Below are positions 1-64,000 of a DNA stretch of 64,000 nucleotides, in pieces (positions within the stretch are counted from its first letter, which is position 1; each line of letters begins with the position of its first letter). Under the pieces are notes generated by a model. It was not told the origin of the DNA. It was given only the letters and a program-made list of their open reading frames with translations, and did no database searches. The DNA is from Sphingomonas panacis (GTDB lineage: Bacteria > Pseudomonadota > Alphaproteobacteria > Sphingomonadales > Sphingomonadaceae). The stretch spans positions 4,185,501 to 4,249,500 of the forward strand of contig NZ_CP014168.1 of assembly GCF_001717955.1 (NCBI RefSeq), in the 5' to 3' direction. A program made the position numbers and the translations under genes.

Positions 1-753
1 ATCGCGAACGGCATCGCGACGACCGATCCCGCGGCGGGCGTCCGCAAGTCGCTCGAGAAGGTCGTGAAAGGTCGGCGCCCTGCTGTGCTCGAGGTTCCGG
101 CCGCCCGGATCGTGCTGCGCCGCGTGGAGGACGAACAGTCCTACCCCTCGACAAAGCTGGCCTCGCGCCTGCTGGCGCTGACGGCGGCACGTCCGGGCGT
201 TGTCCGGCTGGCCGAGCCACGCGAGTTCGAGGGGCTCGACGGACCGGAGCCGATCTGGCGCGTGCCATCCGCCAAAATGAAGCTGACCGCCGTCCAGAAG
301 CGCGATGTGACCTACGAGTTCATCGTGCCGCTGTCGCGGCAGGCGGTCGACGTGGTGAAGGTCGCACTGGCGGTTTGCGGGGATCGGACGGTGCTGTTCC
401 CCAGCACGACCGGAACGCCGATCAGCGATTCGACGCTGAGCAAGGTCTACCGACAGGCTGGCTATGCGGGTCGACACGTCCCGCATGGTTGGCGCTCGAC
501 ATTCTCGACGGTGATGAACGCGCTCGCCGCAATCCACAATCGCGTCGGCGATCGCGAGATCATCGACCTGATGCTCGCGCATATGGCTGCCGGCGTCGAG
601 CCCATTTACAACCGCTATGCGTATCTGCCGCGCCGGCGCGAGCTCGCGCAGGAGTGGGCAGATCTGCTGATGGAGGGGGCGGCGCCGGCGATCACCCTCT
701 TCGATGGGGAGCGGGGCACCTCGGAGCGCAATTTGCGGCGTCGACGCGCGTAA
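1..753 (+). CDS. Tyrosine integrase, DUF4102/P4 type, 3' part (5' end outside window)
   Basis: The frame is open from base 1, so the first in-window start (GTG at 64) is not the true start; this is the C-terminal catalytic part of a site-specific tyrosine recombinase. The catalytic pattern is visible: Arg in TAARPG, the H-x-x-R box as HGWR, a downstream LAHM in place of the usual LGH, and a terminal Tyr in YNRYAY. It is clearly paralogous to the complete integrase at 1711-2922 on the other strand (shared AGYAGRHVPHGWR and TFSTVMN). It ends 13 bases before the next gene. Whether it is active cannot be judged without the N-terminus. Confidence 0.85.
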   Translation: MANGIATTDPAAGVRKSLEKVVKGRRPAVLEVPAARIVLRRVEDEQSYPSTKLASRLLALTAARPGVVRLAEPREFEGLDGPEPIWRVPSAKMKLTAVQKRDVTYEFIVPLSRQAVDVVKVALAVCGDRTVLFPSTTGTPISDSTLSKVYRQAGYAGRHVPHGWRSTFSTVMNALAAIHNRVGDREIIDLMLAHMAAGVEPIYNRYAYLPRRRELAQEWADLLMEGAAPAITLFDGERGTSERNLRRRRA

Positions 754-766
754 GCGGCGGTGCGCG

Positions 767-1510
767 ATGAGCGCATCGGACCCGACCACGGCGCGTCAGG
801 CGCGCCAGTTGACCAAAAAGCTCGCAGCCGAGCTCTCGGGCAAACAGCGTGGCCCCGATCGCGAGGTGCGGCGCCATAGCTTTGACGAGGAAAAGCCAGA
901 GGCGAAGCCCTGGCGGCCGATCGGCGATGGAACACGCGATGGCGCGCTCGGCTGGATCGACTGCATGCTCGAGGTCGCGCGCGACTTCGACGACCTGGAG
1001 CGGCGCAAGGGCGGTGGGCGGCCGCTTGGCGCGAACGGCTTGGCCGTGCTCGAGATCCTGCTTGGCCGACGCGGCCGCAAGCGGATCCCCATCGACTTCA
1101 AGACAGGGCGGCTCTTCCCCGCGATCGACACGATCGCCGAGGCGGCGAACCTGTGCCGCGTTACCGTGGTGCGTGCCCTGGCACGCCTGCGCGCTCACGG
1201 CTTCCTGCGTTGGGTACGTCGCTCGCGGAAGACCGGCAAGGATGGCGAATTCGGCCCGCAGCGCGAGCAGACGAGCAACGCCTATTATTTCGACCCGGGC
1301 GCGCTCCCGAAGACGGTGCGGCAGCGGCTGCTGCAGCTATGGGATCGCAAGCTGGCGGCGATCGGAAAAAGGTACGGCGCCCCGCCCCCTACGCCTGACA
1401 GCCCTCCCCAGCCCGCCTATTCGCCTCTTCGCAAAGCACTGTCGGAGATGCGTTCTTCTTTCGACAACGCGAGTTTACCAAGTTCACCCGCTATCCCGGC
1501 TCAGGGGTAA
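767..1510 (+). CDS. Winged-helix/HTH protein, possible replication or regulatory protein
   Basis: A 247-aa protein. ATG 767 is preferred over an earlier in-frame start at 704 because 704 lies inside the integrase gene. The N-terminal ~60 residues are basic and charged. The middle holds WRPIGDGTRDGALGWI and then a DNA-binding-looking region around DTIAEAANLCRVTVVRALAR followed by LRAHGFLRWVRR, the form of a winged helix with recognition helix and wing. The C-terminus is Pro/Ser-rich. Similar HTH proteins occur on alphaproteobacterial plasmids and islands as replication-initiation-like or regulatory genes. The exact role is not known. It follows the integrase fragment closely, suggesting one island module. 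Confidence 0.55.
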   Translation: MSASDPTTARQARQLTKKLAAELSGKQRGPDREVRRHSFDEEKPEAKPWRPIGDGTRDGALGWIDCMLEVARDFDDLERRKGGGRPLGANGLAVLEILLGRRGRKRIPIDFKTGRLFPAIDTIAEAANLCRVTVVRALARLRAHGFLRWVRRSRKTGKDGEFGPQREQTSNAYYFDPGALPKTVRQRLLQLWDRKLAAIGKRYGAPPPTPDSPPQPAYSPLRKALSEMRSSFDNASLPSSPAIPAQG

Positions 1511-1520
1511 GGATGAGGAA

Positions 1521-1544
1521 TGAGATCGCCTTTTAGCGATCTCA
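1521..1544. terminator. Perfect 9-bp hairpin after the HTH gene
   Basis: TGAGATCGC (1521-1529) pairs perfectly with GCGATCTCA (1536-1544) around a 6-nt loop, 10 bases after the stop of the HTH gene. It could end transcription from the left, or be an operator-like dyad. There is no T-run, so intrinsic termination is uncertain. The remaining ~165 bases up to the convergent integrase stop at 1711 contain no gene I can support. Confidence 0.45.
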
Positions 1545-1710
1545 TGCGCCAGTTTGATGCTCCCCCAGGCCGTGACGGCCCGCCCCACTCACCCGACCGC
1601 CAAGACCCGGCTGTCGGAGCGAGGCGGCTTGCGCCGCCCCGGGCTTGGCGTGGGGGAGGATCACGATCCGTGCCAAACGGGTTCGGCCGATCGTCCAGCC
1701 GCGCCGTCGA

Positions 1711-2922
1711 TCAGGCGGCGATCAGATCCGCGGCCCAGCGCTCGAGGACCGCGCGGCGCGGCCCCAACTGCACGCTACGGTTGTATGCCGCCTCCACCTT
1801 CGCCTCGTGGCCGTCGTCGCGCTTCAGCGTGTGGCCGAGCGCCCGGTCAATCACCTCGCGTTCCGCCGGCATCGCTTCGTTCATCACCGTCGAGAACGTC
1901 GCGCGCCAGCCGTGCGGGACATGCCGCCCGGCGTAGCCGGCGCGATCGTACAGGTCGCCGATCGCGCCCTCGGCGAATGGCAAATCGCCGCGCGCGCCGG
2001 GAAAGATGAGCTCGCCGCCGTTACCAATGGCACGCGTCGCGCGCAGGACTTCCACCGCCGCCGGCGCGAGCGGTACCAGATGATCGAATGCCGCGTCGGC
2101 CTTCTTGATCCGCGCCAGCTTCATGCGCGCCGCCGGCACGCGCCACACCGGCGCCGGCCCGTCGAGATCCTCGATCTCGGCCCAGCGCGCGCCGCGCAGC
2201 GCGTTCAGGCGCACAGCCGTCAGGGCGAGGAACCGTGAGGCAAGCCGCACGATCGGGCGGCCGGCCGCGCGATCGCTGGCAGCGAGCAGCGCGCGCGCCT
2301 CGACGATCGTCAGCAGCGCGGGCTGGCGGCGCCGGCGCGGCACGGCCGCCAGCGCGGCGGCGACCGGCTTCGCCGGATTGGCGGTGGCCTGGTCGTGTGA
2401 GATAGCGAAGGCGAAGATCGCTTCGATGCGCTGGCGCAGGCGGCGCGCGGTTTCGATCCGGCCGCGCGCCTCGACGACTTCCAAGAGCTCGCGCACGTCG
2501 GAAGCGCTGATTTCGTCGCAGGGGAGCGCGCCGACAGCTGCGAACACGTCGCGCTCGAGGCTGGCGAGCACGTCAACCGCGTGGCGATCGGTCCAGCCGG
2601 ACAGGCGGCGCGCGTGCCAGGAGCGCGCGATCCGCTCGAATGACATCAGCGATGCCGCGGCCGCCGCCGGCGACGCGGGCTTGATGCCGCGCGCGATCTG
2701 CTCGCGCGCCACCTCGAGGTGGCCGCGCGCCGCGTTGAGCGAAATCTCGGGATAGCAGCCGATCGTCAGTAACTGTTCGGCGCCTGCGAGCCGATACTTG
2801 AGCCGCCACGTCGCGCGGCCGCTGGTCGCAACGTGCAGGTGCAGCCCGCGCTCGTCGAACATTTTATACGCGCGCGTACGCGGCCGCGCGGCTTTCACCG
2901 CTGCGCTGGTCAGCATGGACAT
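1711..2922 (-). CDS. Tyrosine integrase, DUF4102/P4 type, complete
   Basis: 403 aa, the usual length of the family. The N-terminus (AAVKAARPRTRAYKMFDERG then LHLHVATSGRATWRLKYR) matches the Arm-type DNA-binding DUF4102 domain. A SAM-like core-binding region follows, then the catalytic domain with Arg in LTAVRLNALRGARW, H-x-x-R as HGWR, LGH in DRALGHTLK, and the nucleophile Tyr in AAYNRS. It inserts or excises an island by recombining att sites, classically at tRNA genes in this family, but I see no tRNA here. It is convergent with the HTH gene and diverges from the small gene at 2968. It may belong to the left island rather than to the phage, because the phage has a serine recombinase at its early-region end. 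Confidence 0.9.
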   Translation of the reverse strand: MSMLTSAAVKAARPRTRAYKMFDERGLHLHVATSGRATWRLKYRLAGAEQLLTIGCYPEISLNAARGHLEVAREQIARGIKPASPAAAAASLMSFERIARSWHARRLSGWTDRHAVDVLASLERDVFAAVGALPCDEISASDVRELLEVVEARGRIETARRLRQRIEAIFAFAISHDQATANPAKPVAAALAAVPRRRRQPALLTIVEARALLAASDRAAGRPIVRLASRFLALTAVRLNALRGARWAEIEDLDGPAPVWRVPAARMKLARIKKADAAFDHLVPLAPAAVEVLRATRAIGNGGELIFPGARGDLPFAEGAIGDLYDRAGYAGRHVPHGWRATFSTVMNEAMPAEREVIDRALGHTLKRDDGHEAKVEAAYNRSVQLGPRRAVLERWAADLIAA

Positions 2923-2967
2923 TCACTCTCACTTGGGGGATTTAAGCCGCGCAACGGGAGACGCGGG

Positions 2968-3210
2968 ATGTCGGATCAGGATTACGTTCGAGCGGTGGCG
3001 CTGGTTCGCGCGGTCGAATTAGCGCATAAGCGGGGCGCTACTGTCTCAGCGATGGTCGCAGGATTAGGCCCGAAAGCCTTCATGATTTCGGCGGCTGACA
3101 TAGACGGTCAACTTGTCTGCCTCACGGGCTACGCCAGTCGTCATTACATCAATCCGAGCGCATTCCTCGGGATTGTCACTTCGGAACCGCTAGATTCTAA
3201 AACGGACTAG
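2968..3210 (+). CDS. Small hypothetical protein, 80 aa
   Basis: ATG 2968 is chosen because GGGAG lies 8 bases upstream and because a longer reading would run back into the divergent integrase. The protein starts MSDQDYVRAVALVRAVELAH and has no motif I recognise. It lies 38 bases upstream of the RelA/SpoT-domain gene on the same strand, so the two are probably co-transcribed. It could be an immunity or accessory protein for that gene, but nothing in its sequence shows this. Confidence 0.5.
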   Translation: MSDQDYVRAVALVRAVELAHKRGATVSAMVAGLGPKAFMISAADIDGQLVCLTGYASRHYINPSAFLGIVTSEPLDSKTD

Positions 3211-3248
3211 GACGGCGGCGACCCGTTACCAAAAGCGAAGGTGTAATC

Positions 3249-4316
3249 ATGGCCTGGACTACGCTTGAATTCCAGCCGGACGAGTACAATGCTGCCGCCC
3301 GCCTCTTGGCTCGGACAGCGTTCCCGGTATCCACGCTGGAGGGCCTTCACGCGCTTGACGTCATAAACAACTGGAGATCGGCGCACGCCTATCCCCTGAA
3401 CACCTTCCAAATCACTCTCCGAAATCGGGCGAGAAAATTTGAGAAATCTGTAACAGTTGCGCAACGCGCGAAGCGTCTGGACTCTATCCACCGGAAACTT
3501 ATTTCCAAGAAGACGATGCGCCTTACTCAGATGCAGGACATTGCTGGGTGCCGCGCGATCTTCACTCGCCTTACGAGCGTCTATAGACTCGCGGAATTCT
3601 ACAAGACAAAAGATTTCGATCACAAGTTTCGCAATGAGAAAGATTATATCGAGAACCCGAAGCCTGACGGATATCGTTCGTATCACCTAGTTTATGAGTA
3701 TGTTGGCACTGACGCGACAGCGGAATACAGCGGCCTTCGAGTTGAAATTCAAATTAGAACCCAAATGCAACATTCTTGGGCGACTGCTGTCGAAGCGGTT
3801 GGCTTGTTCACGCGACAAGCTCTAAAATCCAATCAGGGTGACGAAGACTGGCTGCGGTTTTTTGCATTGATGAGTTCGGCTATCGCGGCGATCGAGAGGA
3901 CCCCTAGCGTGCCCGGCGCCCCTATCGCGAAGGTCGAACTCGTGAACGAAATACAGCGACTTTCGCAAAAGTTGCGGGCAAAGGATATGTTGCGGGCATA
4001 TAATACAACTCTTGAAACAATTGGAGCGGCGAAGGACGCGAAGTACTTCATTATAGAAGTAGATCCCGAAGAAGGAAAAACCACGCTGCGACGCTTCAAG
4101 GCGAAGGAGTCATCTTCTGCAAATTTACGCTACACGGAACTTGAGAGTAAAATTCCAGAAGGATCGCGACGACAGGTCGTTTTGGTTTCCGCCTCTGATA
4201 TTGCAGCCCTTAAAAAGGCTTACCCAAACTATTTTCTGGATACCGCTTTGTTCTCCCGCTTAGTTGATCGCGTCTTGACGGGCGACTTTCCGGAGCCGCT
4301 TGTTGAAGAGGTTTAA
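3249..4316 (+). CDS. RelA/SpoT synthetase-domain protein, possible phage/island ToxSAS
   Basis: 355 aa. Residues ~75-185 carry the (p)ppGpp-synthetase fold: basic stretch HRKLISKKTMRL, D97 in DIAGCR, the nucleotide-binding YRSYH (142-146), and the catalytic-Glu strand EIQIRTQMQHSW (166-177). No HD hydrolase, TGS or ACT domain is present, so it is a synthetase-only enzyme of small-alarmone-synthetase type. The C-terminal ~170 residues are unrecognised. Family members make ppGpp/pppGpp, or in toxic versions (ToxSAS, CapRel) make ppApp or pyrophosphorylate tRNA during phage defence. It is visibly AT-richer than its neighbours, and opposite in strand to the phage late genes, both marks of a horizontally gained moron. 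A hairpin/TACCCC module follows it. Confidence 0.8.
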   Translation: MAWTTLEFQPDEYNAAARLLARTAFPVSTLEGLHALDVINNWRSAHAYPLNTFQITLRNRARKFEKSVTVAQRAKRLDSIHRKLISKKTMRLTQMQDIAGCRAIFTRLTSVYRLAEFYKTKDFDHKFRNEKDYIENPKPDGYRSYHLVYEYVGTDATAEYSGLRVEIQIRTQMQHSWATAVEAVGLFTRQALKSNQGDEDWLRFFALMSSAIAAIERTPSVPGAPIAKVELVNEIQRLSQKLRAKDMLRAYNTTLETIGAAKDAKYFIIEVDPEEGKTTLRRFKAKESSSANLRYTELESKIPEGSRRQVVLVSASDIAALKKAYPNYFLDTALFSRLVDRVLTGDFPEPLVEEV

Positions 4317-4355
4317 GGCGAAGTGAATTAATTAGAGGGTCGGATTACCGGTTTG

Positions 4356-4453
4356 CGCGGCGGACAATCCCTCCGCCGCGTCGGGCTAGGAATGACCGTT
4401 TTCCGCGCCTTACAGGCGGGTATCGACCAGGGGCATACCCCAGCCGATACCCC
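4356..4453. repeat. Hairpin + TACCCC module, copy 1
   Basis: Left part: a perfect 9-bp stem CGCGGCGGA (4356-4364) / TCCGCCGCG (4372-4380) with 7-nt loop CAATCCC. Fifty-four bases later come two direct repeats ATACCCC (4435-4441 and 4447-4453), start to start 12 bases. The same architecture occurs at 33483, 35211 and 37146. Here it lies between the convergent RelA/SpoT gene and the original 3' end of the methylase gene, which is now separated by IS630. It may be an attachment-type site or a terminator-like spacer. Confidence 0.7.
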
Positions 4454-4465
4454 ATATCGCCCGCC

Positions 4466-5518
4466 TAGAGCATTTTTCGATCAAAAAGCATCATATCCGC
4501 AGTGAGCGAAGTAATTTTTGCACTCTGCCGGGGTGAATTCGTCGATAGATTGACCGATAATGCGCCAGAGTTCATCAACCGTTCTGGCGGCGGCTTTGCG
4601 TAGCAAGGTCTTGAGTTTCGAGAAGGCGTTCTCGATCGGATTGAAATCGGGCGAATACGGCGGAAGAAACAAGAGCGTGGCGCCGGCGGCCTCGACGGCC
4701 TTACGCACCTCATCGCCCTTGTGAGCGGGCAGATTGTCGAGAATGACGACGTCGCCACGGTGGAGCGTGGGCACAAGCACCTGCTGGGTATAGGCGAGAA
4801 ACCATTCGCCGGTCATCGGTCCGTCAAGCACCATCGGCGCGGTCATCCCCAAAGTCGTTAGGGCGCCGACGAATGTGGTGGTCTTCCAATGGCCGTGGGG
4901 GATGGAGGCACGTAGGCGTTCGCCTCGCGGCGCACGTCCATGCAGACGGGCCATCTTCGTATTGGCCGAGGTTTCGTCGATGAACACCAGCGTGTGCGGA
5001 TCGAGATCGGGCTGACCCTCGAACCAGGCCTCGCGCCGTATCAAGACGTCGGGGCGATCCTGCTCGGTCGCATGCCCGGACTTTTTTTAAGCGTGATCTG
5101 CCGCCGCTCGAAAAAGCGCCACAGGCCTGCCACGCTCACCGCTATCCCTTGCCCGGCAAGCGAGTTCCGCAGATCCACAAGTGTGATGTCCGGTGTTCTG
5201 GCCAGTTCTCCCAGGATCGTATCGGCATGGCCCTCGATCCGCTTCGATCGGCGGTCGCCCCCTTGTCGCTGCGGGGCGACGTCATCTCTGGCCTTCGAAA
5301 GCGCATGCCACCGGATGGCGCTCGACGCGCTGATGCCGAACCGCTTCGCAGCCTGCCGGCACGACGCGCCAGCCTCGATCGCCGCGATTACCCGCTTGCG
5401 TAGATCAACCGACAACGCCCTGGGCATGTATCAACCTCCTTGATCGGAGGTCGCACTGAATCAGATCGCAACGGCTTTGGGAATCGCCCGCGATTCAATC
5501 AGGTCGATTTATGCTCTA
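4466..5518 (-). mobile_element. IS630-family insertion sequence
   Basis: About 1.05 kb including the duplicated TA dinucleotides at 4466-4467 and 5517-5518, the known target duplication of IS630/Tc1-mariner elements. The terminal inverted repeats read GAGCATTTTTCGATC (from 4468) and GAGCATAAATCGACC (from 5516 on the other strand). It carries one two-frame transposase gene. The insertion point is the TA of the TAG stop codon of the adjacent methylase gene. Confidence 0.88.
4481..5427 (-). CDS. IS630 transposase, two frames joined by -1 frameshift
   Basis: The first frame (5427 to 5041) holds a helix-turn-helix part, with [20 protein letters not shown]. The second (ending at 4481) holds the DDE domain: [24 protein letters not shown] and [17 protein letters not shown]. 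The frames meet at an A7 run (T7 on the plus strand at 5082-5088). Reading -1 there gives [14 protein letters not shown] followed by [10 protein letters not shown], which matches the usual single-frame IS630 junction. Fused product about 310 aa, normal for the family. The transposase acts in cis-element cut-and-paste transposition into TA. Confidence 0.87.
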
Positions 5519-6301
5519 GTTGCGGACGATGAGCTCGCCGGCGCGCAAGCCGCGCCCGGCGCTTGCCGAGCCGACGGTGTAGGTCGTCTCGATGTCCGAG
5601 AGGTTAAAGCGTGCGAACACGGCGCGCGCGCCGGGCGTGTCGTTGATGGAGAGAATGAACCGGCCGGCGATGCCGGCGAGCTGCTCGGCCAGGCGCTCGA
5701 AATCCGCTCGCTCGAAACCGTCGCCGTAGTCTCGCTCGCAGTTCCAATACGGGGGATCGAGGTAGAACAGCGTGTCGGCAGCGTCGTAGCGCCGGATCAC
5801 ATCGGCATAGGGCAAGCACTCGATCGTCACGCCGGCGAGCCGCTCGTGGATTTCCGGGAGATACTCGCGGAGCTTGATCACGTCGAAGCGGCCGGGCGAA
5901 CGGGTCACGCCGAAATTGCGGCCTGTCACCTTCCCGCCGAAGGCGAGCTTCTGAAGGTAGAGGAATCGCGCTGCGCGTTCGAGATCGGTGAGCGTGTCCG
6001 GGTTGACCGCCATCAGCCGCTCGAAATCGGCCCGGCTGGTGAGCTGCCACTTCAGGGTGTCGATAAACGCCTCGTAGTGGCGCTGCAGGATTCGGAAGAG
6101 CGTGGCGACGTCGCGCGAGAGATCGTTGATCACTTCGACGGGCGCTGCCTGGTGGCGCTTGAGGAATATCCCGCCCATGCCGACAAACGGCTCGACATAG
6201 GTCCGGTGTGGTGTCTCGCCGATCAACCCGACTAGGTGCCGGGCCAGATTACGCTTGCCGCCCAGATATGGCGCGGGGGTTCGCACAGCGATGCTGCTCA
6301 T
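5516..6301 (-). CDS. D12-class DNA adenine N6-methyltransferase
   Basis: 261 aa. Motif I region PYLGGKR (11-17) plus YVEPFVGMGG binds S-adenosylmethionine; the catalytic motif IV is DPPYW (182-186). Such Dam-like enzymes are frequent in phages, where they mask sites from restriction or set transcription timing; the target sequence cannot be read from the protein. It lies downstream of the lysis genes. The stop codon TAG is formed by the IS630 target TA plus the first base of the IS end, and the uninterrupted sequence would also read TAG, so the protein is unchanged by the insertion. Start: ATG 6301 with AAGGACG upstream. Confidence 0.88.
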   Translation of the reverse strand: MSSIAVRTPAPYLGGKRNLARHLVGLIGETPHRTYVEPFVGMGGIFLKRHQAAPVEVINDLSRDVATLFRILQRHYEAFIDTLKWQLTSRADFERLMAVNPDTLTDLERAARFLYLQKLAFGGKVTGRNFGVTRSPGRFDVIKLREYLPEIHERLAGVTIECLPYADVIRRYDAADTLFYLDPPYWNCERDYGDGFERADFERLAEQLAGIAGRFILSINDTPGARAVFARFNLSDIETTYTVGSASAGRGLRAGELIVRN

Positions 6302-6664
6302 TCGTGTCTTCGTCCTTTGGGGTGAAGCACGTCGGCTACGCGCGCAGGTGGGCGCCGATCGGATCGATCGGCGTGCCGCGACAGGGTCGCGGTTCTCGGT
6401 GGCGCCGTCGGCGCCGAAATCAGGAAGTGGCTTCGGGGGAACACTGGGCCGGTACCCGGCGGCTTCACCGCCTGGTACCGGGCGGTTAGCCGCGCAGAGA
6501 CAGGCAACTGCGCCCTACGTATTCCCCCGAAAGGTCTTCTATTTCGCAGGCCACCCGGCGAACCGGTGACCTGTCTGACCGCGCGCGCGCGGGTTCGACC
6601 TTTCGGCTACGACCGATCGAACGGCTGACCTATGCCAGCGCTTTTGCGGCGCGTCGAGGGTGGT
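6302..6664. other. Gap between methylase and spanin genes, with a hairpin
   Basis: A minus-strand frame (TTG 6507 to 6298) overlaps the methylase start as ATGA, but its composition (Arg/Pro-rich, no motif) does not convince me it is a gene. A dyad CCGGTACC (6449-6456) / GGTACCGG (6474-6481), with three more pairs inside, forms a good hairpin between the lysis genes and the methylase. It may be a terminator or processing site. Nothing else is supported. Confidence 0.35.
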
Positions 6665-7024
6665 TCAGCGCGCCGCGCAGTTCGCCGGCGCGACGCCGGT
6701 CTCGAAGATTGCATGCGTGCATGCATCCTGAAGCTTGTTCGCGCCGGCGCGGGCATTGGCGCGCGTTACCGCGGCGATCGCCTCGCCGAATCGCGTCAGC
6801 ACCGTGTCGAGCCACCCCTTGTCGACCTGGACGAACACGCCGGTCTCCGGATGGCCGATCGGCTTCAAGCGCTCGGTGGCGGTGAGCTCAGCGCTGCGGG
6901 TCGGCAGCGTCGGCCGCTCGGTTCGCGCCATCGATGAGGGCGTCGAGGGTCGCTGACAGGTTGCCGCTGTCAACACGAGCGGGAGCAGCGCCAGCAGGCG
7001 CGGGCGGAATGGCATCGATCGCAT
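6665..7024 (-). CDS. Rz1-like outer-membrane spanin lipoprotein
   Basis: 119 aa from ATG 7024 (GAGGAT about 8 bases upstream; ATG 7015 is an alternative). The N-terminus MRSMPFRPRLLALLPLVLTA, then ATC, is a lipoprotein signal with lipobox LTAATC, so the mature protein starts at Cys and is anchored in the outer membrane. The gene starts inside the i-spanin gene in another frame and runs past its end, the classic overlapping Rz/Rz1 layout. Together they bridge the periplasm and fuse the membranes in the last step of host lysis. It is longer than typical Rz1 and less Pro-rich. Confidence 0.65.
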   Translation of the reverse strand: MRSMPFRPRLLALLPLVLTAATCQRPSTPSSMARTERPTLPTRSAELTATERLKPIGHPETGVFVQVDKGWLDTVLTRFGEAIAAVTRANARAGANKLQDACTHAIFETGVAPANCAAR

Positions 7025-7343
7025 GGTGCATATCCTCGATCTTGGATTGGGCGAACGCGGTTGCGTCCTGGTTGGTGCGCGCGGCGGCCGCGCCGATCGC
7101 GCCGGCGGCCGTCTGTGCGGCGCGCTCGTCATGGCGCGCATCGGTGACGGCGGCATTGTGATCGAGCACGACCTTGGCGGTGACCTTGGCCGCGCCGCTC
7201 GCCTCGCCTCGACCATAGATCCAGCCGTAGACGCCGGCGAGCAGCACCAGGACGATGGCGACGTCGATCGCGATCGAGATCGGTTTGCTGAGCCATGCCG
7301 GCGCAGCTCGGCCGAGCAGCCGGAGTGCGAGCGCGGCGATCAT
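6888..7343 (-). CDS. Rz-like inner-membrane spanin
   Basis: 151 aa. ATG 7343 overlaps the stop of the holin-like gene as ATGA, so translation is probably coupled. Residues ~17-42 (ISIAIDVAIVLVLLAGVYGW) form one N-terminal membrane segment, followed by a soluble region rich in Ala, Asp and Arg that suits a periplasmic coiled coil (DHNAAVTDARHDERAAQTAA). This topology is that of an i-spanin. It is the third gene of the lysis cassette and contains the start of the Rz1-like gene in another frame. Confidence 0.65.
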   Translation of the reverse strand: MIAALALRLLGRAAPAWLSKPISIAIDVAIVLVLLAGVYGWIYGRGEASGAAKVTAKVVLDHNAAVTDARHDERAAQTAAGAIGAAAARTNQDATAFAQSKIEDMHHAIDAIPPAPAGAAPARVDSGNLSATLDALIDGANRAADAADPQR

Positions 7344-7600
7344 GCCTTCGGCTCCGCCGCCGGCGCCTGGCGCCACAGCCGCACGACGATCGGCAGAACG
7401 GCCGCGACCAGGCCGACGATCGGCGGTACCGCTGGGCGAAGCTCGGCGGGCAGCACGTCGAGCGTCTGCTGGATGATGCCCGGGTTGGCGACGATCGTGG
7501 TGACGATCACGCCGCCGGCGAGCGCCAGGCGCGCCGAGGCGAGCTTCCACCAGCGCTTCGCGTCATCGATGAGCCAGCGCGACAGGTCGATCTTGAGCAT
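7340..7600 (-). CDS. Holin-like small membrane protein
   Basis: 86 aa from ATG 7600, with AAGGAAAC upstream. The N-terminus MLKIDLSRWLIDDAKRWWKL is amphipathic. Two hydrophobic segments follow, about residues 23-45 and 58-75, separated by a short polar turn, with a charged tail. Size, topology and position between endolysin and spanins point to a class II holin, which opens the inner membrane at the programmed time of lysis. The sequence itself does not match a holin family I can name. Confidence 0.6.
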   Translation of the reverse strand: MLKIDLSRWLIDDAKRWWKLASARLALAGGVIVTTIVANPGIIQQTLDVLPAELRPAVPPIVGLVAAVLPIVVRLWRQAPAAEPKA

Positions 7601-7611
7601 GGTCGTTTCCT

Positions 7612-8124
7612 TCACAGGCCAGTGAGGCACATGGCGCGCTCGCGCTCGCGCCGTTTGGCGAGGCCAGCGACAACGACCAGTCGACCGTTCACCCGCGCCT
7701 TGTTCCAGGCGAGCATCGCGTCGCAGCCGCCGCGCCAGTCGCGCGCGTTGAACTTCCGCGCGATCGTCGACTTGCAGAAGGCGGCGACGCCGATGTTGAA
7801 CGCGGTCCGCGTCGCGGCCGCGAGTTGGTAGCGCCGATCGGCGAGCGTCGGCGTGCAGGCGAGCACGCCGCGCAGGTGCGTTTCGGCATCGCCGGCAAGC
7901 TTGGCGCGGCAATAGGCATCCGAGCGCCGCACGCCGATGCGGACATCCGGGCCGGTGTGGCCGAAGCATTCGGTCGGGATCTTCGCAATGTCGAGGTAGC
8001 CGACATTCGCCTTGCCCTCGTCCTGCTCGAGCGCGGGTGTCGCGATCGCGAGCGCCGCGATCGAGACAGCACTGAGGGCGCCGGCGATCGCGCGTGCGAA
8101 CGCCGGCGTGTTGTTCGCCGCCAT
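7612..8124 (-). CDS. Phage endolysin, GH24-lysozyme-like
   Basis: 170 aa. Of two adjacent ATGs, 8124 is preferred for spacing from AAAGGAG. Residues ~8-32 (FARAIAGALSAVSIAALAIA) form a weakly hydrophobic, Ala-rich N-terminal helix, as in signal-arrest-release endolysins. Then EGKANVGYLDIAKIPTECFG resembles the E-G...Y-D...T-x-G-x-G active-site region of phage T4/P21-type lysozymes (GH24), with Glu as likely acid catalyst. It cleaves peptidoglycan during lysis. It is the first enzyme of the lysis cassette, followed by holin and spanins. Confidence 0.75.
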   Translation of the reverse strand: MAANNTPAFARAIAGALSAVSIAALAIATPALEQDEGKANVGYLDIAKIPTECFGHTGPDVRIGVRRSDAYCRAKLAGDAETHLRGVLACTPTLADRRYQLAAATRTAFNIGVAAFCKSTIARKFNARDWRGGCDAMLAWNKARVNGRLVVVAGLAKRRERERAMCLTGL

Positions 8125-8135
8125 CATTTTCTCCT

Positions 8136-8417
8136 TTAAGGGGTGGCCGCTTCGTCGGCGGCGGGCTCGGGCGCGGTCGCTTGGATTGCGCGCTTGACGC
8201 TGGCCGAGCCGTGGATCAGCAGCGCCGTCTCGAGGCGCATGATCTGCTCGCGGTTGGCTAGGTTGTCGGCCTTCAACTGCGCGATCTGCGGCTCGAGGAA
8301 GAAGCGCCAGACCATGCCAGCGACCGCGAACCACATCGTGGTGGCTGTCGCCCAGCCGGCCCCGAAGGCAAGCGCCAACAGTCCACCGGACGAACCGGTG
8401 TAATCCAGGTCGCGCAT
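8136..8417 (-). CDS. One-TM protein with coiled coil, lysis-associated
   Basis: 93 aa from ATG 8417 with AAGGAAAA upstream. Residues ~11-40 are hydrophobic (GGLLALAFGAGWATATTMWF onward) and can span the membrane once or twice; a helical charged stretch LEPQIAQLKADNLANREQIM follows, suitable for a coiled coil. It lies directly upstream of the endolysin, so it may be a second holin, an antiholin or a pinholin. I do not recognise a family. Confidence 0.55.
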   Translation of the reverse strand: MRDLDYTGSSGGLLALAFGAGWATATTMWFAVAGMVWRFFLEPQIAQLKADNLANREQIMRLETALLIHGSASVKRAIQATAPEPAADEAATP

Positions 8418-8497
8418 GGAATTTTCCTTGTAAACGGGCTGGGGACAGGTGCCTTCGCAGCGTCTATGATCGTGCAACCAAATGGGAGGATACGAAC

Positions 8498-9319
8498 ATG
8501 CCGGAATCATCGGTCGCCCGATTTTGTATCAGGCAAGACGGCACTCTGTTCGAGATTTTCGCAATGCGTGAGACGAGCGACGATACGGTTATAATATCCA
8601 TGACGCCCGAAGATAACTTCGAGGGCTGGACTAACACCATTGGTGGTGATCCGATATTCATGGAAGTCGGCAAGGAAGATGAAAGCCGCTTCTCTCTTCA
8701 CCCCTCGATCGGCCGAACAGGGTTAAGTTTTACGACAAACCAGCGCATCAATGGAAAAAAGTTCACCGGAAAGCTGCTTTTAGATGCGACAGTGGATGAT
8801 TTTGCAACGTATCTTTATTCTTGCGTCTGCCCAATCATGAACGTCTCTGGCAAAATCGTCGACGAAGATGATATAAGCATTAAAGAAATAGGAGCTATGC
8901 AATCGAGCGATTTCACAAGCTTAGTATATTCTATCTCTGTAACATCTAAAAATTATGATCTTCCGAACAGTCCGTCGCTAACTTTTTTTCTTCATGAAAC
9001 GAAATATTTTAAAATATGGATTTCTGTTTCGTACCTTAATGTGTCGTTCGGATTGTTTGGAGGGGGTATGACCGTACAAACATTCTCGCCTCAAGTCGAT
9101 AAAATACCTTTAGGCGACATAAATATGAAGATGTCTAGAACACTCAAGCCAGAAGAAATACCAGAGACGGTTATTGATTTCAGTCAAAGGCTTTCCGCGC
9201 ACTTGGCCATCAAATATGCAGAAGCTCACCCGGAGGCCGCTGGCATACTCAGCATTCCATTGTGGTTTCATCCGACCATTGACGACCTGCATTTGGGTCG
9301 GCGGGAGCGAGGGTATTGA
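8498..9319 (+). CDS. AT-rich moron of unknown function
   Basis: 273 aa from ATG 8498 behind a strong GGGAGGA. It is the only plus-strand gene within the ~26-kb minus-strand late operon and is much AT-richer than its neighbours (many AAA, TTT, ATA codons), so it was acquired separately and probably has its own promoter. Sequence features: N-terminal beta-rich pattern (ARFCIRQDGTLFEIFAM), SFTTNQRINGKKFTGKLLLD, and a C-terminal helical stretch DFSQRLSAHLAIKYAEAHPE. No catalytic motif, signal peptide or membrane segment is evident. Position and composition suit a lysogenic-conversion or superinfection gene. Confidence 0.7.
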   Translation: MPESSVARFCIRQDGTLFEIFAMRETSDDTVIISMTPEDNFEGWTNTIGGDPIFMEVGKEDESRFSLHPSIGRTGLSFTTNQRINGKKFTGKLLLDATVDDFATYLYSCVCPIMNVSGKIVDEDDISIKEIGAMQSSDFTSLVYSISVTSKNYDLPNSPSLTFFLHETKYFKIWISVSYLNVSFGLFGGGMTVQTFSPQVDKIPLGDINMKMSRTLKPEEIPETVIDFSQRLSAHLAIKYAEAHPEAAGILSIPLWFHPTIDDLHLGRRERGY

Positions 9320-9324
9320 GCATG

Positions 9325-10245
9325 TTACGCCTTCAGCGTTTCGGGCGGGGTGAATGTGTCTCCGGCAAACCGCCCGTCCACGCCGAAATCGCGCGCGAGC
9401 TGCGCATTCAGGGCCGCGATCATCGTCGCAGCCTTCGCGTTGCGGTCGCTCCCGGCTGCATCGGATAGGTCGACCAAATCGAGCTGCGCGCGGTAGATGA
9501 TGAAGCTGGGGGCCTTGTTATAGTTCAGGCTTCCCCAGCCAGCGCAGGCACCAACGTTCGCAAGCATTGCTAGCCGACCGGCCTGATTGAGGGCGCTGGG
9601 CTTGGCGCCTGTCCAGCCCTGCGCCGACACCACCTGCATCGCCGCGCTGGCCATAACACCGGCGGGCAATGCCTGACCGACCACGAAGCCGGGCGCTGCG
9701 GCCGAGTTCGGGAACGGTAATCCACCCTGCGAGTGATAGAAGAAGTTGCTGGTCGCACCCGCCGCCGCCGCGATCCACGACAGCGGCTGTACGGCCGTAT
9801 TGGATGCTCCCTGCACTCGGGTGCGCTGTGCCCAGACGGTCGATACGATCGCGTAATCAGCACCGGCGTCCGTGTTTGCCAAGAGCCAGTCCGCGAACGC
9901 TTGCGGGTAAAGGAAGCCGACGCTGGCCGAACGATCCTGAGCCCCGGCTTGAGTTGAGGCGATGTGAAGGCCGCCCTTTGCTGTACGCTCAGCCGCAACG
10001 AAGCCATTGGCCGTATCGTTGGCCATAGTGAAATCGCAGTTTGCGGCCGAAAGGCCAGTCACCGCTGCTGCGCGGTCCCGCACGAGATTTGACACAACCG
10101 AGCCGTTTGCGGGGACTCCACCCGCAATCTGAATGCCACCATCCCAAAGCGCGATGGTGCTGTCGTATGTCCCCTCGATCGCGTGAAACTTACCGAACGG
10201 CGAGGTAAGTGCCGCCCCCGCCAATTTGAGCGCTGCGCCTGCCAT
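9325..10245 (-). CDS. Phage structural/receptor-binding-associated protein, unknown
   Basis: 306 aa, Ala/Gly-rich and beta-patterned, with no recognised domain. It sits immediately downstream of the SGNH tail-fibre gene (12 bases between them) and is the last gene of the tail block before the lysis genes. Repeats of small residues and a Gly/Asn/Asp-rich pattern (GGIQIAGGVPANGSVVSNLV) are compatible with a host-contact or virion-decorating protein. A fibre partner or fibre chaperone is possible. Confidence 0.55.
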   Translation of the reverse strand: MAGAALKLAGAALTSPFGKFHAIEGTYDSTIALWDGGIQIAGGVPANGSVVSNLVRDRAAAVTGLSAANCDFTMANDTANGFVAAERTAKGGLHIASTQAGAQDRSASVGFLYPQAFADWLLANTDAGADYAIVSTVWAQRTRVQGASNTAVQPLSWIAAAAGATSNFFYHSQGGLPFPNSAAAPGFVVGQALPAGVMASAAMQVVSAQGWTGAKPSALNQAGRLAMLANVGACAGWGSLNYNKAPSFIIYRAQLDLVDLSDAAGSDRNAKAATMIAALNAQLARDFGVDGRFAGDTFTPPETLKA

Positions 10246-10257
10246 ACTGTGTCTCCC

Positions 10258-12243
10258 TTAGATGCCGGTGGCCCAGCCACGGCCACGATGGAACCGCGCC
10301 GCGAACTGGCCTGTGAGTTGATAATAGGTGCCGATGCCGTGGATGGAGTCTGAGCGGAGATTGTCCGGGATCGTGTCGGACGCGATCTGCGCCGCGCTTG
10401 TCGCGTCCGGGGTGAGGCCCGCATCAGCTTGCGCGTCGTTGCTGGCCAGGTAACGACGATGGTCACAGAAATGATGGTCGCCGACCGCCTCTAGGATGAG
10501 ACGGTTGGCATCCATGATATAGTCGTAGCCGGCCGTCCCTTTGCCTTCGCCAGCGCCATTTGCGACCGGCAAAATGCCAAAGCGATCGTGAGCGAAATGG
10601 TCGATCATCGACAGGATATTGTCGCGGAGGACGATACGCTGCGCCCGCGTCGTTTTCGGATCGTTGCGCCCCGCCTGAATATAGAAAGTATCCTTCTCGT
10701 TGGCCTTGAACAGGTCCGCGAAGAAGCGGGTGCCGGCTGGAATGGCCGTGCTGCCGCTCGACGCATTCTGCCGCCGCATCGTGTACTTCAGCGTGGTCGC
10801 CTCGTTCGGGCTAGGGCTGCTGTAGCGACGCAGGATGACGGGGATGCCTCCGAACGTACCCGTCCAGCTCTGCGCGGACTGATTGTTCGAGAACTCCTGG
10901 CTATACGCCACGACATCGACTTCGCTGCCGTCCGCCGGGAGATCACTTGCAAGCGTAAGGTTCATGGCAATGCCACCCCCACGCACGCCGATGCTCCCGG
11001 ATTGGGTGCCGCCGACCGCCGTGTTGATCCACGGCAAACCAAGCAGGGTCGCCATCGTTTGCGGATAGTTCACGCCACCGCCGCCCGCACCGGCCGTCAG
11101 GCTGTCGCCGAGGAAGAACAGTCGCCCGCTGACGATCGCCATATTCCCGGCAGCGAGAGCCGATAGAACACCATCGACCCCGAAGCCGGCCGGAAACCGA
11201 GACAGCGGCGAGAGCGCCGCGACGAACGTCCCGTCAGCGCGCCAACCGCCCAAAATATTGCCGTCGGCGTCGAGGATAGGAAACAGCCAGCCGCTTGCCC
11301 TCTCGTCGATATTCGCTGACGAAATAGCGGACGACAGCGCTCCGGGAATAATAGAGTCTGGCGTAAGCGCCATCTTCCAGCGACCGGTTGCGCGTTCGAT
11401 GTAGGCAAGCGCGTTGTTCGCGGCATCGACGATGATGTGAGAGTAAGTTGGGTTTTCGTAGAGCAGCATTTGCAAGCCGCCGAGCTGGTTTGTCAGTGCG
11501 GTAGCTTGGGTGCTTGCCCCGCTTGCCAGCCCCAGCGCCGTAGCCGCCTTCGCCAGCGCGTCATCCGCTGAAGGGACGAGGGAGTCCGGCGTAAGTGCCA
11601 TCTTCCAACGTCCAGTCACGCGCTCGACCAACGCCAAGATGTTGTTGGCCTCGTCAACGATCATGTTGGAATATTGCGTGCTCACGAACGGTACCACGCG
11701 CATATTCCCGACGCGATCGACGACGTCGTTACTAGCCGCGACCGCCTGATCTCGCGCGGTTTCGGTGACGGCTTTCGCCGCCTGGACCACCGGGACGGAT
11801 GAAAGAATGCCTGCGCCAGCATCGACAACAGCTTGAGCATCTGCCGCCTTTTGTCCCGCCAGCGTGGCTTTCTCATCGGCGAGACTAGCTTTGGCGGCAG
11901 CATTACTCGCGGCAGCATCTGCCTGTGTGACAGCCTCATCGACTGTAACCAGCTTGTCGCTCACCTGCGCCACGAGCGCGTCCAGGGTCTCCGCATTGGC
12001 GCCGCCCAAAGCGATGGCCTTCAGCCGCGCCTGGCACGGAAAATACATCGTCTGCCCGTTGACGTTTAGGATCGGATAATAGCCGAGCGCGCCCGTCTTC
12101 CCGCCGGTCTCGTTGAAGCTGTCGGGATCATCGACGGTCCCGGCGATCAGCAGGGTGTACGCCGCCTCCCGCGCCTCGAGCGTGGCAAACAGATCGGCGT
12201 TCCGCGCCAGCAACTCGGAAAGCATGTCATCGGTCGTTGCCAC
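10258..12243 (-). CDS. Tail fibre/spike with SGNH-hydrolase (esterase) domain
   Basis: 661 aa. Residues 1-160 begin with a tail-joining part and an Ala-rich helical stretch (AASNAAAKASLADEKATLAG) that looks like a trimeric coiled coil. Two copies of a ~40-residue module follow, each ending in ER-x-TGRWKMALTPDS. The C-terminal half is an SGNH hydrolase: block I GDSLTAG, block III GRND, and DSIHGIG carrying the Asp/His pair. Such domains on phage fibres de-acetylate or de-esterify host surface polysaccharide at adsorption. It follows the tip-protein block in the usual place for a receptor-binding protein. Confidence 0.8.
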   Translation of the reverse strand: MATTDDMLSELLARNADLFATLEAREAAYTLLIAGTVDDPDSFNETGGKTGALGYYPILNVNGQTMYFPCQARLKAIALGGANAETLDALVAQVSDKLVTVDEAVTQADAAASNAAAKASLADEKATLAGQKAADAQAVVDAGAGILSSVPVVQAAKAVTETARDQAVAASNDVVDRVGNMRVVPFVSTQYSNMIVDEANNILALVERVTGRWKMALTPDSLVPSADDALAKAATALGLASGASTQATALTNQLGGLQMLLYENPTYSHIIVDAANNALAYIERATGRWKMALTPDSIIPGALSSAISSANIDERASGWLFPILDADGNILGGWRADGTFVAALSPLSRFPAGFGVDGVLSALAAGNMAIVSGRLFFLGDSLTAGAGGGGVNYPQTMATLLGLPWINTAVGGTQSGSIGVRGGGIAMNLTLASDLPADGSEVDVVAYSQEFSNNQSAQSWTGTFGGIPVILRRYSSPSPNEATTLKYTMRRQNASSGSTAIPAGTRFFADLFKANEKDTFYIQAGRNDPKTTRAQRIVLRDNILSMIDHFAHDRFGILPVANGAGEGKGTAGYDYIMDANRLILEAVGDHHFCDHRRYLASNDAQADAGLTPDATSAAQIASDTIPDNLRSDSIHGIGTYYQLTGQFAARFHRGRGWATGI

Positions 12244-12253
12244 GCGCGCTCTC

Positions 12254-12460
12254 CTATTTGGCCTGGGCGGGCGCGGCGGCTTCGACGATCTCGTAGAGCT
12301 TTCCGTAGCTCATCGATCCGGCTGCAGTCGCCGCGGTGCCACTCACACGAACGGCCGGGCCTCCAGCGACTGGCGTCAGGGTGGCGGTGTACATGCCGAC
12401 CTTGTCGGCCGAGCCGGGCACGGCGACTTCGTTGACGCTGATACCGGTGCATTTCAGCAT
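12254..12460 (-). CDS. Small tail-region protein, 68 aa
   Basis: Starts MLKCTGISVNEVAVPGSADK; short, beta-patterned, with an Ala/Gly-rich centre and a helical C-terminus (YGKLYEIVEAAAPAQAK). It lies 10 bases before the fibre gene and 10 bases after the 57-aa gene, inside the tail operon. No family recognised. It may be a small tail-tip or fibre-attachment protein. Confidence 0.5.
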   Translation of the reverse strand: MLKCTGISVNEVAVPGSADKVGMYTATLTPVAGGPAVRVSGTAATAAGSMSYGKLYEIVEAAAPAQAK

Positions 12461-12470
12461 ATTGGTCTCC

Positions 12471-12644
12471 TCAGACTTGATCGAATAAAGGCATGGTTTG
12501 CGGGACAGGCAGCCCGGTCGCGTCGTCCATCTCGACCTGGTCGGTGATGACCTCGCCCGGGGCCATCTGGAGACGCGCGTTTGCGAGGGAGGCCTCGATC
12601 CACACCCTTGCGGGCCGACCGGGCAGGCCCAGTGCGTAGATCAT
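12471..12644 (-). CDS. Small tail-region protein, 57 aa
   Basis: Starts MIYALGLPGRPARVWIEASL. The ATG at 12644 overlaps the stop of the tip-protein gene as ATGA, which supports translational coupling and hence a real gene although it is short. The sequence is mixed alpha/beta with no motif recognised. It probably contributes to tail tip or fibre assembly given its place. Confidence 0.6.
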   Translation of the reverse strand: MIYALGLPGRPARVWIEASLANARLQMAPGEVITDQVEMDDATGLPVPQTMPLFDQV

Positions 12645-15600
12645 GCAAACCTCTGCAAAATCGAGAAATCGACGGCGGATAACGTGATGTTGTTGCCCGC
12701 CCATTCGAGCGTGATGACGTGGCCGCCGGCCAACAGGGGCACGCCGAAGCGCTGGATCGTCAGGATGTCGAGCTTCGCGCTCCTGGAGGCGAACGGAAAA
12801 GTCTTCACGGCGACGCCATCGACCAGGATGCGCAGACCCCAAGAGAGACCGTCGCCATAGTCCTGAAGGCCGTTGCCGAAGATATCGACCGTCAAATCGT
12901 ATTGGGCCGAGATCGTGATCCGGCCCACCTCGATCCATGCCGACCCCGATCCTGTGAAAGTCGTCGAGCTGAGCGAGCGGATGCTGTCGGTAACGGCCCC
13001 GACCCTGAGCTGGGCGGTATCGATGGTGCGCGCCTTGATCTTGCTGACGACGACGTTGTCCATCGAGACCTCGCCGGTCACGGTATCGACCTCGAAGATC
13101 TGACTGTTGCCGACGACGAACCGCTCGGCGGCGACGACGAAGAGTTTCTCTTGGCCGTTGATCTTGAAGCCAGTGATCTCGCCATTCACGTTGACGGAAA
13201 GCTGGGCGATCGCCTGCTCGCCGTTGGTGGTTTCGAGCAGGAACATGATCGACGCTTCGTTCTCGCCGACCTGAGTGCCGAGAAGCGTCAGGAGGTGGGC
13301 GAGCGCGCCGGTCTCGCTGGCGCTGGTGTTCCGCTCGTCCGTGATTGCGGCCTCGCGAGCCTGCCGCTCCCCGTCCACCAGCACCTCGACCGACGAGATC
13401 GCCGCCTGCAGTTGCGATGTCGCCGCGGACAAGGCGTCGGCGCTGGTATGGCGCTCATCCGTAATTGCCGCCTCGCGATCGAGCCGCTCTCCATCGAGGA
13501 GAGTCTCGACCGTCGAGATCGCAGCGAACAGTTCCGAGGTCGCCGCCGCGAGCTCGGTGGCGCTGGTGGTCCGCTCGCCGGCGAGCGCCGCCTGCCGATC
13601 GACGCGCTCATCACCGACCGCCACCTCGACGGTGGAGATCGCGGTCTCCAATTGCGACGTCGCCGCGTCCAGATCGTTCGCGGCGGTGGTTTCCACCCGC
13701 ACGATCTCCGACTCCCGCAGCAACCGCTCGCCGTCCACGGCTGCGAGCACCGTCGAAACGGCTTCTTCGCGCTGAGCCGTCTCGGCTTCATCGGCCGACG
13801 CACGCACGCTGGCTTCCTCTCGGATCGCCGCCTGGGCTGCTTCAATACCGTCTGACGCTGTCGCCTCGATCAGATCGACGCGCTCGACGATCGCGGTGTC
13901 GCCTTCCTTCCGCTCGGTGATCTCGTGAACCACCCGCGTTGCAAGCTCGACGCCGTCGAGGTGCAGCAGCCGCTCGTACCGGGCCTTGCGGTCCTCGCCG
14001 AGCAATTGCGCCGCGAGCTGGCTAGCGATGGTCGATCGCGCACGCGCGACCGACGCCTTGGCACGGTCGACGATCGTGCTGGCGTCAGGCGTGCCGGCGA
14101 GCTCCGCCAGCGCGTCGATCGTCGTCTTCGCCGGAAGCCCGCCCGAAACCGAGCCGTCCGGGTTCTTGGTCCCGCCGATCGCCGCGCCGGGGAACACGAC
14201 TTCGGTCGCCGTCTTCGCCGCATCATCGATCGCGAGGATCAGTGGGTTGTTGCGTGAGTCATAGACGATCGGGTCGGCCGCCAGGACTGGTGGCGCATCG
14301 CTCGCGTCCCAGGAATAGATGACCGGGTGCTCAACTGAGAGCGTCATGTTGCAGGTGCCGTCCTGCCCGAGTTCCTGCTGGGCGACCCGGAACAGCGCGC
14401 GGGTGAAGCTCAGCGCGGCGAAGGTGAACGGGACGACATCGCCGACCGTGTATTTCCACGCGCGAATGTCGAACGGTGCCGAGAAACTGCGCTGGTACTG
14501 GCGGCGTTCCAGAGCCTGTTTGACGATCCGCTGCGCTTGGCTCGGGCTTTCCACGACGCCGAGATCGAGCGTCATGATCCGATCCTGCCCGTCGAGGCTG
14601 GCGATGCGGACCTCGGGGTAGTCGATGAGCTGATACAGCGAGGCGGAACTGGCATCGACGTAGCGGCCGCGCGCGACATTGGGCGTGGCCTCGAGCGATG
14701 GATCGGGATCCCAGGTGAATCCGCCGATCACGTCGTCGTCGTGCAGCCCATCGTCCGCCGCCGCCGCCGCGAGGTCATTATGCGCGATGACGAGCGCGAG
14801 CTTGCCGCCGGTGTCGCGGAATCGCCCGCAGCACGCGGCGCACAGCATGTCCAAGACTTGCTTGGGATCATCGCCTTCGGAGATGACGCCGGCGCCGTGG
14901 TAACGTGGTTCGTTGCCGCCGGCCGAGCGATTGACGAGCTCGTCGCAAAGGTTGGCCGCGACCTGGAACGCGACAAGATCGAGACGTCGCCCGGGAACGC
15001 CCGAGCCGGTCGCCAGCCGCATTTCGCCTGTGTCGGGGTTACGAATGCGCCAGCCGAGCACGACGCGCAGGATCTGGAGAGCGAGGTTCTCGCCGATCAC
15101 GGCGCCGTCGTCGGTCGTGTAGCGCCACGTCGATTGGTCGTTCCAGCGCATCGGCCCCGAGCCGCCCGGCACCGTCGAATCGCGGCGCGGATCGTACAGC
15201 TTGGCACCGCGGCCGATGATCGTGATCCGGGTCGGGATCGAGCTCGAGAACGGGCTTTCAGCCTTCTTGCTGTTGCCCGTCGTCTTGAAGCGCAAGCGAA
15301 CATAGGCGCAGCCGGTCAGCCGAGCTGACTGGTTCCACTTGCCGCTGCCGAACGTGAAGGCGCTCGCCGGCGATCCCTCGAGAACGATGTTCGGAACCGA
15401 GAAATAGCCGACGTACTTGCTCGTGACGCCTGTGGTCGCCGACCAGGCCATCTCCTGGTCGAGCCAAATCTCTTCGACGCCGTCGATCGCGTGGCTCGCG
15501 TTGGCGACGATCCAGTCGCAATATTCCTGATCTTTGCCGGACCATTCCTCATACCGGATATCGGTCGCCAGAGCGGTTTGGCCGAGCGCGGTCTTCCGAA

Positions 15601-15874
15601 ATGCGCGCGGGTCGATCGACGCCGTCAGGCGGTCGGTTTGCGAGGATGGAACCTGTGGGTTGGAAAGCGCGCTGCCGATCGTCGACAGCGCTGCGGCACC
15701 TAGCAACAATGTGCCCGCGCTGACCCCGAAGAGCGTGCCGACCGCACCGACGCCGAAGCCGACCGCCGAGGTGAGCGAGGTGCCGAGCGCGAGCGCCAAC
15801 CCGGTGCCGGCGGTCGCGACGGCAAGCACCGCCGCGCCGACCACCAGGCCGACGATCTTGAGAGCCTTAGCCAC
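12641..15874 (-). CDS. Tail tip/host-specificity protein, J-like
   Basis: 1077 aa. The N-terminal ~75 residues are Gly/Ala/Val-rich and hydrophobic, as in many central-fibre proteins of this class. The middle (~75-600) holds beta-rich baseplate-hub-like sequence. Residues ~690-880 contain four tandem ~42-residue repeats with a recurring D-G/D-ER-x-x-R-x-A-A-I-T-DERxTSA pattern, predicted as a long coiled coil. After it, GEITGFKINGQEKLFVVAAE resembles the DUF1983-type region of lambda J. The C-terminal ~120 residues are a beta domain. It probably forms the central tail fibre used for receptor contact and DNA ejection. Confidence 0.82.
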   Translation of the reverse strand: MAKALKIVGLVVGAAVLAVATAGTGLALALGTSLTSAVGFGVGAVGTLFGVSAGTLLLGAAALSTIGSALSNPQVPSSQTDRLTASIDPRAFRKTALGQTALATDIRYEEWSGKDQEYCDWIVANASHAIDGVEEIWLDQEMAWSATTGVTSKYVGYFSVPNIVLEGSPASAFTFGSGKWNQSARLTGCAYVRLRFKTTGNSKKAESPFSSSIPTRITIIGRGAKLYDPRRDSTVPGGSGPMRWNDQSTWRYTTDDGAVIGENLALQILRVVLGWRIRNPDTGEMRLATGSGVPGRRLDLVAFQVAANLCDELVNRSAGGNEPRYHGAGVISEGDDPKQVLDMLCAACCGRFRDTGGKLALVIAHNDLAAAAADDGLHDDDVIGGFTWDPDPSLEATPNVARGRYVDASSASLYQLIDYPEVRIASLDGQDRIMTLDLGVVESPSQAQRIVKQALERRQYQRSFSAPFDIRAWKYTVGDVVPFTFAALSFTRALFRVAQQELGQDGTCNMTLSVEHPVIYSWDASDAPPVLAADPIVYDSRNNPLILAIDDAAKTATEVVFPGAAIGGTKNPDGSVSGGLPAKTTIDALAELAGTPDASTIVDRAKASVARARSTIASQLAAQLLGEDRKARYERLLHLDGVELATRVVHEITERKEGDTAIVERVDLIEATASDGIEAAQAAIREEASVRASADEAETAQREEAVSTVLAAVDGERLLRESEIVRVETTAANDLDAATSQLETAISTVEVAVGDERVDRQAALAGERTTSATELAAATSELFAAISTVETLLDGERLDREAAITDERHTSADALSAATSQLQAAISSVEVLVDGERQAREAAITDERNTSASETGALAHLLTLLGTQVGENEASIMFLLETTNGEQAIAQLSVNVNGEITGFKINGQEKLFVVAAERFVVGNSQIFEVDTVTGEVSMDNVVVSKIKARTIDTAQLRVGAVTDSIRSLSSTTFTGSGSAWIEVGRITISAQYDLTVDIFGNGLQDYGDGLSWGLRILVDGVAVKTFPFASRSAKLDILTIQRFGVPLLAGGHVITLEWAGNNITLSAVDFSILQRFA

Positions 15875-15877
15875 CCG

Positions 15878-16300
15878 TCAGAAGCCGTACTGGACGCGCC
15901 AGCCGCGCGCGTTGGTCCAGCGCCGGCGCTCGATCATCACGAGGCCCTCGCGCTCGCCCTCGCTGCCGACCGCGAACAGGGACGCACCCCAACAGATGCC
16001 GAGCAGGCCATCGGTCATCACGATGTCGCCGCGGTGCGCCAGCGCAGCCGGGACCGGCTCGAACTTGTCATCGAGCGTCGCCGCCAACGTGCCCTTGCCG
16101 AAGCGGCTGAGCGCGCGCGCCGACCCGATCGCGGTGGAATAGCGGCCACGAAACTCTGGCATCGGATCGACGCCGGTCATCGCCTCGACGGCGCCGGCCG
16201 CGAAGATGCAGCAGTCGTGACTGCCCCAGGCGAATGGGCGCAGACGTAGGGGTTCGAGATACGCGGCGAGCCGAGCATCCCAATCGGGCTTGCGGTACAT
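15878..16300 (-). CDS. NlpC/P60-like tail peptidase (DUF6950 type)
   Basis: 140 aa, starting MYRKPDWDARLAAYLEPLRL. The catalytic-type motif is W-G-x-HDCCIFAAGAVEAMTG near the N-terminus, with the nucleophile Cys at the start of a helix, and a His in LAHRGDIVM further on, the order of NlpC/P60 peptidases. In siphoviruses this gene sits next to the tip proteins and aids local peptidoglycan cleavage at infection. It ends 3 bases before the J-like gene. Confidence 0.72.
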   Translation of the reverse strand: MYRKPDWDARLAAYLEPLRLRPFAWGSHDCCIFAAGAVEAMTGVDPMPEFRGRYSTAIGSARALSRFGKGTLAATLDDKFEPVPAALAHRGDIVMTDGLLGICWGASLFAVGSEGEREGLVMIERRRWTNARGWRVQYGF

Positions 16301-16309
16301 GGCGACCTC

Positions 16310-16897
16310 TCAGGTGCGGCGTGTGGCGCCGTTGGCGACTGCGATCGCGAGCTCGGCCGAGCGGTCGCCGGCGTCGTAGCTGTTTTGGTCGAGGTAGGTT
16401 CGGTTCGACGCCTGGCCGAAGAAAGCGAGATAGGTTTCGACGCTGAGCTGGATCGTCTGGCTGGTGCGATCCCCGACGATCTTCGGCACCGACATGTAGC
16501 CAGTGAAATAGGACCAGATCGCGCCGATCCGCGTCAGTTGCTGCGGATCGAGCATCGCCCGCCACAGCCGACAATCGCGGCCCGCATAGTTCGCGCGGTC
16601 GCCGAGCTCGGTCATGAGCTCGTCATCGACACCGGCGAGCCCCGAAAGCGTCAGCACCAGCGTATCGCTGCCACCTTCCTGCGCCTTGACCGGGCCGACC
16701 GACACGAACCGTGGATCCACCGCTTCGAAGGTGAACCCGTCGAGATCCTCGTCGCCGGTGCCGGCGAACGAGAAGCTGTACGGCGCGTTCGTAACCCGGA
16801 TCGGCCCGCTCGCCAGATCGAGGAAGCAGAATGTCACCGGGCGCCGCACATCCGCCGCGAGCGCGGCGTTGGCGGCAGTATCGGGGCGGCTGTCCAT
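16310..16897 (-). CDS. Tail tip/distal tail assembly protein
   Basis: 195 aa, beta-rich (PVTFCFLDLASGPIRVTNAP; SDTLVLTLSGLAG), ending in a charged tail. It resembles the class of small proteins that surround the distal tail between tape measure and hub in HK97/GTA-like tails, but I cannot name a family with confidence. The start ATG 16897 directly abuts the stop of the preceding gene (TAG at 16898-16900 on the minus strand). Confidence 0.6.
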   Translation of the reverse strand: MDSRPDTAANAALAADVRRPVTFCFLDLASGPIRVTNAPYSFSFAGTGDEDLDGFTFEAVDPRFVSVGPVKAQEGGSDTLVLTLSGLAGVDDELMTELGDRANYAGRDCRLWRAMLDPQQLTRIGAIWSYFTGYMSVPKIVGDRTSQTIQLSVETYLAFFGQASNRTYLDQNSYDAGDRSAELAIAVANGATRRT

Positions 16898-17488
16898 CTA
16901 GAACGCCTCTTCGCACTCGAAGGTCACCGCGTAATTTTGGCCGACACCGGCCTCCCAGCCGCTTTTCGGATCGGTCATCGACATGACGGCATAGGGCCGC
17001 CGCACCTCGATCGCCGCGCCGTCGGCGGGTTGGACGCGGATGTACGGTTTGACGCTGATCGTGGCGCGGCCGGTGCCATCGGCGATGACCGGCGCCCGCA
17101 CCACGAGCAGTTGCTCGCCCACGGTGATGAAATGGCCGCGCTTGAGCTTCTGGCCGGATGAACTCCACCCCCGCGTTGCGAGGGTCTGCCCGAACTGGCC
17201 GGCGCCATCGACGATGACGTTGGACTCGTTGACCTGATCGCGCTCGCAGGCAACGAGCCGGAACTTGTTGGCGATGCCATCGCAATCGAACACGAACGCG
17301 CGCCAGTCGAGCACCCGGTCCTCGCCGAGGATCGGGGGCATCGTAACCTGCGCGTGCAGGCGGGGGGCGGCCGACAGCAGCGTCACGCGCCGGCGTCCGG
17401 TGAACTCGCCCCGGTTCGCCTGTCCCGGCTGCTCGATGGTCCACTGGATCTTCTGCGGCACCGGCGATGTGGGAAACTGGATCAGCAT
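16898..17488 (-). CDS. Distal tail protein
   Basis: 196 aa, starting MLIQFPTSPVPQKIQWTIEQ. The ATG at 17488 overlaps the tape-measure stop as TGATG, so it is translationally coupled; an in-frame ATG nine bases further upstream is an alternative. The protein is beta-rich with GQANRGEFTGRRRVTLLSAA near the front. It is the first gene after the tape measure, where distal-tail (Dit-like) proteins are expected. Confidence 0.62.
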   Translation of the reverse strand: MLIQFPTSPVPQKIQWTIEQPGQANRGEFTGRRRVTLLSAAPRLHAQVTMPPILGEDRVLDWRAFVFDCDGIANKFRLVACERDQVNESNVIVDGAGQFGQTLATRGWSSSGQKLKRGHFITVGEQLLVVRAPVIADGTGRATISVKPYIRVQPADGAAIEVRRPYAVMSMTDPKSGWEAGVGQNYAVTFECEEAF

Positions 17489-20400
17489 CAGCCCCATCCC
17501 CCCGGCAATGTCGGCCGCTTGAGCGTGCGGATCGTTTCTGACTTGGCGCCGGCGATGATCGGGCCGGCCGCGGCGCCGACGGTGCGAACCGCGACGTTCT
17601 GCATCGTCACGTTGAAGTCTTCGGATGCGTCGATCTTGGCATGCACATCGACCGCGAGGCGCTGGATGCGCGAGCCGGTCCCGCTCATCGCGTCGAGCGA
17701 CGGCGCGGCCATGCTCGGCAACCTGGGCGTTCCAACGACACCGCCCCGGGCGAAGCGCGGCAGCCGGCCCCGGTTCATCGCATCGATCAGCGGCCAATGG
17801 TCGCGCGTCGCCTGCGCCGTGACGATCGATTCGCCGTTCGAAACCATCAGCGGCTTGCGACCGTCGATCATCGCGAGGATGCTGTCGGACGTGCCGTTCC
17901 CCGGGCCGGAGATCCTGCCGCCGCCGGCGCGACCCTCGACTTTGCCGCCGCCAGCCAGCTTCAGGCCGAAGAAGCTGCCGCCGCCGATCGCCGACACGAT
18001 GGCCTTCTCGATCGCGATCCGCGCCAGGTCGGCGATGATCGACGACGCCATCTTCTTGAAGGCCGAACTGACGGTTTCCGTGCCGCTGACCAACCCTTCG
18101 AGGCCGCTCTCAAGGTTCTCCAGCCCGTCGACGGCGACATTCTGAAGCGCTTCGTTCGTGTCGCCGGTCGCCTGCTGGAGACGATCCCGGAATTGATCGA
18201 GCGGCCCAGCGTTCTTCTTTTTCAGGGCCGCGTTGTCGGCATCCTGCAACTTCCCGAGCATCGCCAGGCGCTGGATGGCGATCTTCTTCTCGGCTTCGGT
18301 CGCGTCGCGCGAGGCGACGACGCCTTCGAGCTTCGCGCGCTCCTCGGCATACTGGATGTCGAGGATGCGCTGCTCGAGGTCGCGACGTTGGCTTGCGGAC
18401 GTCAGCAGATCGGCCTGCTTCGAGAGCAGTTCCTGCTCGTTCGCCCGCCCGGCCGACGCCACGGCGAGGGTCTCATCCGCCTGACGCTGCTTCTCGCGGG
18501 CATCGACCACCTGCGTCTCAAGCGCGGCGCGCTCGTTATTCAGGCGCTGCAACTCGAGCTTACGGGTCTCGGCGACCGGCCCTTCGCCGAGGCCACCCTG
18601 CTTCGCCTGCTGGGCGATCTCGTTTTCGCGGCTTCTCCGCTCGTCCTCGATGCGGTCCTTTTCGATGTTCGCGCGCTCGACGGCCGAGTTGGTCAGATCT
18701 GCACGCGCTGCGGCGATCTGGTTGTTCGCCTGCCGCTCGGCCGAGCTGTAGGCCCGCTCGTCGGCCGCTGCGTCGCGGACCTCCGCCTTCGCCCTGCGGC
18801 TGGCTGCGGCGGCCGCGCGATCGGCCTTGTTGCTGGCGGCGCGACCGGTTTTCGCGTCGCGGTCACCTTGAGCACCAGCGGCCGCATCTCGGAACTTCGC
18901 GGCATCGGCCGCCGCAGCAGCCTTAGCCGCTGTCGGGGACAAGTCGTCTTTGCCGCCTTTGCCCCGATACTTGATGTACTGTTTCAGCTCGTATTGATGA
19001 GCTTCCAACTCATCGGTCTGCGAACGAATGCCGCGCTTGCGCGCGACAATGAGGTCGCGCGTTACCTGCGCAAGTTCCCCTTGGACATCGAAGCCGCCAT
19101 TTTTATCGTTTTCGGTGATGCGCGCGGCAAGCGGGACACTCTTGGCCCGCACGGCTGCCTGGTAGTTGGCCTGTTGCAAAGCACGATTTTCAGCGACGAT
19201 GCGAGCGTCGTCGGCGTTCGCTTTCTGATCGGCCGCAGATAGGCCGCCCCCGTCGACCGTGTTCGGGTCATACTTGCGTGCGGCATAATCGAGGTTGCGG
19301 GCGTTGATTCTCGCCTGCGCCTGATTGGCGCGATGTTCGGCCGCGACCGACTCCGTGGCGAAACTCACGATCTGCTCGCGCTGGCGCGCCTTGGCCAATT
19401 GCAGCAGCTTCTCGGCGGCCTGGCCAACCGCGCCGGCGAACGTCAGCATCTTGCCCGTCGCAGTGGTCGCGGAAGCGCCGGCCTGCGAAATTCCCGAAGC
19501 CGCAGCCCTGCCGGTAGCAGCGAGGACGGTGAGGTTCACATTCAACGCGCGGCTGGCTTCCGCTGTCTCCTTCATCGACGCCGCGGTGGCTGCGTTCCTC
19601 TCCTCGACTGCCGCAGCCTGGCTGCGATACAGCATATATGCTGCAATCAGCGCGCCGATCGCGAGCACCGCCGCGCCGCCGGCGACTGATCCACCAATCA
19701 GCGTGAGCGCGCCCGCGAACAGTTTCGAGGCACCTGCCGCCGCACGCGAGGCGAGCGTGGCAGCGTTGGCGGCAGCGTTCGCCTCAATGGTTGCCGCGGT
19801 CGACTGTGCCTGCGCGATCGCGAGCGCCTTCTCCAAGGCCGTCAATTCTGCGGTGGTCGCACCGAGCGCCCGGCGCGTGGTGATAAGCGCCTTCAGATCT
19901 TGGTTGGCTCGCGCCGCGTCGGGAAGGCTGCGGGTGATCCCGACGGTACCGAGACCGATCCGGTTGTTCGCGGCGATCGCCGCCTGCGCCTGCAAGGCGT
20001 CCGCGCGCTGCGCCTTGATCAAGACCAAGCTCTGTTCAAGTGCGACTTGGTCGGCACGCCGCGCGGCGATCGTCGCCTCGATTGAGGCGACCTCCGTTTC
20101 CGCGCTGGCGGCGACTGCCGCGGCTTTCTGCGCCGCGGCGACCTTGCCACCAATCAGCACCAGCTTTTCCTGATCCAACGCCCGAGCGACTAGCGCGATT
20201 TCGCCAGCCATCGCCGCGACAGGCCCGATCACGAAGCGCGCGGCGAAGCCCGCCCCAACCGCCGTGAGCGCGGGCACCAGGATTTCGAGATTGTTGGCGA
20301 TACCGACAATCGCCTGCGACACCCGCACGCTGGCGCCGACGCTCGAATCGGTTTCGCCGATATATTTGCCGAGCGCGTTGTTCAGGATGGTGAACGAGGC

Positions 20401-21255
20401 GCCGATCGTCAGGTTCGCCTTGGCGGCCTGCTGCTCGAGTGCTGCCGAGCCTTTCAGGAAGCCGGCGAAAAAATCTCTTGAGGTGAGCGTCCCCGCGATG
20501 ACGTCGGCACGGAGCGCAGAGACCGAACCCTTGTACTTGTCGATGCCGTTCGCGACCGCCTGCAGGATTGGGCGGGCGCCTTCGTTGACGCTGTTGAACT
20601 CCTCCGCGCGCACGTAGGTGCCGCCAAGCGCTTGGGTGAGCTGAAGCAGCGCACCCGAGCTCGCAGCCGCATCGCCGCCCTGGATCTTGAGCGCGGCGCC
20701 GACGCCATTCGTGAAGCGCAGCAGATCCGACTGGCTGGCGCCGAGCTCCTTCGCGCCTTGGCTCAGCCGGCCGTACAGCGTGCCGACGCTCTCCAACTCG
20801 ACACCGTAGCGTTGCGCCACGCCATAAAGATCGTTCTGGACTTTCGAGAGCTGCGCGCCGTCCAAGCCGGCCAACTTCAACTGGTTGGTGTAGCGGGTAT
20901 AGCCGTCCGCATAGTCTTTGACGCGATCGACCGAAAACGCTGCCGCGATGCCGGATGCGGACGCCAGCAATGCGGCTTTGATGCCGCTCGCCGCGCTGCT
21001 GATCCGGCCGTGGACGCCCTCAACCGAGGTGCCAAGCGACGCGATATCCCGGCGCGCGGTCGCGATCGAGGTGCTCATGCCCCGAAGTGGCTGTCCTAGC
21101 TCGCCGAAGCGGCGATCGGTCGCATCGAGCCGCCGCTGAGTATCGTTGGCGAACTGATCGACCCGCGCCTGACCGGCGTTGAGGTTACGGCGCAGCAACT
21201 CGACCGAGGCGTCAACCTGGAGGAGCAGCTGCTTGACGTCGGCTGCAGCGGCCAT
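17488..21255 (-). CDS. Tail tape measure protein
   Basis: 1255 aa. The N-terminal ~330 residues match the common tape-measure domain (RVKDYADGYTRYTNQLKLAG, then LTQALGGTYVRAEEFNSVNE and GLSRQ-type helices). Long Ala-rich coiled coils fill ~340-1050, with hydrophobic stretches around ~510-560 that can enter the host membrane. The C-terminus has Gly-rich segments. It sets tail length and is ejected with DNA. At roughly 0.15 nm per residue the tail would be near 190 nm. It follows the tail chaperone genes by 3 bases. Confidence 0.92.
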   Translation of the reverse strand: MAAAADVKQLLLQVDASVELLRRNLNAGQARVDQFANDTQRRLDATDRRFGELGQPLRGMSTSIATARRDIASLGTSVEGVHGRISSAASGIKAALLASASGIAAAFSVDRVKDYADGYTRYTNQLKLAGLDGAQLSKVQNDLYGVAQRYGVELESVGTLYGRLSQGAKELGASQSDLLRFTNGVGAALKIQGGDAAASSGALLQLTQALGGTYVRAEEFNSVNEGARPILQAVANGIDKYKGSVSALRADVIAGTLTSRDFFAGFLKGSAALEQQAAKANLTIGASFTILNNALGKYIGETDSSVGASVRVSQAIVGIANNLEILVPALTAVGAGFAARFVIGPVAAMAGEIALVARALDQEKLVLIGGKVAAAQKAAAVAASAETEVASIEATIAARRADQVALEQSLVLIKAQRADALQAQAAIAANNRIGLGTVGITRSLPDAARANQDLKALITTRRALGATTAELTALEKALAIAQAQSTAATIEANAAANAATLASRAAAGASKLFAGALTLIGGSVAGGAAVLAIGALIAAYMLYRSQAAAVEERNAATAASMKETAEASRALNVNLTVLAATGRAAASGISQAGASATTATGKMLTFAGAVGQAAEKLLQLAKARQREQIVSFATESVAAEHRANQAQARINARNLDYAARKYDPNTVDGGGLSAADQKANADDARIVAENRALQQANYQAAVRAKSVPLAARITENDKNGGFDVQGELAQVTRDLIVARKRGIRSQTDELEAHQYELKQYIKYRGKGGKDDLSPTAAKAAAAADAAKFRDAAAGAQGDRDAKTGRAASNKADRAAAAASRRAKAEVRDAAADERAYSSAERQANNQIAAARADLTNSAVERANIEKDRIEDERRSRENEIAQQAKQGGLGEGPVAETRKLELQRLNNERAALETQVVDAREKQRQADETLAVASAGRANEQELLSKQADLLTSASQRRDLEQRILDIQYAEERAKLEGVVASRDATEAEKKIAIQRLAMLGKLQDADNAALKKKNAGPLDQFRDRLQQATGDTNEALQNVAVDGLENLESGLEGLVSGTETVSSAFKKMASSIIADLARIAIEKAIVSAIGGGSFFGLKLAGGGKVEGRAGGGRISGPGNGTSDSILAMIDGRKPLMVSNGESIVTAQATRDHWPLIDAMNRGRLPRFARGGVVGTPRLPSMAAPSLDAMSGTGSRIQRLAVDVHAKIDASEDFNVTMQNVAVRTVGAAAGPIIAGAKSETIRTLKRPTLPGGWG

Positions 21256-21258
21256 CGG

Positions 21259-21444
21259 CTACTCCTCTGGCGGGCTGTTCATCGACTTCCAGACCTCGAA
21301 CGCGGCCCAGAATTCATGCGGGGTGGACGACCAGAATGTCGCCGGCGTCCACCCGAGGGCGGACGTCGCGATGCCGGCTAGTCGGCGACGGGGATCTCGG
21401 TCGTCATCATCCCCGTCGCCTTCGGTTCCCCCGATGGGAGACAC
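21259..21444 (-). CDS. Tail assembly chaperone, downstream frame
   Basis: 61 aa in its own frame, but probably made as the C-terminal extension of the upstream gene by -1 frameshifting in the 67-base overlap (21378-21444). The motif ALGWTPATFWSSTPHEFWAA matches the phage/GTA tail-assembly-chaperone pattern GW-x-P-x-x-FW. The GTG start would lie upstream of the G5 run, so independent initiation is possible but unlikely. The pair resembles lambda G/GT, which loads the tape measure before tail-tube polymerisation. Confidence 0.75.
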   Translation of the reverse strand: MSPIGGTEGDGDDDDRDPRRRLAGIATSALGWTPATFWSSTPHEFWAAFEVWKSMNSPPEE

Positions 21445-21815
21445 CCGCCGGTGAGCGCGAGGCCGAGCACGATCTGGATGCGCGGCTGCACCGCCAGCAC
21501 GCCGACGTCGAACAGCAGCAGGCCGATTGAATCGACGTTTGCATGCTTGGCGGAGGCAAGCGCCGCTTTCTCGCTGGCGGGGGCATATTCGTCGAGGACC
21601 GCCTCGCGGCCCCAGGCGCGCACCAACTCGGTGACAACGATCGCCTGTGCTTCCTGCGTCAGTGCGCCCTGCTCAGCGAGCTGGGCGAGGTTGATGAGCG
21701 GCAAGCCGGTCTTCTGCTCCATAGCGATGATCGCGGTATAGGAGGGGCGGAGAACGAAGCTCTGCCCCTCCAGCACCAGATCGACCTCGCCGCGCAGCGC
21801 GTTGGCGGCGTCCAT
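21378..21815 (-). CDS. Tail assembly chaperone, upstream frame (GTA-gp10-like)
   Basis: 145 aa. MDAANALRGEVDLVLEGQSF then VLRPSYTAIIAMEQKTG is the usual start of the GTA-type tail protein/chaperone family. The C-terminus carries GLALTGGCLPSGEPKATGMM, within which TCG GGG GAA forms a G5 run where the ribosome can step back by one base and enter the next frame. It lies 3 bases after the tail-tube gene and immediately before the tape measure, the fixed place of G/GT-type chaperones. Confidence 0.8.
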   Translation of the reverse strand: MDAANALRGEVDLVLEGQSFVLRPSYTAIIAMEQKTGLPLINLAQLAEQGALTQEAQAIVVTELVRAWGREAVLDEYAPASEKAALASAKHANVDSIGLLLFDVGVLAVQPRIQIVLGLALTGGCLPSGEPKATGMMTTEIPVAD

Positions 21816-21818
21816 CGC

Positions 21819-22250
21819 TTAGCCCAGGACGTCTTTGATCGGCGCGGCAGCGGCGGTGAATTCCGCCTTCGCCTTGACGGCGTCGTTCTGGCCGAACTCC
21901 GACGAGCTGATGTTGCCGTAGACCAAGCCGTCGAACACCGCGTCCGCAGCCGTACCGGTCTTCCCGCCCTTGCGGATCTGGATTTCGAACGGCTCCGCCG
22001 GGACGGCGTTGCAGTTGGTCTCGAGCGCGGTGTAGCCGTTGGCGTCGGGCAGGTTCGGGAGGATGTCGAGGCTGATCTTCAGCTTCTTCAGACCCGGCGC
22101 TTCAGTGCCGTAGCCCTCGTCGTCCTTCGTCGAAAGGTCGATGGAGCCCGCGTCGCGGCTGATCGAGATCGACTGCTGGCCCTTCACCAGCGCGTAATCC
22201 AGATCGCCCTTGATCCAGAGCAGGTAATCGTTGCCGAGCTTCTTCGCCAT
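21819..22250 (-). CDS. Major tail tube protein
   Basis: 143 aa, starting MAKKLGNDYLLWIKGDLDYA. The pattern QQSISISRDAGSIDLSTKDD followed by beta strands and a KAKAEFTA end is that of the TP901-1-like tail-tube family. It polymerises into the tail tube, guided by chaperone and tape measure. A 67-base gap upstream separates it from the head-tail connectors; the gap includes a GC-rich dyad (CCCCGC...GCGGGGC near 22275-22293) that may end or attenuate transcription. Confidence 0.82.
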   Translation of the reverse strand: MAKKLGNDYLLWIKGDLDYALVKGQQSISISRDAGSIDLSTKDDEGYGTEAPGLKKLKISLDILPNLPDANGYTALETNCNAVPAEPFEIQIRKGGKTGTAADAVFDGLVYGNISSSEFGQNDAVKAKAEFTAAAAPIKDVLG

Positions 22251-22317
22251 CGTGCTTCTCCCATATGAAAAAGCCCCGCTGACGAGGCGGGGCGGAGGTG
22301 GATTGGAGGGTGGTTGA

Positions 22318-22707
22318 TCAATCTTCGCGGAAGGCGAGGATCGTCAGGATCGTGGTGCCGACGTAGCCGGAGCCGTCATCGGACAGGGCGGCGTCGCTAC
22401 TCTCCAGCGACACATGGAGGTTCCAGCCATCGACGAGGAAGGACTGGCCGGCGAGGATCGTCTCGATCTGGTCCTGCAGATCGCAACACGGCGCTCGCTC
22501 GTCGCCTTCGGTGACCACGACCAGCGTCAGCGTAATGCGGCGGTCTGGATCGTCGGTGCTGGCGAAGGGCGTGCTTTCCATGTCGCCGATGATGATGAGC
22601 GGCAGCGGCGCGTCGTCGGGCACGTCCTGGAACACCGATGCACCGGCGATGCCGGCATCGAGCTGCTCGTAAGCCATGATTTCGCAAGCGGCGGTCGCGC
22701 TAGTCAT
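22318..22707 (-). CDS. DUF3168 head-tail/tail completion protein
   Basis: 129 aa. MAYEQLDAGIAGASVFQDVP then DDAPLPLIIIGDMEST and ITLTLVVVTEGDERAPCCDL fit the DUF3168 tail-terminator/completion family, which caps the tail and joins it to the head. It overlaps the HK97 gp10-like gene by 8 bases, so the connector genes are coupled. Start as ATG/GTG near 22707 could also be the internal Met of EIMAYEQ. Confidence 0.75.
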   Translation of the reverse strand: MTSATAACEIMAYEQLDAGIAGASVFQDVPDDAPLPLIIIGDMESTPFASTDDPDRRITLTLVVVTEGDERAPCCDLQDQIETILAGQSFLVDGWNLHVSLESSDAALSDDGSGYVGTTILTILAFRED

Positions 22708-23158
22708 TGCCGCCGCCGTTGCCGATGCGCGCGAGGATGCGGCTGAAAAGCGGCTTCACCTCGCGGGTGACAGCGTCGCGCAGGTCTGGATACTCGCCGG
22801 TGACGAAGCGATCGCCGAGGATCTGCCGGATTTTCATGCGCGCGCCGGTGCGCCGGCCGCGCGAGATCGTGACGGTTTGCGCCTTCCGGCCCTTGTCGAG
22901 CACGAACCCATAGAACAGTTTGGAGCGGCCGCGCTTGGTGCCGAGCAGGCCGACCTGCAGGCGCAGCGTCTTCGCGAACACCTTGTATTTGACACCTTGC
23001 TGGAGGGCGCCGGTCTTGTGCTTCGCACGCGCGCGCATCGCCGCCTGGGCGCGCCGCCCGGCCCGGCCGAAACCTTCGACCAGGTCCGCCCGCGCCTCGT
23101 CGGGCAGTTGCTGGACGAGTCGGCGGAATTGCCGCGTTCCCTTGAGCTTCGAACTCAT
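22700..23158 (-). CDS. HK97 gp10-like neck protein
   Basis: 152 aa from ATG 23158, which overlaps the stop of the head closure gene as ATGA. Arg/Lys-rich: KGTRQFRRLVQQLPDEARAD then RAKHKTGALQQGVKYKVF, including the characteristic TGALQ-type turn of the HK97 gp10 family. It is a small connector at the head-tail interface. Confidence 0.8.
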   Translation of the reverse strand: MSSKLKGTRQFRRLVQQLPDEARADLVEGFGRAGRRAQAAMRARAKHKTGALQQGVKYKVFAKTLRLQVGLLGTKRGRSKLFYGFVLDKGRKAQTVTISRGRRTGARMKIRQILGDRFVTGEYPDLRDAVTREVKPLFSRILARIGNGGGND

Positions 23159-23508
23159 CGCCCGTTCGCTCCGCTTTCGCAGGTCATCACGAGCTCGTCG
23201 CCGGCGAGGTTCGGCGCCGCTGATTTGATGTCCATCGCGATCCCGTTCCAAACGAGCCGGTGCGTCGGGGCCACGCCGGCGCGGGGCCGGATCGTCACCC
23301 GCCAGAGCTGCACGGAGCGCTCGATCGAGTTTCGCACGGCCTCGTCACCGCGTAGCGCGATCACTTCGGCGAAGACGCGGCTGGCAAGCAGCCGCCAGGG
23401 GTCTTCCCCGTCTGGCGTCTTGAAGCCGCCACGTCCGTTGCTGACGCGGTTAGGCTCCAGAATGTCGATGCGATGCCGCAACCGAGTCGCGAGAGAGGCG
23501 CGCGTCAT
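23155..23508 (-). CDS. Head closure/head-tail adaptor (SPP1 gp16-like)
   Basis: 117 aa. LRHRIDILEPNRVSNGRGGF followed by DPWRLLASRVFAEVIALRGD is the standard N-terminal pattern of the phage head-tail joining family (H-R-I-x-I-x-x...; W...A.V..L.G.E). It ends with HRLVWNGIAMDIKSAAPN. It seals the portal after packaging and gives the tail a docking ring. ATG shares a base with the stop of the preceding gene. Confidence 0.82.
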   Translation of the reverse strand: MTRASLATRLRHRIDILEPNRVSNGRGGFKTPDGEDPWRLLASRVFAEVIALRGDEAVRNSIERSVQLWRVTIRPRAGVAPTHRLVWNGIAMDIKSAAPNLAGDELVMTCESGANGR

Positions 23509-23807
23509 CAGCCGACGCTCACGACGATGTAATATTCGACCAGGAAGCGCACGCCGGCGATGTCCTCCAGCGGCGTGTCGCGGTTATCGTAAAGCGAGGT
23601 CAGCACCAGTTTGACCGCATGAACGACATTCGCCGGGACCGCGTCGGCGCTCGGCCAGCCGGCCGCGCCGATCAGGGCGTCGCGGCCGAGGTGGTTGGCG
23701 AGGCCCTGCTCAGACGCGGCGATCAGGCCGTCCAGCGTGGTGTCGGAAACCTCGTCGCCGATGCGCAGGTGTTCGCGCGCGACGGGGAGCGGAATCAGAT
23801 CTGACAT
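23508..23807 (-). CDS. Head-tail connector, gp6-like
   Basis: 99 aa. PLPVAREHLRIGDEVSDTTL and LDGLIAASEQGLANHLGRDA fit the HK97 gp6/SPP1 gp15 connector fold, which binds below the portal. ATG 23807; the gene overlaps the next by one base. A 22-base gap separates it from the 48-aa gene. Confidence 0.78.
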   Translation of the reverse strand: MSDLIPLPVAREHLRIGDEVSDTTLDGLIAASEQGLANHLGRDALIGAAGWPSADAVPANVVHAVKLVLTSLYDNRDTPLEDIAGVRFLVEYYIVVSVG

Positions 23808-23829
23808 ATCGCTCCCCGCCGGCGTCGGA

Positions 23830-23976
23830 TCAGGCGTTCGGCTTGTCGGTCGGCTTCACCGCTTCGGCGAAACCCTGCTTGACCAGCGCGGCCTCGGTTT
23901 CCTTGTCGAAACCGGCAATTTCGCCGGGGCTGTAGAGGGTGCCCTGTTGGCAGGGCTTGAGGAACTTGACGGCCAT
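23830..23976 (-). CDS. Small protein between capsid and connector, 48 aa
   Basis: Starts MAVKFLKPCQQGTLYSPGEI and ends VKPTDKPNA. ATG 23976 is preceded by CGGAGAG at good distance. It has the features of small conserved head-region proteins in many HK97-type phages (V-K-F-L-K...Y.PGEIAGF): it is likely real despite its size. The function is unknown; a head-decoration or capsid-stabilising role is only a guess from position. Confidence 0.65.
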   Translation of the reverse strand: MAVKFLKPCQQGTLYSPGEIAGFDKETEAALVKQGFAEAVKPTDKPNA

Positions 23977-24069
23977 GTTCGGCTCTCCGGGATACGCAAA
24001 GGGCGGCCCAAGGGCGCCCTTTGCGGTGATGATGGTGGTAGCGACGGTGACGGCTAGGCCGTCAGGCGG

Positions 24070-25383
24070 TCACGGCTTCCAGGTGACGCCGGTGAGCACC
24101 GCGAAGGCCGCGTCGTAGCGGAGCTCGGTGTCGTGCTCCTCGATCAGCCGGATCAGCGTCTCGTCGTTGGAGAAGGCCGAGCGGATCGTGCCATTGTCGT
24201 CGTAGGCGGCGCTGTCCGACGCGGCGAGGGTCACCTGATAGGTGTCGCCGATCAGGAACTGCTCGAAATCGCCGAAGTAGATCTCCGACTCGTTGGCCCC
24301 GGCACCGAGGTTGTCCGGCACCGAGGTGGTGACGAAGAGCGGGTAGATGCCGAAACGGCCGCTCGCTACCTCGGGGAACGCCTTGTTGCCGTTCCCGTCC
24401 GTGATGTTCTCGAGGAACGACTGAACGGTCGGCGACATGATGTACCCGCACTTCGAGAGCGGCACGTTGGCGTTGACGACCTTAAGCTTCAGCCGGGCCA
24501 TGTCCGAGCGAACGGTAACGAGCGTCGGGTTGGCTGTCATCGTCAGCACGTTGCCGGCGATGATCATGCTGCGCAGGCCGGCCGGCGCGAGATCGCTGCC
24601 GGTACCGCGCAGAAACTGCTGGTCTTCCTTGATCGCGGCGGAGGTGATCAGGTCGTCGCGCACCATCGCGTCGACGCCGAAGGATGCACGGCGCAGCAGC
24701 TGGTTGGTGATCGGCACAAGCGCGCGCAGCGTCTTCGCCGACATGCTGAGCGAACCGACGGCGATGTCCGTCGTCGGCGCCGGCGTCCGTTCGCCGACGT
24801 AGCCGGCGTTGGTGGACCCGGTCTGCTTACGCATTGTGATGTTGCCGTCCGGCATCGGCACCGACCGCGCGCCGGCGTTGCGGATCACGACCTTGGGCCG
24901 GAGCAGGCCGATGAAGTCCGCGCTGTAGGCGGTGTCGACGAGATAGCCGCCCTTGGTCGCGGTCGACTGCTCCATGTTGGCGACGATCTGGCCGGTCTGG
25001 TCGCCCCAGATCTCCTGGGCGTGTGCCGCCATTGCGCGCTGATCGCGGCCGCCGGTCGCGGCGAGCGCGATCGCGATGCGGCCGACCATCGCACCAGGTT
25101 CGGGCTTCTCGGCGACCGTCGCCGGCACAGTACCGGGCTGCGCGGCGCCAGGCGCGGCGCCGGGCAGTACGACCGGGGTTGCGGCGCTGGCCTTCAGCGC
25201 GAGCACGCTTTCCTCACGGGCGATCTTCGCCTGAAGATCCTTCGCCTCGATCGCTTTGGCGTCGAAGGCGGTCTGCTCCTCGGCGGTGAGGTCACGATCA
25301 TTGTCGTTTGAGGCAGTCGCCAGGATGCCGTCCATCGATGCTACGACGGCCGCCAGGCTGGTCTTGAGCGCGGTGATGCGCAT
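24070..25383 (-). CDS. HK97-fold major capsid protein
   Basis: 437 aa from ATG 25383; AAGGAG lies 9 bases upstream, while the GTG at 25389 would be only 3 bases from it. Residues ~1-130 are helical and charged (DLTAEEQTAFDAKAIEAKDL), the delta scaffold domain that the protease removes. The capsid body follows: STATKGGYLVDTAYSADFIG, then RALVPITNQLLRRASFGVDA and SPTVQSFLENITDGNG. These are typical of HK97-type capsids. It directly follows the protease gene. Confidence 0.93.
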   Translation of the reverse strand: MRITALKTSLAAVVASMDGILATASNDNDRDLTAEEQTAFDAKAIEAKDLQAKIAREESVLALKASAATPVVLPGAAPGAAQPGTVPATVAEKPEPGAMVGRIAIALAATGGRDQRAMAAHAQEIWGDQTGQIVANMEQSTATKGGYLVDTAYSADFIGLLRPKVVIRNAGARSVPMPDGNITMRKQTGSTNAGYVGERTPAPTTDIAVGSLSMSAKTLRALVPITNQLLRRASFGVDAMVRDDLITSAAIKEDQQFLRGTGSDLAPAGLRSMIIAGNVLTMTANPTLVTVRSDMARLKLKVVNANVPLSKCGYIMSPTVQSFLENITDGNGNKAFPEVASGRFGIYPLFVTTSVPDNLGAGANESEIYFGDFEQFLIGDTYQVTLAASDSAAYDDNGTIRSAFSNDETLIRLIEEHDTELRYDAAFAVLTGVTWKP

Positions 25384-25406
25384 GGACACGTTCTCCTTGG
25401 TGGGTT

Positions 25407-26336
25407 TCAGAGGCCCGCGCGGGCTTGCGCGAGCGTGAGGGTGTTCGCCGCGGCCGTCCGCCGGGGCGTAGCCGGGCCGGACTTGGCAAGTCGGCGGATC
25501 GCGCCATCGAGACCGTCCGGTTCGATGCGGTCGACCATGCCGGCCGCCTTGGCCGCCTTTCCGGTCAGGGTGCCGCCGGCGCCGAACTCGCGTCGCACGA
25601 CGGCCTCGGTCACGCCGCGGCCCTGCGCCACGTTCGCGATGAAGACGTCCTCGATCGCGTCGAGCATCTGACGGATCTGCGCCTGCCCCTCCTCGGTCGA
25701 GAGGTCGGGGCGCTTGTTGGGCGCGTTGGAACTGGTGAGGTCGAGATCGCGCCGGCCGTTGGCGTCGGGCTCGACCTGATACGACGTCGAGATCATCACG
25801 CCGATCGAGCCGACCACGCCGGTCGGGTCGAGGCTCATGCCGCCGGCGGCCGAGCTACCGATCCAGTACGCGGCCGAGCAGCACAGGCCCGTCACGTGGA
25901 CCGAAACCGGCTTGGGCGATGCCGCGACCATGCGGGCGAAGTCGTTGACTTGGGCGACCGCGCCGCCCGGGCTGTCGATCACCATCAGGATGTTCTTGAC
26001 GTCGGGCGATGCCTGAAGCGCGCGCAGATCCGCCGCCGCGACGTCGAGCGAGCTCGCGCCGGAAAACTCCGTCATGATGTTCGCGCGCGGGAACACCGGC
26101 CCCATCAGCGGCAGCATGCCGACGCCGTCGCGGAGCATCGCGGTGCGGGTCGACGCCGCACGCGCGCCCATCTGCGCCACCGCCGAGATCTGGCGACCGG
26201 CGTGGCCGTCGCCGCTCAGAGCCAGCACGGCCGGATCGTCGAGGACGCGCAGCGCGATCGCCTCGATCGCCTCGAGATAGCCGGGCATGATCGCCCAGGG
26301 CTGCGAGCGGATCGCAGCGAGCACATGGTGCCTCAT
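25407..26336 (-). CDS. S49-family prohead maturation protease
   Basis: 309 aa. A ClpP/SppA-like core: ILMVIDSPGGAVAQVNDFAR, then the nucleophile Ser in GLCCSAAYWIGSSA, and the SIGVMIS strand; the catalytic Lys lies further on in the S49 layout. It cuts the capsid delta domain and itself during head maturation. The C-terminus may serve as scaffold. ATG overlaps the portal stop as ATGA. Confidence 0.88.
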   Translation of the reverse strand: MRHHVLAAIRSQPWAIMPGYLEAIEAIALRVLDDPAVLALSGDGHAGRQISAVAQMGARAASTRTAMLRDGVGMLPLMGPVFPRANIMTEFSGASSLDVAAADLRALQASPDVKNILMVIDSPGGAVAQVNDFARMVAASPKPVSVHVTGLCCSAAYWIGSSAAGGMSLDPTGVVGSIGVMISTSYQVEPDANGRRDLDLTSSNAPNKRPDLSTEEGQAQIRQMLDAIEDVFIANVAQGRGVTEAVVRREFGAGGTLTGKAAKAAGMVDRIEPDGLDGAIRRLAKSGPATPRRTAAANTLTLAQARAGL

Positions 26337-27628
26337 TCGTCTTCCTCTTGGCTGGGCGCTGGCGCGGGCGGCCGGTGATCGACCGGCTTCGCGGGCTGTT
26401 GGCCCTCGATCTGCGACCCGGATCCGACGCGGTATTCGTCGCCGCCCGGGCGATCGTTGAGGTTCTCGCGCCGGCGGACCTCGTTGGGGTTCAGAATGCC
26501 CTTGTCGATCGCGATCTGGTACGCGGTGTAGCGGGTGGCGATGTCACCCTTCAGCATCGCCTCAGGCAGCGCTTCGAAGAAGCAGCCGGGCTCGGCGAAC
26601 TGGTGCGTCATGTACGCGGCCGCGCGCTCGAAATGGCCGAGCATGGTGTAGAGGTAGAGCTCGAGGCTCTGCTGCTCGATATTCGAGAAGGTCGCCCGGC
26701 TGAGCTCGAACAGGACGTGCGGGGGAACGCCGAAGGCGCGCGACACTTCGACCACGCTGAAGCCGCGCGTCTCGACGAACTGCGATTCCTTGTTGTTGAC
26801 GCTGAGAAACTCGACCTTCATCTCCTGGTCGAGCACCGCGGTCGCGCCGGCGTTGCGCGGCCCGGAAAAACGCTGTTGCCAGTCGTTGCGGATCTTCAGC
26901 TTCTCGTCGGGCGCGACCTTGCCCTTGGTCGTAAGCACGGTCGAAGGCTGGGCGTTGTTGTCCCAAAAGCGCGCTGCGAACTCGTTGGTCGATGCGGCCG
27001 CCTCGAAGGTGTTGCCGAGCAGCTTCAGCCGGTCGATGCCGCATAGCCCGTCGCGGCTGAAGCCCGGCACGTAGAAGATATCGTTGCGCGACAGCCGCTC
27101 GCGCGAGCCGTCCGGCAGCTGCGCGTCATAAAACATCTCGAGGCCATCGGCCTTGTCCCAATGATGCACTGGCGCGATCGCGGTCGGGAGCAGCCGCGAT
27201 AGCGCCGAAGGGCGGTAGAGCGCGTCGCGGTGGATATACGAGCCAAACCGGCCGCACATCAGCAGGTCGCCGAGCATCAACTCCTTGAGCAGAAAGGCGG
27301 GCTGGACCGCGTTCGCGCTGGTCAGGAAGATCTGCGCCTGAGGCGCGTAGTCGATCCGCTCCTTGCCGTCGCCAACCCGGCGGTAATAGTGAAACGGCGT
27401 CATCGCGAACAGGCCGCACAGCACCTCGAGCGCGCGGAGTACTGCCGGCACGCTGAGTGCGCGCGCCTCGCACATCGGCACGCCGGCCGAGCCCCGGCCG
27501 AGCAGGTTCAGCACGGTCATGCCACCCGGGTCGTTCAGCCCATCGGCGCCGGCGACGATCGCGCCGGACGACGCGGCCGAGCCACGCCAGCCGTCGATCG
27601 CCGCGCGAGCACGGTCCAACATTCCCAT
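26333..27628 (-). CDS. Portal protein
   Basis: 431 aa from ATG 27628, just after the terminase stop; GTG 27634 is an alternative, and a longer reading would overlap the terminase gene by ~180 bases. VPAVLRALEVLCGLFAMTPF, FSRDGLCGIDRLKLLGNTFE and SRAFGVPPHVLFELSRATFS, then SLELYLYTMLGHFERAAAYM, follow the HK97-type portal family (LSPPIRAARNAIGLALA...; FGVPP.LL). It forms the dodecameric vertex through which DNA enters. Confidence 0.9.
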   Translation of the reverse strand: MGMLDRARAAIDGWRGSAASSGAIVAGADGLNDPGGMTVLNLLGRGSAGVPMCEARALSVPAVLRALEVLCGLFAMTPFHYYRRVGDGKERIDYAPQAQIFLTSANAVQPAFLLKELMLGDLLMCGRFGSYIHRDALYRPSALSRLLPTAIAPVHHWDKADGLEMFYDAQLPDGSRERLSRNDIFYVPGFSRDGLCGIDRLKLLGNTFEAAASTNEFAARFWDNNAQPSTVLTTKGKVAPDEKLKIRNDWQQRFSGPRNAGATAVLDQEMKVEFLSVNNKESQFVETRGFSVVEVSRAFGVPPHVLFELSRATFSNIEQQSLELYLYTMLGHFERAAAYMTHQFAEPGCFFEALPEAMLKGDIATRYTAYQIAIDKGILNPNEVRRRENLNDRPGGDEYRVGSGSQIEGQQPAKPVDHRPPAPAPSQEEDE

Positions 27629-27630
27629 GC

Positions 27631-29370
27631 TCACATCCCTGTATATTCGAAGCCGTCGTCGTGGGTCGCCAGCGCCGCGCCGATTGCGGCGATCAGCGCG
27701 ACCGGGTTGTCGATCTTGGCTTCGTTGCGCGGCTTGCGCGGGTAGACGTTGTCCTTGGCGTCCTGCTGAGCGACGACGTTGCTCATTTCCCATTCCATCA
27801 CCGGGCAACCGGCGTGGCGGATCAGTTCGGCCTTGGTCCAGGCGTCGAGTTGCTTCATCGGGTCCGAGAAGTTGACGACGGTCGGCCGAACCTCGAGCAC
27901 CGGCGCACCCGACTTCATCAGGCGAGTCACGAGCATGGTCGCCTGAGCGGGGTCATAGGCGACGTGGGCGACATCGAGGATCTCGCGGAGCTCGCCGATC
28001 GCGATCTCGATCTCCTCGTAGTCGGTGATGTTGCCTTCGCTCACGTCGAGCAGGCCCTGAGCGTCCCAGCCCTGGTAAGCGCTCACATCCTCGACCGCTT
28101 TGGACGGCAGGAAGTACCGGCCTAGGCGGATGTACGGGTCAGCCTTGGTCGGCCGGTCGCCTTCCGGCAGGATCAGCACCTCGAGCGCGGCGATATCGAC
28201 CTTGGAGGCGAGATCTAGGCTCAGGACCGCCCGTCGGCCGCGAAACTGCTCGATCGCATCCGCAAACCGCACCGGGATCGCGTCATCGGCACACCGGCGC
28301 CACGCCTCAATGTCGAAATAGGCCGCCTTCGCCGCGACCCATAGGTTGAGGTGCTTGGTCTTGAAGATCCCGCGCTTGCGCGGGGTGGCGATCGCGTCGC
28401 GTTGCCGCGCCAGCAGGTACTCGAGCCCGACCGAGACGCCGATGCAAGGGTTCGCCTTGCGGAGCGCCGCCTCCGACTTCCAGTCATCCTCCTCGTCGAT
28501 CGAATATTCGGCAAAAAACGTGTCGTCATCAAGCGGCGGGCCGCCATTGTGCCCGATGCCAGCGAGCCGTTCGCGCTGCTCGAGGATCATCGCGTAGCAC
28601 GGTCCGGCGAGGTTCTCACCGGCGGTGGTGATGAGCAACTGCAACGGCTGGTCGCGCGCGCCCATGCCGGTGATCATCGTGTCGACCTGGGCGTCGTCGA
28701 CGTGTTCGTGATATTCGTCGTGGATCGAGCAGCTGGGCGACTGCCCGTCGCCCGGATCGCCGATGATCGTCTCCATCCGGGAGCCGTCGTCCGGGCGGTG
28801 CAGCTGCTTCGCCAGCACCTCGATGTTGTATCGTTCCTTCAGCCGCTTGAGCTTCTGGACCATCAGCCTAGCCGGCCGGAAAACCTCCCATGCCTGTTTC
28901 TCGTTGGTCGCGCCCGAATAGACCTCGGCGCCGAACTCGTTGTCGGCGCACAGCATGTAGAGCGCGATGCCCGACGCGATCGCCGACTTGCCGTTCTTGC
29001 GCGGCACGACCAGCATCCACCGGCGAAACCGGCGCGTATCCTTCTGCGGCCCGGCCTTGTGGACCCAGCCGAACACGCACGCGATGTTCCAGATCTGCCA
29101 CGGCTCGAGCACCAAGCGCTTTTTCTGGCGCGCCCAAGGCCCTTTCGTGTGTGGCAGGCGCTCGATGAACTGGCACGGCCGGCTCGCTCGCACCTCGTCG
29201 AAGCGGAACGGGAAGTCATCGTCGGCGCTGCGCACCAACTCCGTGATGAACCGCTCGCACTGGCGGCGGATATACTTCCCGGCCGGGATCTTCCCCGAGA
29301 CGACGTCGCCGGCGTACTGCCGCGCGATCGCCGCGTGGTCACGCGCCGGCGCGCCCGGCGCGCTCGCCAC
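27631..29370 (-). CDS. terL: Terminase large subunit
   Basis: 579 aa. Walker A-type VVPRKNGKSA (121-130), Walker B SIHDEYHEH with D218/E219, the coupling motif LLITTAGENLAGPCY, and a C-terminal RNase H-type nuclease region beginning with AVLSLDLASKVDIAAL. It pumps and cuts DNA with the portal. The start is GTG 29370; the in-frame codons before it reach a TGA, so no ATG is available. A tiny 17-codon frame (29429-29376) lies in the gap to the small subunit and may couple translation, but I do not call it a gene. Confidence 0.93.
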   Translation of the reverse strand: MASAPGAPARDHAAIARQYAGDVVSGKIPAGKYIRRQCERFITELVRSADDDFPFRFDEVRASRPCQFIERLPHTKGPWARQKKRLVLEPWQIWNIACVFGWVHKAGPQKDTRRFRRWMLVVPRKNGKSAIASGIALYMLCADNEFGAEVYSGATNEKQAWEVFRPARLMVQKLKRLKERYNIEVLAKQLHRPDDGSRMETIIGDPGDGQSPSCSIHDEYHEHVDDAQVDTMITGMGARDQPLQLLITTAGENLAGPCYAMILEQRERLAGIGHNGGPPLDDDTFFAEYSIDEEDDWKSEAALRKANPCIGVSVGLEYLLARQRDAIATPRKRGIFKTKHLNLWVAAKAAYFDIEAWRRCADDAIPVRFADAIEQFRGRRAVLSLDLASKVDIAALEVLILPEGDRPTKADPYIRLGRYFLPSKAVEDVSAYQGWDAQGLLDVSEGNITDYEEIEIAIGELREILDVAHVAYDPAQATMLVTRLMKSGAPVLEVRPTVVNFSDPMKQLDAWTKAELIRHAGCPVMEWEMSNVVAQQDAKDNVYPRKPRNEAKIDNPVALIAAIGAALATHDDGFEYTGM

Positions 29371-29439
29371 GGCGATTAGACGATGAGCGGCTCAGCGCCG
29401 CGATAGCTGCCGCGTTCGTGTGCGATCATGGCGGCCACC

Positions 29440-29931
29440 TCAGAAATCAAACTCGTCGCCGCTGCCCGGATCATCCTTCTTGCCGCCGGTGAGGCGGAGG
29501 AAGGCAGACGGTGTCAGCCCCAATTCGCCGAGGAGCGACTGCGCTTGACGCATCGCGTCCGACAACATCGCCACTTCCGGCCGCGCGCGGATCATCGTCG
29601 TGATGACCTGTTGCCCGTCGACCTTGCGCACCGTCGTGCTTTCGCAGGTGTCCCCGACCACCTCGAGAACCGCCTGCCAGCGTTGGATTTGCTCCTGGCG
29701 CTGGGCGAGGATCGCGACGAGCTGGATAAACGACGGGTCGGCCCGACCTTGGTGTTCGAGAATCGCCGACGTTTCTCGGAAGAGTAGCTGCGCAAGATCG
29801 GACAAATGCAGCGGTGGAACCATGCAACTCGCCGGCGTCGCCGGGAGCTTCGCACGTTCCGCTGCGGTCAACGCGCGCGTTGGATCCTTACGCTTCCGAC
29901 CGGCGCCTGGCCGTGATCCACCACTCGGCAT
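29440..29931 (-). CDS. terS: Terminase small subunit, P27-like
   Basis: 163 aa. MPSGGSRPGAGRKRKDPTRA, then PPLHLSDLAQLLFRETSAIL and helices through LAQRQEQIQRWQAVLEVVG and SLLGELGLTPSAFLRLTG, match P27-type small terminases, which recognise the pac/cos site. It lies upstream of terL, with 69 bases between. Its own pac/cos site is usually nearby; the 162-base gap to the HNH gene is a candidate. Confidence 0.85.
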   Translation of the reverse strand: MPSGGSRPGAGRKRKDPTRALTAAERAKLPATPASCMVPPLHLSDLAQLLFRETSAILEHQGRADPSFIQLVAILAQRQEQIQRWQAVLEVVGDTCESTTVRKVDGQQVITTMIRARPEVAMLSDAMRQAQSLLGELGLTPSAFLRLTGGKKDDPGSGDEFDF

Positions 29932-30093
29932 CGGCCGTTCTCCCGGGGATCATTTTGGTTTTGATTTCGCCTGCGCGAAAATTTGACTGACGAGCGGTGT
30001 CCGGCCGGCCGGGCCTCAGAGATTTTACCCACCCCCGTCCCACATGGTGAAATCGGCCCAAAACGGCCATTTTTCTCACAATATGGGACGTTT

Positions 30094-30417
30094 TCAGCGA
30101 TCCGGGCGATCGCGCCGGGCGGCGGTGCGTTCCGCCGCACTTTTCGCGTCATGGCAGGGGATGCACAGCCCTTGCTTGTTTGAGCGGTCGTCCGTGCCGC
30201 CTTCGCTGAGCGGCTTGATGTGGTCGACGCGCGTGCTGGCGGTCGTGCGGCCGAGCTCGAGGCAAGCTCGACACAGCGGCTCCTCGGCGAGCACCTGTGC
30301 ACGATCGCGCTGGCCGGCGCGCCCGCGCTTACGTTTATCGACGAACGTCGACGTGCGCTGCCAGGGCTTGCGCTCCTTCTGCCCGGGCCGGACTAGGCTG
30401 GACGGTTGCGACGGCAT
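30094..30417 (-). CDS. HNH endonuclease, packaging-associated
   Basis: 107 aa. CRACLELGRTTASTRVDHIK then PLSEGGTDDRSNKQGLCIPCH: a Cys4-zinc-supported HNH nuclease with the VDHI...N...C-x-x-C-H pattern. Phages with P27-type terminases usually encode such a nuclease beside terS, and it is needed for cos cleavage in HK97. The first ~40 residues are basic. ATG 30417 abuts the stop of the DUF3164 gene. Confidence 0.87.
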   Translation of the reverse strand: MPSQPSSLVRPGQKERKPWQRTSTFVDKRKRGRAGQRDRAQVLAEEPLCRACLELGRTTASTRVDHIKPLSEGGTDDRSNKQGLCIPCHDAKSAAERTAARRDRPDR

Positions 30418-31056
30418 CTAGGCCGACGCCATGTCGATCGTAACGGCATGCCATGCGGCATCCGGTGCCGGCCGGTCATAGAACCGGATGTAGGTGCGCG
30501 AGCCTATGACGCGCATGGAGTCACGGATGGCGTCCATCGCGCGCTGCCAGCGTTCGTCTGCGATATCCACGCGCAGCAGCATGAACAGTTCGGCGCGGTT
30601 GATCTTGCCTTCCTTGTCCACCTGGAAGACGCGGTTCACCAGCGCACGAAGTTCGATGGCGCTGCCGACTGCCCACTCGGTCAGGCATTCGTCGATCAGT
30701 GCTTTCGCGGACTGCAGCTCGGGGCCGAACTCGAGCAGATCGGCAACCTGCACCTGGACCTTCTCGCATCCATCGAAGGAGACGAGCGTGATGTTGCCCT
30801 TCTTACCGCCAAGAGGCGCGCCATAATCCTGCGCCAGCAGCGCCTGTAGCGCGCTCACCGCCTCGAACGCCTGCACCTTGAACACGGCGATCTGCTCGGA
30901 CAGCGCGCGTGCGGCGACGAGAACGTCGCGCACGGTTTCATCCATTAGCAGATCGGCCGCCTTGATCGTCGCGATCGGCACCAAGCTGCCCTTCGCATCG
31001 CGCAGATAGGGCATGCCGCCGACGTCGATCGCGGCCGGATGTTGGGGCTTGCTCAT
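30418..31056 (-). CDS. DUF3164 family protein
   Basis: 212 aa. GGMPYLRDAKGSLVPIATIK then QDYGAPLGGKKGNITLVSFD and RNAELFMLLRVDIADERWQR-type sequence match DUF3164, a family found in Mu-like and other temperate phages near replication and early genes. The function is not established. ATGA overlap with the 53-aa gene upstream indicates one operon. Confidence 0.75.
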   Translation of the reverse strand: MSKPQHPAAIDVGGMPYLRDAKGSLVPIATIKAADLLMDETVRDVLVAARALSEQIAVFKVQAFEAVSALQALLAQDYGAPLGGKKGNITLVSFDGCEKVQVQVADLLEFGPELQSAKALIDECLTEWAVGSAIELRALVNRVFQVDKEGKINRAELFMLLRVDIADERWQRAMDAIRDSMRVIGSRTYIRFYDRPAPDAAWHAVTIDMASA

Positions 31057-31214
31057 GCGCTAGGGATTTCCCGTCCGAAAGCCGGTGCGGCGATATCGCG
31101 CCCGCGACGGGCGTCGGCAGCGAGTTTGCGGAGAAGCCCGACCGAGATGCCGATCTTGGCGCTGTCGGGATGGCCGGCCGCGAGCACGGCTTCGATCTTG
31201 GCGAGGTCGGTCAT
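31053..31214 (-). CDS. Small phage protein, 53 aa
   Basis: MTDLAKIEAVLAAGHPDSAK and then IGISVGLLRKLAADARRGRD: helical, basic at the end. ATG 31214 and its TGA at 31053 overlap both neighbours as ATGA, which is good support for a translated gene. Unknown function, likely an accessory of the early/middle operon. Confidence 0.6.
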   Translation of the reverse strand: MTDLAKIEAVLAAGHPDSAKIGISVGLLRKLAADARRGRDIAAPAFGREIPSA

Positions 31215-31507
31215 CAGAACATCGCCTTCGTTCCGTCTTCGCTGATCGCCAGCGGCGCGGCGCTCGGCCGACGCGCGCTGGCCCCACGGAAGGCCGCGAC
31301 AAGATCGTCGGCGAAGCGCTGGGCCAGTTCCTCGACGTCGTGGAGATCTCGGGGGCGGGTACCCAACCGCGCACGCGACACGATCGTATCCCAACGCGGG
31401 GTCATCCGGTCGAGAAGATCCGCGATCTGCGGGCGCGGTTGGGGCGTCGCTTCGACGCGGCGCAGCTGCGATAGCACGCGAAGTGAGGCGGCTTGGTCCT
31501 GGGACAT
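31214..31507 (-). CDS. Hypothetical phage protein, 97 aa
   Basis: ATG 31507 is preceded by GAAGGAG. It starts MSQDQAASLRVLSQLRRVEA and has PQIADLLDRMTPRWDTIVSR, then DLHDVEELAQRFADDLVAAF. Helical throughout; no motif recognised. It overlaps the next gene by one base (TGATG-type coupling). Probably part of the phage middle operon. Confidence 0.55.
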   Translation of the reverse strand: MSQDQAASLRVLSQLRRVEATPQPRPQIADLLDRMTPRWDTIVSRARLGTRPRDLHDVEELAQRFADDLVAAFRGASARRPSAAPLAISEDGTKAMF

Positions 31508-31655
31508 GGTAGTCTCCTTCAGGAACGACGAAGCCCGCCGCGCGGGGGTGCGCTGACGGGCTCGGGACACAGCTGTGCCGGGGTCGTTTATGTCGGTTCG
31601 GTGACCGCTTTTCGCCGCGCCCTTGTGGGCAGTGCCCCTAAGGTCACCCCTGCGA

Positions 31656-32261
31656 TCAGACGCGGCGCCAGCCGTTCAGGGCACGCACCAGGATCGCCAG
31701 CGCGCGGCGGTTCGACATGCGCGCTGCGCGTGCCGCGGCGACCAGGCCGACGTCGTCGATGATGATCGAGAGCAGCATGGTGGCGTGCGAGCCGATCGCG
31801 GCGCGCCACCGCGTGTACGCCTGTTCGCGCAGCACCTGGCCGAGCCTTTCCTCGGCCGCGCTGTTCGGCCCGCCTCCGCCAAATCCCCCGGTCCACCGCG
31901 CGGTCCGCACCGAGACGTCGGCGACCGTCGCCGCATAGGCCGCGCCGATCTCCTCAGCCGCCGCCAGCTGGTGCGCATCGAGCGAGCCGGCTTTCACCAG
32001 GCGAGCGAGCGCCCCTTCCCGCCTGCTTTCCGCCTGGGCGTGGTCGAGCGTTTCGGGAGTAGCGTTGACCTTGTGCGACCAACGCTCGCGGAGCGCGACG
32101 CGCGCCTCGATGTCGTCAGCGAGCACGATCGGCGCGGCCGGTTGTTTCTTGCTGCGCCTGCCGGTCGGTTTTGGCGGACGAGGGCGCGGCGCGCCGAGCA
32201 CGAGGAGCTCGACCCGCTGCCGCTCGCGTTCCTTACGCGATACCGTCATCTCCGTAGTCAT
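31656..32261 (-). CDS. Possible phage late/middle regulator, 201 aa
   Basis: ATG 32261 is chosen for a GGGGAC upstream; longer starts are possible, and the gene overlaps the LexA-like HTH gene. The N-terminal ~50 residues are basic (SRKERERQRVELLVLGAPRP). The C-terminus LLSIIIDDVGLVAAARAARM, then SNRRALAILVRALNGW, looks like a sigma-region-4 or ArpU/RinA-type helix-turn-helix of phage transcription regulators. This is inference from pattern and from position before the late genes. Confidence 0.5.
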   Translation of the reverse strand: MTTEMTVSRKERERQRVELLVLGAPRPRPPKPTGRRSKKQPAAPIVLADDIEARVALRERWSHKVNATPETLDHAQAESRREGALARLVKAGSLDAHQLAAAEEIGAAYAATVADVSVRTARWTGGFGGGGPNSAAEERLGQVLREQAYTRWRAAIGSHATMLLSIIIDDVGLVAAARAARMSNRRALAILVRALNGWRRV

Positions 32262-32637
32262 GATCGTCCCCGCCAAGCGCCTCAACCGGCGGGACATGAT
32301 CCAGAACGGCGATCAGCGACAGGTGACTTTGTGGACCCGTCCCGCTGCTCCCGATCACGTCCTGGTCAACGATCCAGCCTTGCGAACGCAGTTTCTCCGC
32401 GATCATCTTCTCCGTCAGCCCCGGCACGCTGATCGCGCGCTGCGAGCCGGGAGCGCGCTCGATCATCTTTTCGGTGGCGAGCTGGTGGACCAGCGTCTTC
32501 GCGCGGGTCTTCCCAACGCCCAGCGCTTTGGCGATGTCGAGCATGGCAGGGCTATGGCCCTTCGTCCGCAAATGCTCAGTGATATACGCCAACGCCTCCG
32601 CTTTCCGCGACGGCCGGACTGGCAGCAGTGCATTCAT
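32233..32637 (-). CDS. LexA-type winged-helix DNA-binding protein
   Basis: 134 aa. PSRKAEALAYITEHLRTKGH followed by SPAMLDIAKALGVGKTRAKT is the LexA N-terminal winged-helix pattern (ltpRQ...l.fI..y....G..PS..EIa..lg). No LexA peptidase domain follows: the C-terminal half is acidic (GGDDHDYGDDGIA). Likely a phage regulator. First gene of the leftward operon; a TTATAT-like -10 box lies upstream on the minus strand near 32668-32675. Confidence 0.65.
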   Translation of the reverse strand: MNALLPVRPSRKAEALAYITEHLRTKGHSPAMLDIAKALGVGKTRAKTLVHQLATEKMIERAPGSQRAISVPGLTEKMIAEKLRSQGWIVDQDVIGSSGTGPQSHLSLIAVLDHVPPVEALGGDDHDYGDDGIA

Positions 32638-33085
32638 CCGCGATTGGTATCCCGACCCCTACGCACATATAACAGAGACTTCATCTCACCGCTACCAAAC
32701 CACGCTTAGCCGCACAGGCGTAGCCACTCTGCCTCGACCTTAGGCGCCCATTGCGAGCCGTCAGGCGGTTTGCAGGAGCTTTAAATATTAACGGTCGGTC
32801 GAGGCACCGCCAGGGCTATAACCAAGCGGATGCGGGCAAGATTAGAATTCCGTTATGTAGGACGAAATCTAAAGTGTGGATAAAGTGTCCCAATTGTGGC
32901 CACAACAGGACAACTCGACTGGACACTGAGATTTTCTGACTTTAAACGAGAAAACCGGAGCGCCTTCGAACGCTCCGGTTAACTTGAGGCCCGTCGTCGG
33001 GCTGGTTCAATGCGATAACGGCTGGTTAGCATCCTGCCGATTTGTGTCAACCTGTTCGGCGGCCTCTTTCTAAGGAAAGAAGTCG
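32638..33085. other. Regulatory gap with strong terminator
   Basis: 448 bases. A dyad AACCGGAGCG (32953-32962) / CGCTCCGGTT (32971-32980) with 8-nt loop is a good bidirectional terminator. A plus-strand frame 32751-32939 ends in KVWIKCPNCGHNRTTRLDTE, a half zinc ribbon resembling phage Com-type proteins. It could be a real 62-aa or shorter gene or a relic; I give it low weight because its N-terminal part has no likeness to coding sequence. The stretch is AT-richer than the phage genes and begins the accessory zone. Confidence 0.5.
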
Positions 33086-33442
33086 ATGAACAGTTATTTT
33101 GTACGCATTCAGCTCAACGCGATAAACGGTGTGAGCGCCGACCGGCATACCTACGATCGGCTTCACGCCGCGATGGCTCGTATCGGAGCGTCCCGTACGA
33201 TCACTGGATACGATCGCGGCTTTGCCGAAACCTACGATCTTCCGCATGCTGAATACACAATGGAGAGCAAACTCGACGTGCAGAGGTTGCGTGACGCGAT
33301 CGCAGGCGGCGTTTCGACACAGTGGGCCGACAACGAAATTCTGGTGATCGAGTGGGCGAAGTGTGCATGGAAGCTTAGCAAGCACGTGCCGGCACTGCCG
33401 TCTCGTACTGGGACGCAAAGCGTACTCGGCTTCTACAACTAG
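33086..33442 (+). CDS. Small ferredoxin-like-fold protein, GhoS/Cas2-like (tentative)
   Basis: 118 aa from ATG 33086 behind AAGGAAAG. MNSYFVRIQLNAINGVSADR, then YDRLHAAMARIGASRTITGY and DLPHAEYTMESKLDVQRLRD: beta strand, helix, Y/F-x-R, strand in the beta-alpha-beta order of Cas2/GhoS/VapD-like ferredoxin folds. GhoS is an RNase antitoxin and relatives occur in defence and toxin-antitoxin loci. The match is by pattern only. A hairpin/TACCCC module begins 41 bases after its stop, like the one after the RelA/SpoT gene. Confidence 0.55.
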   Translation: MNSYFVRIQLNAINGVSADRHTYDRLHAAMARIGASRTITGYDRGFAETYDLPHAEYTMESKLDVQRLRDAIAGGVSTQWADNEILVIEWAKCAWKLSKHVPALPSRTGTQSVLGFYN

Positions 33443-33482
33443 ATTTCGGATTCAAGCTGCTCTTAGCAGAAAATTACGAGGG

Positions 33483-33578
33483 CGCGGCGGAGAACCCCTC
33501 CGCCGCGTTCCCGCAAAAGCCGCAGATGCAGGTCGCGCGTTGTGCCAAAAGATCGCGATCATACCCCCGCGGTACCCC
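33483..33578. repeat. Hairpin + TACCCC module, copy 2
   Basis: Stem CGCGGCGGA (33483-33491) / TCCGCCGCG (33499-33507), identical in both arms to copy 1, with loop GAACCCC. The first ATACCCC starts at 33561 (54 bases after the stem) and GTACCCC at 33572, 11 bases further on. It separates the plus-strand GhoS-like gene from the 3' end of the minus-strand Toprim gene. Confidence 0.72.
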
Positions 33579-33655
33579 GGCCGCACCGCCGCCTCATACG
33601 CCCTGATGTTGGAGCTGGGTACAGTCCGGCCTGTGTGCTCGGGAGCCGAGGAGAA

Positions 33656-34987
33656 CTATGGCTCCCCCGCACTCCGGCCCGATGCCAGGACGGTGGCTTC
33701 GGCGATCAGACGGTCCATGACCAGCTCCAGCTTCGAAGTATCATAGAAGCCACCGGCCAAAATTTCGTCGCTTTGTGCAAAGAAGTGCCTGGTGTACGTC
33801 TCCTTGTGTTCAAGGGCGCCGTGCCAGGCTTCGACGTCCTTCTTGAAATTGCTCCACAATACTTGGGCCGGCCCATAATTGGGCAATGCAAGATCAAGAT
33901 AGCACTCGATCGCGGCAGCCCGGCCGTTGATGTCGCTGCTAGAAATGCCCTCGGGGCCGCGTGCCGGGAACTCGCAGAAGGTCTCATGGTCGGGTAGCAC
34001 CATTGATCGCATATTTTCGGGCATGCCGAGCCTTTGCAGGCGGCAGTGCGCCCCTCGACCTTCCGCATCATTGTCGAGCAGGAAGAGAATGTTATTCTGT
34101 ACGTCAATTCTGACCAAGCCTTCGGCGAACTTCACCAGATTGCCGGTGCCCGAGAAAGGGTGACTTTCGTTCACATCGATAAAGTGGAAGAAGTCGGCGA
34201 CGTCGGGCCGGAGAATGTTCAGAGCGCGCTTCACAATCAGGGCGTCCGAAGTGCCTTCGGTCGCCACTAGAACACGCTTGTAACGTGGTGCGCCGGTGAT
34301 GAAGGAGGCAGCCTCCTCCCACCCGTTCTCGACCAGCGTCCCATATTGCCAGACCAGTTCCGCATCGGCGTTTCTGCCATCGTGACCTAACACCTGAAGC
34401 ATCGAATAGGCGTCTAGGATGAACATCGCCGAACCAAAATACTGTCTTTCTGATTCGGCATACCCACTCATCCATCGGTAGGGGCTGTGCTCTACCGGGA
34501 TCCTACTGATTTCGTCGGTAAGCGCGGCAAAGCGACCTGGCGGTGGCGCTTCCTTTCCCTCCTCGACCGTCAACCTCACGGGGCGGGTGTCGAGGTCCGT
34601 CAACGGAAAACGGCGGCAGAACGCGCAGAATTCATCAAAGGGCATGAAGTTGGTTTGCGCTCGCACGCCGGGCACATTCATGGATGTGACGTAGCTAGCG
34701 GAGGCGGTGGCGTCGCGCACCGCTTCCTCATAGGCGAGGCGAGCGCCTTCGAGATTATGTCCGACCAAATCCAAGCGGGGCAGCACGCGCCCTAGCGGGC
34801 GGGCAAATGCCGCCTCGTATGCGGCGGGATCCTCATTGTTCGCCGAGAAATAATCATAGTCGATACCGTCGCTTCGGCGCCTCGTCCGATCCCCTTCTTG
34901 GAACAGGAAGCCATGATCGAAGCCTATCCCATTTTTCGCCCAATCGAGGCTCATGCCCTCGATCTCGAGATGAATCTCAGTCCCCAC
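33656..34987 (-). CDS. HEPN/Toprim-associated protein, probable nuclease
   Basis: 443 aa from GTG 34987, supported by GAGGGGGGAAG upstream. The N-terminus (MGTEIHLEIEGMSLDWAKNG, then GFDHGFLFQEGDRTRR) matches the HEPN/Toprim N-terminal domain family known from genomic conflict systems. The Toprim domain lies at ~236-310: VLVATEGTSDALIVKRAL with E244, and FLLDNDAEG with D305/D307. The C-terminal ~120 residues are helical. Toprim proteins in defence (OLD, Gabija, RNase M5 types) nick or cleave nucleic acid. It is alone between two modules. GC is lower than in the phage late genes. Confidence 0.75.
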   Translation of the reverse strand: MGTEIHLEIEGMSLDWAKNGIGFDHGFLFQEGDRTRRRSDGIDYDYFSANNEDPAAYEAAFARPLGRVLPRLDLVGHNLEGARLAYEEAVRDATASASYVTSMNVPGVRAQTNFMPFDEFCAFCRRFPLTDLDTRPVRLTVEEGKEAPPPGRFAALTDEISRIPVEHSPYRWMSGYAESERQYFGSAMFILDAYSMLQVLGHDGRNADAELVWQYGTLVENGWEEAASFITGAPRYKRVLVATEGTSDALIVKRALNILRPDVADFFHFIDVNESHPFSGTGNLVKFAEGLVRIDVQNNILFLLDNDAEGRGAHCRLQRLGMPENMRSMVLPDHETFCEFPARGPEGISSSDINGRAAAIECYLDLALPNYGPAQVLWSNFKKDVEAWHGALEHKETYTRHFFAQSDEILAGGFYDTSKLELVMDRLIAEATVLASGRSAGEP

Positions 34988-35384
34988 GCTTCCCCCCTCG
35001 ATCGGCGTAGCATGCCCTTGTCGTCCGGACGTGTCGAGCTGTCCGGTGTGACGCTAAGCGCTGGCCCGGAATCTGTCGCGCGCGGCCCACGCGCTTGTGA
35101 GATCAGCACATGAAGAACATCTGATCTCGTGACAGCCGTTGGGTTAGGTCAACGGCCTAAAATAGCCGTTCTCAGGCCGGCGGCTTCGGCTGCGGACGCG
35201 GACGTACACGCGACGGAGATGCCCTCCGCCGGGTCCGCTTTATGCTCTGGCATTTTGGCGGAGTTCCTATGGAGATGACGCGGTTGTACCCCCCCCCCCC
35301 CGGCAGTACCCACCACGCTCAGACGTATAAACGCTTACGGCCGAAAAGATGCATTGCGCTCCGCCGATTTAAGCGCCTCCTGAG
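34988..35384. other. Gap between Toprim and kinase units
   Basis: About 400 bases holding the leader of the Toprim gene and module copy 3. A plus-strand frame 35242-35529 exists but is Arg/Pro-rich and unconvincing. The gap includes a run of 13 C (35289-35301) in the first TACCCC unit, a slippage-prone tract about 300 bases upstream of the Toprim start. Confidence 0.5.
35211..35312. repeat. Hairpin + TACCCC module, copy 3 (C-tract expanded)
   Basis: Stem CGACGGA (35211-35217) / TCCGCCG (35225-35231) with one A-C mismatch and 7-nt loop GATGCCC. The first repeat GTACCCC starts at 35286 and runs into a 13-base C tract; the second, GTACCCA, starts at 35306. Spacing from hairpin to first repeat fits the other copies; the spacing between repeats is widened from 11-12 to 20 by the C tract. 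It lies between the Toprim start and the kinase operon end. Confidence 0.65.
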
Positions 35385-35558
35385 CTATCGCCGCTTTGGC
35401 GGGGCTCCGGGTTGTCGCCAGTCCAGCCGACCGGCCTCAGCCGTAGCAACGAAGAACGGCGAGCTCAGATCCAAGTCCGTCGGCAGCGACGTACAACCCT
35501 TCGGTGCCGTCACTTCCCGCTTCCTGTAGCGGCTCTTGTCGTTCTTGCTGTTTGCCAT
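35385..35558 (-). CDS. 57-aa basic protein coupled to the kinase
   Basis: ATG 35558 overlaps the kinase stop as TGATG, so translation is expected to couple. The product starts MANSKNDKSRYRKREVTAPK, then GCTSLPTDLDLSSPFFVATA, and ends PPKRR before TAG at 35385. It is Lys/Arg-rich at both ends with a hydrophobic centre, and has many Ser/Thr that a kinase could modify. I know no family. It is short, so it can be missed by gene callers; the overlap and codon use favour a real gene. A kinase substrate, inhibitor or effector are all possible. Confidence 0.6.
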   Translation of the reverse strand: MANSKNDKSRYRKREVTAPKGCTSLPTDLDLSSPFFVATAEAGRLDWRQPGAPPKRR

Positions 35559-36595
35559 CAATTTTTCTTCAAAACGCTCTCGATCTCTCGTCGCGTCATC
35601 CTACGAACGCACAAGTCCGTTTTTCGGCGGGGAGTTCCGCCAGGAGCAGTAGTCGTAAAAACCGTCGAGCCATCGGCGTTCAATACGAAGCGCTTCTCTG
35701 TTCCCATTTCGTTCTTAATCCACGTCTTGTCAAGCGTTCCCCTCGCAAGCTGCCAGTCTAGACCATCCTCGACCGAGGCCAGTGCGTTCGCCACCTCCAG
35801 TGCGGAGTTGTAGCGGTTGTTGCGATCGGGCTCGATGCACTTGACTATCACCTTCCGTAGTCTCGTCGGAACATGCTCGTCGAAGGCTTGTCGGTCAGGG
35901 AAGGTGCCGGCCAGTATCTCGCCAGCCAAGGCCGTCATGTTGATATTTCCACCGTGCTCGAAGCGGGAGAATTGCCGATTGAATGCATCGTTTCCGATCG
36001 TCATCCGATAAAGCGTGAGTCCGACCTGGTATATATCGAACCTGAGGTCGAACTGTTGATTGGTCGTCGCCTCCGGTGGTGCCATTCGAATGTAGAGCCC
36101 ATTGGGCCGCGCGAGCCCCAATTGCATCTGCTTAGCGAGCCCGAAATCGGCGAGCAGAGCTTCGCCCCGGTTTGAAAGCAGGATGTTGTCCGGCTTGATG
36201 TCGAAGTGGATCAAACCTTTACTGTGGATGTTGTGCAGGCCGCTCAGCATCTGGCAGCCGAGGCGCACGGTCTCACGTGCCGTCAGATTGCTCGCGGCCA
36301 TCAGCCCTTTAACGGAACCCCGCCTGTATAGAGGCATGGCGACGTACACGCTGTCCTGATCCTCGCAGGCATAGTGCACCTGAACCACATTTTGATGGGC
36401 GGTGGCGTAGAGCGCTTTCGCTTCATCGAAAAACCCGTTCACGCTATGGAGAGAGCTTTTCGCAATGGTCTTCATTACGATCTCTGCGCCGAGTTGGACG
36501 TCGTGCACGATCCAAGTCTTAGAGTTTCGGCCGTCTGATCCTATTTCGCGAATTTCCGCGAACTGAAGTTCCGCCCGCTTATATGGCTGCAGCAT
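35558..36595 (-). CDS. Serine/threonine protein kinase (Hanks type)
   Basis: 345 aa, soluble. Gly-loop-like EIGSDGRNSKTW (17-28), ATP-binding K42 in IVMKTI, helix-C E58, catalytic loop HFDIKPDN (130-137; HFD instead of HRD, as in RD-minus kinases), DFG 150-152, and APPE 172-175. The catalytic Asp132, Lys134 and Asn137 are present, so it should be active. The domain ends near ~275; the C-terminal ~70 residues (DGLDWQLARGTLDKTWIKNE) are unrecognised. There is no membrane segment or PASTA domain, unlike housekeeping kinases. It starts next to the stop of the RNase H-fold gene. Stk2-type kinases in phage defence give a precedent, but this operon differs. Confidence 0.88.
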   Translation of the reverse strand: MLQPYKRAELQFAEIREIGSDGRNSKTWIVHDVQLGAEIVMKTIAKSSLHSVNGFFDEAKALYATAHQNVVQVHYACEDQDSVYVAMPLYRRGSVKGLMAASNLTARETVRLGCQMLSGLHNIHSKGLIHFDIKPDNILLSNRGEALLADFGLAKQMQLGLARPNGLYIRMAPPEATTNQQFDLRFDIYQVGLTLYRMTIGNDAFNRQFSRFEHGGNINMTALAGEILAGTFPDRQAFDEHVPTRLRKVIVKCIEPDRNNRYNSALEVANALASVEDGLDWQLARGTLDKTWIKNEMGTEKRFVLNADGSTVFTTTAPGGTPRRKTDLCVRRMTRREIESVLKKN

Positions 36596-37042
36596 TCAGG
36601 CCCCCTTCGCGCAAAGCATGGCTTCGCGTTGCTCCTTGTTCATCGTTTGCCAGTCGTCGATACCGGGATCAATGGTGCCGTCGACGATCGGCTTGAACTG
36701 CGTCCTAGTAAGTTTAAGGCGCGACATGATCGACGAGACATGACCAATATAATATGCTTCAAGTTCGCTGCTGGCGAACGACTCTTGGATCACTCCTTCG
36801 AGTTCGACGCGTCGTATATTCATATTTTGCGCGCTCGGTTCGGTCACCCTGATGCCGGCCCGCTGCACTCCATACTCTCGCATGACATCAAGCAGGTGGC
36901 TCCGAACGTACTTCAGCGATTCAGGGGTGTCGAACGCAGCGGGAATGCGGATTTCATCTACGTTGACGAACTCATCCGCGGTGGCATCGTATATGGCAAA
37001 CGTCACCGTACTGGGCGAGACGCGGATTCCTATTGTCTTCAT
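36596..37042 (-). CDS. RNase H-fold (DUF3010-like) protein, first gene of kinase operon
   Basis: 148 aa. MKTIGIRVSPSTVTFAIYDA is a first beta hairpin as in RuvC/RNase H folds, but the catalytic Asp position is Arg (GIR, not GID). A helix follows (YVRSHLLDVMREYGV), then AGIRVTEPSAQNMNIRRVEL and EGVIQESFASSELEAYYIGH. This order is close to DUF3010, an uncharacterised RNase H-like family; E77 or E79 may be retained. It could be a pseudo-nuclease sensor. The gene is followed directly by the kinase (TGA ATG). A module (copy 4) lies ~100 bases upstream of its start. Confidence 0.6.
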   Translation of the reverse strand: MKTIGIRVSPSTVTFAIYDATADEFVNVDEIRIPAAFDTPESLKYVRSHLLDVMREYGVQRAGIRVTEPSAQNMNIRRVELEGVIQESFASSELEAYYIGHVSSIMSRLKLTRTQFKPIVDGTIDPGIDDWQTMNKEQREAMLCAKGA

Positions 37043-37145
37043 TATTCATCGTGACACGGCAATAGTGGCGTTGACAAGCGCCCGATCGAAAGCCGCGCCG
37101 CTTCAGCGCCTCCCGTAGTGCAATCGGTCATCATCGTGGCGGAAG

Positions 37146-37241
37146 CACGGCGGACATGCCCTCCGCCGCGTGCGTGCCTCACCCGCGGATTTCCGCGATG
37201 CGCGCGTCTTTCGCGACGCGGCCGTACCCCGCCGTTACCCC
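37146..37241. repeat. Hairpin + TACCCC module, copy 4
   Basis: Stem CGGCGGA (37148-37154) / TCCGCCG (37162-37168), with loop CATGCCC; an outer C-G pair lies beyond one mismatch. GTACCCC starts at 37224, 54 bases after the stem (counted to 37170), and TTACCCC at 37235, 11 bases on. The second repeat contains the TAA stop codon of the gene that ends at 37235, so the module abuts or cuts that gene's 3' end. Confidence 0.7.
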
Positions 37242-37699
37242 GCCGCCGGCTTGCTGGTCGCCGTTCGGTCATGCGGATTCACGACCGAGGGCACGCCGCT
37301 GGCGGCGCCCATGCTCAGATTGAAGGGTGGCGGCTCCGGCGTTTGTGAGAGCATGTGCAGGTCGCCGAGCGCGGCGGCAATCAAGTGCGCGACCTCCATC
37401 CGCGAATTTCGCATCGACCGGTCGATCTTACTCAGAAACGTCCGGCGCAACTCCAGCGGCAGCGCGATGATCTCCGCGCCAACACGGGCCATCACCGCCT
37501 TGGCATCCAGCTCGCGTCCCTGCGCGTCGAAGATTTCCATATACCGAAAGCGGGCCGCGATCTTCCCGGCCGGCAGGTCGATCCACTGCTCCAACTCGCC
37601 GGGCTTGCGCCCCGACACGAGGTTGCGATCGGCGGCGGTCCACTCTCGCGTTCCGTCGAACACGACGTAGATCAGCTCGTCATCTCGAATCGTTCTCAT
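37235..37699 (-). CDS. Hypothetical phage protein, 154 aa
   Basis: Starts MRTIRDDELIYVVFDGTREW at ATG 37699; a longer in-frame start at 37735 exists. FLSKIDRSMRNSRMEVAHLI suggests a helical, possibly DNA-binding middle. The C-terminus (MGAASGVPSVVNPHDRTATS, then KPAAG) is low-complexity, and the stop lies inside the second TACCCC repeat of module 4, so the natural end may have been replaced. Two GAACAT boxes 11 bases apart (37705-37710, 37716-37721) lie just upstream of the start and could be an operator. No family recognised. Confidence 0.5.
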   Translation of the reverse strand: MRTIRDDELIYVVFDGTREWTAADRNLVSGRKPGELEQWIDLPAGKIAARFRYMEIFDAQGRELDAKAVMARVGAEIIALPLELRRTFLSKIDRSMRNSRMEVAHLIAAALGDLHMLSQTPEPPPFNLSMGAASGVPSVVNPHDRTATSKPAAG

Positions 37700-37805
37700 G
37701 GAGAGAACATGACAAGAACATTTCCAACAGCGCAAGCGGTCTCTTGGCTAAGCCGGATTAGCGGCTTCCAATGGTCGGCATCGGCTTCATCCGCGAGTAA
37801 AAGCG

Positions 37806-38252
37806 CTATTTGCGCTCGAAGGCGACAATCGGATCGAGTTTGCCATCCAGCATCAGGCGCCAGCGCCTGAACCGAACCTCGCCGATGACGGCCGTATTTC
37901 CGGTAGCGGCCAAAGGTACAACAACGGTCGTTACTCCATATGAACGCTCGTTTTTCGCGATCAGTCCAAAGCGGCCACCACGGAGTTGGATGTCGAGCGC
38001 TTCAGCCGCATCAATCGTTGCGCTGCCAAGATCAACCTCCAGGCGGAGGCCGGATACACCAACGCCAGAAACCTCTTTAGGCTCGCACGTAAACGCCGAG
38101 CCGATTTTCTCGCCGGAGAGATAGACCATCCATTCCCCAGCAAGAAGGAAGCCATCACCACCGAAACCGGGGATCAGATAAGCGAGCGCGGAAGTGGGCG
38201 TGCCGTTGAATATCTCGATGCGGTCAGCGGACACGAACGCCGAATTGGACAT
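37806..38252 (-). CDS. Hypothetical protein, 148 aa
   Basis: ATG 38252 has AAGGTGAG upstream. MSNSAFVSADRIEIFNGTPT, GFLLAGEWMVYLSGEKIGSA and RFGLIAKNERSYGVTTVVVP: beta-rich soluble protein, no motif recognised. It lies between the HIRAN gene and the 154-aa gene, in the leftward operon behind the repressor, where temperate phages often carry exclusion or recombination genes. Confidence 0.55.
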   Translation of the reverse strand: MSNSAFVSADRIEIFNGTPTSALAYLIPGFGGDGFLLAGEWMVYLSGEKIGSAFTCEPKEVSGVGVSGLRLEVDLGSATIDAAEALDIQLRGGRFGLIAKNERSYGVTTVVVPLAATGNTAVIGEVRFRRWRLMLDGKLDPIVAFERK

Positions 38253-38288
38253 GAAGTTACTCACCTTTGGGTACGGGAATAAGAGCAC

Positions 38289-38573
38289 TCACGGAGCGAG
38301 GAACGGTTGATCGTCACCCCGCTTCAAGGTCCCGATCGTTGTCGAACAGCCCTGCCCTTCATGTAGCAGGGCGTCGCGCAACCAGTTGTCGCGGCCAAGG
38401 TAGCCGATCGTGGCATTTCGGCTACATTTCACGACTACGGCATCCGCGTCGTAGGGATTGCCGATCTCCGCGAACAACATCACCCGTTCGCCCTCCCGGC
38501 ATGCTTCGATCGCACGTTGATAAGATGCCTCGCCGACGATGCTGACATGATAGGTGCGCGCCCCGTCCGCCAT
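38289..38573 (-). CDS. HIRAN-domain protein
   Basis: 94 aa from ATG 38573 with GGAGGG upstream. YHVSIVGEASYQRAIEACRE, then FAEIGNPYDADAVVVKCSRN and ATIGYLGRDNWLRDALLHEG, covers one whole HIRAN domain (V-x-G-x-x-(Y/F)...NPYD..AV.V......IGYLPR). HIRAN binds 3' DNA ends in fork-remodelling helicases such as HLTF; stand-alone forms occur in phages and islands. A role in recognising damaged or replicating DNA is inferred. Confidence 0.85.
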   Translation of the reverse strand: MADGARTYHVSIVGEASYQRAIEACREGERVMLFAEIGNPYDADAVVVKCSRNATIGYLGRDNWLRDALLHEGQGCSTTIGTLKRGDDQPFLAP

Positions 38574-38642
38574 TCTGATCCCTCCGAAGATCGCCTCCAC
38601 GAGAGGTCGCATACAGCCGGGATTGTTGCAAACGGTTGTAGA

Positions 38643-39005
38643 TCAGGCCGAGGAATTGCTCTCAAGCGCCCGGCACAGACCCTGCGCGTGCTGGACGAGG
38701 AGCAGTTTCACCGCTGCTGGAAGTGCCGCGAACGCCTCGAGCATCGCCGCCGCCTCGTCGTCGAGCGGTGCGCCCGCGATCCGCTGACCGGTCACGATCC
38801 AGTACCAGTCTGCACCCGCTGACCCGATTCGCAGCAGATATTCCGTCGATGGCAATGCGCCCGCCTCATAGCGGTGCTGACTATTGAGACTGACGCCCCC
38901 CAGCTCAGCCAGTTGCGTTTGATTTAGGCCGATTTCTTTCCGCCACGCCCGCAAGCGCTCGCCAATTTTCTCATCACTGGTGAAAATCTCTTGACGAATT
39001 GCCAC
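38643..39005 (-). CDS. XRE-family prophage repressor
   Basis: 120 aa if started at GTG 39005; ATG 39047 is an alternative adding MCHFVVNRLRNVST. The HTH is GERLRAWRKEIGLNQTQLAE followed by LGGVSLNSQHRYEAGALPST, with the EYLLRIGSAGADWYWIVTG stretch of the short CI-like phage repressors that lack a peptidase domain. It is divergent from the Cro-like gene, with 47 bases between the GTG and that gene's ATG. It should hold the lysogenic state by binding the shared intergenic region. Confidence 0.82.
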   Translation of the reverse strand: MAIRQEIFTSDEKIGERLRAWRKEIGLNQTQLAELGGVSLNSQHRYEAGALPSTEYLLRIGSAGADWYWIVTGQRIAGAPLDDEAAAMLEAFAALPAAVKLLLVQHAQGLCRALESNSSA

Positions 39006-39052
39006 GGTTGAGACATTTCTAAGGCGGTTTACAACAAAATGGCACATTACAG
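39006..39052. promoter_or_regulatory. Divergent repressor/Cro control region
   Basis: A possible rightward promoter is TTGAGA (39008-39013) and TACAAC (39030-39035), 16 bases apart. Neither gene shows a clear Shine-Dalgarno sequence here, so leaderless or near-leaderless starts are possible. Operators must lie within about 60 bases; no long perfect dyad is seen. Assignment rests on the divergent XRE/Cro layout. Confidence 0.4.
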
Positions 39053-39334
39053 ATGTTGGCCGTCCGAGTCCCTGCCGAAGCGCTAAAGGAACGAGCTCTC
39101 GTCGCACGCGCGCGCTTCGAAGCGTCCGGCACCAACATCAGCCAGTGGGCGCGCGAGCGCGGTTTCTCGGTCAGCCTCGTTCAATCGGTGCTCTCTGGAA
39201 ACCGCGCCTGCCGGCGCGGCGAATCCCACAAGATCGCCGTCGCGCTCGGCCTCAAGCCGACGGTGGCACCACCGGGCATGAACGAACCAGCCGATCCCCG
39301 CTTCGACGCGGACGTGTTGGAGCAGGTGCCATGA
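39053..39334 (+). CDS. Cro-like DNA-binding protein (BcepMu gp16 type)
   Basis: 93 aa. RARFEASGTNISQWARERGF, then SVSLVQSVLSGNRACRRGES and HKIAVALGLK, is the HTH pattern of the BcepMu gp16-type phage regulators, where the repeated RG-x-x-H-x-IAV-LGLK end is diagnostic. Divergent from the repressor and first gene of the rightward early operon, so it is placed as Cro. Its TGA overlaps the next gene's ATG. Confidence 0.8.
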   Translation: MLAVRVPAEALKERALVARARFEASGTNISQWARERGFSVSLVQSVLSGNRACRRGESHKIAVALGLKPTVAPPGMNEPADPRFDADVLEQVP

Positions 39335-39573
39335 GCGCCCTCAGCGACTACACGCCATCCACCGCTCGACACCGCCTCCGCTATTGGACGGGGATCGACG
39401 GCGGACTGGATGCCATGGCCTTGGTTGCCGGACTGAACGGCAAACCGCACCCGATCGAGCAGGTGGGGGTGCGAAATGCCATGCAGATGCTGATCATGGC
39501 AAACATCCGTTTGGCGCGAGCCCAGCTTGCGGTGGCGCAGTCGGACGAGGTTACTCTGGAGCCGGGTTCGTGA
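39331..39573 (+). CDS. Early protein, 80 aa
   Basis: ATG 39331 overlaps the Cro-like stop as ATGA. MSALSDYTPSTARHRLRYWT, GIDGGLDAMALVAGLNGKPH and then MQMLIMANIRLARAQLAVAQ: mostly helical, soluble. No family recognised. Its 3' end overlaps the minus-strand gene at 39551 by 23 bases. Confidence 0.6.
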   Translation: MSALSDYTPSTARHRLRYWTGIDGGLDAMALVAGLNGKPHPIEQVGVRNAMQMLIMANIRLARAQLAVAQSDEVTLEPGS

Positions 39574-39742
39574 TCCCTTCCATGATCTTGCCCCCGGTCT
39601 GCGCGCTGTCGAACTCCGCGGGAGGCGGATTTTTCGCGAACGAGTTGACCCTACCCTCCGCCGCTTCGGCGACGCCGGTCCAGCGGCTGTGCAACTCCTG
39701 GAGCAGCGCGACAACGATTTGCCGTATCGGAGATACAGGCAT
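39551..39742 (-). CDS. Small minus-strand protein inside the early operon, 63 aa
   Basis: ATG 39742 with AAGAGGA upstream. MPVSPIRQIVVALLQELHSR then WTGVAEAAEGRVNSFAKNPP looks coding. It runs against the early operon and ends inside the 3' end of the 80-aa gene, so its transcript would be antisense to early mRNA. Unknown function. Confidence 0.4.
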   Translation of the reverse strand: MPVSPIRQIVVALLQELHSRWTGVAEAAEGRVNSFAKNPPPAEFDSAQTGGKIMEGITNPAPE

Positions 39743-40138
39743 CCCAAATCCTCTTCGTGGGTGTGTAAGCAACACCACGATAGCCGGACGGGGTCGGGCG
39801 TCCAGCCCGGCCCCTGAAGGCTGCACCCTTTCATCATCACCAACCCTTCCCCCCTTCGGCCGCTTGCAGACCGGCCGATTCCCCAGCGAGGCGGAGCGCA
39901 CGCGATCGCGCCCGACCCAGCGGGAGCTCCTTGGGTGTCTGCCGTACCCGCGTACCGGCAGCGATCGACCTCCTCCCCGATCGCTGCCGCCAATCATGGG
40001 TACGTCGCGCCGCTCGATCCGTCGCTGCGGATCGGCGCCAAATTCCCGTATCTCGAGCTCGGCCGCCATGCGGGCGGCGAGCGGCGCCGGCGGGCCGACC
40101 CCCTGCCCGTCGGCGTCGTCCCTATCGGGGCAAGGGGT
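39743..40138. other. 396-base gap in early operon
   Basis: A hairpin GGGGTCGGGC (39790-39799) / GCCCGGCCCC (39805-39814) with 5-nt loop and one G-T pair may attenuate the early transcript. Open frames cross the rest on both strands (39935 upward on plus, 40069 downward on minus) but are Arg/Pro/Ser-rich and have no motif. The longer plus-strand reading would extend the 40139 gene by 68 residues; I do not support it. This spot would suit an early promoter or origin. Confidence 0.35.
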
Positions 40139-40603
40139 ATGACGAAGGCCCGCCCGATCTTCGAAGACGCGCTGCTGCGCGTGCTAGGCGATCTCACGCC
40201 CGCACGCTGCGCGCTCATCACCGGTCGCGCCGCAGCGTATTTGCGCGAGGCGAGTGATCCGGACCGGCCGCAGCGCCTCACCGTCCAGGACATGCTCAAG
40301 CTCGACATCGAGCATCTCGCCTTCGATGGCACGACACCGCTGTTCGCCGCCTATGGCGCGCTCGTCGCGCAGGCGCGCGCTGAGGTCTATGCCGACGCCG
40401 TGGCGATCGGCCGCGCCACGAAGGACGTGCTCAAGGAAGATGGCGAGGCGCACCTCGCGCTGTTCCTCGCGTCACAGCCGGACGCGACCGATCACGATCT
40501 TCGCGCCGCGCTGCGCGAAACGGAAGAGGCGGTCGCGGCGCAGTCGCAGGCGATCCAGGTTGTCCGCGTCGCCCTCGAGAAGCGCCACCAGCAGCCGCCG
40601 TAA
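40139..40603 (+). CDS. Early protein, 154 aa
   Basis: ATG 40139 with a GGGGCAAGGGG upstream. MTKARPIFEDALLRVLGDLT, then RLTVQDMLKLDIEHLAFDGT and EVYADAVAIGRATKDVLKED. All-helical, acidic; the C-terminal ~45 residues are a coiled coil (RETEEAVAAQSQAIQVVRVA). I recognise no family. It is placed among phage early genes of unknown role. Confidence 0.6.
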   Translation: MTKARPIFEDALLRVLGDLTPARCALITGRAAAYLREASDPDRPQRLTVQDMLKLDIEHLAFDGTTPLFAAYGALVAQARAEVYADAVAIGRATKDVLKEDGEAHLALFLASQPDATDHDLRAALRETEEAVAAQSQAIQVVRVALEKRHQQPP

Positions 40604-40691
40604 GCCGGGCGCCCACCGTCATCTCCGAACCCAAGCCGCCCGATGATCTCTCGATCGTCGGGGCGGAAAACTGCTGCCTGGAACCTGCCGC

Positions 40692-40898
40692 ATGTCCTGC
40701 CGACCTGATCTCTACAAGGCGCGCATCACCTTGGATCGCACGCTGCTCGAGCTACGCGACGTCGAGCGGAACGTCGGCGGTGCTGCCCAACTCAACGTGG
40801 CGCGCGCGCGGGAGTATCTCGCGGCCGCTGACATCGAGCTCGGTCGGGCGGTGCAACTCATCGCGCCCCCTGCCGTGATTTTCGAGCGGCTGCGCTGA
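40692..40898 (+). CDS. Early protein, 68 aa
   Basis: MSCRPDLYKARITLDRTLLE then LRDVERNVGGAAQLNVARAR: two amphipathic helices. Its stop overlaps the start of the next gene by one base (TGATG), so it is in the coupled operon. No family recognised. Confidence 0.55.
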   Translation: MSCRPDLYKARITLDRTLLELRDVERNVGGAAQLNVARAREYLAAADIELGRAVQLIAPPAVIFERLR

Positions 40899-41293
40899 TG
40901 CCCGCGCTCACCCCGGGCGCGTATCTCAAGATGCGCCGCTGCGCGGCCCGCCTGTCGGTTGCCGACGTCGCCGCGCGCATCGCCACGGTGCCGCGCCTGG
41001 CCGAACACGCCCTCGTCGAGTTGATCGAACTGATCGAGGCGGACGCCGCGCCGGCGAGCTTCGCGACGATCGTCGTCTTCAACAACGTCTATCCATTCGA
41101 CATCGCGGTGCTCGCGGCGCTCGAGCGGATCAGTCTCGGTGCGGATCTCGCACCGCCACGCCTCTGCCGCGTCTGCGCCTGTAGCGACCACGATCCATGC
41201 TTTGGCAGAACCGTGTTCGGTCCATGCTTTTGGGTCGAGGACGATCTCTGCTCGTTCTGTGCGGCCCCGCCGGCGCGGAGCGCGACCGGGTGA
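40898..41293 (+). CDS. Cys-rich zinc-binding early protein, 131 aa
   Basis: MPALTPGAYLKMRRCAARLS is a possible HTH-like start. The C-terminal third carries CRVCACSDHDPCF then GPCFWVEDDLCSFC, at least six Cys arranged as a probable zinc-binding domain. Phages of sphingomonads and rhizobia often have similar short Cys-rich early genes. Role unknown, perhaps nucleic-acid binding. Overlaps the next gene as GTGA. Confidence 0.65.
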   Translation: MPALTPGAYLKMRRCAARLSVADVAARIATVPRLAEHALVELIELIEADAAPASFATIVVFNNVYPFDIAVLAALERISLGADLAPPRLCRVCACSDHDPCFGRTVFGPCFWVEDDLCSFCAAPPARSATG

Positions 41294-41487
41294 ACGACCT
41301 GCCGCCCCCGTCGCCTCGGGCAGTCCGGCGCGCGCGAATCGCGATTGACGTCGCGATCATCGTCGCCGGCGTCGCCGTCGCCTTCGCCCTCACACGCCAT
41401 CCCGCCCCGGCGCTGGTGACCCTCGCGGTCGCCCTGTTGGTCGCCGTCACCGCTTTCGTCGTCATCATGAGGGAGTTTTCCCGATGA
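41290..41487 (+). CDS. Two-TM small membrane protein, 65 aa
   Basis: GTG 41290 overlaps the previous stop as GTGA. After a basic start (PSPRAVRRARIAID) come two membrane segments, VAIIVAGVAVAFALTRH and LVTLAVALLVAVTAFVVI. Small two-TM proteins in early operons may act in superinfection exclusion. Next gene overlaps as ATGA. Confidence 0.6.
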   Translation: MNDLPPPSPRAVRRARIAIDVAIIVAGVAVAFALTRHPAPALVTLAVALLVAVTAFVVIMREFSR

Positions 41488-41699
41488 AGCCTGATCTCGT
41501 TTCGCTCGATCGCCCAGTGCCCGCACCGTTCATCCACCGGCAGGATTGCCGTTGCCCTGACTGCCCGGGCGGTCGCCGCCCGCTCGATCCCGTCACGCGC
41601 GCCACGCTGCTGTTCTCCGGCGGCATGGGCATCGGCTTCGTGCTGGTCGCCGCGTCCGGCAATCTGGAGGCAGCGCTCCGCGCGCTGTTCGGCCTGTGA
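41484..41699 (+). CDS. Small early protein with Cys motif and one TM, 71 aa
   Basis: MKPDLVSLDRPVPAPFIHRQ, then DCRCPDCPGGRRPL (Cys3 or Cys4 zinc/metal motif) and one hydrophobic segment LLFSGGMGIGFVLVAASG. Coupled to both neighbours (ATGA upstream, GTGA downstream). Unknown function. Confidence 0.55.
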   Translation: MKPDLVSLDRPVPAPFIHRQDCRCPDCPGGRRPLDPVTRATLLFSGGMGIGFVLVAASGNLEAALRALFGL

Positions 41700-41938
41700 G
41701 CCGCGAACCGCTCGATATTGCCAGGCACCTGATCGTCCAGACGCTCGGCGCGGGCATCAGCCATCGCATCGAACCTGACGCGATCCTGATCGATGATCTC
41801 GGCGCCGACAGTCTCGATCTGATCGAGCTCCAATGTGCGATCGAAGATCTCGACCTCGATGCGCCCGACGCGGCTTTCCCCCGCAGCATGCGCGTCAGCG
41901 ACGTGGCTGCCCTCATTCCAGAAGGATTCAGCTCGTGA
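41696..41938 (+). CDS. Acyl carrier protein-like protein
   Basis: 80 aa from GTG 41696, overlapping the previous stop as GTGA. IDDLGADSLDLIELQCAIED is the ACP signature: DSL with Ser39, the residue that takes 4'-phosphopantetheine, followed by the helix-II pattern D-L-I-E-L. The size and acidic character fit the ACP fold (PF00550). No acyltransferase or synthase gene is near, so it may use host AcpS and host fatty-acid enzymes, or serve as a protein-interaction decoy. An ACP in a phage early operon is unusual. Confidence 0.82.
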   Translation: MSREPLDIARHLIVQTLGAGISHRIEPDAILIDDLGADSLDLIELQCAIEDLDLDAPDAAFPRSMRVSDVAALIPEGFSS

Positions 41939-42174
41939 GCGACAACATTTCCGCCGACCAACTGCGCCTGCTGATCGAACGCATCGAGCGCCTTGAGGAA
42001 GAGAAAAAGGGCATCTCCGACGACATCAACGATGTCTACGGCGAGGCCAAATCGACCGGCTTCGACGTCAAGACGATCCGCACGATCATCCGCCTGCGCA
42101 GGATGGAGAAGCACCACCGCGACGAGGCCGACGCGCTGCTCGAAACCTACAAGCAAGCACTGGGGCTCGCGTGA
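41935..42174 (+). CDS. GapR-like DNA-binding protein (DUF2312)
   Basis: 79 aa from GTG 41935, coupled as GTGA. ISADQLRLLIERIERLEEEK, then KGISDDINDVYGEAKSTGFD and VKTIRTIIRLRRMEKHHRDE cover the full DUF2312/GapR family. In Caulobacter, GapR binds overtwisted, AT-rich DNA ahead of polymerases and stimulates gyrase and topoisomerase IV. A phage copy may support phage DNA replication or reshape host supercoiling. It is followed by a 12-codon frame. Confidence 0.92.
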   Translation: MSDNISADQLRLLIERIERLEEEKKGISDDINDVYGEAKSTGFDVKTIRTIIRLRRMEKHHRDEADALLETYKQALGLA

Positions 42175-42209
42175 GCGACCGCGCGAAGCGCTACGGCCCG
42201 CCAGCCTGA
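42171..42209 (+). other. 12-codon coupling frame between gapR-like and Cys-rich genes
   Basis: GTG 42171 overlaps the GapR-like stop as GTGA, reads VSDRAKRYGPPA and ends with TGA at 42207-42209, which overlaps the ATG at 42209 as TGATG. It therefore passes ribosomes from one gene to the next. It may be a decayed or minimal gene; a functional peptide is not shown. Confidence 0.45.
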
Positions 42210-42556
42210 TGGCTTGCGAGCACGTCGTCTTGCCCGGAGGCAGTCGGGCAATCGTGTGCGGATCACGACGCCCTTACGACCGCTGCGGGTGCGGCCGCAT
42301 CGCAACCTTGCTTTGCGACTGGAAACTGCCTGAGCAGCAACGGGGCCGCGCGCGGAAATCTGTCACATGCGACAAGCCGCTGTGCGATCGATGCACGACG
42401 TCGCCGGCGCCGAACAAGGATCTGTGCTCCGCGCATGCTGCTGCCTTCGAGAAATGGAAGGCAACCCGCGCGGCCGAGCGCGAACCCGTCAATCAACCCG
42501 GGAGCGAGCCGACCAAGCCGGCCCTCTCACCACAACAACGAGCACCGACCCGATGA
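42209..42556 (+). CDS. Cys-rich zinc-binding early protein, 115 aa
   Basis: MACEHVVLPGGSRAIVCGSR, then RCGCGRIATLLCDWK and CDKPLCDRCTTSPAPNKDLC. About eight Cys/His pairs arranged as two probable zinc sites (C-G-x-R...C; C-D-x-P-x-C-x-x-C). Similar short proteins occur in proteobacterial phages near replication genes. It overlaps the next gene as ATGA. Confidence 0.6.
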   Translation: MACEHVVLPGGSRAIVCGSRRPYDRCGCGRIATLLCDWKLPEQQRGRARKSVTCDKPLCDRCTTSPAPNKDLCSAHAAAFEKWKATRAAEREPVNQPGSEPTKPALSPQQRAPTR

Positions 42557-42768
42557 CGTCTCCGTCTCAATCGCGGCCGCAAACCGGCCGATTTCTCCGC
42601 ATGCCCGACGTCGTCGAGGCGACCGGCTTGAGTAGCGCGACGATCAACCGACTCCATCGCCGCAATGAATTCCCGGCAAAGCGGCAACTCAGCGAGCGTT
42701 GCGTTGGCTGGTGGGAACAGGACATCGCCGCGTGGAAAGCGAGCCGTCCGGACGTCCGCGAAAAATAA
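42553..42768 (+). CDS. AlpA-like regulator/excisionase
   Basis: 71 aa. RFLRMPDVVEATGLSSATIN then RLHRRNEFPAKRQLSERCVG and WWEQDIAAWKASRP: the MerR-like HTH of the AlpA/Xis family, complete in length. AlpA controls prophage excision and integrase expression. It is the last gene of the early operon and stands beside the convergent serine recombinase, the expected partner for a directionality role. Confidence 0.87.
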   Translation: MTSPSQSRPQTGRFLRMPDVVEATGLSSATINRLHRRNEFPAKRQLSERCVGWWEQDIAAWKASRPDVREK

Positions 42769-42867
42769 ATATCGACGGCTCGGTGGGGACATCCGCAGGG
42801 AAACCGAGCCCGTCAGCTTCAGACAAAATCACGATAAAACAGAGGGGTTAGCGGCGATGATTGGATC
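42769..42867. other. Convergent gap, AlpA-like gene to serine recombinase
   Basis: Ninety-nine bases, AT-richer than both genes, with no strong terminator hairpin seen. No gene is supported. Confidence 0.3.
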
Positions 42868-44436
42868 CTACTCAGGGAGCCATTCAGGATTGTCCGAGCC
42901 GCCCGGCCCTGCCGGGGGCTCGGACGCTGAAGCTCCAAGCGACATTTTTTCAAGCATATCAAACGGTTCTCGGAAGGCGGCGGACAGTTGCCCGTTTGCC
43001 CAAGTGCTGTTCGAAACCAACAGATTCAAAGCGGAATTTTTGGCACTTTGCGATTGTAGGTTGAAGGTCGAATGCGCTTTCCGAGCGAGGTTGAGGAGAG
43101 CGATGCCATCGTCGACATAGGCGTCCTCCGCATTGTTCAGGATCTCTATCCTGCGAAGGCAACCTGCCCTCTCCTCTCGCCAGGTAGCTGCCATGCGATC
43201 GTGCATCTCGGCGGTGATACGACCGTCGAGATGATCGACGTATAGCTTGTCCAATCTTTGTTGCAGGCGATCAGCCTCACCCCTTAGGCGTGCGAGCGTT
43301 TCGAGTCGCTCCCTGCTTTTATCCCCATGCGATTCACGGATTGCGCGCTCGATCAGCGCGAAAATCTCGTCGTCCATGTGAAGACGGGAGAGCTGCTCGG
43401 AAAAGGCGTCGGCGAGCGTCTCCTCACGAACATATTTTTCGGGACACTTTTGCCTGAAGCCAGAGCAGTGGTAGTAAATGTAGCGCCCCCGCTGCATCTG
43501 GGCGACCACCGCGCAACCGCAGTGGCCACAGGTAATCAATCCTGTGAAAGCGAATCGGAGCGGCTCTGCTCGAACGTTGCTCGCGCTCCGGCCATCAAGG
43601 ACCTCCTGCACGTTCTCCCATGTCTCACGGGTCACAAGGGGTTCGTGCGTTCCTTGATAGAGGCGTCCGCCCCACTCAAAGGCGCCCGCGTACAGCCGGT
43701 TTCGGAGCATGTAATGGACCGTGCTCGTCCCGACGGGTTTCTGGCTTCGCCGATACCTGAGCCCGGCAGCCCGCGCCTTCTGGGTAACGTCCTTCAGCGC
43801 GTAATCGCCCGTCTCAAACCACTCGAAAAGGCGCGAAACGATGGGAGCAAGATCGGGGTCAGGAACGATGATCTTTTTGCCCTGTGGGCCAACGACGTTG
43901 AGATAGCCGAGCGGAGCCTGTGACGGCCAAATGCCTTGCTTGGCCTTCTCCAGCATGCCCTTGCGGGCTTCCTCGGAAAGATTGTCGACGTAGTTCTTAG
44001 CCATGAGGACCTTGATCCCATGCATGAACTTCTCGGACGAACGCGAGTCGCGTGAGAGGACCGTCCCCTCTTTGACCAGATGAAGTTCGATGTCGAAACC
44101 ATCGAGCGTGACCCAGTCCTTGATATTCCGGTACAGCCGATCGGTCTTCTCCACCAGCAGATGCCGCACCCCGGGGTGGCTCCGAAGATATTTGAGCATC
44201 GCCTCGAACTGCGTGCGACCGGTCTTTTTCGCGGTTTCGACGTCGACGTATTGATGTGCGACAACGAAGCCCATCCGATCAGCGTATTCGCGGATCAGGG
44301 CTACCTGAGCATCGATGGAAAAGCCTTCCTTCTCCTGCTCGGCCGTGGAAACGCGAGCGTAGAGAACAGCCTTTTGACCTCCGCTGGTTCGCCCCTGCGC
44401 GGTGGTAGTGATCTTTGGTTTGCGTGGACGTGCCAT
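42868..44436 (-). CDS. Large serine recombinase, probable prophage integrase
   Basis: 522 aa. Catalytic domain with nucleophile S30 in LYARVSTAEQ, and LVEKTDRLYRNIKDW and the basic end ARKGMLEKAKQGIWPSQAPL. A recombinase domain follows (TVHYMLRNRLYAGAFEWGGR), then the zinc ribbon CGHCGCAVV...YHCSGFRQKCPEKY and a coiled coil (LRGEADRLQQRLDKLYVDHL). This is the phage-type large serine integrase layout. It sits at the end of the early operon, next to AlpA, the usual int position, so it is favoured over the two tyrosine integrases as the phage enzyme. The C-terminus is lower GC. Confidence 0.9.
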   Translation of the reverse strand: MARPRKPKITTTAQGRTSGGQKAVLYARVSTAEQEKEGFSIDAQVALIREYADRMGFVVAHQYVDVETAKKTGRTQFEAMLKYLRSHPGVRHLLVEKTDRLYRNIKDWVTLDGFDIELHLVKEGTVLSRDSRSSEKFMHGIKVLMAKNYVDNLSEEARKGMLEKAKQGIWPSQAPLGYLNVVGPQGKKIIVPDPDLAPIVSRLFEWFETGDYALKDVTQKARAAGLRYRRSQKPVGTSTVHYMLRNRLYAGAFEWGGRLYQGTHEPLVTRETWENVQEVLDGRSASNVRAEPLRFAFTGLITCGHCGCAVVAQMQRGRYIYYHCSGFRQKCPEKYVREETLADAFSEQLSRLHMDDEIFALIERAIRESHGDKSRERLETLARLRGEADRLQQRLDKLYVDHLDGRITAEMHDRMAATWREERAGCLRRIEILNNAEDAYVDDGIALLNLARKAHSTFNLQSQSAKNSALNLLVSNSTWANGQLSAAFREPFDMLEKMSLGASASEPPAGPGGSDNPEWLPE

Positions 44437-44504
44437 TACTCAATCCTATCTAACCCGGCTCAGCTTCCCGCCCCCTCTCCCCTCCAGCCGGCTGCTAAAA
44501 GCGG

Positions 44505-44897
44505 CTAGGCAGAAGGAGGTCGGACCGGCGGCTTTCTCTTCTTATTGTCGGATTTTCGGGGACGACCACGGGGTCTCTGCGTCAGGTTTTTTTCCTTTGG
44601 TGACGCATTCGGGTCTGGCCCGGACACCTCCCATTGGACGAGCATCCAGACATAGTCGGCCAAGTTGCCCAATAGGTTGCGTGCCTCGTTTTCAGACACT
44701 GGCCTTTGCAGCCTTCGCGCGAACAGGTCTCGGGCATCCAGAACCAGTTGCCTCGAGAGCACGCCTCTCCGGATCGCCCATCGGTCCTCTCTGACTTCCG
44801 CACCATCCGATGGAAGCGTGACCGGAAATTCGCCGACGTCGTCCGTAACCGGGCTTACCTCACCGTAGAAGGTGCCTTCCAATCTCGTCCGTCTCAT
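44505..44897 (-). CDS. Hypothetical protein at end of conjugation operon, 130 aa
   Basis: MRRTRLEGTFYGEVSPVTDD, EDRWAIRRGVLSRQLVLDAR and LLGNLADYVWMLVQWEVSG, ending in a strongly basic tail (QRPRGRPRKSDNKKRKPPVR). ATG overlaps the transglycosylase stop as ATGA. A basic-tailed protein at this place might bind DNA at transfer, but no family is recognised. Confidence 0.55.
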   Translation of the reverse strand: MRRTRLEGTFYGEVSPVTDDVGEFPVTLPSDGAEVREDRWAIRRGVLSRQLVLDARDLFARRLQRPVSENEARNLLGNLADYVWMLVQWEVSGPDPNASPKEKNLTQRPRGRPRKSDNKKRKPPVRPPSA

Positions 44898-45415
44898 GGA
44901 CGTCGGGCCGAGAAAGCGTTACGACCGAAGCGGCGCTCAAGATGACGTGAGACGGATGCGACATACATCCGTTGCCGCGAGGGCGTAGGGCTGTGATAGA
45001 CGCCTATGGCCTTCCAGTAGTCGCCGGTCGCGTGCAGCCCCGACAGGAAAATCCAGCGCGCCGCCTGGACGTTGAAGCAAGGGTCCGTGATCAGCCACGC
45101 CCTGACGTCTGCGGGTCGTCTGCTCACCATCGTGGCGATCTTGGGCACCCAGTAGCTGTTGACCTGGAGTGGTCCAAGATCATGGCTACCATTGCTGTTC
45201 GGCACCTCCGCGCCGACCCAGCCACCCTCCTTGTCGCGCAGGCCCCACAGCGTCTTTTCCAGCCAGACACGACCGCCGGCGGCATTGCGAATGCATGCGG
45301 CAAGACGAGCCTCATGCTCGGGCGGCGATCTTACTGCCGCGCTGGTCGGTTGAAAGGAGAGGGTGACGACCCCCAACAGAACCAACGGCGCGAAGCGCCT
45401 GCGGTTAGCGGTCAT
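44894..45415 (-). CDS. Lytic transglycosylase, conjugation-type
   Basis: 173 aa from ATG 45415 (GGAGG six bases upstream; ATG 45427 also possible). The N-terminus RFAPLVLLGVVTLSFQPTSA is a signal peptide. The catalytic Glu lies in GLRDKEGGWVG, followed by NSNGSHDLGPLQVNSYWVP and IGVYHSPTPSR, the SLT-domain order. It opens peptidoglycan for the mating channel (VirB1-like). Overlaps the relaxase 3' end. Confidence 0.85.
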   Translation of the reverse strand: MTANRRRFAPLVLLGVVTLSFQPTSAAVRSPPEHEARLAACIRNAAGGRVWLEKTLWGLRDKEGGWVGAEVPNSNGSHDLGPLQVNSYWVPKIATMVSRRPADVRAWLITDPCFNVQAARWIFLSGLHATGDYWKAIGVYHSPTPSRQRMYVASVSRHLERRFGRNAFSARRP

Positions 45416-48389
45416 GACCGCCTCCATGCTCGCCCCCGTGTGATGGGGCTCGTTCTGGCAGGGGTGTCGATGGAACCTGTGCTTGACGAGCGTCTCGGCC
45501 GTCTACCACACGATCGGCGCCGCCGCGTGCGCGTTCAAGGAGGTTGGAGAGCCACTGATCCAGCGATCTCGCGGCAGCCTGCGCCCGATCGGCAAAAATG
45601 GCTGCAAGGCTTTCTCTGGCAGGTGCCGACCTCTCAGCATGCTCGGCCCGCAACCGATCCTTTCGCGCCTCGCGCTGAGCGCGTTGCTCCCCGCGAAGCC
45701 GGTCCCACCGCTCTCCATGCTGGGCTGTTCGCCCCCTGACGCTGTCCCGGTCGATCCGCCCCAATCCCTGAAGCGACGAGGTCTTCTCGCCGGATCGGGC
45801 CCTGAGCCGATCAACCAGTCGCCCCTGATCCTCCGTCCAGAGCCGCGCACCAAAGCGGGCTCGCGTGATGGCCGTGTAGTAGTTTTGGCCCGTCACGAGT
45901 GGCGAGTTGACGGGCGCCAGAACATAGACTCGATCGTAGGTCTTGGATTGAGCGGAGTAGACGGTTTCGCCGTAGCCGTGGTCCCAGGTTTTGTGCTGAG
46001 AAAGGTCGATGTCTTGGCTTCGCCCACCGCGATCCCATCGTATCGTTGCGACCGAGCCGTCGAGGCGTTCCACCGTGCCGCGCTCGGCGTTCTTGAGGCC
46101 AAGCTCCTTACTGACCAAGCGCCACTGAATACGGTCACCAGCGGCGAGGTCTCGCTGCTCCTCCTTGAACACGTTGATCTGAGAGGCACGGCCAAGCCGA
46201 GGATCCCACTGGATGGTCCTGCCGTGCTCGTCGACCAGATTGACCATCTGGCGACCCCGCGCGTCCCGCCCGATCCCGATCACCTTGTATTCGGCATCTC
46301 GGGCGACGCCGAGGCCGGCATTGTCGCGGGAGAACACGACAACCTGGCCTCGGGCGTAGAAGCGCGCGAAATGCTTCTCCTGGTCCGTCATGCCCGACGG
46401 CGACAGGATCGACAGCCGGGCTTCCTCGGCCGCCAGCCCGCCCTCCGTCTTCAGCGCCTCACGGATCCGCGTGTTAACGATCAGACGGGTCGCGTTCTCC
46501 AGGACAAGGATGTTGGTCTTCGCGCGCTGCTCGGGGCTCAGCCTCGTCCAGTCGGCGACCAGCGCCTTGGCAAGGTCTTCGCTGTTGGCACCGCTGGTGA
46601 CCGACTCGAGCGCCTTGAGCGATCCGTCGTAATTCTGGAGGCGGGCGAGCCGGACAGCCTGCATGATCCCATCATTCTCCTGACGGACGGGATCCTTGAG
46701 CTCGGCCTTCGGCATGCCGAGCCGCATCATCAACCAGAAGGGTTTGCCCTGCTCGATCGCCCCGGTCTGCCGTGTATCGCCGAGCAGGATCAGACGCGCT
46801 CCAGTGGCACGGCTGATCTCGAGCAGCCGCATCGCTTGCCGGTTGCCGAGCTGGCCCGCCTCGTCGACGACCAGGACATGGCTGTCGTCGAGCTTCGCTC
46901 CCCCGGTGGCAAGCAGGCTCGCCACAGTGCGCGACTCGATACTGGCCTTTTGTCCCAGTTCGCTGGCGGCAGAGGATGTGGGAGCAAGGGCGATGAGCGT
47001 CGCCCCATCCCCCACCGCCTCACGCAATGCTCCGATGATCGTCGACTTGCCCGAGCCAGCAACGCCATGCACCGCGATGACCCGGTGGTCGGATGTGCCG
47101 AGATGGAGGAGCGCTGTCCGCTGTTCGGGTTTGAGATCGCGAGCGATCCCTGCGTCGCGCAACGCCTCGACAGAGGCCAACGGCCGGGCATCGTTCAGCG
47201 CAAGCGCCAGCTGATCCGATAGCGCGATTTCCAGGCGAGCGGTCTTGCGGGTTGTTCGTCCCCGCGTGTGGATCTCATCGCCCGTCCGCTCGCGCGTTGC
47301 GAGCAGCTTCTCGCGGGCCTGATGCTCCTCAACAACTGGACGCACATCCGACAGGCGAACCTCGCCGACATGAGAGGCTAGAGCTGTTTGCAACAGCCGA
47401 CCGAGATTGTTGACCGCCTCCTTGCCTTCCGATTGCCGGATACCGAACAACATTGCCCGCGCTGCGATCGGGGCCTCCACATCGACCTGACGCCCACCGA
47501 TCTTCTCGGCGTCGGCCCAGGTCTGCCGCACCGCTTCGGCATGTTGCCCCAGGCGCCCTTGCCAACGTTCGCGCAGCCCTTCGAGCGACACTTTCTGCTT
47601 GGGGCCGCGGGTGGCGTAGAAGGATCTCTGACGCCCGGCCTGCCCGCCCAAACCATGCTCTTTGGCATGGGCATCGATCTGCTCGGCCCGTTGGGACATA
47701 TCGGCAATCAGGCCCTTGGGCACGCCCAGGATCTCGAACAGGCCCCGGCGCGGGTCGAACTCGACGTCGTAGCCCCGCTCCCGCAGGAGGTGGGCGAGCT
47801 CATTCCGATAGACCTGGCCCGCTGTCATCTGCTCCGCGAACATGGCCCGCGTTTCGAGGCTAACCTTTTTCGCGCCATCCCGCTCATCGGTGATGTTCAT
47901 GACGACGACATGCGTGTGAAGGTGGGGATCGAGCTCGCGAGAGGCGTGCTCGGTGAAACGCGCCCAGATCAGACGCCCAGTCGTCCTCTCGGTGACTTCG
48001 CCATCCACGCGATGGCGCATGAGCGCATGTTCTTCCAGATAGGAGAGCGCCGCCGTGACAGCCTTCTCATGGGCGTCGACGATCCGCTCGTCGTTTGCCA
48101 CCAGAGCCATGATCGACACCGATTTGGGCGCGTTGACGGCGAAGTCCCATCCGGGATGATGCTGGATCTCGCCATCCCTGCGGCGACGGCCAAGCTGCTG
48201 CTCGCCGACTTTACCGGCTAGCAATTCCTTGAAGGTGCCGGGATCGACCTCGCCCTCCAGGCCGAGTTCGGCGGCAATCTTTCCGCCCCATTGGGACTGC
48301 TCCTCGGGTCCTTTGGTGTAATAATCGCCGACCGTATAATAGCGTGCGATGTTGGCGGGTTTGCCCTTGAGCCGGATCGGGTTGATCAT
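45405..48389 (-). CDS. traA: MobF relaxase/helicase, TraA/TrwC type
   Basis: 994 aa. Relaxase domain ~1-300: N-terminal tyrosine pair Y18/Y19 (ARYYTVGDYY), and the metal triad H156, H158, H160 in DPHLHTHVVV. SF1 helicase ~430-800: Walker A GVAGSGKST, Walker B VLVVDEAGQ, LLGDTRQTGA, and the late VYSAQSKTYDRVYVL motif. The C-terminal ~100 residues are basic (ERWDRLRGEQRAQREARKDR). It nicks oriT and unwinds the strand for transfer. ATGA overlap with the coupling-protein gene. The name is by function class, not by orthology. Confidence 0.94.
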   Translation of the reverse strand: MINPIRLKGKPANIARYYTVGDYYTKGPEEQSQWGGKIAAELGLEGEVDPGTFKELLAGKVGEQQLGRRRRDGEIQHHPGWDFAVNAPKSVSIMALVANDERIVDAHEKAVTAALSYLEEHALMRHRVDGEVTERTTGRLIWARFTEHASRELDPHLHTHVVVMNITDERDGAKKVSLETRAMFAEQMTAGQVYRNELAHLLRERGYDVEFDPRRGLFEILGVPKGLIADMSQRAEQIDAHAKEHGLGGQAGRQRSFYATRGPKQKVSLEGLRERWQGRLGQHAEAVRQTWADAEKIGGRQVDVEAPIAARAMLFGIRQSEGKEAVNNLGRLLQTALASHVGEVRLSDVRPVVEEHQAREKLLATRERTGDEIHTRGRTTRKTARLEIALSDQLALALNDARPLASVEALRDAGIARDLKPEQRTALLHLGTSDHRVIAVHGVAGSGKSTIIGALREAVGDGATLIALAPTSSAASELGQKASIESRTVASLLATGGAKLDDSHVLVVDEAGQLGNRQAMRLLEISRATGARLILLGDTRQTGAIEQGKPFWLMMRLGMPKAELKDPVRQENDGIMQAVRLARLQNYDGSLKALESVTSGANSEDLAKALVADWTRLSPEQRAKTNILVLENATRLIVNTRIREALKTEGGLAAEEARLSILSPSGMTDQEKHFARFYARGQVVVFSRDNAGLGVARDAEYKVIGIGRDARGRQMVNLVDEHGRTIQWDPRLGRASQINVFKEEQRDLAAGDRIQWRLVSKELGLKNAERGTVERLDGSVATIRWDRGGRSQDIDLSQHKTWDHGYGETVYSAQSKTYDRVYVLAPVNSPLVTGQNYYTAITRARFGARLWTEDQGRLVDRLRARSGEKTSSLQGLGRIDRDSVRGRTAQHGERWDRLRGEQRAQREARKDRLRAEHAERSAPARESLAAIFADRAQAAARSLDQWLSNLLERARGGADRVVDGRDARQAQVPSTPLPERAPSHGGEHGGGHDR

Positions 48390-50434
48390 GCCGGCCTCGC
48401 TGCATTGCGGGCGCCGTCATGGCGGCCGTGTTGGCTGAGGCGGAAGCCGGCCGGCTTGCCGAACAGCTCGAGTGGAGGCGGCGGGTCGGTCGCTTCCCCT
48501 TTCTCCGCAGTGCGTGGTGAAGGTGGACTAGGCTCGTCTTTCGCTGGCGGGATTTCCCGATCCATCGCTTCTTCGGGCGCAACGAACGGTAGCTCAGCAC
48601 CGGGATCAGCTTGGGTCGCGCGAAGTCGCTTCGCGGAAGGCGCCTTCGGCGCGGCCGGTGGTGGCGATGATGCCGGCGCGGGGGAAACTGCGGGCTCCGG
48701 CACAGCCATCCGCACCGGAGCGGTTTGGCGTTCCTCGAAAGCGTCGGCGACGGATGCCACCTTGTTGTAGCTATCCTCGAAGCGGACCACCGGCAGGCTG
48801 CGCCCGAACCGCAGATAGCCCATGAGGTTGGGCAGGTTGGTGACCTCGGTGTGCATGACCAGCGGGCGGGTCACCTGCATGCGCGAGAGGTTCACACCGT
48901 CGCGCATGTCGTTCACGCCATAGGACATGCCCTCATTGGCCTCGACCTGTTCGACCTGCCCCAGGTTCTCGCTGACATGCTTTGCGGTGGGGGTGTCGTT
49001 GGCGCGCAGCGCCACCCAGGTCGAGCAGTAGCCGGTGATCGCGGCTGCATCCTGGATGCCGTACGTGGCTTCGAGCTGCGGGTAGCTCTGGAAACCGAGG
49101 ATGCCGCAGCCGCCATATTTCCGGGCGCGGGCGAGGAAATCGCCGAGCGAGGGCAGACGCTGGAGCGTGGGAAGCTCGTCGATCACGCAATAGAGGCGTC
49201 GGTTGCGATCGGGCGTCATGCTCATGATCGCGCTGATCGCGATATCGAGCCATACCGTGATCAGGGGGCGCAACGAGGGAAGCTGGTCCGCCTTAACGGT
49301 GATGAAGAGCCAGCTGTCGTCCTTCTCGTTGGCGACCCAGTCGCGGATCGAGAAGCCGTCGGCGGTATCATCGAGATAGGAGAAGCTGCGCATCACCGAG
49401 GCGAGCTCTGCCTGGATGCCGGCGCTGGTGCGCTCACCCTCGGTGGAGATGAAGGCTGCCGCATCGGTGCCGGCGGCAAAAGCGGCGAGGTCCTTCAGCT
49501 TGGAGCGCAGCAGCGTGTCCAGCAGGATCGAAACGAGGGTGCGCTCCTGCCGCGCCAGCTTCCGCATGACGGCGACCAGCGTGCCTCGCGCAGCCTTCGC
49601 CCAGAAGGGATCGCCGGCTTTGTCGGGGATCGTCGACTCGGCGATCTGGTCGTAGTGATAGTCTCTTGGCACATCGACCCAGGGCGACCAGCAGTCCGCC
49701 CGGCCATCGAGCGGGTTGAGGAGAACATCGATCCCCGGCCGATAGAATTTTTCCACGAATGTGCCGGCGGTGTCGTAGACGATCGCGCGGCGCTTCCGCT
49801 TGCGGATGCCGTCGAGCATCTTGACGATGATGTTGGTCTTGCCGGTGCCGGGGGCACCGCAGATGAGGATGTGTTCCGGCTCGAACGCGTCGGGGACATT
49901 CACCCCGCCGATATCGAAGCTGCCCTTCGCATAGCGCCACAACGCACGGCGGACCTGCCGCACCGTGCCGAACCGCGCGCCGCGTAGAAACTGGTTGGAA
50001 CCGAGCCCCCGCCCCGTCCGGGTGAAGTAAAACCAGGCCCACCCCAGCATGGCGAGGGCGAAGAGACCGGCGAGCAGCGCGCCATGGAGAACGTACGTCT
50101 CGAAGGCGGCGAGTGTCTTGTGCGCGACGCCGGAACTGACGAGCCCTTTGGGTGTGGTCCAGTATTGCTTGCCAGCCGGCGTCTTGAACAGGATCGGGGT
50201 CGCGTTGCCGGGAAGCGTGTTGCCCATGAAGTAGGCCTGCGTGACCTTGAGCATCACGAAGCGCTCATACTCGGACGACTTTTCGAGCGCGAACCAGACG
50301 GTGCCGCCGACCCAGATCACCAGCCCGGCGAGGAGGGTCTGGTAGAAGACCTGGGTGGTCATGCGGACGTTATGAACGATGGCCTGGCCTCCTCTCGTCC
50401 AGGAGCCGAGCGTATCGTGGCGGAAGATGCTCAT
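48386..50434 (-). CDS. traD: Type IV coupling protein, TraD/TrwB type
   Basis: 682 aa. Two N-terminal membrane segments (~30-50 and ~115-137), Walker A GAPGTGKTNIIVKML, Walker B LYCVIDELPTLQRLPSLGDF, and LGFQSYPQLEATYGI. The C-terminal ~130 residues are Pro/Ala-rich and disordered. It is the membrane ATPase that brings relaxosome DNA to a type IV secretion channel. No VirB-type channel genes are in the window. Confidence 0.93.
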   Translation of the reverse strand: MSIFRHDTLGSWTRGGQAIVHNVRMTTQVFYQTLLAGLVIWVGGTVWFALEKSSEYERFVMLKVTQAYFMGNTLPGNATPILFKTPAGKQYWTTPKGLVSSGVAHKTLAAFETYVLHGALLAGLFALAMLGWAWFYFTRTGRGLGSNQFLRGARFGTVRQVRRALWRYAKGSFDIGGVNVPDAFEPEHILICGAPGTGKTNIIVKMLDGIRKRKRRAIVYDTAGTFVEKFYRPGIDVLLNPLDGRADCWSPWVDVPRDYHYDQIAESTIPDKAGDPFWAKAARGTLVAVMRKLARQERTLVSILLDTLLRSKLKDLAAFAAGTDAAAFISTEGERTSAGIQAELASVMRSFSYLDDTADGFSIRDWVANEKDDSWLFITVKADQLPSLRPLITVWLDIAISAIMSMTPDRNRRLYCVIDELPTLQRLPSLGDFLARARKYGGCGILGFQSYPQLEATYGIQDAAAITGYCSTWVALRANDTPTAKHVSENLGQVEQVEANEGMSYGVNDMRDGVNLSRMQVTRPLVMHTEVTNLPNLMGYLRFGRSLPVVRFEDSYNKVASVADAFEERQTAPVRMAVPEPAVSPAPASSPPPAAPKAPSAKRLRATQADPGAELPFVAPEEAMDREIPPAKDEPSPPSPRTAEKGEATDPPPPLELFGKPAGFRLSQHGRHDGARNAARPA

Positions 50435-50733
50435 GGCCGGTCCTGCTCGGGATCGAGCAGCCCCCTTTCCCGGAGGAGGCGGCGGGCTTCGCCCAACCCC
50501 TTCTGGAGGATGTCGGGAGATCGCTCACCCACCGACGTCGCGAGGATCGCGAAGGCCTGGATGGCGGTCGCGTGGAGCTCGTCGAAGCGGGCATGATAGC
50601 CCGATGGATCGGCGCCTTCGAAGCGCTCGAGGATGTCGCGACAATAGGTCGCGGCACCGAGACCGGCATTGCGCGCCTGTACAGTAAGGCTCGCATAGAG
50701 GTCGTCGTCTATGCGGATCGTGATGCGTGCCAA
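50431..50733 (-). CDS. Ribbon-helix-helix relaxosome accessory protein
   Basis: 100 aa. MARITIRIDDDLYASLTVQA then RNAGLGAATYCRDILERFEG is a textbook RHH domain. ATGA overlap with the coupling-protein gene. By position this is the oriT-binding accessory (TrwA/TraY-like) and autoregulator. The C-terminal half is helical. Confidence 0.88.
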   Translation of the reverse strand: MARITIRIDDDLYASLTVQARNAGLGAATYCRDILERFEGADPSGYHARFDELHATAIQAFAILATSVGERSPDILQKGLGEARRLLRERGLLDPEQDRP

Positions 50734-51200
50734 GCGGCGGACTCCTTGTCCGGCACGCCAGCAACGTGGTGAAGCGTCGTCCTTATAGTCGAATTACGCC
50801 CCGATCTCAACAATTTATCAGAACTGCCGGTGGCAGCCACATAGTGCCGAGCGCGATCAGCTACTTAGTCTGCGATATCGCATGGGCTGGCTGCCAGCGG
50901 CAGCCGATCAGTGCCGAACCGGCTGCCGCGCCGTGCCGACAGGAAACGGCGGAAATCCGGGCGATTCGCGCCTGCAGCACCCGTGCGTGGGGTGCATTAC
51001 AACCGCCTCCGGCGTGCGTCCCTCCTCCGCAGCGCGCTTGCCCGCTGCGCCCGTCCGACTCAGGTCGGCGGGGCTCTCCCCAAACCGGAACCGGGCAGGG
51101 TCAAATCGGCTCCGCTCGTGGGGAAAGCATTGCATGGGGTCAGCCCTTGAGAGATAGTCGGCGGTGGCGGGCAGACCTCCTTTTTTGAAGGAGTCAAAGA
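50734..51200. other. 467-base gap with inverted and direct repeats, oriT candidate
   Basis: GCCGGTGGCAGCC (50826-50838) is inverted to GGCTGCCAGCGGC (50889-50901), 12 of 13 pairs. AGTGCCGA recurs directly at 50843-50850 and 50910-50917. It lies upstream of the RHH, coupling and relaxase genes, the place where MobF systems keep oriT, and it also must hold the operon promoter. No open frame here is convincing. The nic site is not identified. Confidence 0.5.
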
Positions 51201-51527
51201 ATGCCCAAGATGACGGAACGTGAGCGGCTCGCGAAGATCGAGGCCGATCAGCATAGTCTCGCTCGGGAAGCTGAGACGGTGCGGCGGGGATTGCGCGCGT
51301 ATTATGGAAAGCTGGTGACGGAATTGCCGGTCGAACGCCTGAGCGAGCGCGAGTTTCGCGATGTGCTGGGTCAGGCAATCCGGGTTGGTGGTGGCGCCGC
51401 GATTGCCGCGCTCAAGGAGTTGGCTGCGCCCGCTGTCCAGGGTGAAACGCCCGCCGGATCGCCTCGCAAGCGGGCGACCGCTGCCCCCGCTGGCGGTGAG
51501 GATGCCTCCAAGACCGTGCATCCTTAG
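51201..51527 (+). CDS. Small charged plasmid/ICE protein, TraC-like (tentative)
   Basis: 108 aa. MPKMTERERLAKIEADQHSL and EAETVRRGLRAYYGKLVTEL, then LSEREFRDVLGQAIRVGGGA: a coiled coil, then a helical part and an Ala/Pro-rich tail. It resembles short TraC/DUF6437-type genes found beside relaxase operons in alphaproteobacterial plasmids. ATG 51201 with AAGGAG upstream. Divergent from the conjugation operon across the oriT candidate. Confidence 0.5.
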   Translation: MPKMTERERLAKIEADQHSLAREAETVRRGLRAYYGKLVTELPVERLSEREFRDVLGQAIRVGGGAAIAALKELAAPAVQGETPAGSPRKRATAAPAGGEDASKTVHP

Positions 51528-51626
51528 CGGAAAGGGGAGCGACGTTGGCGGGCGGAACGCCCCGCAAAAGGAGCGAGGTGGGGGAAACCGTTCGGGTTTC
51601 CCCCGCTCGTGCCAAAGGCACGACAA

Positions 51627-51657
51627 GGGGCCGGGAGCGGTCGGCCGCCCCGGCCTC
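51627..51657. terminator. Terminator between convergent genes
   Basis: GGCCGGG (51629-51635) / CCCGGCC (51649-51655), with further pairing outward, then CCTTTT. It lies between the plus-strand 108-aa gene and the minus-strand DUF2493 gene, so it can serve as a terminator for the rightward gene. Confidence 0.6.
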
Positions 51658-51676
51658 CTTTTCGGTGCCTTGCCCG

Positions 51677-52690
51677 TCAGGCCGCTATGACGCGGCGCTT
51701 CTTCTTGATGGGCACGGCGGGTTCCTGATCGGCCCGCATGAAAACGTGAGTGGGGACGCGGTGGCCTTGGCTTGGGTTAAACAGGTCATAGAGGCTCGAC
51801 TGGATGCCCGACCCTTCGCACAAGAGCGCTTCCACCGGCATAAGCTCGGCGATGTTGCGATTGCGCCGGAAGGCTTTGCCGTTGCCCCGGCCATAGAGTC
51901 CGAACGCGATGCACACGGCACCCCGTTGCGCGGCCCATGCGGCGGCGGCTGCATCCACCCCGAGACGCTGCCCGGTGGTGACAAGCACCATGTTCGGAAT
52001 GCGCGTCCTGATCTGGTCGAGCCTGCCCCAGATGATACGCCAGTCATGCCAGTCCTGCGGACCGGACACGACGACGACGGGGCCTTGCGGGTCGTAGCGG
52101 TCGCGCCGCCGTTCGGATCGCGCCCGCAGGAAGTCGAGCGCTGAAATCTGGCTGGCGGTGGTGACATGGGACGCGCGCGACCCTTTGGCAGGCGACCATG
52201 GGCGACCGGCATAAGCGCGATACATCGCGGCGGCATAGTCGCGCATTGCCTCCATGGCGGTGCGCTGTTCGGCGACCGACTGGCATTCAAGCTGGGTGTC
52301 CTCAAGCTCCTTGTTGAACACCTCGCCCGGTTCCAGTCGGCGGGCCATGTCGCGCAAGGTGTCGGCAAGCCGATCCTCGCGGCCTTCCAGCCGGTTCGCG
52401 ACAAAGTGGAAGCTGTTGACGAAGCCCCACGCCAATTCCGGCGCGAGCGGGTCCAGCCGCGTATCGCAGAGCAGGTCGAAAATGGCGGCGACGATGCCGC
52501 CGCATTCGGCCTGCGCGGCGATGGGATCGGGCATTGCATGTTCGGCGGGTTCGTCGCCCGGTTCCATGATCGAAAGCGGGATGGGATCACCGAAGGATGC
52601 CACGAAATCGGGCGTGGCGGTGAGTTCGGCATAGAGTTCCGGCAGGTCGGCTAAGCTGCTAACGCTGCGCAAGGCCGTTGGCTTGCTCAT
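51677..52690 (-). CDS. DUF2493 (SLOG-type) plasmid/ICE protein
   Basis: 337 aa from ATG 52690, with AAGGAG 8 bases upstream. The N-terminal two-thirds are helical. The C-terminal domain VVVVSGPQDWHDWRIIWGRL followed by TTGQRLGVDAAAAAWAAQRG and GKAFRRNRNIAELMPVEALL is DUF2493, a Rossmann-like SLOG-superfamily fold that may bind nucleotides or their derivatives. It is common on alphaproteobacterial plasmids and ICEs near DUF736. Role unproven. Confidence 0.85.
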   Translation of the reverse strand: MSKPTALRSVSSLADLPELYAELTATPDFVASFGDPIPLSIMEPGDEPAEHAMPDPIAAQAECGGIVAAIFDLLCDTRLDPLAPELAWGFVNSFHFVANRLEGREDRLADTLRDMARRLEPGEVFNKELEDTQLECQSVAEQRTAMEAMRDYAAAMYRAYAGRPWSPAKGSRASHVTTASQISALDFLRARSERRRDRYDPQGPVVVVSGPQDWHDWRIIWGRLDQIRTRIPNMVLVTTGQRLGVDAAAAAWAAQRGAVCIAFGLYGRGNGKAFRRNRNIAELMPVEALLCEGSGIQSSLYDLFNPSQGHRVPTHVFMRADQEPAVPIKKKRRVIAA

Positions 52691-52768
52691 GGGATGCACT
52701 CCTTGGGATGGGAGACGGTTCAGGACCGGGGAAGCGTTCCAGCGCTCCCCCGGCCCGCCATGGCTGCC

Positions 52769-53260
52769 TTAGAAGGGCACCTCATCGTCAAGGCTGCGCC
52801 CGCCGCCGGTATAACCGCCGTCCGGTCCTGCCGTGCTGCCGCCGGAGAAGCCGCCGCCGGTCCGTCCCCCGAACCCGCCGCCCGCGCGCGCGCCGCTCGA
52901 ACGCCCGCCGAAGCCGCCGCCCTGCGTCTCGCGCTCCCGTTCGCGCCGCCACTGGACGTCAAAGCCGTTGGTCTCGTCCCCGAAAAGGGCGATGGGCAGC
53001 GGCTCGCGGAAGCTCGGATCGTCGATCATGCCGGACAGGAACACCTCGTCATTGGAGCGCATCTTGCGTTCCCAGACGACGCCGATCTGGATTTCGTCGC
53101 CCGCCCGGTTCGTCTCGTAAATCTCGTAGACGGGGGCGCTGTCGGACTGGCGGCCCTCGACGCGACGCATGATGAGGTAAGGAAAACGCATCTCGCGGGT
53201 GGCGATCTTGCCGATGATATCGCTGGCGCGCTCGTCGAACTTGAAGTTACCTATCTTCAT
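52769..53260 (-). CDS. DUF736 family protein
   Basis: 163 aa from ATG 53260. MKIGNFKFDERASDIIGKIA, ending the domain with EVFLSGMIDDPSFREPLPIA, is DUF736, a hallmark of alphaproteobacterial plasmids/ICEs. A Gly/Arg-rich tail follows (GGGFGGRSSGARAGGGFGGR), suggesting single-strand nucleic-acid binding as in SSB-like or RGG proteins. It lies 78 bases upstream of the DUF2493 gene; both are probably one operon. Confidence 0.88.
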   Translation of the reverse strand: MKIGNFKFDERASDIIGKIATREMRFPYLIMRRVEGRQSDSAPVYEIYETNRAGDEIQIGVVWERKMRSNDEVFLSGMIDDPSFREPLPIALFGDETNGFDVQWRRERERETQGGGFGGRSSGARAGGGFGGRTGGGFSGGSTAGPDGGYTGGGRSLDDEVPF

Positions 53261-53506
53261 GACTTCAACCTTTCTCTGTCCTGTGGTCCGTTTCTCTTTC
53301 CCGGCCACATTTGAACCCTACTCCCTCCCCTCCATTTCTTCCATGGCATTGATTTCTTGACAGACTTTCATCGTACCTGGTGAGCCTGAGCAAGAAACAG
53401 CCGCGAAGCGGCCAACAGACCTGAAGACGCACCGGCCGCGCTAGCGGACGGTTCTGCAGACATGGAAAAGGGAGCGTGGGCCGGCCGACATGTCATCGCA
53501 CCCGGA
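53261..53506. other. Upstream region of DUF736 gene
   Basis: Contains the DUF736 leader and presumably its promoter. No gene is supported. Confidence 0.3.
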
Positions 53507-53716
53507 GCCGCCTTCGCAGGTCCGAAGGCGCAGGACCGGGCTCTTGGACACAACAGGCACGGGAGGGGCTTAGCGGAGCTTGGCAAAAAGGGGCCGGCGC
53601 TTCCGTTGAAAACGGACAAACATCGCCGGCCCCTTTTTGCCTAGCGTAGCTTTGCCCCGACGCAACTCGTTGTGTCCGAAACCGGTTCTGCAACGCGCGG
53701 ATCCTGCGAAGGCGGC
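53507..53716. repeat. 210-bp imperfect palindrome with terminator core
   Basis: Nested arms share one centre near 53611. Outer: GCCGCCTTCGCAGG (53507-53520) with CCTGCGAAGGCGGC (53703-53716), 14 bp perfect. Middle: GGACACAAC (53546-53554) with GTTGTGTCC (53669-53677). Inner: 18 perfect bp, from G53582 through GCAAAAAGGGGCCGGCG (53583-53599) to CGCCGGCCCCTTTTTGC and C53641. The inner stem ends in A5/T5 and works as a bidirectional terminator on either strand. The loop has a further CCGTT/AACGG pair. The whole could be a MITE-like or structured-RNA element. Confidence 0.75.
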
Positions 53717-54154
53717 GAAGGGGGCGATGGCATGTCCGCTGGCTCCACGATCCGCATCGCGCGTCAGCGCGATTCCTTAGGCGAAGCCTGCATTGCGATG
53801 GTCGTGCCGCATGGTCTTACGCCCCAGGAAGGAACGCCCTCCCTGCCCCGCGCCCCTGCGGAAGGGATCGTAACCGCGTCAGCGGCCAAGACCCGCAGGG
53901 GCTTGGTCGGAGCGCAGCGGAGATAGAGCCCGGTGCCCGCTCGCGGGCATCCGCCCCCTGCCTTGCTGTCTGGGCGGCCCCATCGGCCCTCGAACTGCTC
54001 GACCAAATCGGAGAGAAGATGCAGACTGTCCGCATCCGCAAAGGGGGCCGGCCGGCCTCATCCGCCGGGTATATCCCTTACGCCGCGACGATGGTCTCGC
54101 CGGACTGCGCTGTCCTGTGATTGGCAAACGGGTGCAAATCTTTAGACTGGCGTC
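53717..54154. other. Gap before defence-like genes, with possible leaderless promoter
   Basis: No gene is supported; the plus-strand frame 53672-53926 has no motif. Just before the 54155 gene, TTGGCA (54121-54126) and TAGACT (54143-54148) are 16 bases apart, which would put the transcription start at about the ATG, and no Shine-Dalgarno sequence is seen. Confidence 0.4.
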
Positions 54155-55150
54155 ATGCAGTTCAAGGCGCGAAATCTGAGACCGATTGCCGAGATGGTGG
54201 TGGGGAACAAGGACCACCAATGGTTCCAGTACAGGAGCAGCTACTACATCACGCGCTTCTTCGAAGAATGCGAGATGGACTTCGCCCATGACGGATCGTC
54301 ACGGGTGCCATGGGCAGAGGGAGTGCTGGCCGAGCTTCTGAACGATCCACAGCCAGCGGCTAACCAGCTCCCCGAGCGCTTCGCGATCGTGCTGCGCACC
54401 CTTATGGACAAGCGCGAAGCGCAGGATGGCGACGCCGATCGTGCGCTCGCGCTGGCGGCCCTTAACGTACCGCTCGGGCGCGAAGGCTATGAGGGCTATT
54501 ACGGCGAGGACGGGCAGTTCTACATTCGGCATGTGGAGACGCGTACGGTGTCTTCGCCGGTCAATCTCTATCGGCCGCTCACACCTGTCGAGGCGGAACG
54601 GCGCAGCCTGCTAATCGCCTATCTGGACCGCTGCTCGGAAGACGAGCTGATCGAGGAAGTGCTGCTGCCGATGTTCCGGCACCTTGGGTATCAGCGGATC
54701 ACCAGCGTCGGCCACAAGGACAAGGCGCTTGAATATGGGAAGGACGTGTGGATGCGGTACAAGCTGCCGACCGAGCACGTCATCTATTTCGGCATCCAGG
54801 CGAAGAAGGGCAAACTCGATTCAGCGGGCGCCACGAAAGGCACGAATGCGAACGTGTCGGAGATCTATCAGCAGGTCCTGATGATGCTCGGACATGAGGT
54901 GTTCGACAGCGACACGAACAAGAAGGCGCTGGTCGACCATGCCTTTATCGTCGCCGGCGGGGAGATCACCAAAGCGGCGAGAAACTGGCTCGGCGGCGTG
55001 CTCAATGCATCGCAGCGAAGCCAGATCATGTTCATGGACCGCGAGCATATCCTGAACCTCTACACCGCGCACCGCTTGGAGCTGCCAAGAGCGGCCCAGC
55101 CGGCCAAGCCGACCCCATGGGGCGAGATGGAGGACGACGTGCCGTTTTAG
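54155..55150 (+). CDS. AbiJ-NTD-like + nuclease-domain protein, defence-like
   Basis: 331 aa. N-terminal ~130 residues: SSYYITRFFEECEMDFAHDG, then SRVPWAEGVLAELL, LPERFAIVLRTLMDKREA and ALAALNVPLGREGYEGYYGE, the pattern of AbiJ N-terminal domains of abortive-infection proteins. C-terminal domain ~150-300: EYGKDVW (E193, D197) and QAKKGK (Q215, K217), a PD-(D/E)xK-type nuclease core, Mrr/REase-like. Homologues fuse a sensor NTD with an effector nuclease. It lies upstream of the large nuclease-TPR-PIN gene on the same strand, 310 bases away, making a likely two-gene system. Confidence 0.65.
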   Translation: MQFKARNLRPIAEMVVGNKDHQWFQYRSSYYITRFFEECEMDFAHDGSSRVPWAEGVLAELLNDPQPAANQLPERFAIVLRTLMDKREAQDGDADRALALAALNVPLGREGYEGYYGEDGQFYIRHVETRTVSSPVNLYRPLTPVEAERRSLLIAYLDRCSEDELIEEVLLPMFRHLGYQRITSVGHKDKALEYGKDVWMRYKLPTEHVIYFGIQAKKGKLDSAGATKGTNANVSEIYQQVLMMLGHEVFDSDTNKKALVDHAFIVAGGEITKAARNWLGGVLNASQRSQIMFMDREHILNLYTAHRLELPRAAQPAKPTPWGEMEDDVPF

Positions 55151-55460
55151 TCGCGCATACCCGCAATCTCGGCTTTCACTCCTTCGCGCTGATGTGGTGA
55201 TCGGCCTCGTCTTGTCCAATCACCATGCATGGCACGGTACGGAACCCGGCGGCTCGACAATAAGCAATCGGGCTACCTCACGCAGCTGTCCACTCGACAT
55301 TTTCGTGGCGCGGCTTGGCCCGGCTCGTTCCAGTCTTGCGGCGAACTGGTTGCGGGCGAACCGGCCCTGCGGCAGAAAGAACGATCAGCGAACAACTCGG
55401 GTAGGAATGAGTCCGCGGCAGCGATCGTTTCAAACCTTCAGGGATCGGGAAAAGAGACGC

Positions 55461-58400
55461 GTGGCCTCCTCGACGATCATCAATATCCCCACCGACGACA
55501 AGGTGTTCGAGAGCAACTGCATCCCGCTGTTTGCGGGGCTTCTCAATGACCCCAACGTCAAGCTTCTCGGGACCCGAGGCAAAAAGCAGTTCGGACTCGA
55601 TCTGATCGGCAAGCGGGATCGCGATCCCGCTCAGCCCGTCGGTATCCAGTGCAAGCTCATCACGCGCGGCGCTAAACTGACCGAAGCAGTCATACGCAAG
55701 GAAGTTAGCCAGGCGATGGGCATCAAGCCGGCGCTGACCGAGTTTTACATCGTCACCACAGCGACCGACGAGCCTGCCCACGACTTCCTCGCGATCGAGC
55801 TGGCGCAGGATCAGGCAAAACTTGGCCGGACGGTGGATATCCAGATTTGGGGCTGGGACACGCTACAGGAGAAGATCCGCAACGATCCCAAGGCGCTTGC
55901 CGCCTTCGATCCCGACTATAGCGCTTCAACCAGGCGGCTGCTCGAACTGGGCAGTGAAACGCTTTCCGGACAGGCAGAGATTCGGGCGCAGAACGAGCAG
56001 ACACATCAGCATCTCGAGGTGATCCTGGCGACGATCACGACCAGCCCGCTCGACACGGCTCGCAGCGCCTTCGATCAGCATCTCGACGCGCAGATCGATC
56101 AGTATCGTGACATGCTGAACGCCGGCAAGCCGCGCACGGCCTTGGGTTTGCTCGAGGTACTGGACAAGAGCCTCGACGATGCAAATGCAGCCTCGATCCG
56201 CGCTCGCGTGAAGGTCAATATCGCGATCACGCGGATGAAGCTCGGCGACGAGACGGGCACCGGGACCCTTCTGGAAGAAGCATATGCGCTCAATCCGACC
56301 GATCCACGCACGCGGGCAAACAGGATCCTTGCGCTTGCCATCAAAGGTGATCTGGCCGGGGCGTGGGCGTTCGCGCAGGAAGTACTGACCGAAGATCCTG
56401 GCAATGCTGGCGCCGCCGCGCTCGCCTTCCAGGTCGCGTCGATGGATAAAGTCGATCGCGACCCGATGGCGATCGTCCCCGCCGACCTCCTCGACGATCA
56501 TGGCGTCCGTATCCACCAGATCAGCTATCTTCGCCAGAAGGGCGCGCCCGACAGCTGGTGGGCCTTGGCCGCCGAAACGCTAGAGCGCTTCCCGGACGAT
56601 GGGAATTCCGTCCGGATGGCGGGTGACGCGCTGATAGACGAGGCTCTTTCGGGCGATGTCGTCGAGCGCCTCGGCCCTGTGCCCGAAGGTCGGCGAACAA
56701 AGCTCCGCGAGGGCGCGGCGTTGCTGCAGCGGCACTGGGACGAAGTTCGGCACTATGAGCAAGCGGCCGAGCCGAATTGGTGTATGGTGGGCTACAATCT
56801 CATCACCGCCTACAGGGCGCTGGGCGAACTACAAGCGGCGAAGCGGGTCGCGGGGGAGGTTCTGGCGACAGGAACCAAGGACCCCGATGCGGCGCTGAGT
56901 GCCGCCTGGGTGGCGATCGACCGCGACGAATTCGCCGAGGCGGAGAAGGTCCTGCGAAGCGTCCCGATCGCCAACACGGCTGTCCTTCCGCTTCTCGTGG
57001 CGCTTTCCAATCTCCACAAATGGACCGAAGTGATTGAAGAGGCGACGTGCGAGCGCCGTGAGCAGCTGCCCGCGTCGGCGCGGCAACTGTTCGACGTGCT
57101 GGTCTTCCGCGCGCGGCATGCCGGGAAGACCGGCGCAGACCTCGAGGAGGATGTCGAGCGGCTGCTGGACCGCTGGCCACTGGGCGTCGGGGCGCATATC
57201 GCCGTGAGCGATATCTATAGATCGGCAAAGCCCGAAGCGGTCGCGACAATGGCTGCGAAGACGCGCTCTCTCATCACATCGCAGACGAGTTACTCGGACC
57301 GGGTGATGTTCGCGCAGCTCTCTCTGTTTCGGGAGGCCTGGGACGATATCATCGAGGCGCTGGACGGGTTTGTCGCGCTCGATCAACCCTCCGAGCCACT
57401 GGCCTGGCTAGCGCACGCCTTCGCGAACGCGGCGCCGCAGGCAAGGACGTCGCCCTTCTACAAATCGCTTGGACCTTCGGTGATCGCCCTGCCCCGCTTT
57501 GCGCGACTGGCGGGCGCAGCTGAACATAACAGGGGCGATCTTAAGGCCGCGGAGCGCTACCTGCGCTCGGCGATCTCAGCGAACTCGACCGACCTGCGCG
57601 CGACACTTCTGCTCTCGAGCACGCTGATGCGCGGCAATCGTGGTGCCGCGGCGCGAGACCTGATCGCGGGCGTGGATGACGATACCGTGGACGGCTCTCC
57701 CGACGACCTCATGCGGCTGGCGCACCGCCATCGCAACGCCGGTGAAACCGCAAGAGCGCTGAGGCTGGCATACCGTGTGGCGGCGACCCACCGCCGCGAA
57801 GAGAGCGTGGTTTCTGCCTATCCCGCCCTCATCTTCATGAACGAGGCGCTCCCCGCGCCGATCGGTCATGCGGGCCCCGCGCAGACCGGCTTCTGGTTCG
57901 ATCTCAAAGGTCTGGACGGTGTGCGGGACGTAACCGGCATCATCGACGATGAGGAGATACCGGGCATCGACCATTATGCGCCCGATCATCCTTTGGCGGC
58001 AGCGCTCGCGGGAAAATCGGTGGACGATATCATCGAAATGCCGGCCGAGATCTGGGACCCGCGGCGCTACCGCGTGCGGGCGCTCAAGCACAAATATATC
58101 TGGCTTCTCCACGACATCATGGCGTCGCACGCCGCGCGCTTCCCGGCGGCACGATCGATGTTCGAGATGACCATGAAGGACGGCGATGTGCAGCCGATTC
58201 TCGATGTGGTCCGGGACCTCCAGAGCAACGACGATTTCGTCGCCTCGACCTACACATCTCATCCGGTGCCACTGGCCGCGATCGCGGCGATGTCGAATCG
58301 GACTGTCCTACAACTGGCCGAGCATCTGACGATGACCGGGACAAACCTGCGCACCTGTGTCGGCGCTGAGGATGAGCGCAAGGAAGCGGCGATGTTTGTG

Positions 58401-59432
58401 CGCCAGGCCCGTGGCAAGGGGGTTGCGCTCGATACGCTGACCGTTTGGCAACTGCGCGAACTGGGTCATCTCCAGACTGCCAGGGAATATTTCGGGCGAC
58501 TGTGCATCGCTCGTTCGACGATGGACGAACTGATCGAGCTGCGAGCGAAAATCGAGAGCAACCGCGGTCGCGAGTTTATGACCATGGGTTTCGAGGGCGA
58601 TCAGGCGTGGCGTCAGGTCCACAGCCCGGAGGACACCGAGAAACGGATTGACTGGGTGAATGCGATCATCGCGGATCTCGAGACCAATTGCGAGATCCTG
58701 CCGGTCGACGGGTCGCTCGACAGCCGGCTCGACAAGCTCTTCGACAATTTCGGGTCGAAAGACATATTCGATCCTATCAATCTGGCGCGGACGGAGGATG
58801 TCATCATCCTCTCGGAGGACTTGAACCTGCGTCAGTATGCGGCAAGCCAGGGCGTCAAGGGCGGCGCCTGGCTGCAGGTGGTCCTTCATCTGTTTGCGCT
58901 GAATGGACGGATCACCCAGGCAGAGTATCTCGTCGCAGTGGGAATGCTCGGGGCTATGCGCCACGATCATCTCTGGCTCGACGCACAGACGCTGCTGCAA
59001 ATGCTGGTCCTTGATGATCCGCGGGCTTTCGCGCTGTTCGAGGCCGCCATCCGTTTCATGGGCGGCCGCAATGCCGACATGCCGTCGCATATCGGGGTCT
59101 CGATCGATATGATGCGAGGCGTCTGGACGTTGAAGCTTCCCGCCTGGCAGCAAGGCCGGGCGATCGGCCGCTTATTGGACCAGTTGGTACGATCGCGGCC
59201 TAATGACTGGAAGGCCGCCCTGCATGTTGTCGACATTGAGTTGGCGAAGCATGTCAGGGCCAGGGATCATCTGGCGTGTCGCGCGCGGGACTATCTTGAG
59301 GATTGGATCAGAGGCCATTTCTTCGATCTTGGGGAAATCCGCTCCAGGGAGCGTGTCACGGAGTCGGTACTTCGGCCGCGCAGGATGAAGATGGCCAAAA
59401 AGTCTCGCGGAAAAAGTGCCGCAAAGCGTTAA
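55461..59432 (+). CDS. Nuclease-TPR-PIN multidomain protein, defence-like
   Basis: 1323 aa from GTG 55461 (GGGAAAAGAG upstream); ATG 55407 is an alternative, and the frame is open from 55194. Residues ~1-130: PD-(D/E)xK domain with E17, GLD (45-47) and QCK (63-65). ~170-950: helical TPR-like repeats (e.g. AINTRMKL-type pairs; ARANRILALAIKGDLAGAWA). ~985-1125: PIN-type RNase fold with ALDTLTVWQLRELG, TMDELIEL and ILSEDLNLR giving three acidic residues near 991, 1024 and 1118. A helical end and basic tail (AKKSRGKSAAKR) follow. Nuclease-TPR-PIN fusions are known from bioinformatic surveys of conflict systems. Confidence 0.7.
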   Translation: MASSTIINIPTDDKVFESNCIPLFAGLLNDPNVKLLGTRGKKQFGLDLIGKRDRDPAQPVGIQCKLITRGAKLTEAVIRKEVSQAMGIKPALTEFYIVTTATDEPAHDFLAIELAQDQAKLGRTVDIQIWGWDTLQEKIRNDPKALAAFDPDYSASTRRLLELGSETLSGQAEIRAQNEQTHQHLEVILATITTSPLDTARSAFDQHLDAQIDQYRDMLNAGKPRTALGLLEVLDKSLDDANAASIRARVKVNIAITRMKLGDETGTGTLLEEAYALNPTDPRTRANRILALAIKGDLAGAWAFAQEVLTEDPGNAGAAALAFQVASMDKVDRDPMAIVPADLLDDHGVRIHQISYLRQKGAPDSWWALAAETLERFPDDGNSVRMAGDALIDEALSGDVVERLGPVPEGRRTKLREGAALLQRHWDEVRHYEQAAEPNWCMVGYNLITAYRALGELQAAKRVAGEVLATGTKDPDAALSAAWVAIDRDEFAEAEKVLRSVPIANTAVLPLLVALSNLHKWTEVIEEATCERREQLPASARQLFDVLVFRARHAGKTGADLEEDVERLLDRWPLGVGAHIAVSDIYRSAKPEAVATMAAKTRSLITSQTSYSDRVMFAQLSLFREAWDDIIEALDGFVALDQPSEPLAWLAHAFANAAPQARTSPFYKSLGPSVIALPRFARLAGAAEHNRGDLKAAERYLRSAISANSTDLRATLLLSSTLMRGNRGAAARDLIAGVDDDTVDGSPDDLMRLAHRHRNAGETARALRLAYRVAATHRREESVVSAYPALIFMNEALPAPIGHAGPAQTGFWFDLKGLDGVRDVTGIIDDEEIPGIDHYAPDHPLAAALAGKSVDDIIEMPAEIWDPRRYRVRALKHKYIWLLHDIMASHAARFPAARSMFEMTMKDGDVQPILDVVRDLQSNDDFVASTYTSHPVPLAAIAAMSNRTVLQLAEHLTMTGTNLRTCVGAEDERKEAAMFVRQARGKGVALDTLTVWQLRELGHLQTAREYFGRLCIARSTMDELIELRAKIESNRGREFMTMGFEGDQAWRQVHSPEDTEKRIDWVNAIIADLETNCEILPVDGSLDSRLDKLFDNFGSKDIFDPINLARTEDVIILSEDLNLRQYAASQGVKGGAWLQVVLHLFALNGRITQAEYLVAVGMLGAMRHDHLWLDAQTLLQMLVLDDPRAFALFEAAIRFMGGRNADMPSHIGVSIDMMRGVWTLKLPAWQQGRAIGRLLDQLVRSRPNDWKAALHVVDIELAKHVRARDHLACRARDYLEDWIRGHFFDLGEIRSRERVTESVLRPRRMKMAKKSRGKSAAKR

Positions 59433-59617
59433 GATCGGTGCCGGCAGCGGCAGGATTCCGTCAAGGCGCAGTGCGGATTTGAAGCACGATGTTGAATGAT
59501 CATCGTACCATTTCGCCTGCGGTTCGAACCGGCTAGAGTGGGTGGGCGCAAGCGCATTCGCAGTCCAATGTGACTGCGCGCGCTGCGGCCGATTCAACAG
59601 GTAAGAGAGTATCGTGC
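59433..59617. other. Gap before HU gene
   Basis: 185 bases, presumably the HU promoter region. Nothing else seen. Confidence 0.3.
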
Positions 59618-59893
59618 ATGAATAATTCCGATATCGCAGAGGCGGTTGCCACCAGTCACGGCATTGCAAAGACCGAGGCGAAGAAGCTCGTTGATGCAGT
59701 GTTCGCGACGATCGCAGACGGCGTCGCAAAGGGCGAAGAGGTTTCGCTGCCCGGCTTCGGCAAATTCAAGGTCAAGGATCAGCCTGAGCGCCAGGGCCGC
59801 AATCCCTCAACCGGTGAAGCGATCACGATCGCGGCGTCCAAGAAGCTCGGGTTCACGCCTGCCAAGGCGGTGAAGGACCGCCTGAACGGCTAG
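59618..59893 (+). CDS. HU-family nucleoid protein
   Basis: 91 aa from ATG 59618. MNNSDIAEAVATSHGIAKTE, then VSLPGFGKFKVKDQPERQGR and NPSTGEAITIAASKKLGFTP: complete HU fold with the DNA-bending arm residues around RNPSTG. Plasmid- and phage-borne HU occurs beside mobile elements and may silence or package incoming DNA. Confidence 0.93.
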   Translation: MNNSDIAEAVATSHGIAKTEAKKLVDAVFATIADGVAKGEEVSLPGFGKFKVKDQPERQGRNPSTGEAITIAASKKLGFTPAKAVKDRLNG

Positions 59894-59969
59894 CACCAAC
59901 CAAGAGGCGCCGTCAGTCTGCGTAGCAGCTGTTGGCGCCTTTCGCAGCGCATCACGATCGGGGGCAACG

Positions 59970-60638
59970 ATGAAGATATTGCTGTCCGGCCTCGCTTTGC
60001 TCGGCACGTTGCTGTTCACCCAAACGGCTTGGGGTCAGGCCACCACCCGCCCTTGTGGGACACACGAAGCGGTTGGCCCTGCCTGCCTGCTGACCCGGCA
60101 AAGTCTCGCATCACTGCCATCGGGACCGCTCTACTGGCACCTGGACCGCTTCGCCTCACAGGAGGCTGCCGAGCACGCGGCAGCGTCTACCAGTTCTGTC
60201 GTAAAGGCCTTCGGGGAGGTTTGGCTCTTCACCATTGAGAGCCGGTCGTGGCGGGCAAAAGGCGGCAAACACGCATCGCCCGTAGGGCCGCTCCCGGTCC
60301 AGCCCGCGCAGAGCTACGCCGCCGAATATCTGCGGTCGATCTTCACGCCGGGCATGACATCCCCGCTCCATGTCCATTCTGGGCCCGAGGCATTTTACGC
60401 GGTAAGCGGGGACACCTGTCTCGAGACGCCCGAGGGCGTTCAGCTTGGCCGAGGCCGCGGCAACAGCCTCGTGATCAGAGGCGGCCCTCCGATGCTGCTG
60501 ATGGCCACGGGAAAGGCGCCACGGAAAAGCTTTGCTCTCATCCTGCACGATGCCAGCCAGCCGCCGACGACGTTGATCCACGACTGGCATCCGCAGGGCC
60601 TATGCGAGCGCAGGTTTTCAAAAAGAAAACCGAGATAA
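59970..60638 (+). CDS. Exported cupin-fold protein
   Basis: 222 aa. MKILLSGLALLGTLLFTQTA then WGQA is a signal peptide with likely cleavage before ATTRPCG. The cupin core is SPLHVHSGPEAFYAVSG with two metal-type His, and TCLETPEGVQLGRGRGNSLV. It is periplasmic and probably metal-binding; the function is unknown. ATG 59970 follows HU by 76 bases. Confidence 0.75.
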   Translation: MKILLSGLALLGTLLFTQTAWGQATTRPCGTHEAVGPACLLTRQSLASLPSGPLYWHLDRFASQEAAEHAAASTSSVVKAFGEVWLFTIESRSWRAKGGKHASPVGPLPVQPAQSYAAEYLRSIFTPGMTSPLHVHSGPEAFYAVSGDTCLETPEGVQLGRGRGNSLVIRGGPPMLLMATGKAPRKSFALILHDASQPPTTLIHDWHPQGLCERRFSKRKPR

Positions 60639-60736
60639 GGGCTGGCGCGCGGGCAGCGTTTCGGACGATGGGTGGCGAGCGATCCAAGGCTTAGCCGAGC
60701 AGGCGCCTCGCCGCTTCAAGTCCGCGGCGAGCGCCT

Positions 60737-61371
60737 TCATGCGCCCCGCGTGGCTGCGTCTTGTTCCGGCTTGGCCTTGACCGCGGATTCGCCCCAATCT
60801 TCCTTCATATGCTCGATTTCGCCCGTTGCGCGACGCTGTTCCTGGGCCATCGACTGGGTAATCCGCCGACGCTCTTCCTTGGCGAAGGCCTTCACCTTCG
60901 CGCGCGGGTCATCCAGCCACGCCGCGAGTTGAGCGTGCTCAGCACGATCCGCCTCGACCGATCCATAGTCACCGGTCAGAATGCCGCGTTCGCCGAGGAC
61001 GCGCGAGACGCGTCCCAGCAGATCGTCCCCTGCATCGAGCCGGTCGACGACATCCATGCAGATTACGAAGATCGGCTCGGCGCCCTGGTAGGCGGCCAGC
61101 GTATCGAGGACAAAGGCGAGGTCGTCCCGATCACCCCTGGCGACGATTTCCCGCAGCGGGCCGGAAGCCTCCTCGGCCAGGTTCGGGAAGACGTTACGAA
61201 ATAGCTGGCCACCGCGATATTCATGGAACCGCGGGTCCGTCCGGTACCATTCGCTCGTCGCAGCAAGAAGTTGGCGTGGGTTCTCGGCGAGAACTGTGCC
61301 TAGCTCATGAAGGTCGGACGGGATTACTTCATACCGGATCGGATCGCTCCTGGCTGCCGCGCGGCGATGAA
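60737..61371 (-). pseudogene. 3' part of an unknown gene interrupted by IS21
   Basis: The frame runs from the IS21 edge to TGA at 60737 (about 210 codons). LAENPRQLLAATSEWYRTDP, then GGQLFRNVFPNLAEEASGPL and PIFVICMDVVDRLDAGDDLL, ending in a charged helix (EERRRITQSMAQEQRRATGE). No start codon of its own is credible; the nominal TTG 61390 lies in the IS end. The 5' part appears beyond the IS at 63914. Possibly the C-terminal end of a large helical STAND-like or conflict-type protein; unrecognised. Confidence 0.6.
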
Positions 61372-61402
61372 GGTGAGACAGCAGCGTCAATCAAGATGAG
61401 AC

Positions 61403-61457
61403 TCCGTTTGAGCCTGTCGGCGTAGGGCGTAGCCCGCAGCCGACAGGCTCAAACGGA
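61403..61457. promoter_or_regulatory. 19-bp perfect hairpin upstream of istA
   Basis: TCCGTTTGAGCCTGTCGGC (61403-61421) pairs perfectly with GCCGACAGGCTCAAACGGA (61439-61457), loop 17 nt with an inner GGGC/GCCC. It lies between the IS end and istA and would fold in any transcript entering from outside. It may block read-through into istA or sequester its start. Confidence 0.6.
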
Positions 61458-61514
61458 AGCCCTTTCGAAGGGCTTTGGTGGTCGTGGCCGACCTACATCC
61501 GGGTTTTTCCGTGA

Positions 61515-63793
<2,279 letters not shown>

Positions 63794-63913
63794 GACACCC
63801 CTGTCGCGGAGCGGCGATCAACTCCAATCTCGGCTTGCATTGCCTGTCGCGCCGCGACAATCTCGATCCCGTCACGGCCTCAGAGTCTCATCCTGATCGC
63901 CGCTAATGTCTCA

Positions 63914-64000
63914 CCCAGATCGCCGCGCGATACCTGGCGTCGCGGACGATACGAGCGCCGAAATAATCGAGGACGAGCGTGGGGAAGCGTCGTGCGACCG
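63914..64000 (-). pseudogene. Interrupted unknown gene, part beyond IS21
   Basis: On the minus strand the 87 bases read ARRFPTLVLDYFGARIVRDA then RYRAAIW up to the IS end: good coding sequence that continues outside the window. Its direction and position fit the 5' part of the gene whose 3' part is at 60737-61371. Whether the frame is exactly continuous across the insertion cannot be proved because no target repeat marks the empty site. Confidence 0.45.

Follow-up and report, generated by a model that had tools for sequence, protein, structure and literature searches.

How phages acquire and exchange accessory genes at fixed hotspots is an open question. P2-like phages and P4-like satellites have such hotspots, with fixed positions and exchangeable cargo, often anti-phage systems; for the route of exchange, the parts of the paper considered here only speculate that cos ends act together with homologous recombination (Rousset et al. 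2022, PMC9122126). The window, a stretch of 64,000 nucleotides from Sphingomonas panacis, contains a prophage with four modules. In each, a 7-bp spacer separates the halves of a 9-bp inverted repeat, and two TACCC repeats come after it (Table 1). A sequence-only reading had proposed that these modules are recombination or accretion sites which add defence genes one unit at a time.

Table 1. Modules and genes of the prophage, in window coordinates
Feature	Position	Strand	Description
IntA, 3' part	64..753	+	Arm-DNA-bind_3-type integrase (Pfam); convergent; proposed lysogeny integrase
HTH_36-like gene between IntA and IntB	704..1510	+	Pfam 23.4 bits, below cut-off 25
IntB, second tyrosine integrase	1711..2922	-	Pfam Arm-DNA-bind_3, Phage_int_M, Phage_integrase; proposed cassette recombinase
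RelA/SpoT-domain gene between IntB and module 1	3249..4316	+	matches defence candidate PDC-S33
Module 1	4356..4453	+	core 4356-4380, overlap CAATCCC, arms 4436 and 4448
Late (virion) block between modules 1 and 2	5516..32637	-	D12 methyltransferase, tail, capsid, portal, terminase, DUF3164, LexA-like gene
GhoS-like gene	33086..33442	+	weak YmfI_phage match, 26.5 bits vs cut-off 140
Module 2	33483..33578	+	core 33483-33507, overlap GAACCCC, arms 33562 and 33573
Cargo of unit 33483-35208	33656..34987	-	HEPN/Toprim N-terminal domain protein
Module 3	35209..35312	+	core 35209-35233, overlap GATGCCC, arms 35287 and 35307
Cargo of unit 35209-37145	35558..37042	-	protein kinase + 148-aa protein
Module 4	37146..37241	+	core 37146-37170, overlap CATGCCC, arms 37225 and 37236
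Presumed early genes	37235..42156	-	HIRAN-like, HTH_31, further genes without assigned role

Architecture and distribution of the modules

Measured against CGCGGCGGA-N7-TCCGCCGCG, modules 1 and 2 have no mismatch, module 3 has two and module 4 has one. All four were located in the window in the single orientation and with the stem-to-arm distance (53-55 nt) that had been described. The stem positions given earlier were right for the copies at 4356, 33483 and 37146, but the stem/loop/stem placed at 35211 actually starts at 35209. Pairs of TACCCC-type repeats were found in all four modules, although the last repeat of the 35209 copy reads TACCCA.

With up to three mismatches, the stem-N7-stem pattern has 6 matches in the window against 0.78 expected, a number reached by 0 of 100 shuffles; the two extra matches, each with three mismatches (10372 and 50733), were taken as chance. 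In the whole genome (5,322,941 bases), CGGCGGA-NNNNCCC-TCCGCCG with at most one mismatch occurs four times on the forward strand, always in the window, and never on the reverse strand, the reversed-pattern control giving 0 and 1 matches. The combined core and arm pattern likewise has four matches in the 5.3-Mb genome, every one in the window, and TACCCC(4-16 nt)TACCCC has three, again all in the window (control 0 and 1). Taken alone, the stem is unspecific: with the loop left free and one mismatch allowed, it yields 52 match lines over the genome.

Modules of this kind are a site family in prophages of Sphingomonas, rarely of other Sphingomonadaceae. Host range was judged by the two-arm pattern because the matches listed by the named-genome scan include chance ones in unrelated taxa. 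A loose definition (at most two core mismatches, TACCC at set positions) gave 259 unique modules, which may include chance matches, and a strict one gave 166. Comparison shows a shared architecture and orientation: strict modules number at least two in 37 loci, and in 36 of these they keep one orientation throughout. Many modules have little in common beyond the core and the TACCC repeats. These repeats, phased and on one side of the core, are candidate arm sites. To judge from its sequence, the module resembles a tyrosine-integrase att site in layout, with putative inverted core half-sites, a 7-bp overlap and helically spaced one-sided arm repeats.

Had the hairpin been a REP-like or terminator element, copies might be expected at random intergenic positions of the host chromosome, the outcome against which the sequence-only reading had set itself. 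Copies in this genome are confined to the prophage. Among the strict modules, T-runs beside the stem are not enriched (17 of 166, vs 25 in the following 14 nt). On the prophage-only distribution in this genome and the T-run counts, a REP-like repeat or intrinsic terminator was rejected.

Linkage to a second integrase

The prophage carries two integrases, IntA (whole gene at about window -539 to 669; G000:C1:4184970-4186166) and IntB, and the HTH_36-like gene recurs in its place between the integrases in other loci. In IntB the arm, core-binding and catalytic domains all score above the Pfam cut-off, and the solved relatives 3jtz, 3ju0 and 2kkv span its arm and core-binding domains. Residues R238, K268, H337, R340, H364 and Y380, which we take to be its catalytic R-K-H-R-H-Y set, are conserved in 58 of 58 aligned module-linked IntB homologues.

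Comparison of loci shows that modules are linked to IntB. Where 1.5 kb of flanks were available, a module lies upstream of IntB in the expected orientation at 22 of 30 loci and downstream at none. The overlap length is fixed: in the 110 loci that were fetched by protein alone, 72 of 76 cores have spacer 7, 25 of them with an arm pair, and spacers 2-6 plus 8-13 account altogether for 4 cores, none with arms. When all loci are pooled, two spacer-10 cores have an arm pair too, which counts against the modules being IntB sites. In a midpoint-rooted tree, one clade of 63 integrases (support 0.9) holds 57 of the 58 module-linked ones, IntB of the window included; against this, the module-linked integrase of locus L332 (44%) sits outside the clade. 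By hand tally, IntB at E<=1e-104 is present in 34 of 45 genus genomes with a module vs 25 of 250 without (Fisher 2e-19). Counting against the link, 11 of the 45 module genomes have no IntB at this cutoff, and 25 of the 59 IntB genomes have no exact core-plus-arm match. Among viral methyltransferase loci with an adjoining integrase, also tallied by hand, a module was found in 8 of 10 and went undetected in 2.

Both the 1711-2922 integrase and a serine recombinase had been named as proteins whose binding to the modules should be tried. Linkage of the modules to the IntB clade favours the former, and IntB is the recombinase that we infer to act on them. For the serine recombinase (42868-44436) as cassette enzyme we found no evidence; a few loci have relatives, but only weak ones (22-26%), and it was set aside.

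Modules as lysogeny att sites were ruled out, because the ends of the mapped prophages are tRNA repeats. In these four prophages (G055, G290, G228 and G183) another integrase lies beside the tRNA site and the modules are internal; the end repeat of G290 is short (14 bp). In four prophages the distance between an IntA homologue and a tRNA is about 140-160 bp. For the window prophage, no end repeat of at least 13 bp was found between window -3399..0 and 38001..50000, and no tRNA lies within the window or 19.6 kb to its left. The end-repeat search in the G229 prophage also gave none.

Cargo units, slots and homology breaks

Neighbouring modules bound 95 non-redundant units of 0.36-5.7 kb. Each phage has two slots for them, one from IntB to the methyltransferase and one from the LexA-like gene to the early genes; in the slot comparison, 66 of 140 units were left without slot placement. 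Cargo genes run with the module direction in 62 cases and against it in 63, showing no bias. The 125 unit ORFs match 74 Pfam families, and the 25 of these that were listed include no integrase.

Within the window, the interval 4356-33483 comprises the entire 29-kb virion gene block, and the kinase at 35558-36595 matches the PD-T4-6 and mad6 models. Homologues of HTH31, p40712 and p41593 flank arrays in other loci. Defence genes are found among the cargo, but to describe the units as defence genes was too narrow, the cargo being broadly mixed. The RelA/SpoT and GhoS-like genes do lie left of a copy as claimed, yet neither has a short-range module on both sides; the RelA/SpoT gene is not a two-module unit in the window.

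Homology between phages breaks at the modules more often than at random. Over all module-bearing loci, duplicates included, 10.2% of 686 alignment ends fall within 20 bp of a hairpin vs 0.86% at random; about 90% of the ends in this set lie away from modules, which counts against the modules as IntB sites. In a duplicate-reduced set of 76 loci, without the named-genome scan rows and most isolate viral contigs, 5.5% of 271 ends fall within 15 bp vs 0.5%. Seven of the eight clean junction pairs of the 76-locus set were inspected in detail. Loci L051 and L239 differ through overlap base 4 and match from CCC onward. Only 5 left-similar/right-different pairs bear on whether the overlap NNNN moves together with the left neighbour.

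A check proposed beforehand was to compare related prophages for a difference of exactly one unit. Such a pair, one unit against a single module, was found at one slot. The cassettes of the window gave none: S. populi (IntB 91%) and G252 (85%) differ from the window over a wider stretch. Comparison further shows two cassettes that are each present at non-equivalent positions, in both slots, of different phages. The modules thus behave like recombination or accretion sites, a reading supported by these shared cassettes, the one-unit comparison, the link with the IntB clade and the breaks of homology at hairpins.

Other recombination acts too, because near-identical blocks in L047 and L124 are permuted at a different repeat, outside the modules. 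This joint repeat, GTCCGCTTTCC...GGACATT, has 8 matches (at most 3 mismatches) over 4 contigs in G034 and none in three other genomes examined, the window's genome included. A swap of the whole late block found no support, homology inside it varying gene by gene.

A proposed cassette-exchange system

The modules are probably site-specific recombination sites of IntB, an extra integrase that temperate tailed Sphingomonas phages possess beside their lysogeny integrase. We infer the enzyme, the TACCC arm sites, a circular intermediate and strand exchange inside the overlap from the comparisons above. Half-sites GCGGCGGA and TCCGCCGC, inverted, would flank a 7-bp overlap, mostly NNNNCCC, and the arm domain of IntB would bind the TACCC repeats, which lie on one side at a distance of about 34-70 bp. 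At its start a cargo unit would then have a module's right half-site with the arms, and at its end the left half-site of the module that follows. If two modules of like orientation recombined, the unit would be released as a circle bearing one module, and recombination of this circle with another module would insert it. Since same-orientation sites bracket the ~29-kb virion block, IntB could in principle drop or exchange that block as well; no case of such loss or exchange was seen.

The modules might instead be mere repeated linkers, cargo being swapped by host or phage homologous recombination between ~115-bp repeats while IntB is otherwise employed. The permuted blocks of L047 and L124, joined at another repeat dispersed over that chromosome, fit this explanation. 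So does the likeness of modules in some arrays, both inside one array and from one to another, which reaches 72-87% over about 110-150 bp (L187 and L213). It is nevertheless unlikely: many modules share little save core and TACCC repeats, L051 and L239 agree only from the CCC of the overlap, and linkers would need neither a fixed 7-bp spacer, nor one-sided phased repeats, nor a link to a single integrase clade.

We regard as very improbable that the modules are operators, terminators or promoters staying with accessory genes. They are intergenic and uniform in direction along the phage, as are the repressor stoperators of some phages, which are intergenic and all point one way. Against a regulatory role stand the T-run counts, the even direction of cargo relative to the module, the breaks of homology at the hairpin and the tracking of IntB by module presence. 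There is also scarcely any likelihood that the units are what remains of separate integrative islands or satellites, each having entered beside an earlier att site, with IntB as the integrase of such an island. Serial integration does leave tandem att sites in the same orientation, and Arm-DNA-bind_3 integrases commonly serve islands; the units, however, are only 0.36-5.7 kb long, no integrase occurs among their listed Pfam families, and the two slots recur at similar places in phages that themselves use a tRNA as att site.

The best reading of the IntB modules is a cassette-exchange system, integron-like in its working, that fails integron membership. As in integrons, a tyrosine recombinase adjoins tandem same-orientation sites bounding small unrelated cargo units, the sites are hairpin-like, and cassettes appear to move between arrays. 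However, the integron-integrase model TIGR02249 does not match IntB at E<=1e-3, the array is split over two phage slots, cargo orientation is unbiased, and the arm repeats suggest a double-stranded att site. The proposed analogy with attC failed: the RYYYAAC...GTTRRRY box pair occurs in 1 of 259 modules (-60 to +120), the shuffled mean being 1.54, and an Rfam search of the window gave no match.

By domain content, IntB belongs to the P4/CP4-type integrases (Arm-DNA-bind_3, formerly DUF4102), which use core and arm sites; its best NCBIfam match, and the only one listed, is PRK09692, whose 161 bits fall below the cut-off of 434. Integrases of this type insert a single element at a single site, in many cases a tRNA. 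In the Sphingomonas phages, by contrast, IntA or another integrase would serve lysogeny and IntB accompanies many internal sites. The CTnDOT integrase IntDOT also has a 7-bp overlap, requiring identity beside one cleavage point and tolerating a variable part, a likeness to the modules in a family and element other than those of IntB.

From what we drew of PMC9122126, P2/P4 hotspots resemble the Sphingomonas slots in their fixed phage positions and exchangeable cargo and differ in that the Sphingomonas units are marked by a linked integrase and by sites that recur. Phage-borne integrons and CALINs are also cassette arrays inside phages, with true attC sites, some recombined by IntI1, according to the parts of PMC9892861 considered; the modules are not attC. 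Among open-licence PMC papers, as far as their accessible text goes, we found no description of an IntB/module system.

We lean towards a P4-type-integrase form of cassette capture, independent of integrons, in which a dedicated extra integrase would collect and store units and trade them from slot to slot, of which there are two, and from phage to phage. With site, boundaries and linked integrase all named, this mechanism is directly testable. If it is true, cassette arrays arose from tyrosine recombinases more than once, and the IntB/module pair would be a handle for locating new cargo by position alone, candidate anti-phage genes included.

Module architecture and the window prophage

The sequence-only reading placed four modules in the window, and base-by-base checking found all of them; pattern searches of the whole 5.3-Mb genome yielded no others. 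A module consists of inverted GGCGGA/TCCGCC half-sites around a 7-bp overlap, followed on one side by TACCC arm repeats. From the fetched loci, 166 unique copies were collected under a strict definition, which fixes the six-base half-sites GGCGGA and TCCGCC, and 259 under a loose one. In the strict set, stem complementarity at base pairs 7, 8 and 9 was found in 86, 70 and 53% of copies, and in 25-34% beyond. Overlap bases 1-4 are variable in the loose set, the first being G, C or T, the second A or G and the other two any base, and the 3' end reads CCC (175/259), CCG (28/259) or CGC (8/259). Counted from the 21-bp core, TACCC repeats lie about 34, 45, 55 or 66 bp downstream, and the same positions appear in a listing of cores made irrespective of arms. 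At least 205 of the 259 loose modules (sum over the 25 commonest classes) have a TACCC pair spaced 11-12 or 21-22 bp, a count that is not independent because the loose definition demands TACCC near those positions. In 110 loci retrieved solely through protein similarity, 72 cores had a spacer of 7 (25 with an arm pair) and four had spacers of 2-6 or 8-13 (none with an arm pair); all loci together contain two spacer-10 cores with an arm pair. Judged by sequence, the module is laid out like those tyrosine-integrase sites that combine a core with arm sites. Array overlaps in two loci (L059 and L060, from genomes G128 and G129) have CCG or CGC in place of the terminal CCC. The overlaps beside IntB do so as well, a hint of compatibility groups.

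Features of the window (nucleotide positions)
Feature	Position	Remark
HTH_36-like gene	704-1510	
IntB	1711-2922	Arm-DNA-bind_3 tyrosine integrase
RelA/SpoT-domain gene	3249-4316	
Module 1	4356-4453	+ strand
IS630-family insertion	4466-5518	
D12 methyltransferase	5516-6301	start of late block
LexA-like protein	32233-32637	end of late block
Module 2	33483-33578	+ strand
Module 3	35209-35312	+ strand
Module 4	37146-37241	+ strand
Putative mobilisable element right of the phage	42868-63793	

A tailed-phage prophage, identified with IMG/VR contig 2751185897_000001 (42,933 bases), fills the window up to about 42 kb; its own ends were not found. It begins with the end of IntA (the convergent, proposed lysogeny integrase), the HTH_36-like gene, IntB, the RelA/SpoT gene and module 1. 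The late block follows (D12 methyltransferase, tail, tape measure, capsid, protease, portal, terminase, DUF3164, LexA-like protein), then modules 2-4 with their units and the presumed early genes. The IS630-family insertion, whose HTH and DDE parts lie in different reading frames and whose termini read TAGAGCAT and ATGCTCTA, separates module 1 from the methyltransferase and is absent from a related S. populi prophage. The RelA/SpoT gene scores 410 bits against PDC-S33, a candidate defence model of PADLOC, in a match along almost its entire length. It occupies the variable stretch that separates IntB from module 1, where S. populi has about 770 bp without detectable similarity. The region right of the phage encodes a large serine recombinase, a TrwC-type relaxase, a TrwB-type coupling protein, an IS21-type pair and a 1412-aa protein without PADLOC match, and looks like a neighbouring mobilisable element.

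Linkage of modules to IntB

Within 1.5 kb of fetched flank, a module in the expected orientation lay upstream of IntB at 22 of 30 loci and downstream at none, the window's own locus being scored as a miss with its module at the cut end; at one locus with an upstream module the palindromic core was read also in the opposite orientation. Ten of 80 viral methyltransferase loci, 11 of the 80 being too short, adjoin a correctly oriented IntB-kind integrase (at least 44% identity), and eight of these ten carry a module (hand tally, excluding a match in L380 without the GGCGGA core). A ninth module occurs in L339, whose contig stops before the integrase. In a midpoint-rooted FastTree phylogeny of 83 integrases, 57 of the 58 module-linked enzymes fall into a single clade of 63 (support 0.9), for whose remaining six members about 1.5 kb could be searched. 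Outside it stand the module-linked L332, eight integrases of the IntA kind (40-42% identity) that lack a module in flanks of sufficient length, and eleven whose flanks were short. IntB at E<=1e-104 was found in 34 of 45 module-bearing genomes versus 25 of 250 others (hand tally; Fisher 2e-19). Genome G055 has modules and IntB and no IntA match; the HTH_36-like gene, which recurs between the two convergent integrases, is present there too and might encode a directionality factor or replication protein.

Cassette boundaries and probable movement

Taking every module-bearing locus together, 10.2% of the 686 alignment ends fell within 20 bp of the hairpin centre, versus 0.86% for random places. 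With duplicates reduced, 5.5% of 271 lay within 15 bp of the hairpin (random mean 0.5%, maximum 3.3% in 200 placements), and 3.7% did so in both partners. At six of the seven junctions inspected, ungapped identity switches at the hairpin from 19-27% on the left to 69-94% on the right; at the seventh (L050/L228) the break lies about 30 bp left of it. In the L051/L239 junction, with overlaps GGCC-CCC and TACA-CCC, agreement starts only at CCC.

Presence or absence of exactly one unit, expected under the sequence-only reading, was observed between IntB and the methyltransferase, where two modules in L199 enclose a 402-bp unit and 11 rows from seven distinct genomes (hand tally) have a lone module, both flanks being alignable (69-87% identity). 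For the window array such gain or loss was not caught because the stretch that sets it apart from its nearest relatives is wider. L051 and L206 share a 405-bp unit at 99% identity, with visibly more diverged flanks. The strongest evidence for movement, as far as sequence comparison goes, is the same cassette in non-equivalent slots. The L187 unit left of the methyltransferase matches the L213 unit right of the LexA-like gene (84% over 624 columns; 80% over 785 with both modules), and a glyoxalase-like cassette of the Leaf407 array (L046) matches one adjoining IntB in G151 (L281; 86% over 503 bases).

Most likely, IntB catalyses recombination of modules with one another, and circular intermediates would carry the cassettes; homologous recombination between modules is an alternative to take seriously. 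For the IntB-catalysed reaction, a CCC that stays constant beside the right half-site, next to an NNNN free to vary, suggests that partners may need to be identical only near one cleavage point, as is reportedly the case for the CTnDOT integrase. The working would resemble that of an integron, but IntB belongs to the Arm-DNA-bind_3 integrases and fails the integron-integrase test, and the modules, earlier likened to attC, lack attC boxes; since both defining tests failed, we do not file the system as an integron. No earlier description of it was found in the open-licence literature. Other recombination also reshapes arrays: between L047 (3137-7675) and L124 (2940-7386), both in reverse-complement coordinates, three blocks of 99.9-100% identity are permuted, joined not at modules but at a GTCCGCTTTCC...GGACATT-type repeat, which is dispersed in the G034 chromosome and was not found in the window's genome.

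Cargo, distribution and lysogeny sites

Neighbouring modules of the same orientation enclose 140 units (95 after clustering) of 359 to 5,664 bp, and 36 of 37 loci with at least two strict modules keep a single orientation. We took the longest ORF per unit, and the two longest in larger units. These 125 ORFs, 62 directed with the module and 63 against it, have hits to 74 Pfam families (E<=1e-3); among the 25 families listed, 13 occur in one ORF only and the commonest in three. Listed families include acyltransferase, Crp-like, glyoxalase, GGDEF, AbiEii-type AAA, RloB, Type ISP, PIN and kinase. At 1e-5, 138 PADLOC models, many overlapping, were matched. Defence genes, which the sites had been thought to add one unit at a time, are among the cargo, but the cargo is general. 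The window offers a small example of such an array, comprising one HEPN/Toprim and one kinase unit.

The core with at most one mismatch has matches in 80 of 151 genus genomes, chance hits included, and core plus arm in 45 of 295. When genomes were drawn evenly across the family, the two-arm pattern turned up in 7 of 298, spread over 6 of 96 genera with the window's own among them; in a class draw of 240 genomes it matched one, the window's own. Modules occur in 76 viral stretches; IntB at 60% identity or more was absent from the phage (277 matches) and plasmid (677 matches) collections. The common gene order is IntA, HTH_36, IntB, module(s), methyltransferase, late genes, LexA-like gene, module array, early genes.

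We also considered the module as the lysogeny site, and rejected it: four mapped prophages end at tRNA repeats with their modules inside. A 47-bp repeat corresponding to the 3' half of tRNA-Thr flanks the G055 prophage (2817934-2858780); a separate Phage_integrase ORF stops 56 bp away from its right-hand copy, with IntB near the opposite end of the prophage. Those of G290, G228 and G183 have flanking repeats of 14, 17 and 23 bp at tRNA-Asn, 143-159 bp from a 42% IntB relative of the IntA kind. G055 and G183 each contain one further core-plus-arm match elsewhere. In G229 an IntA-kind integrase lies 158 bp from tRNA-Thr, and no flanking repeat was found. Since the tRNA-bounded ends go with another integrase, IntB is an additional integrase in these phages.
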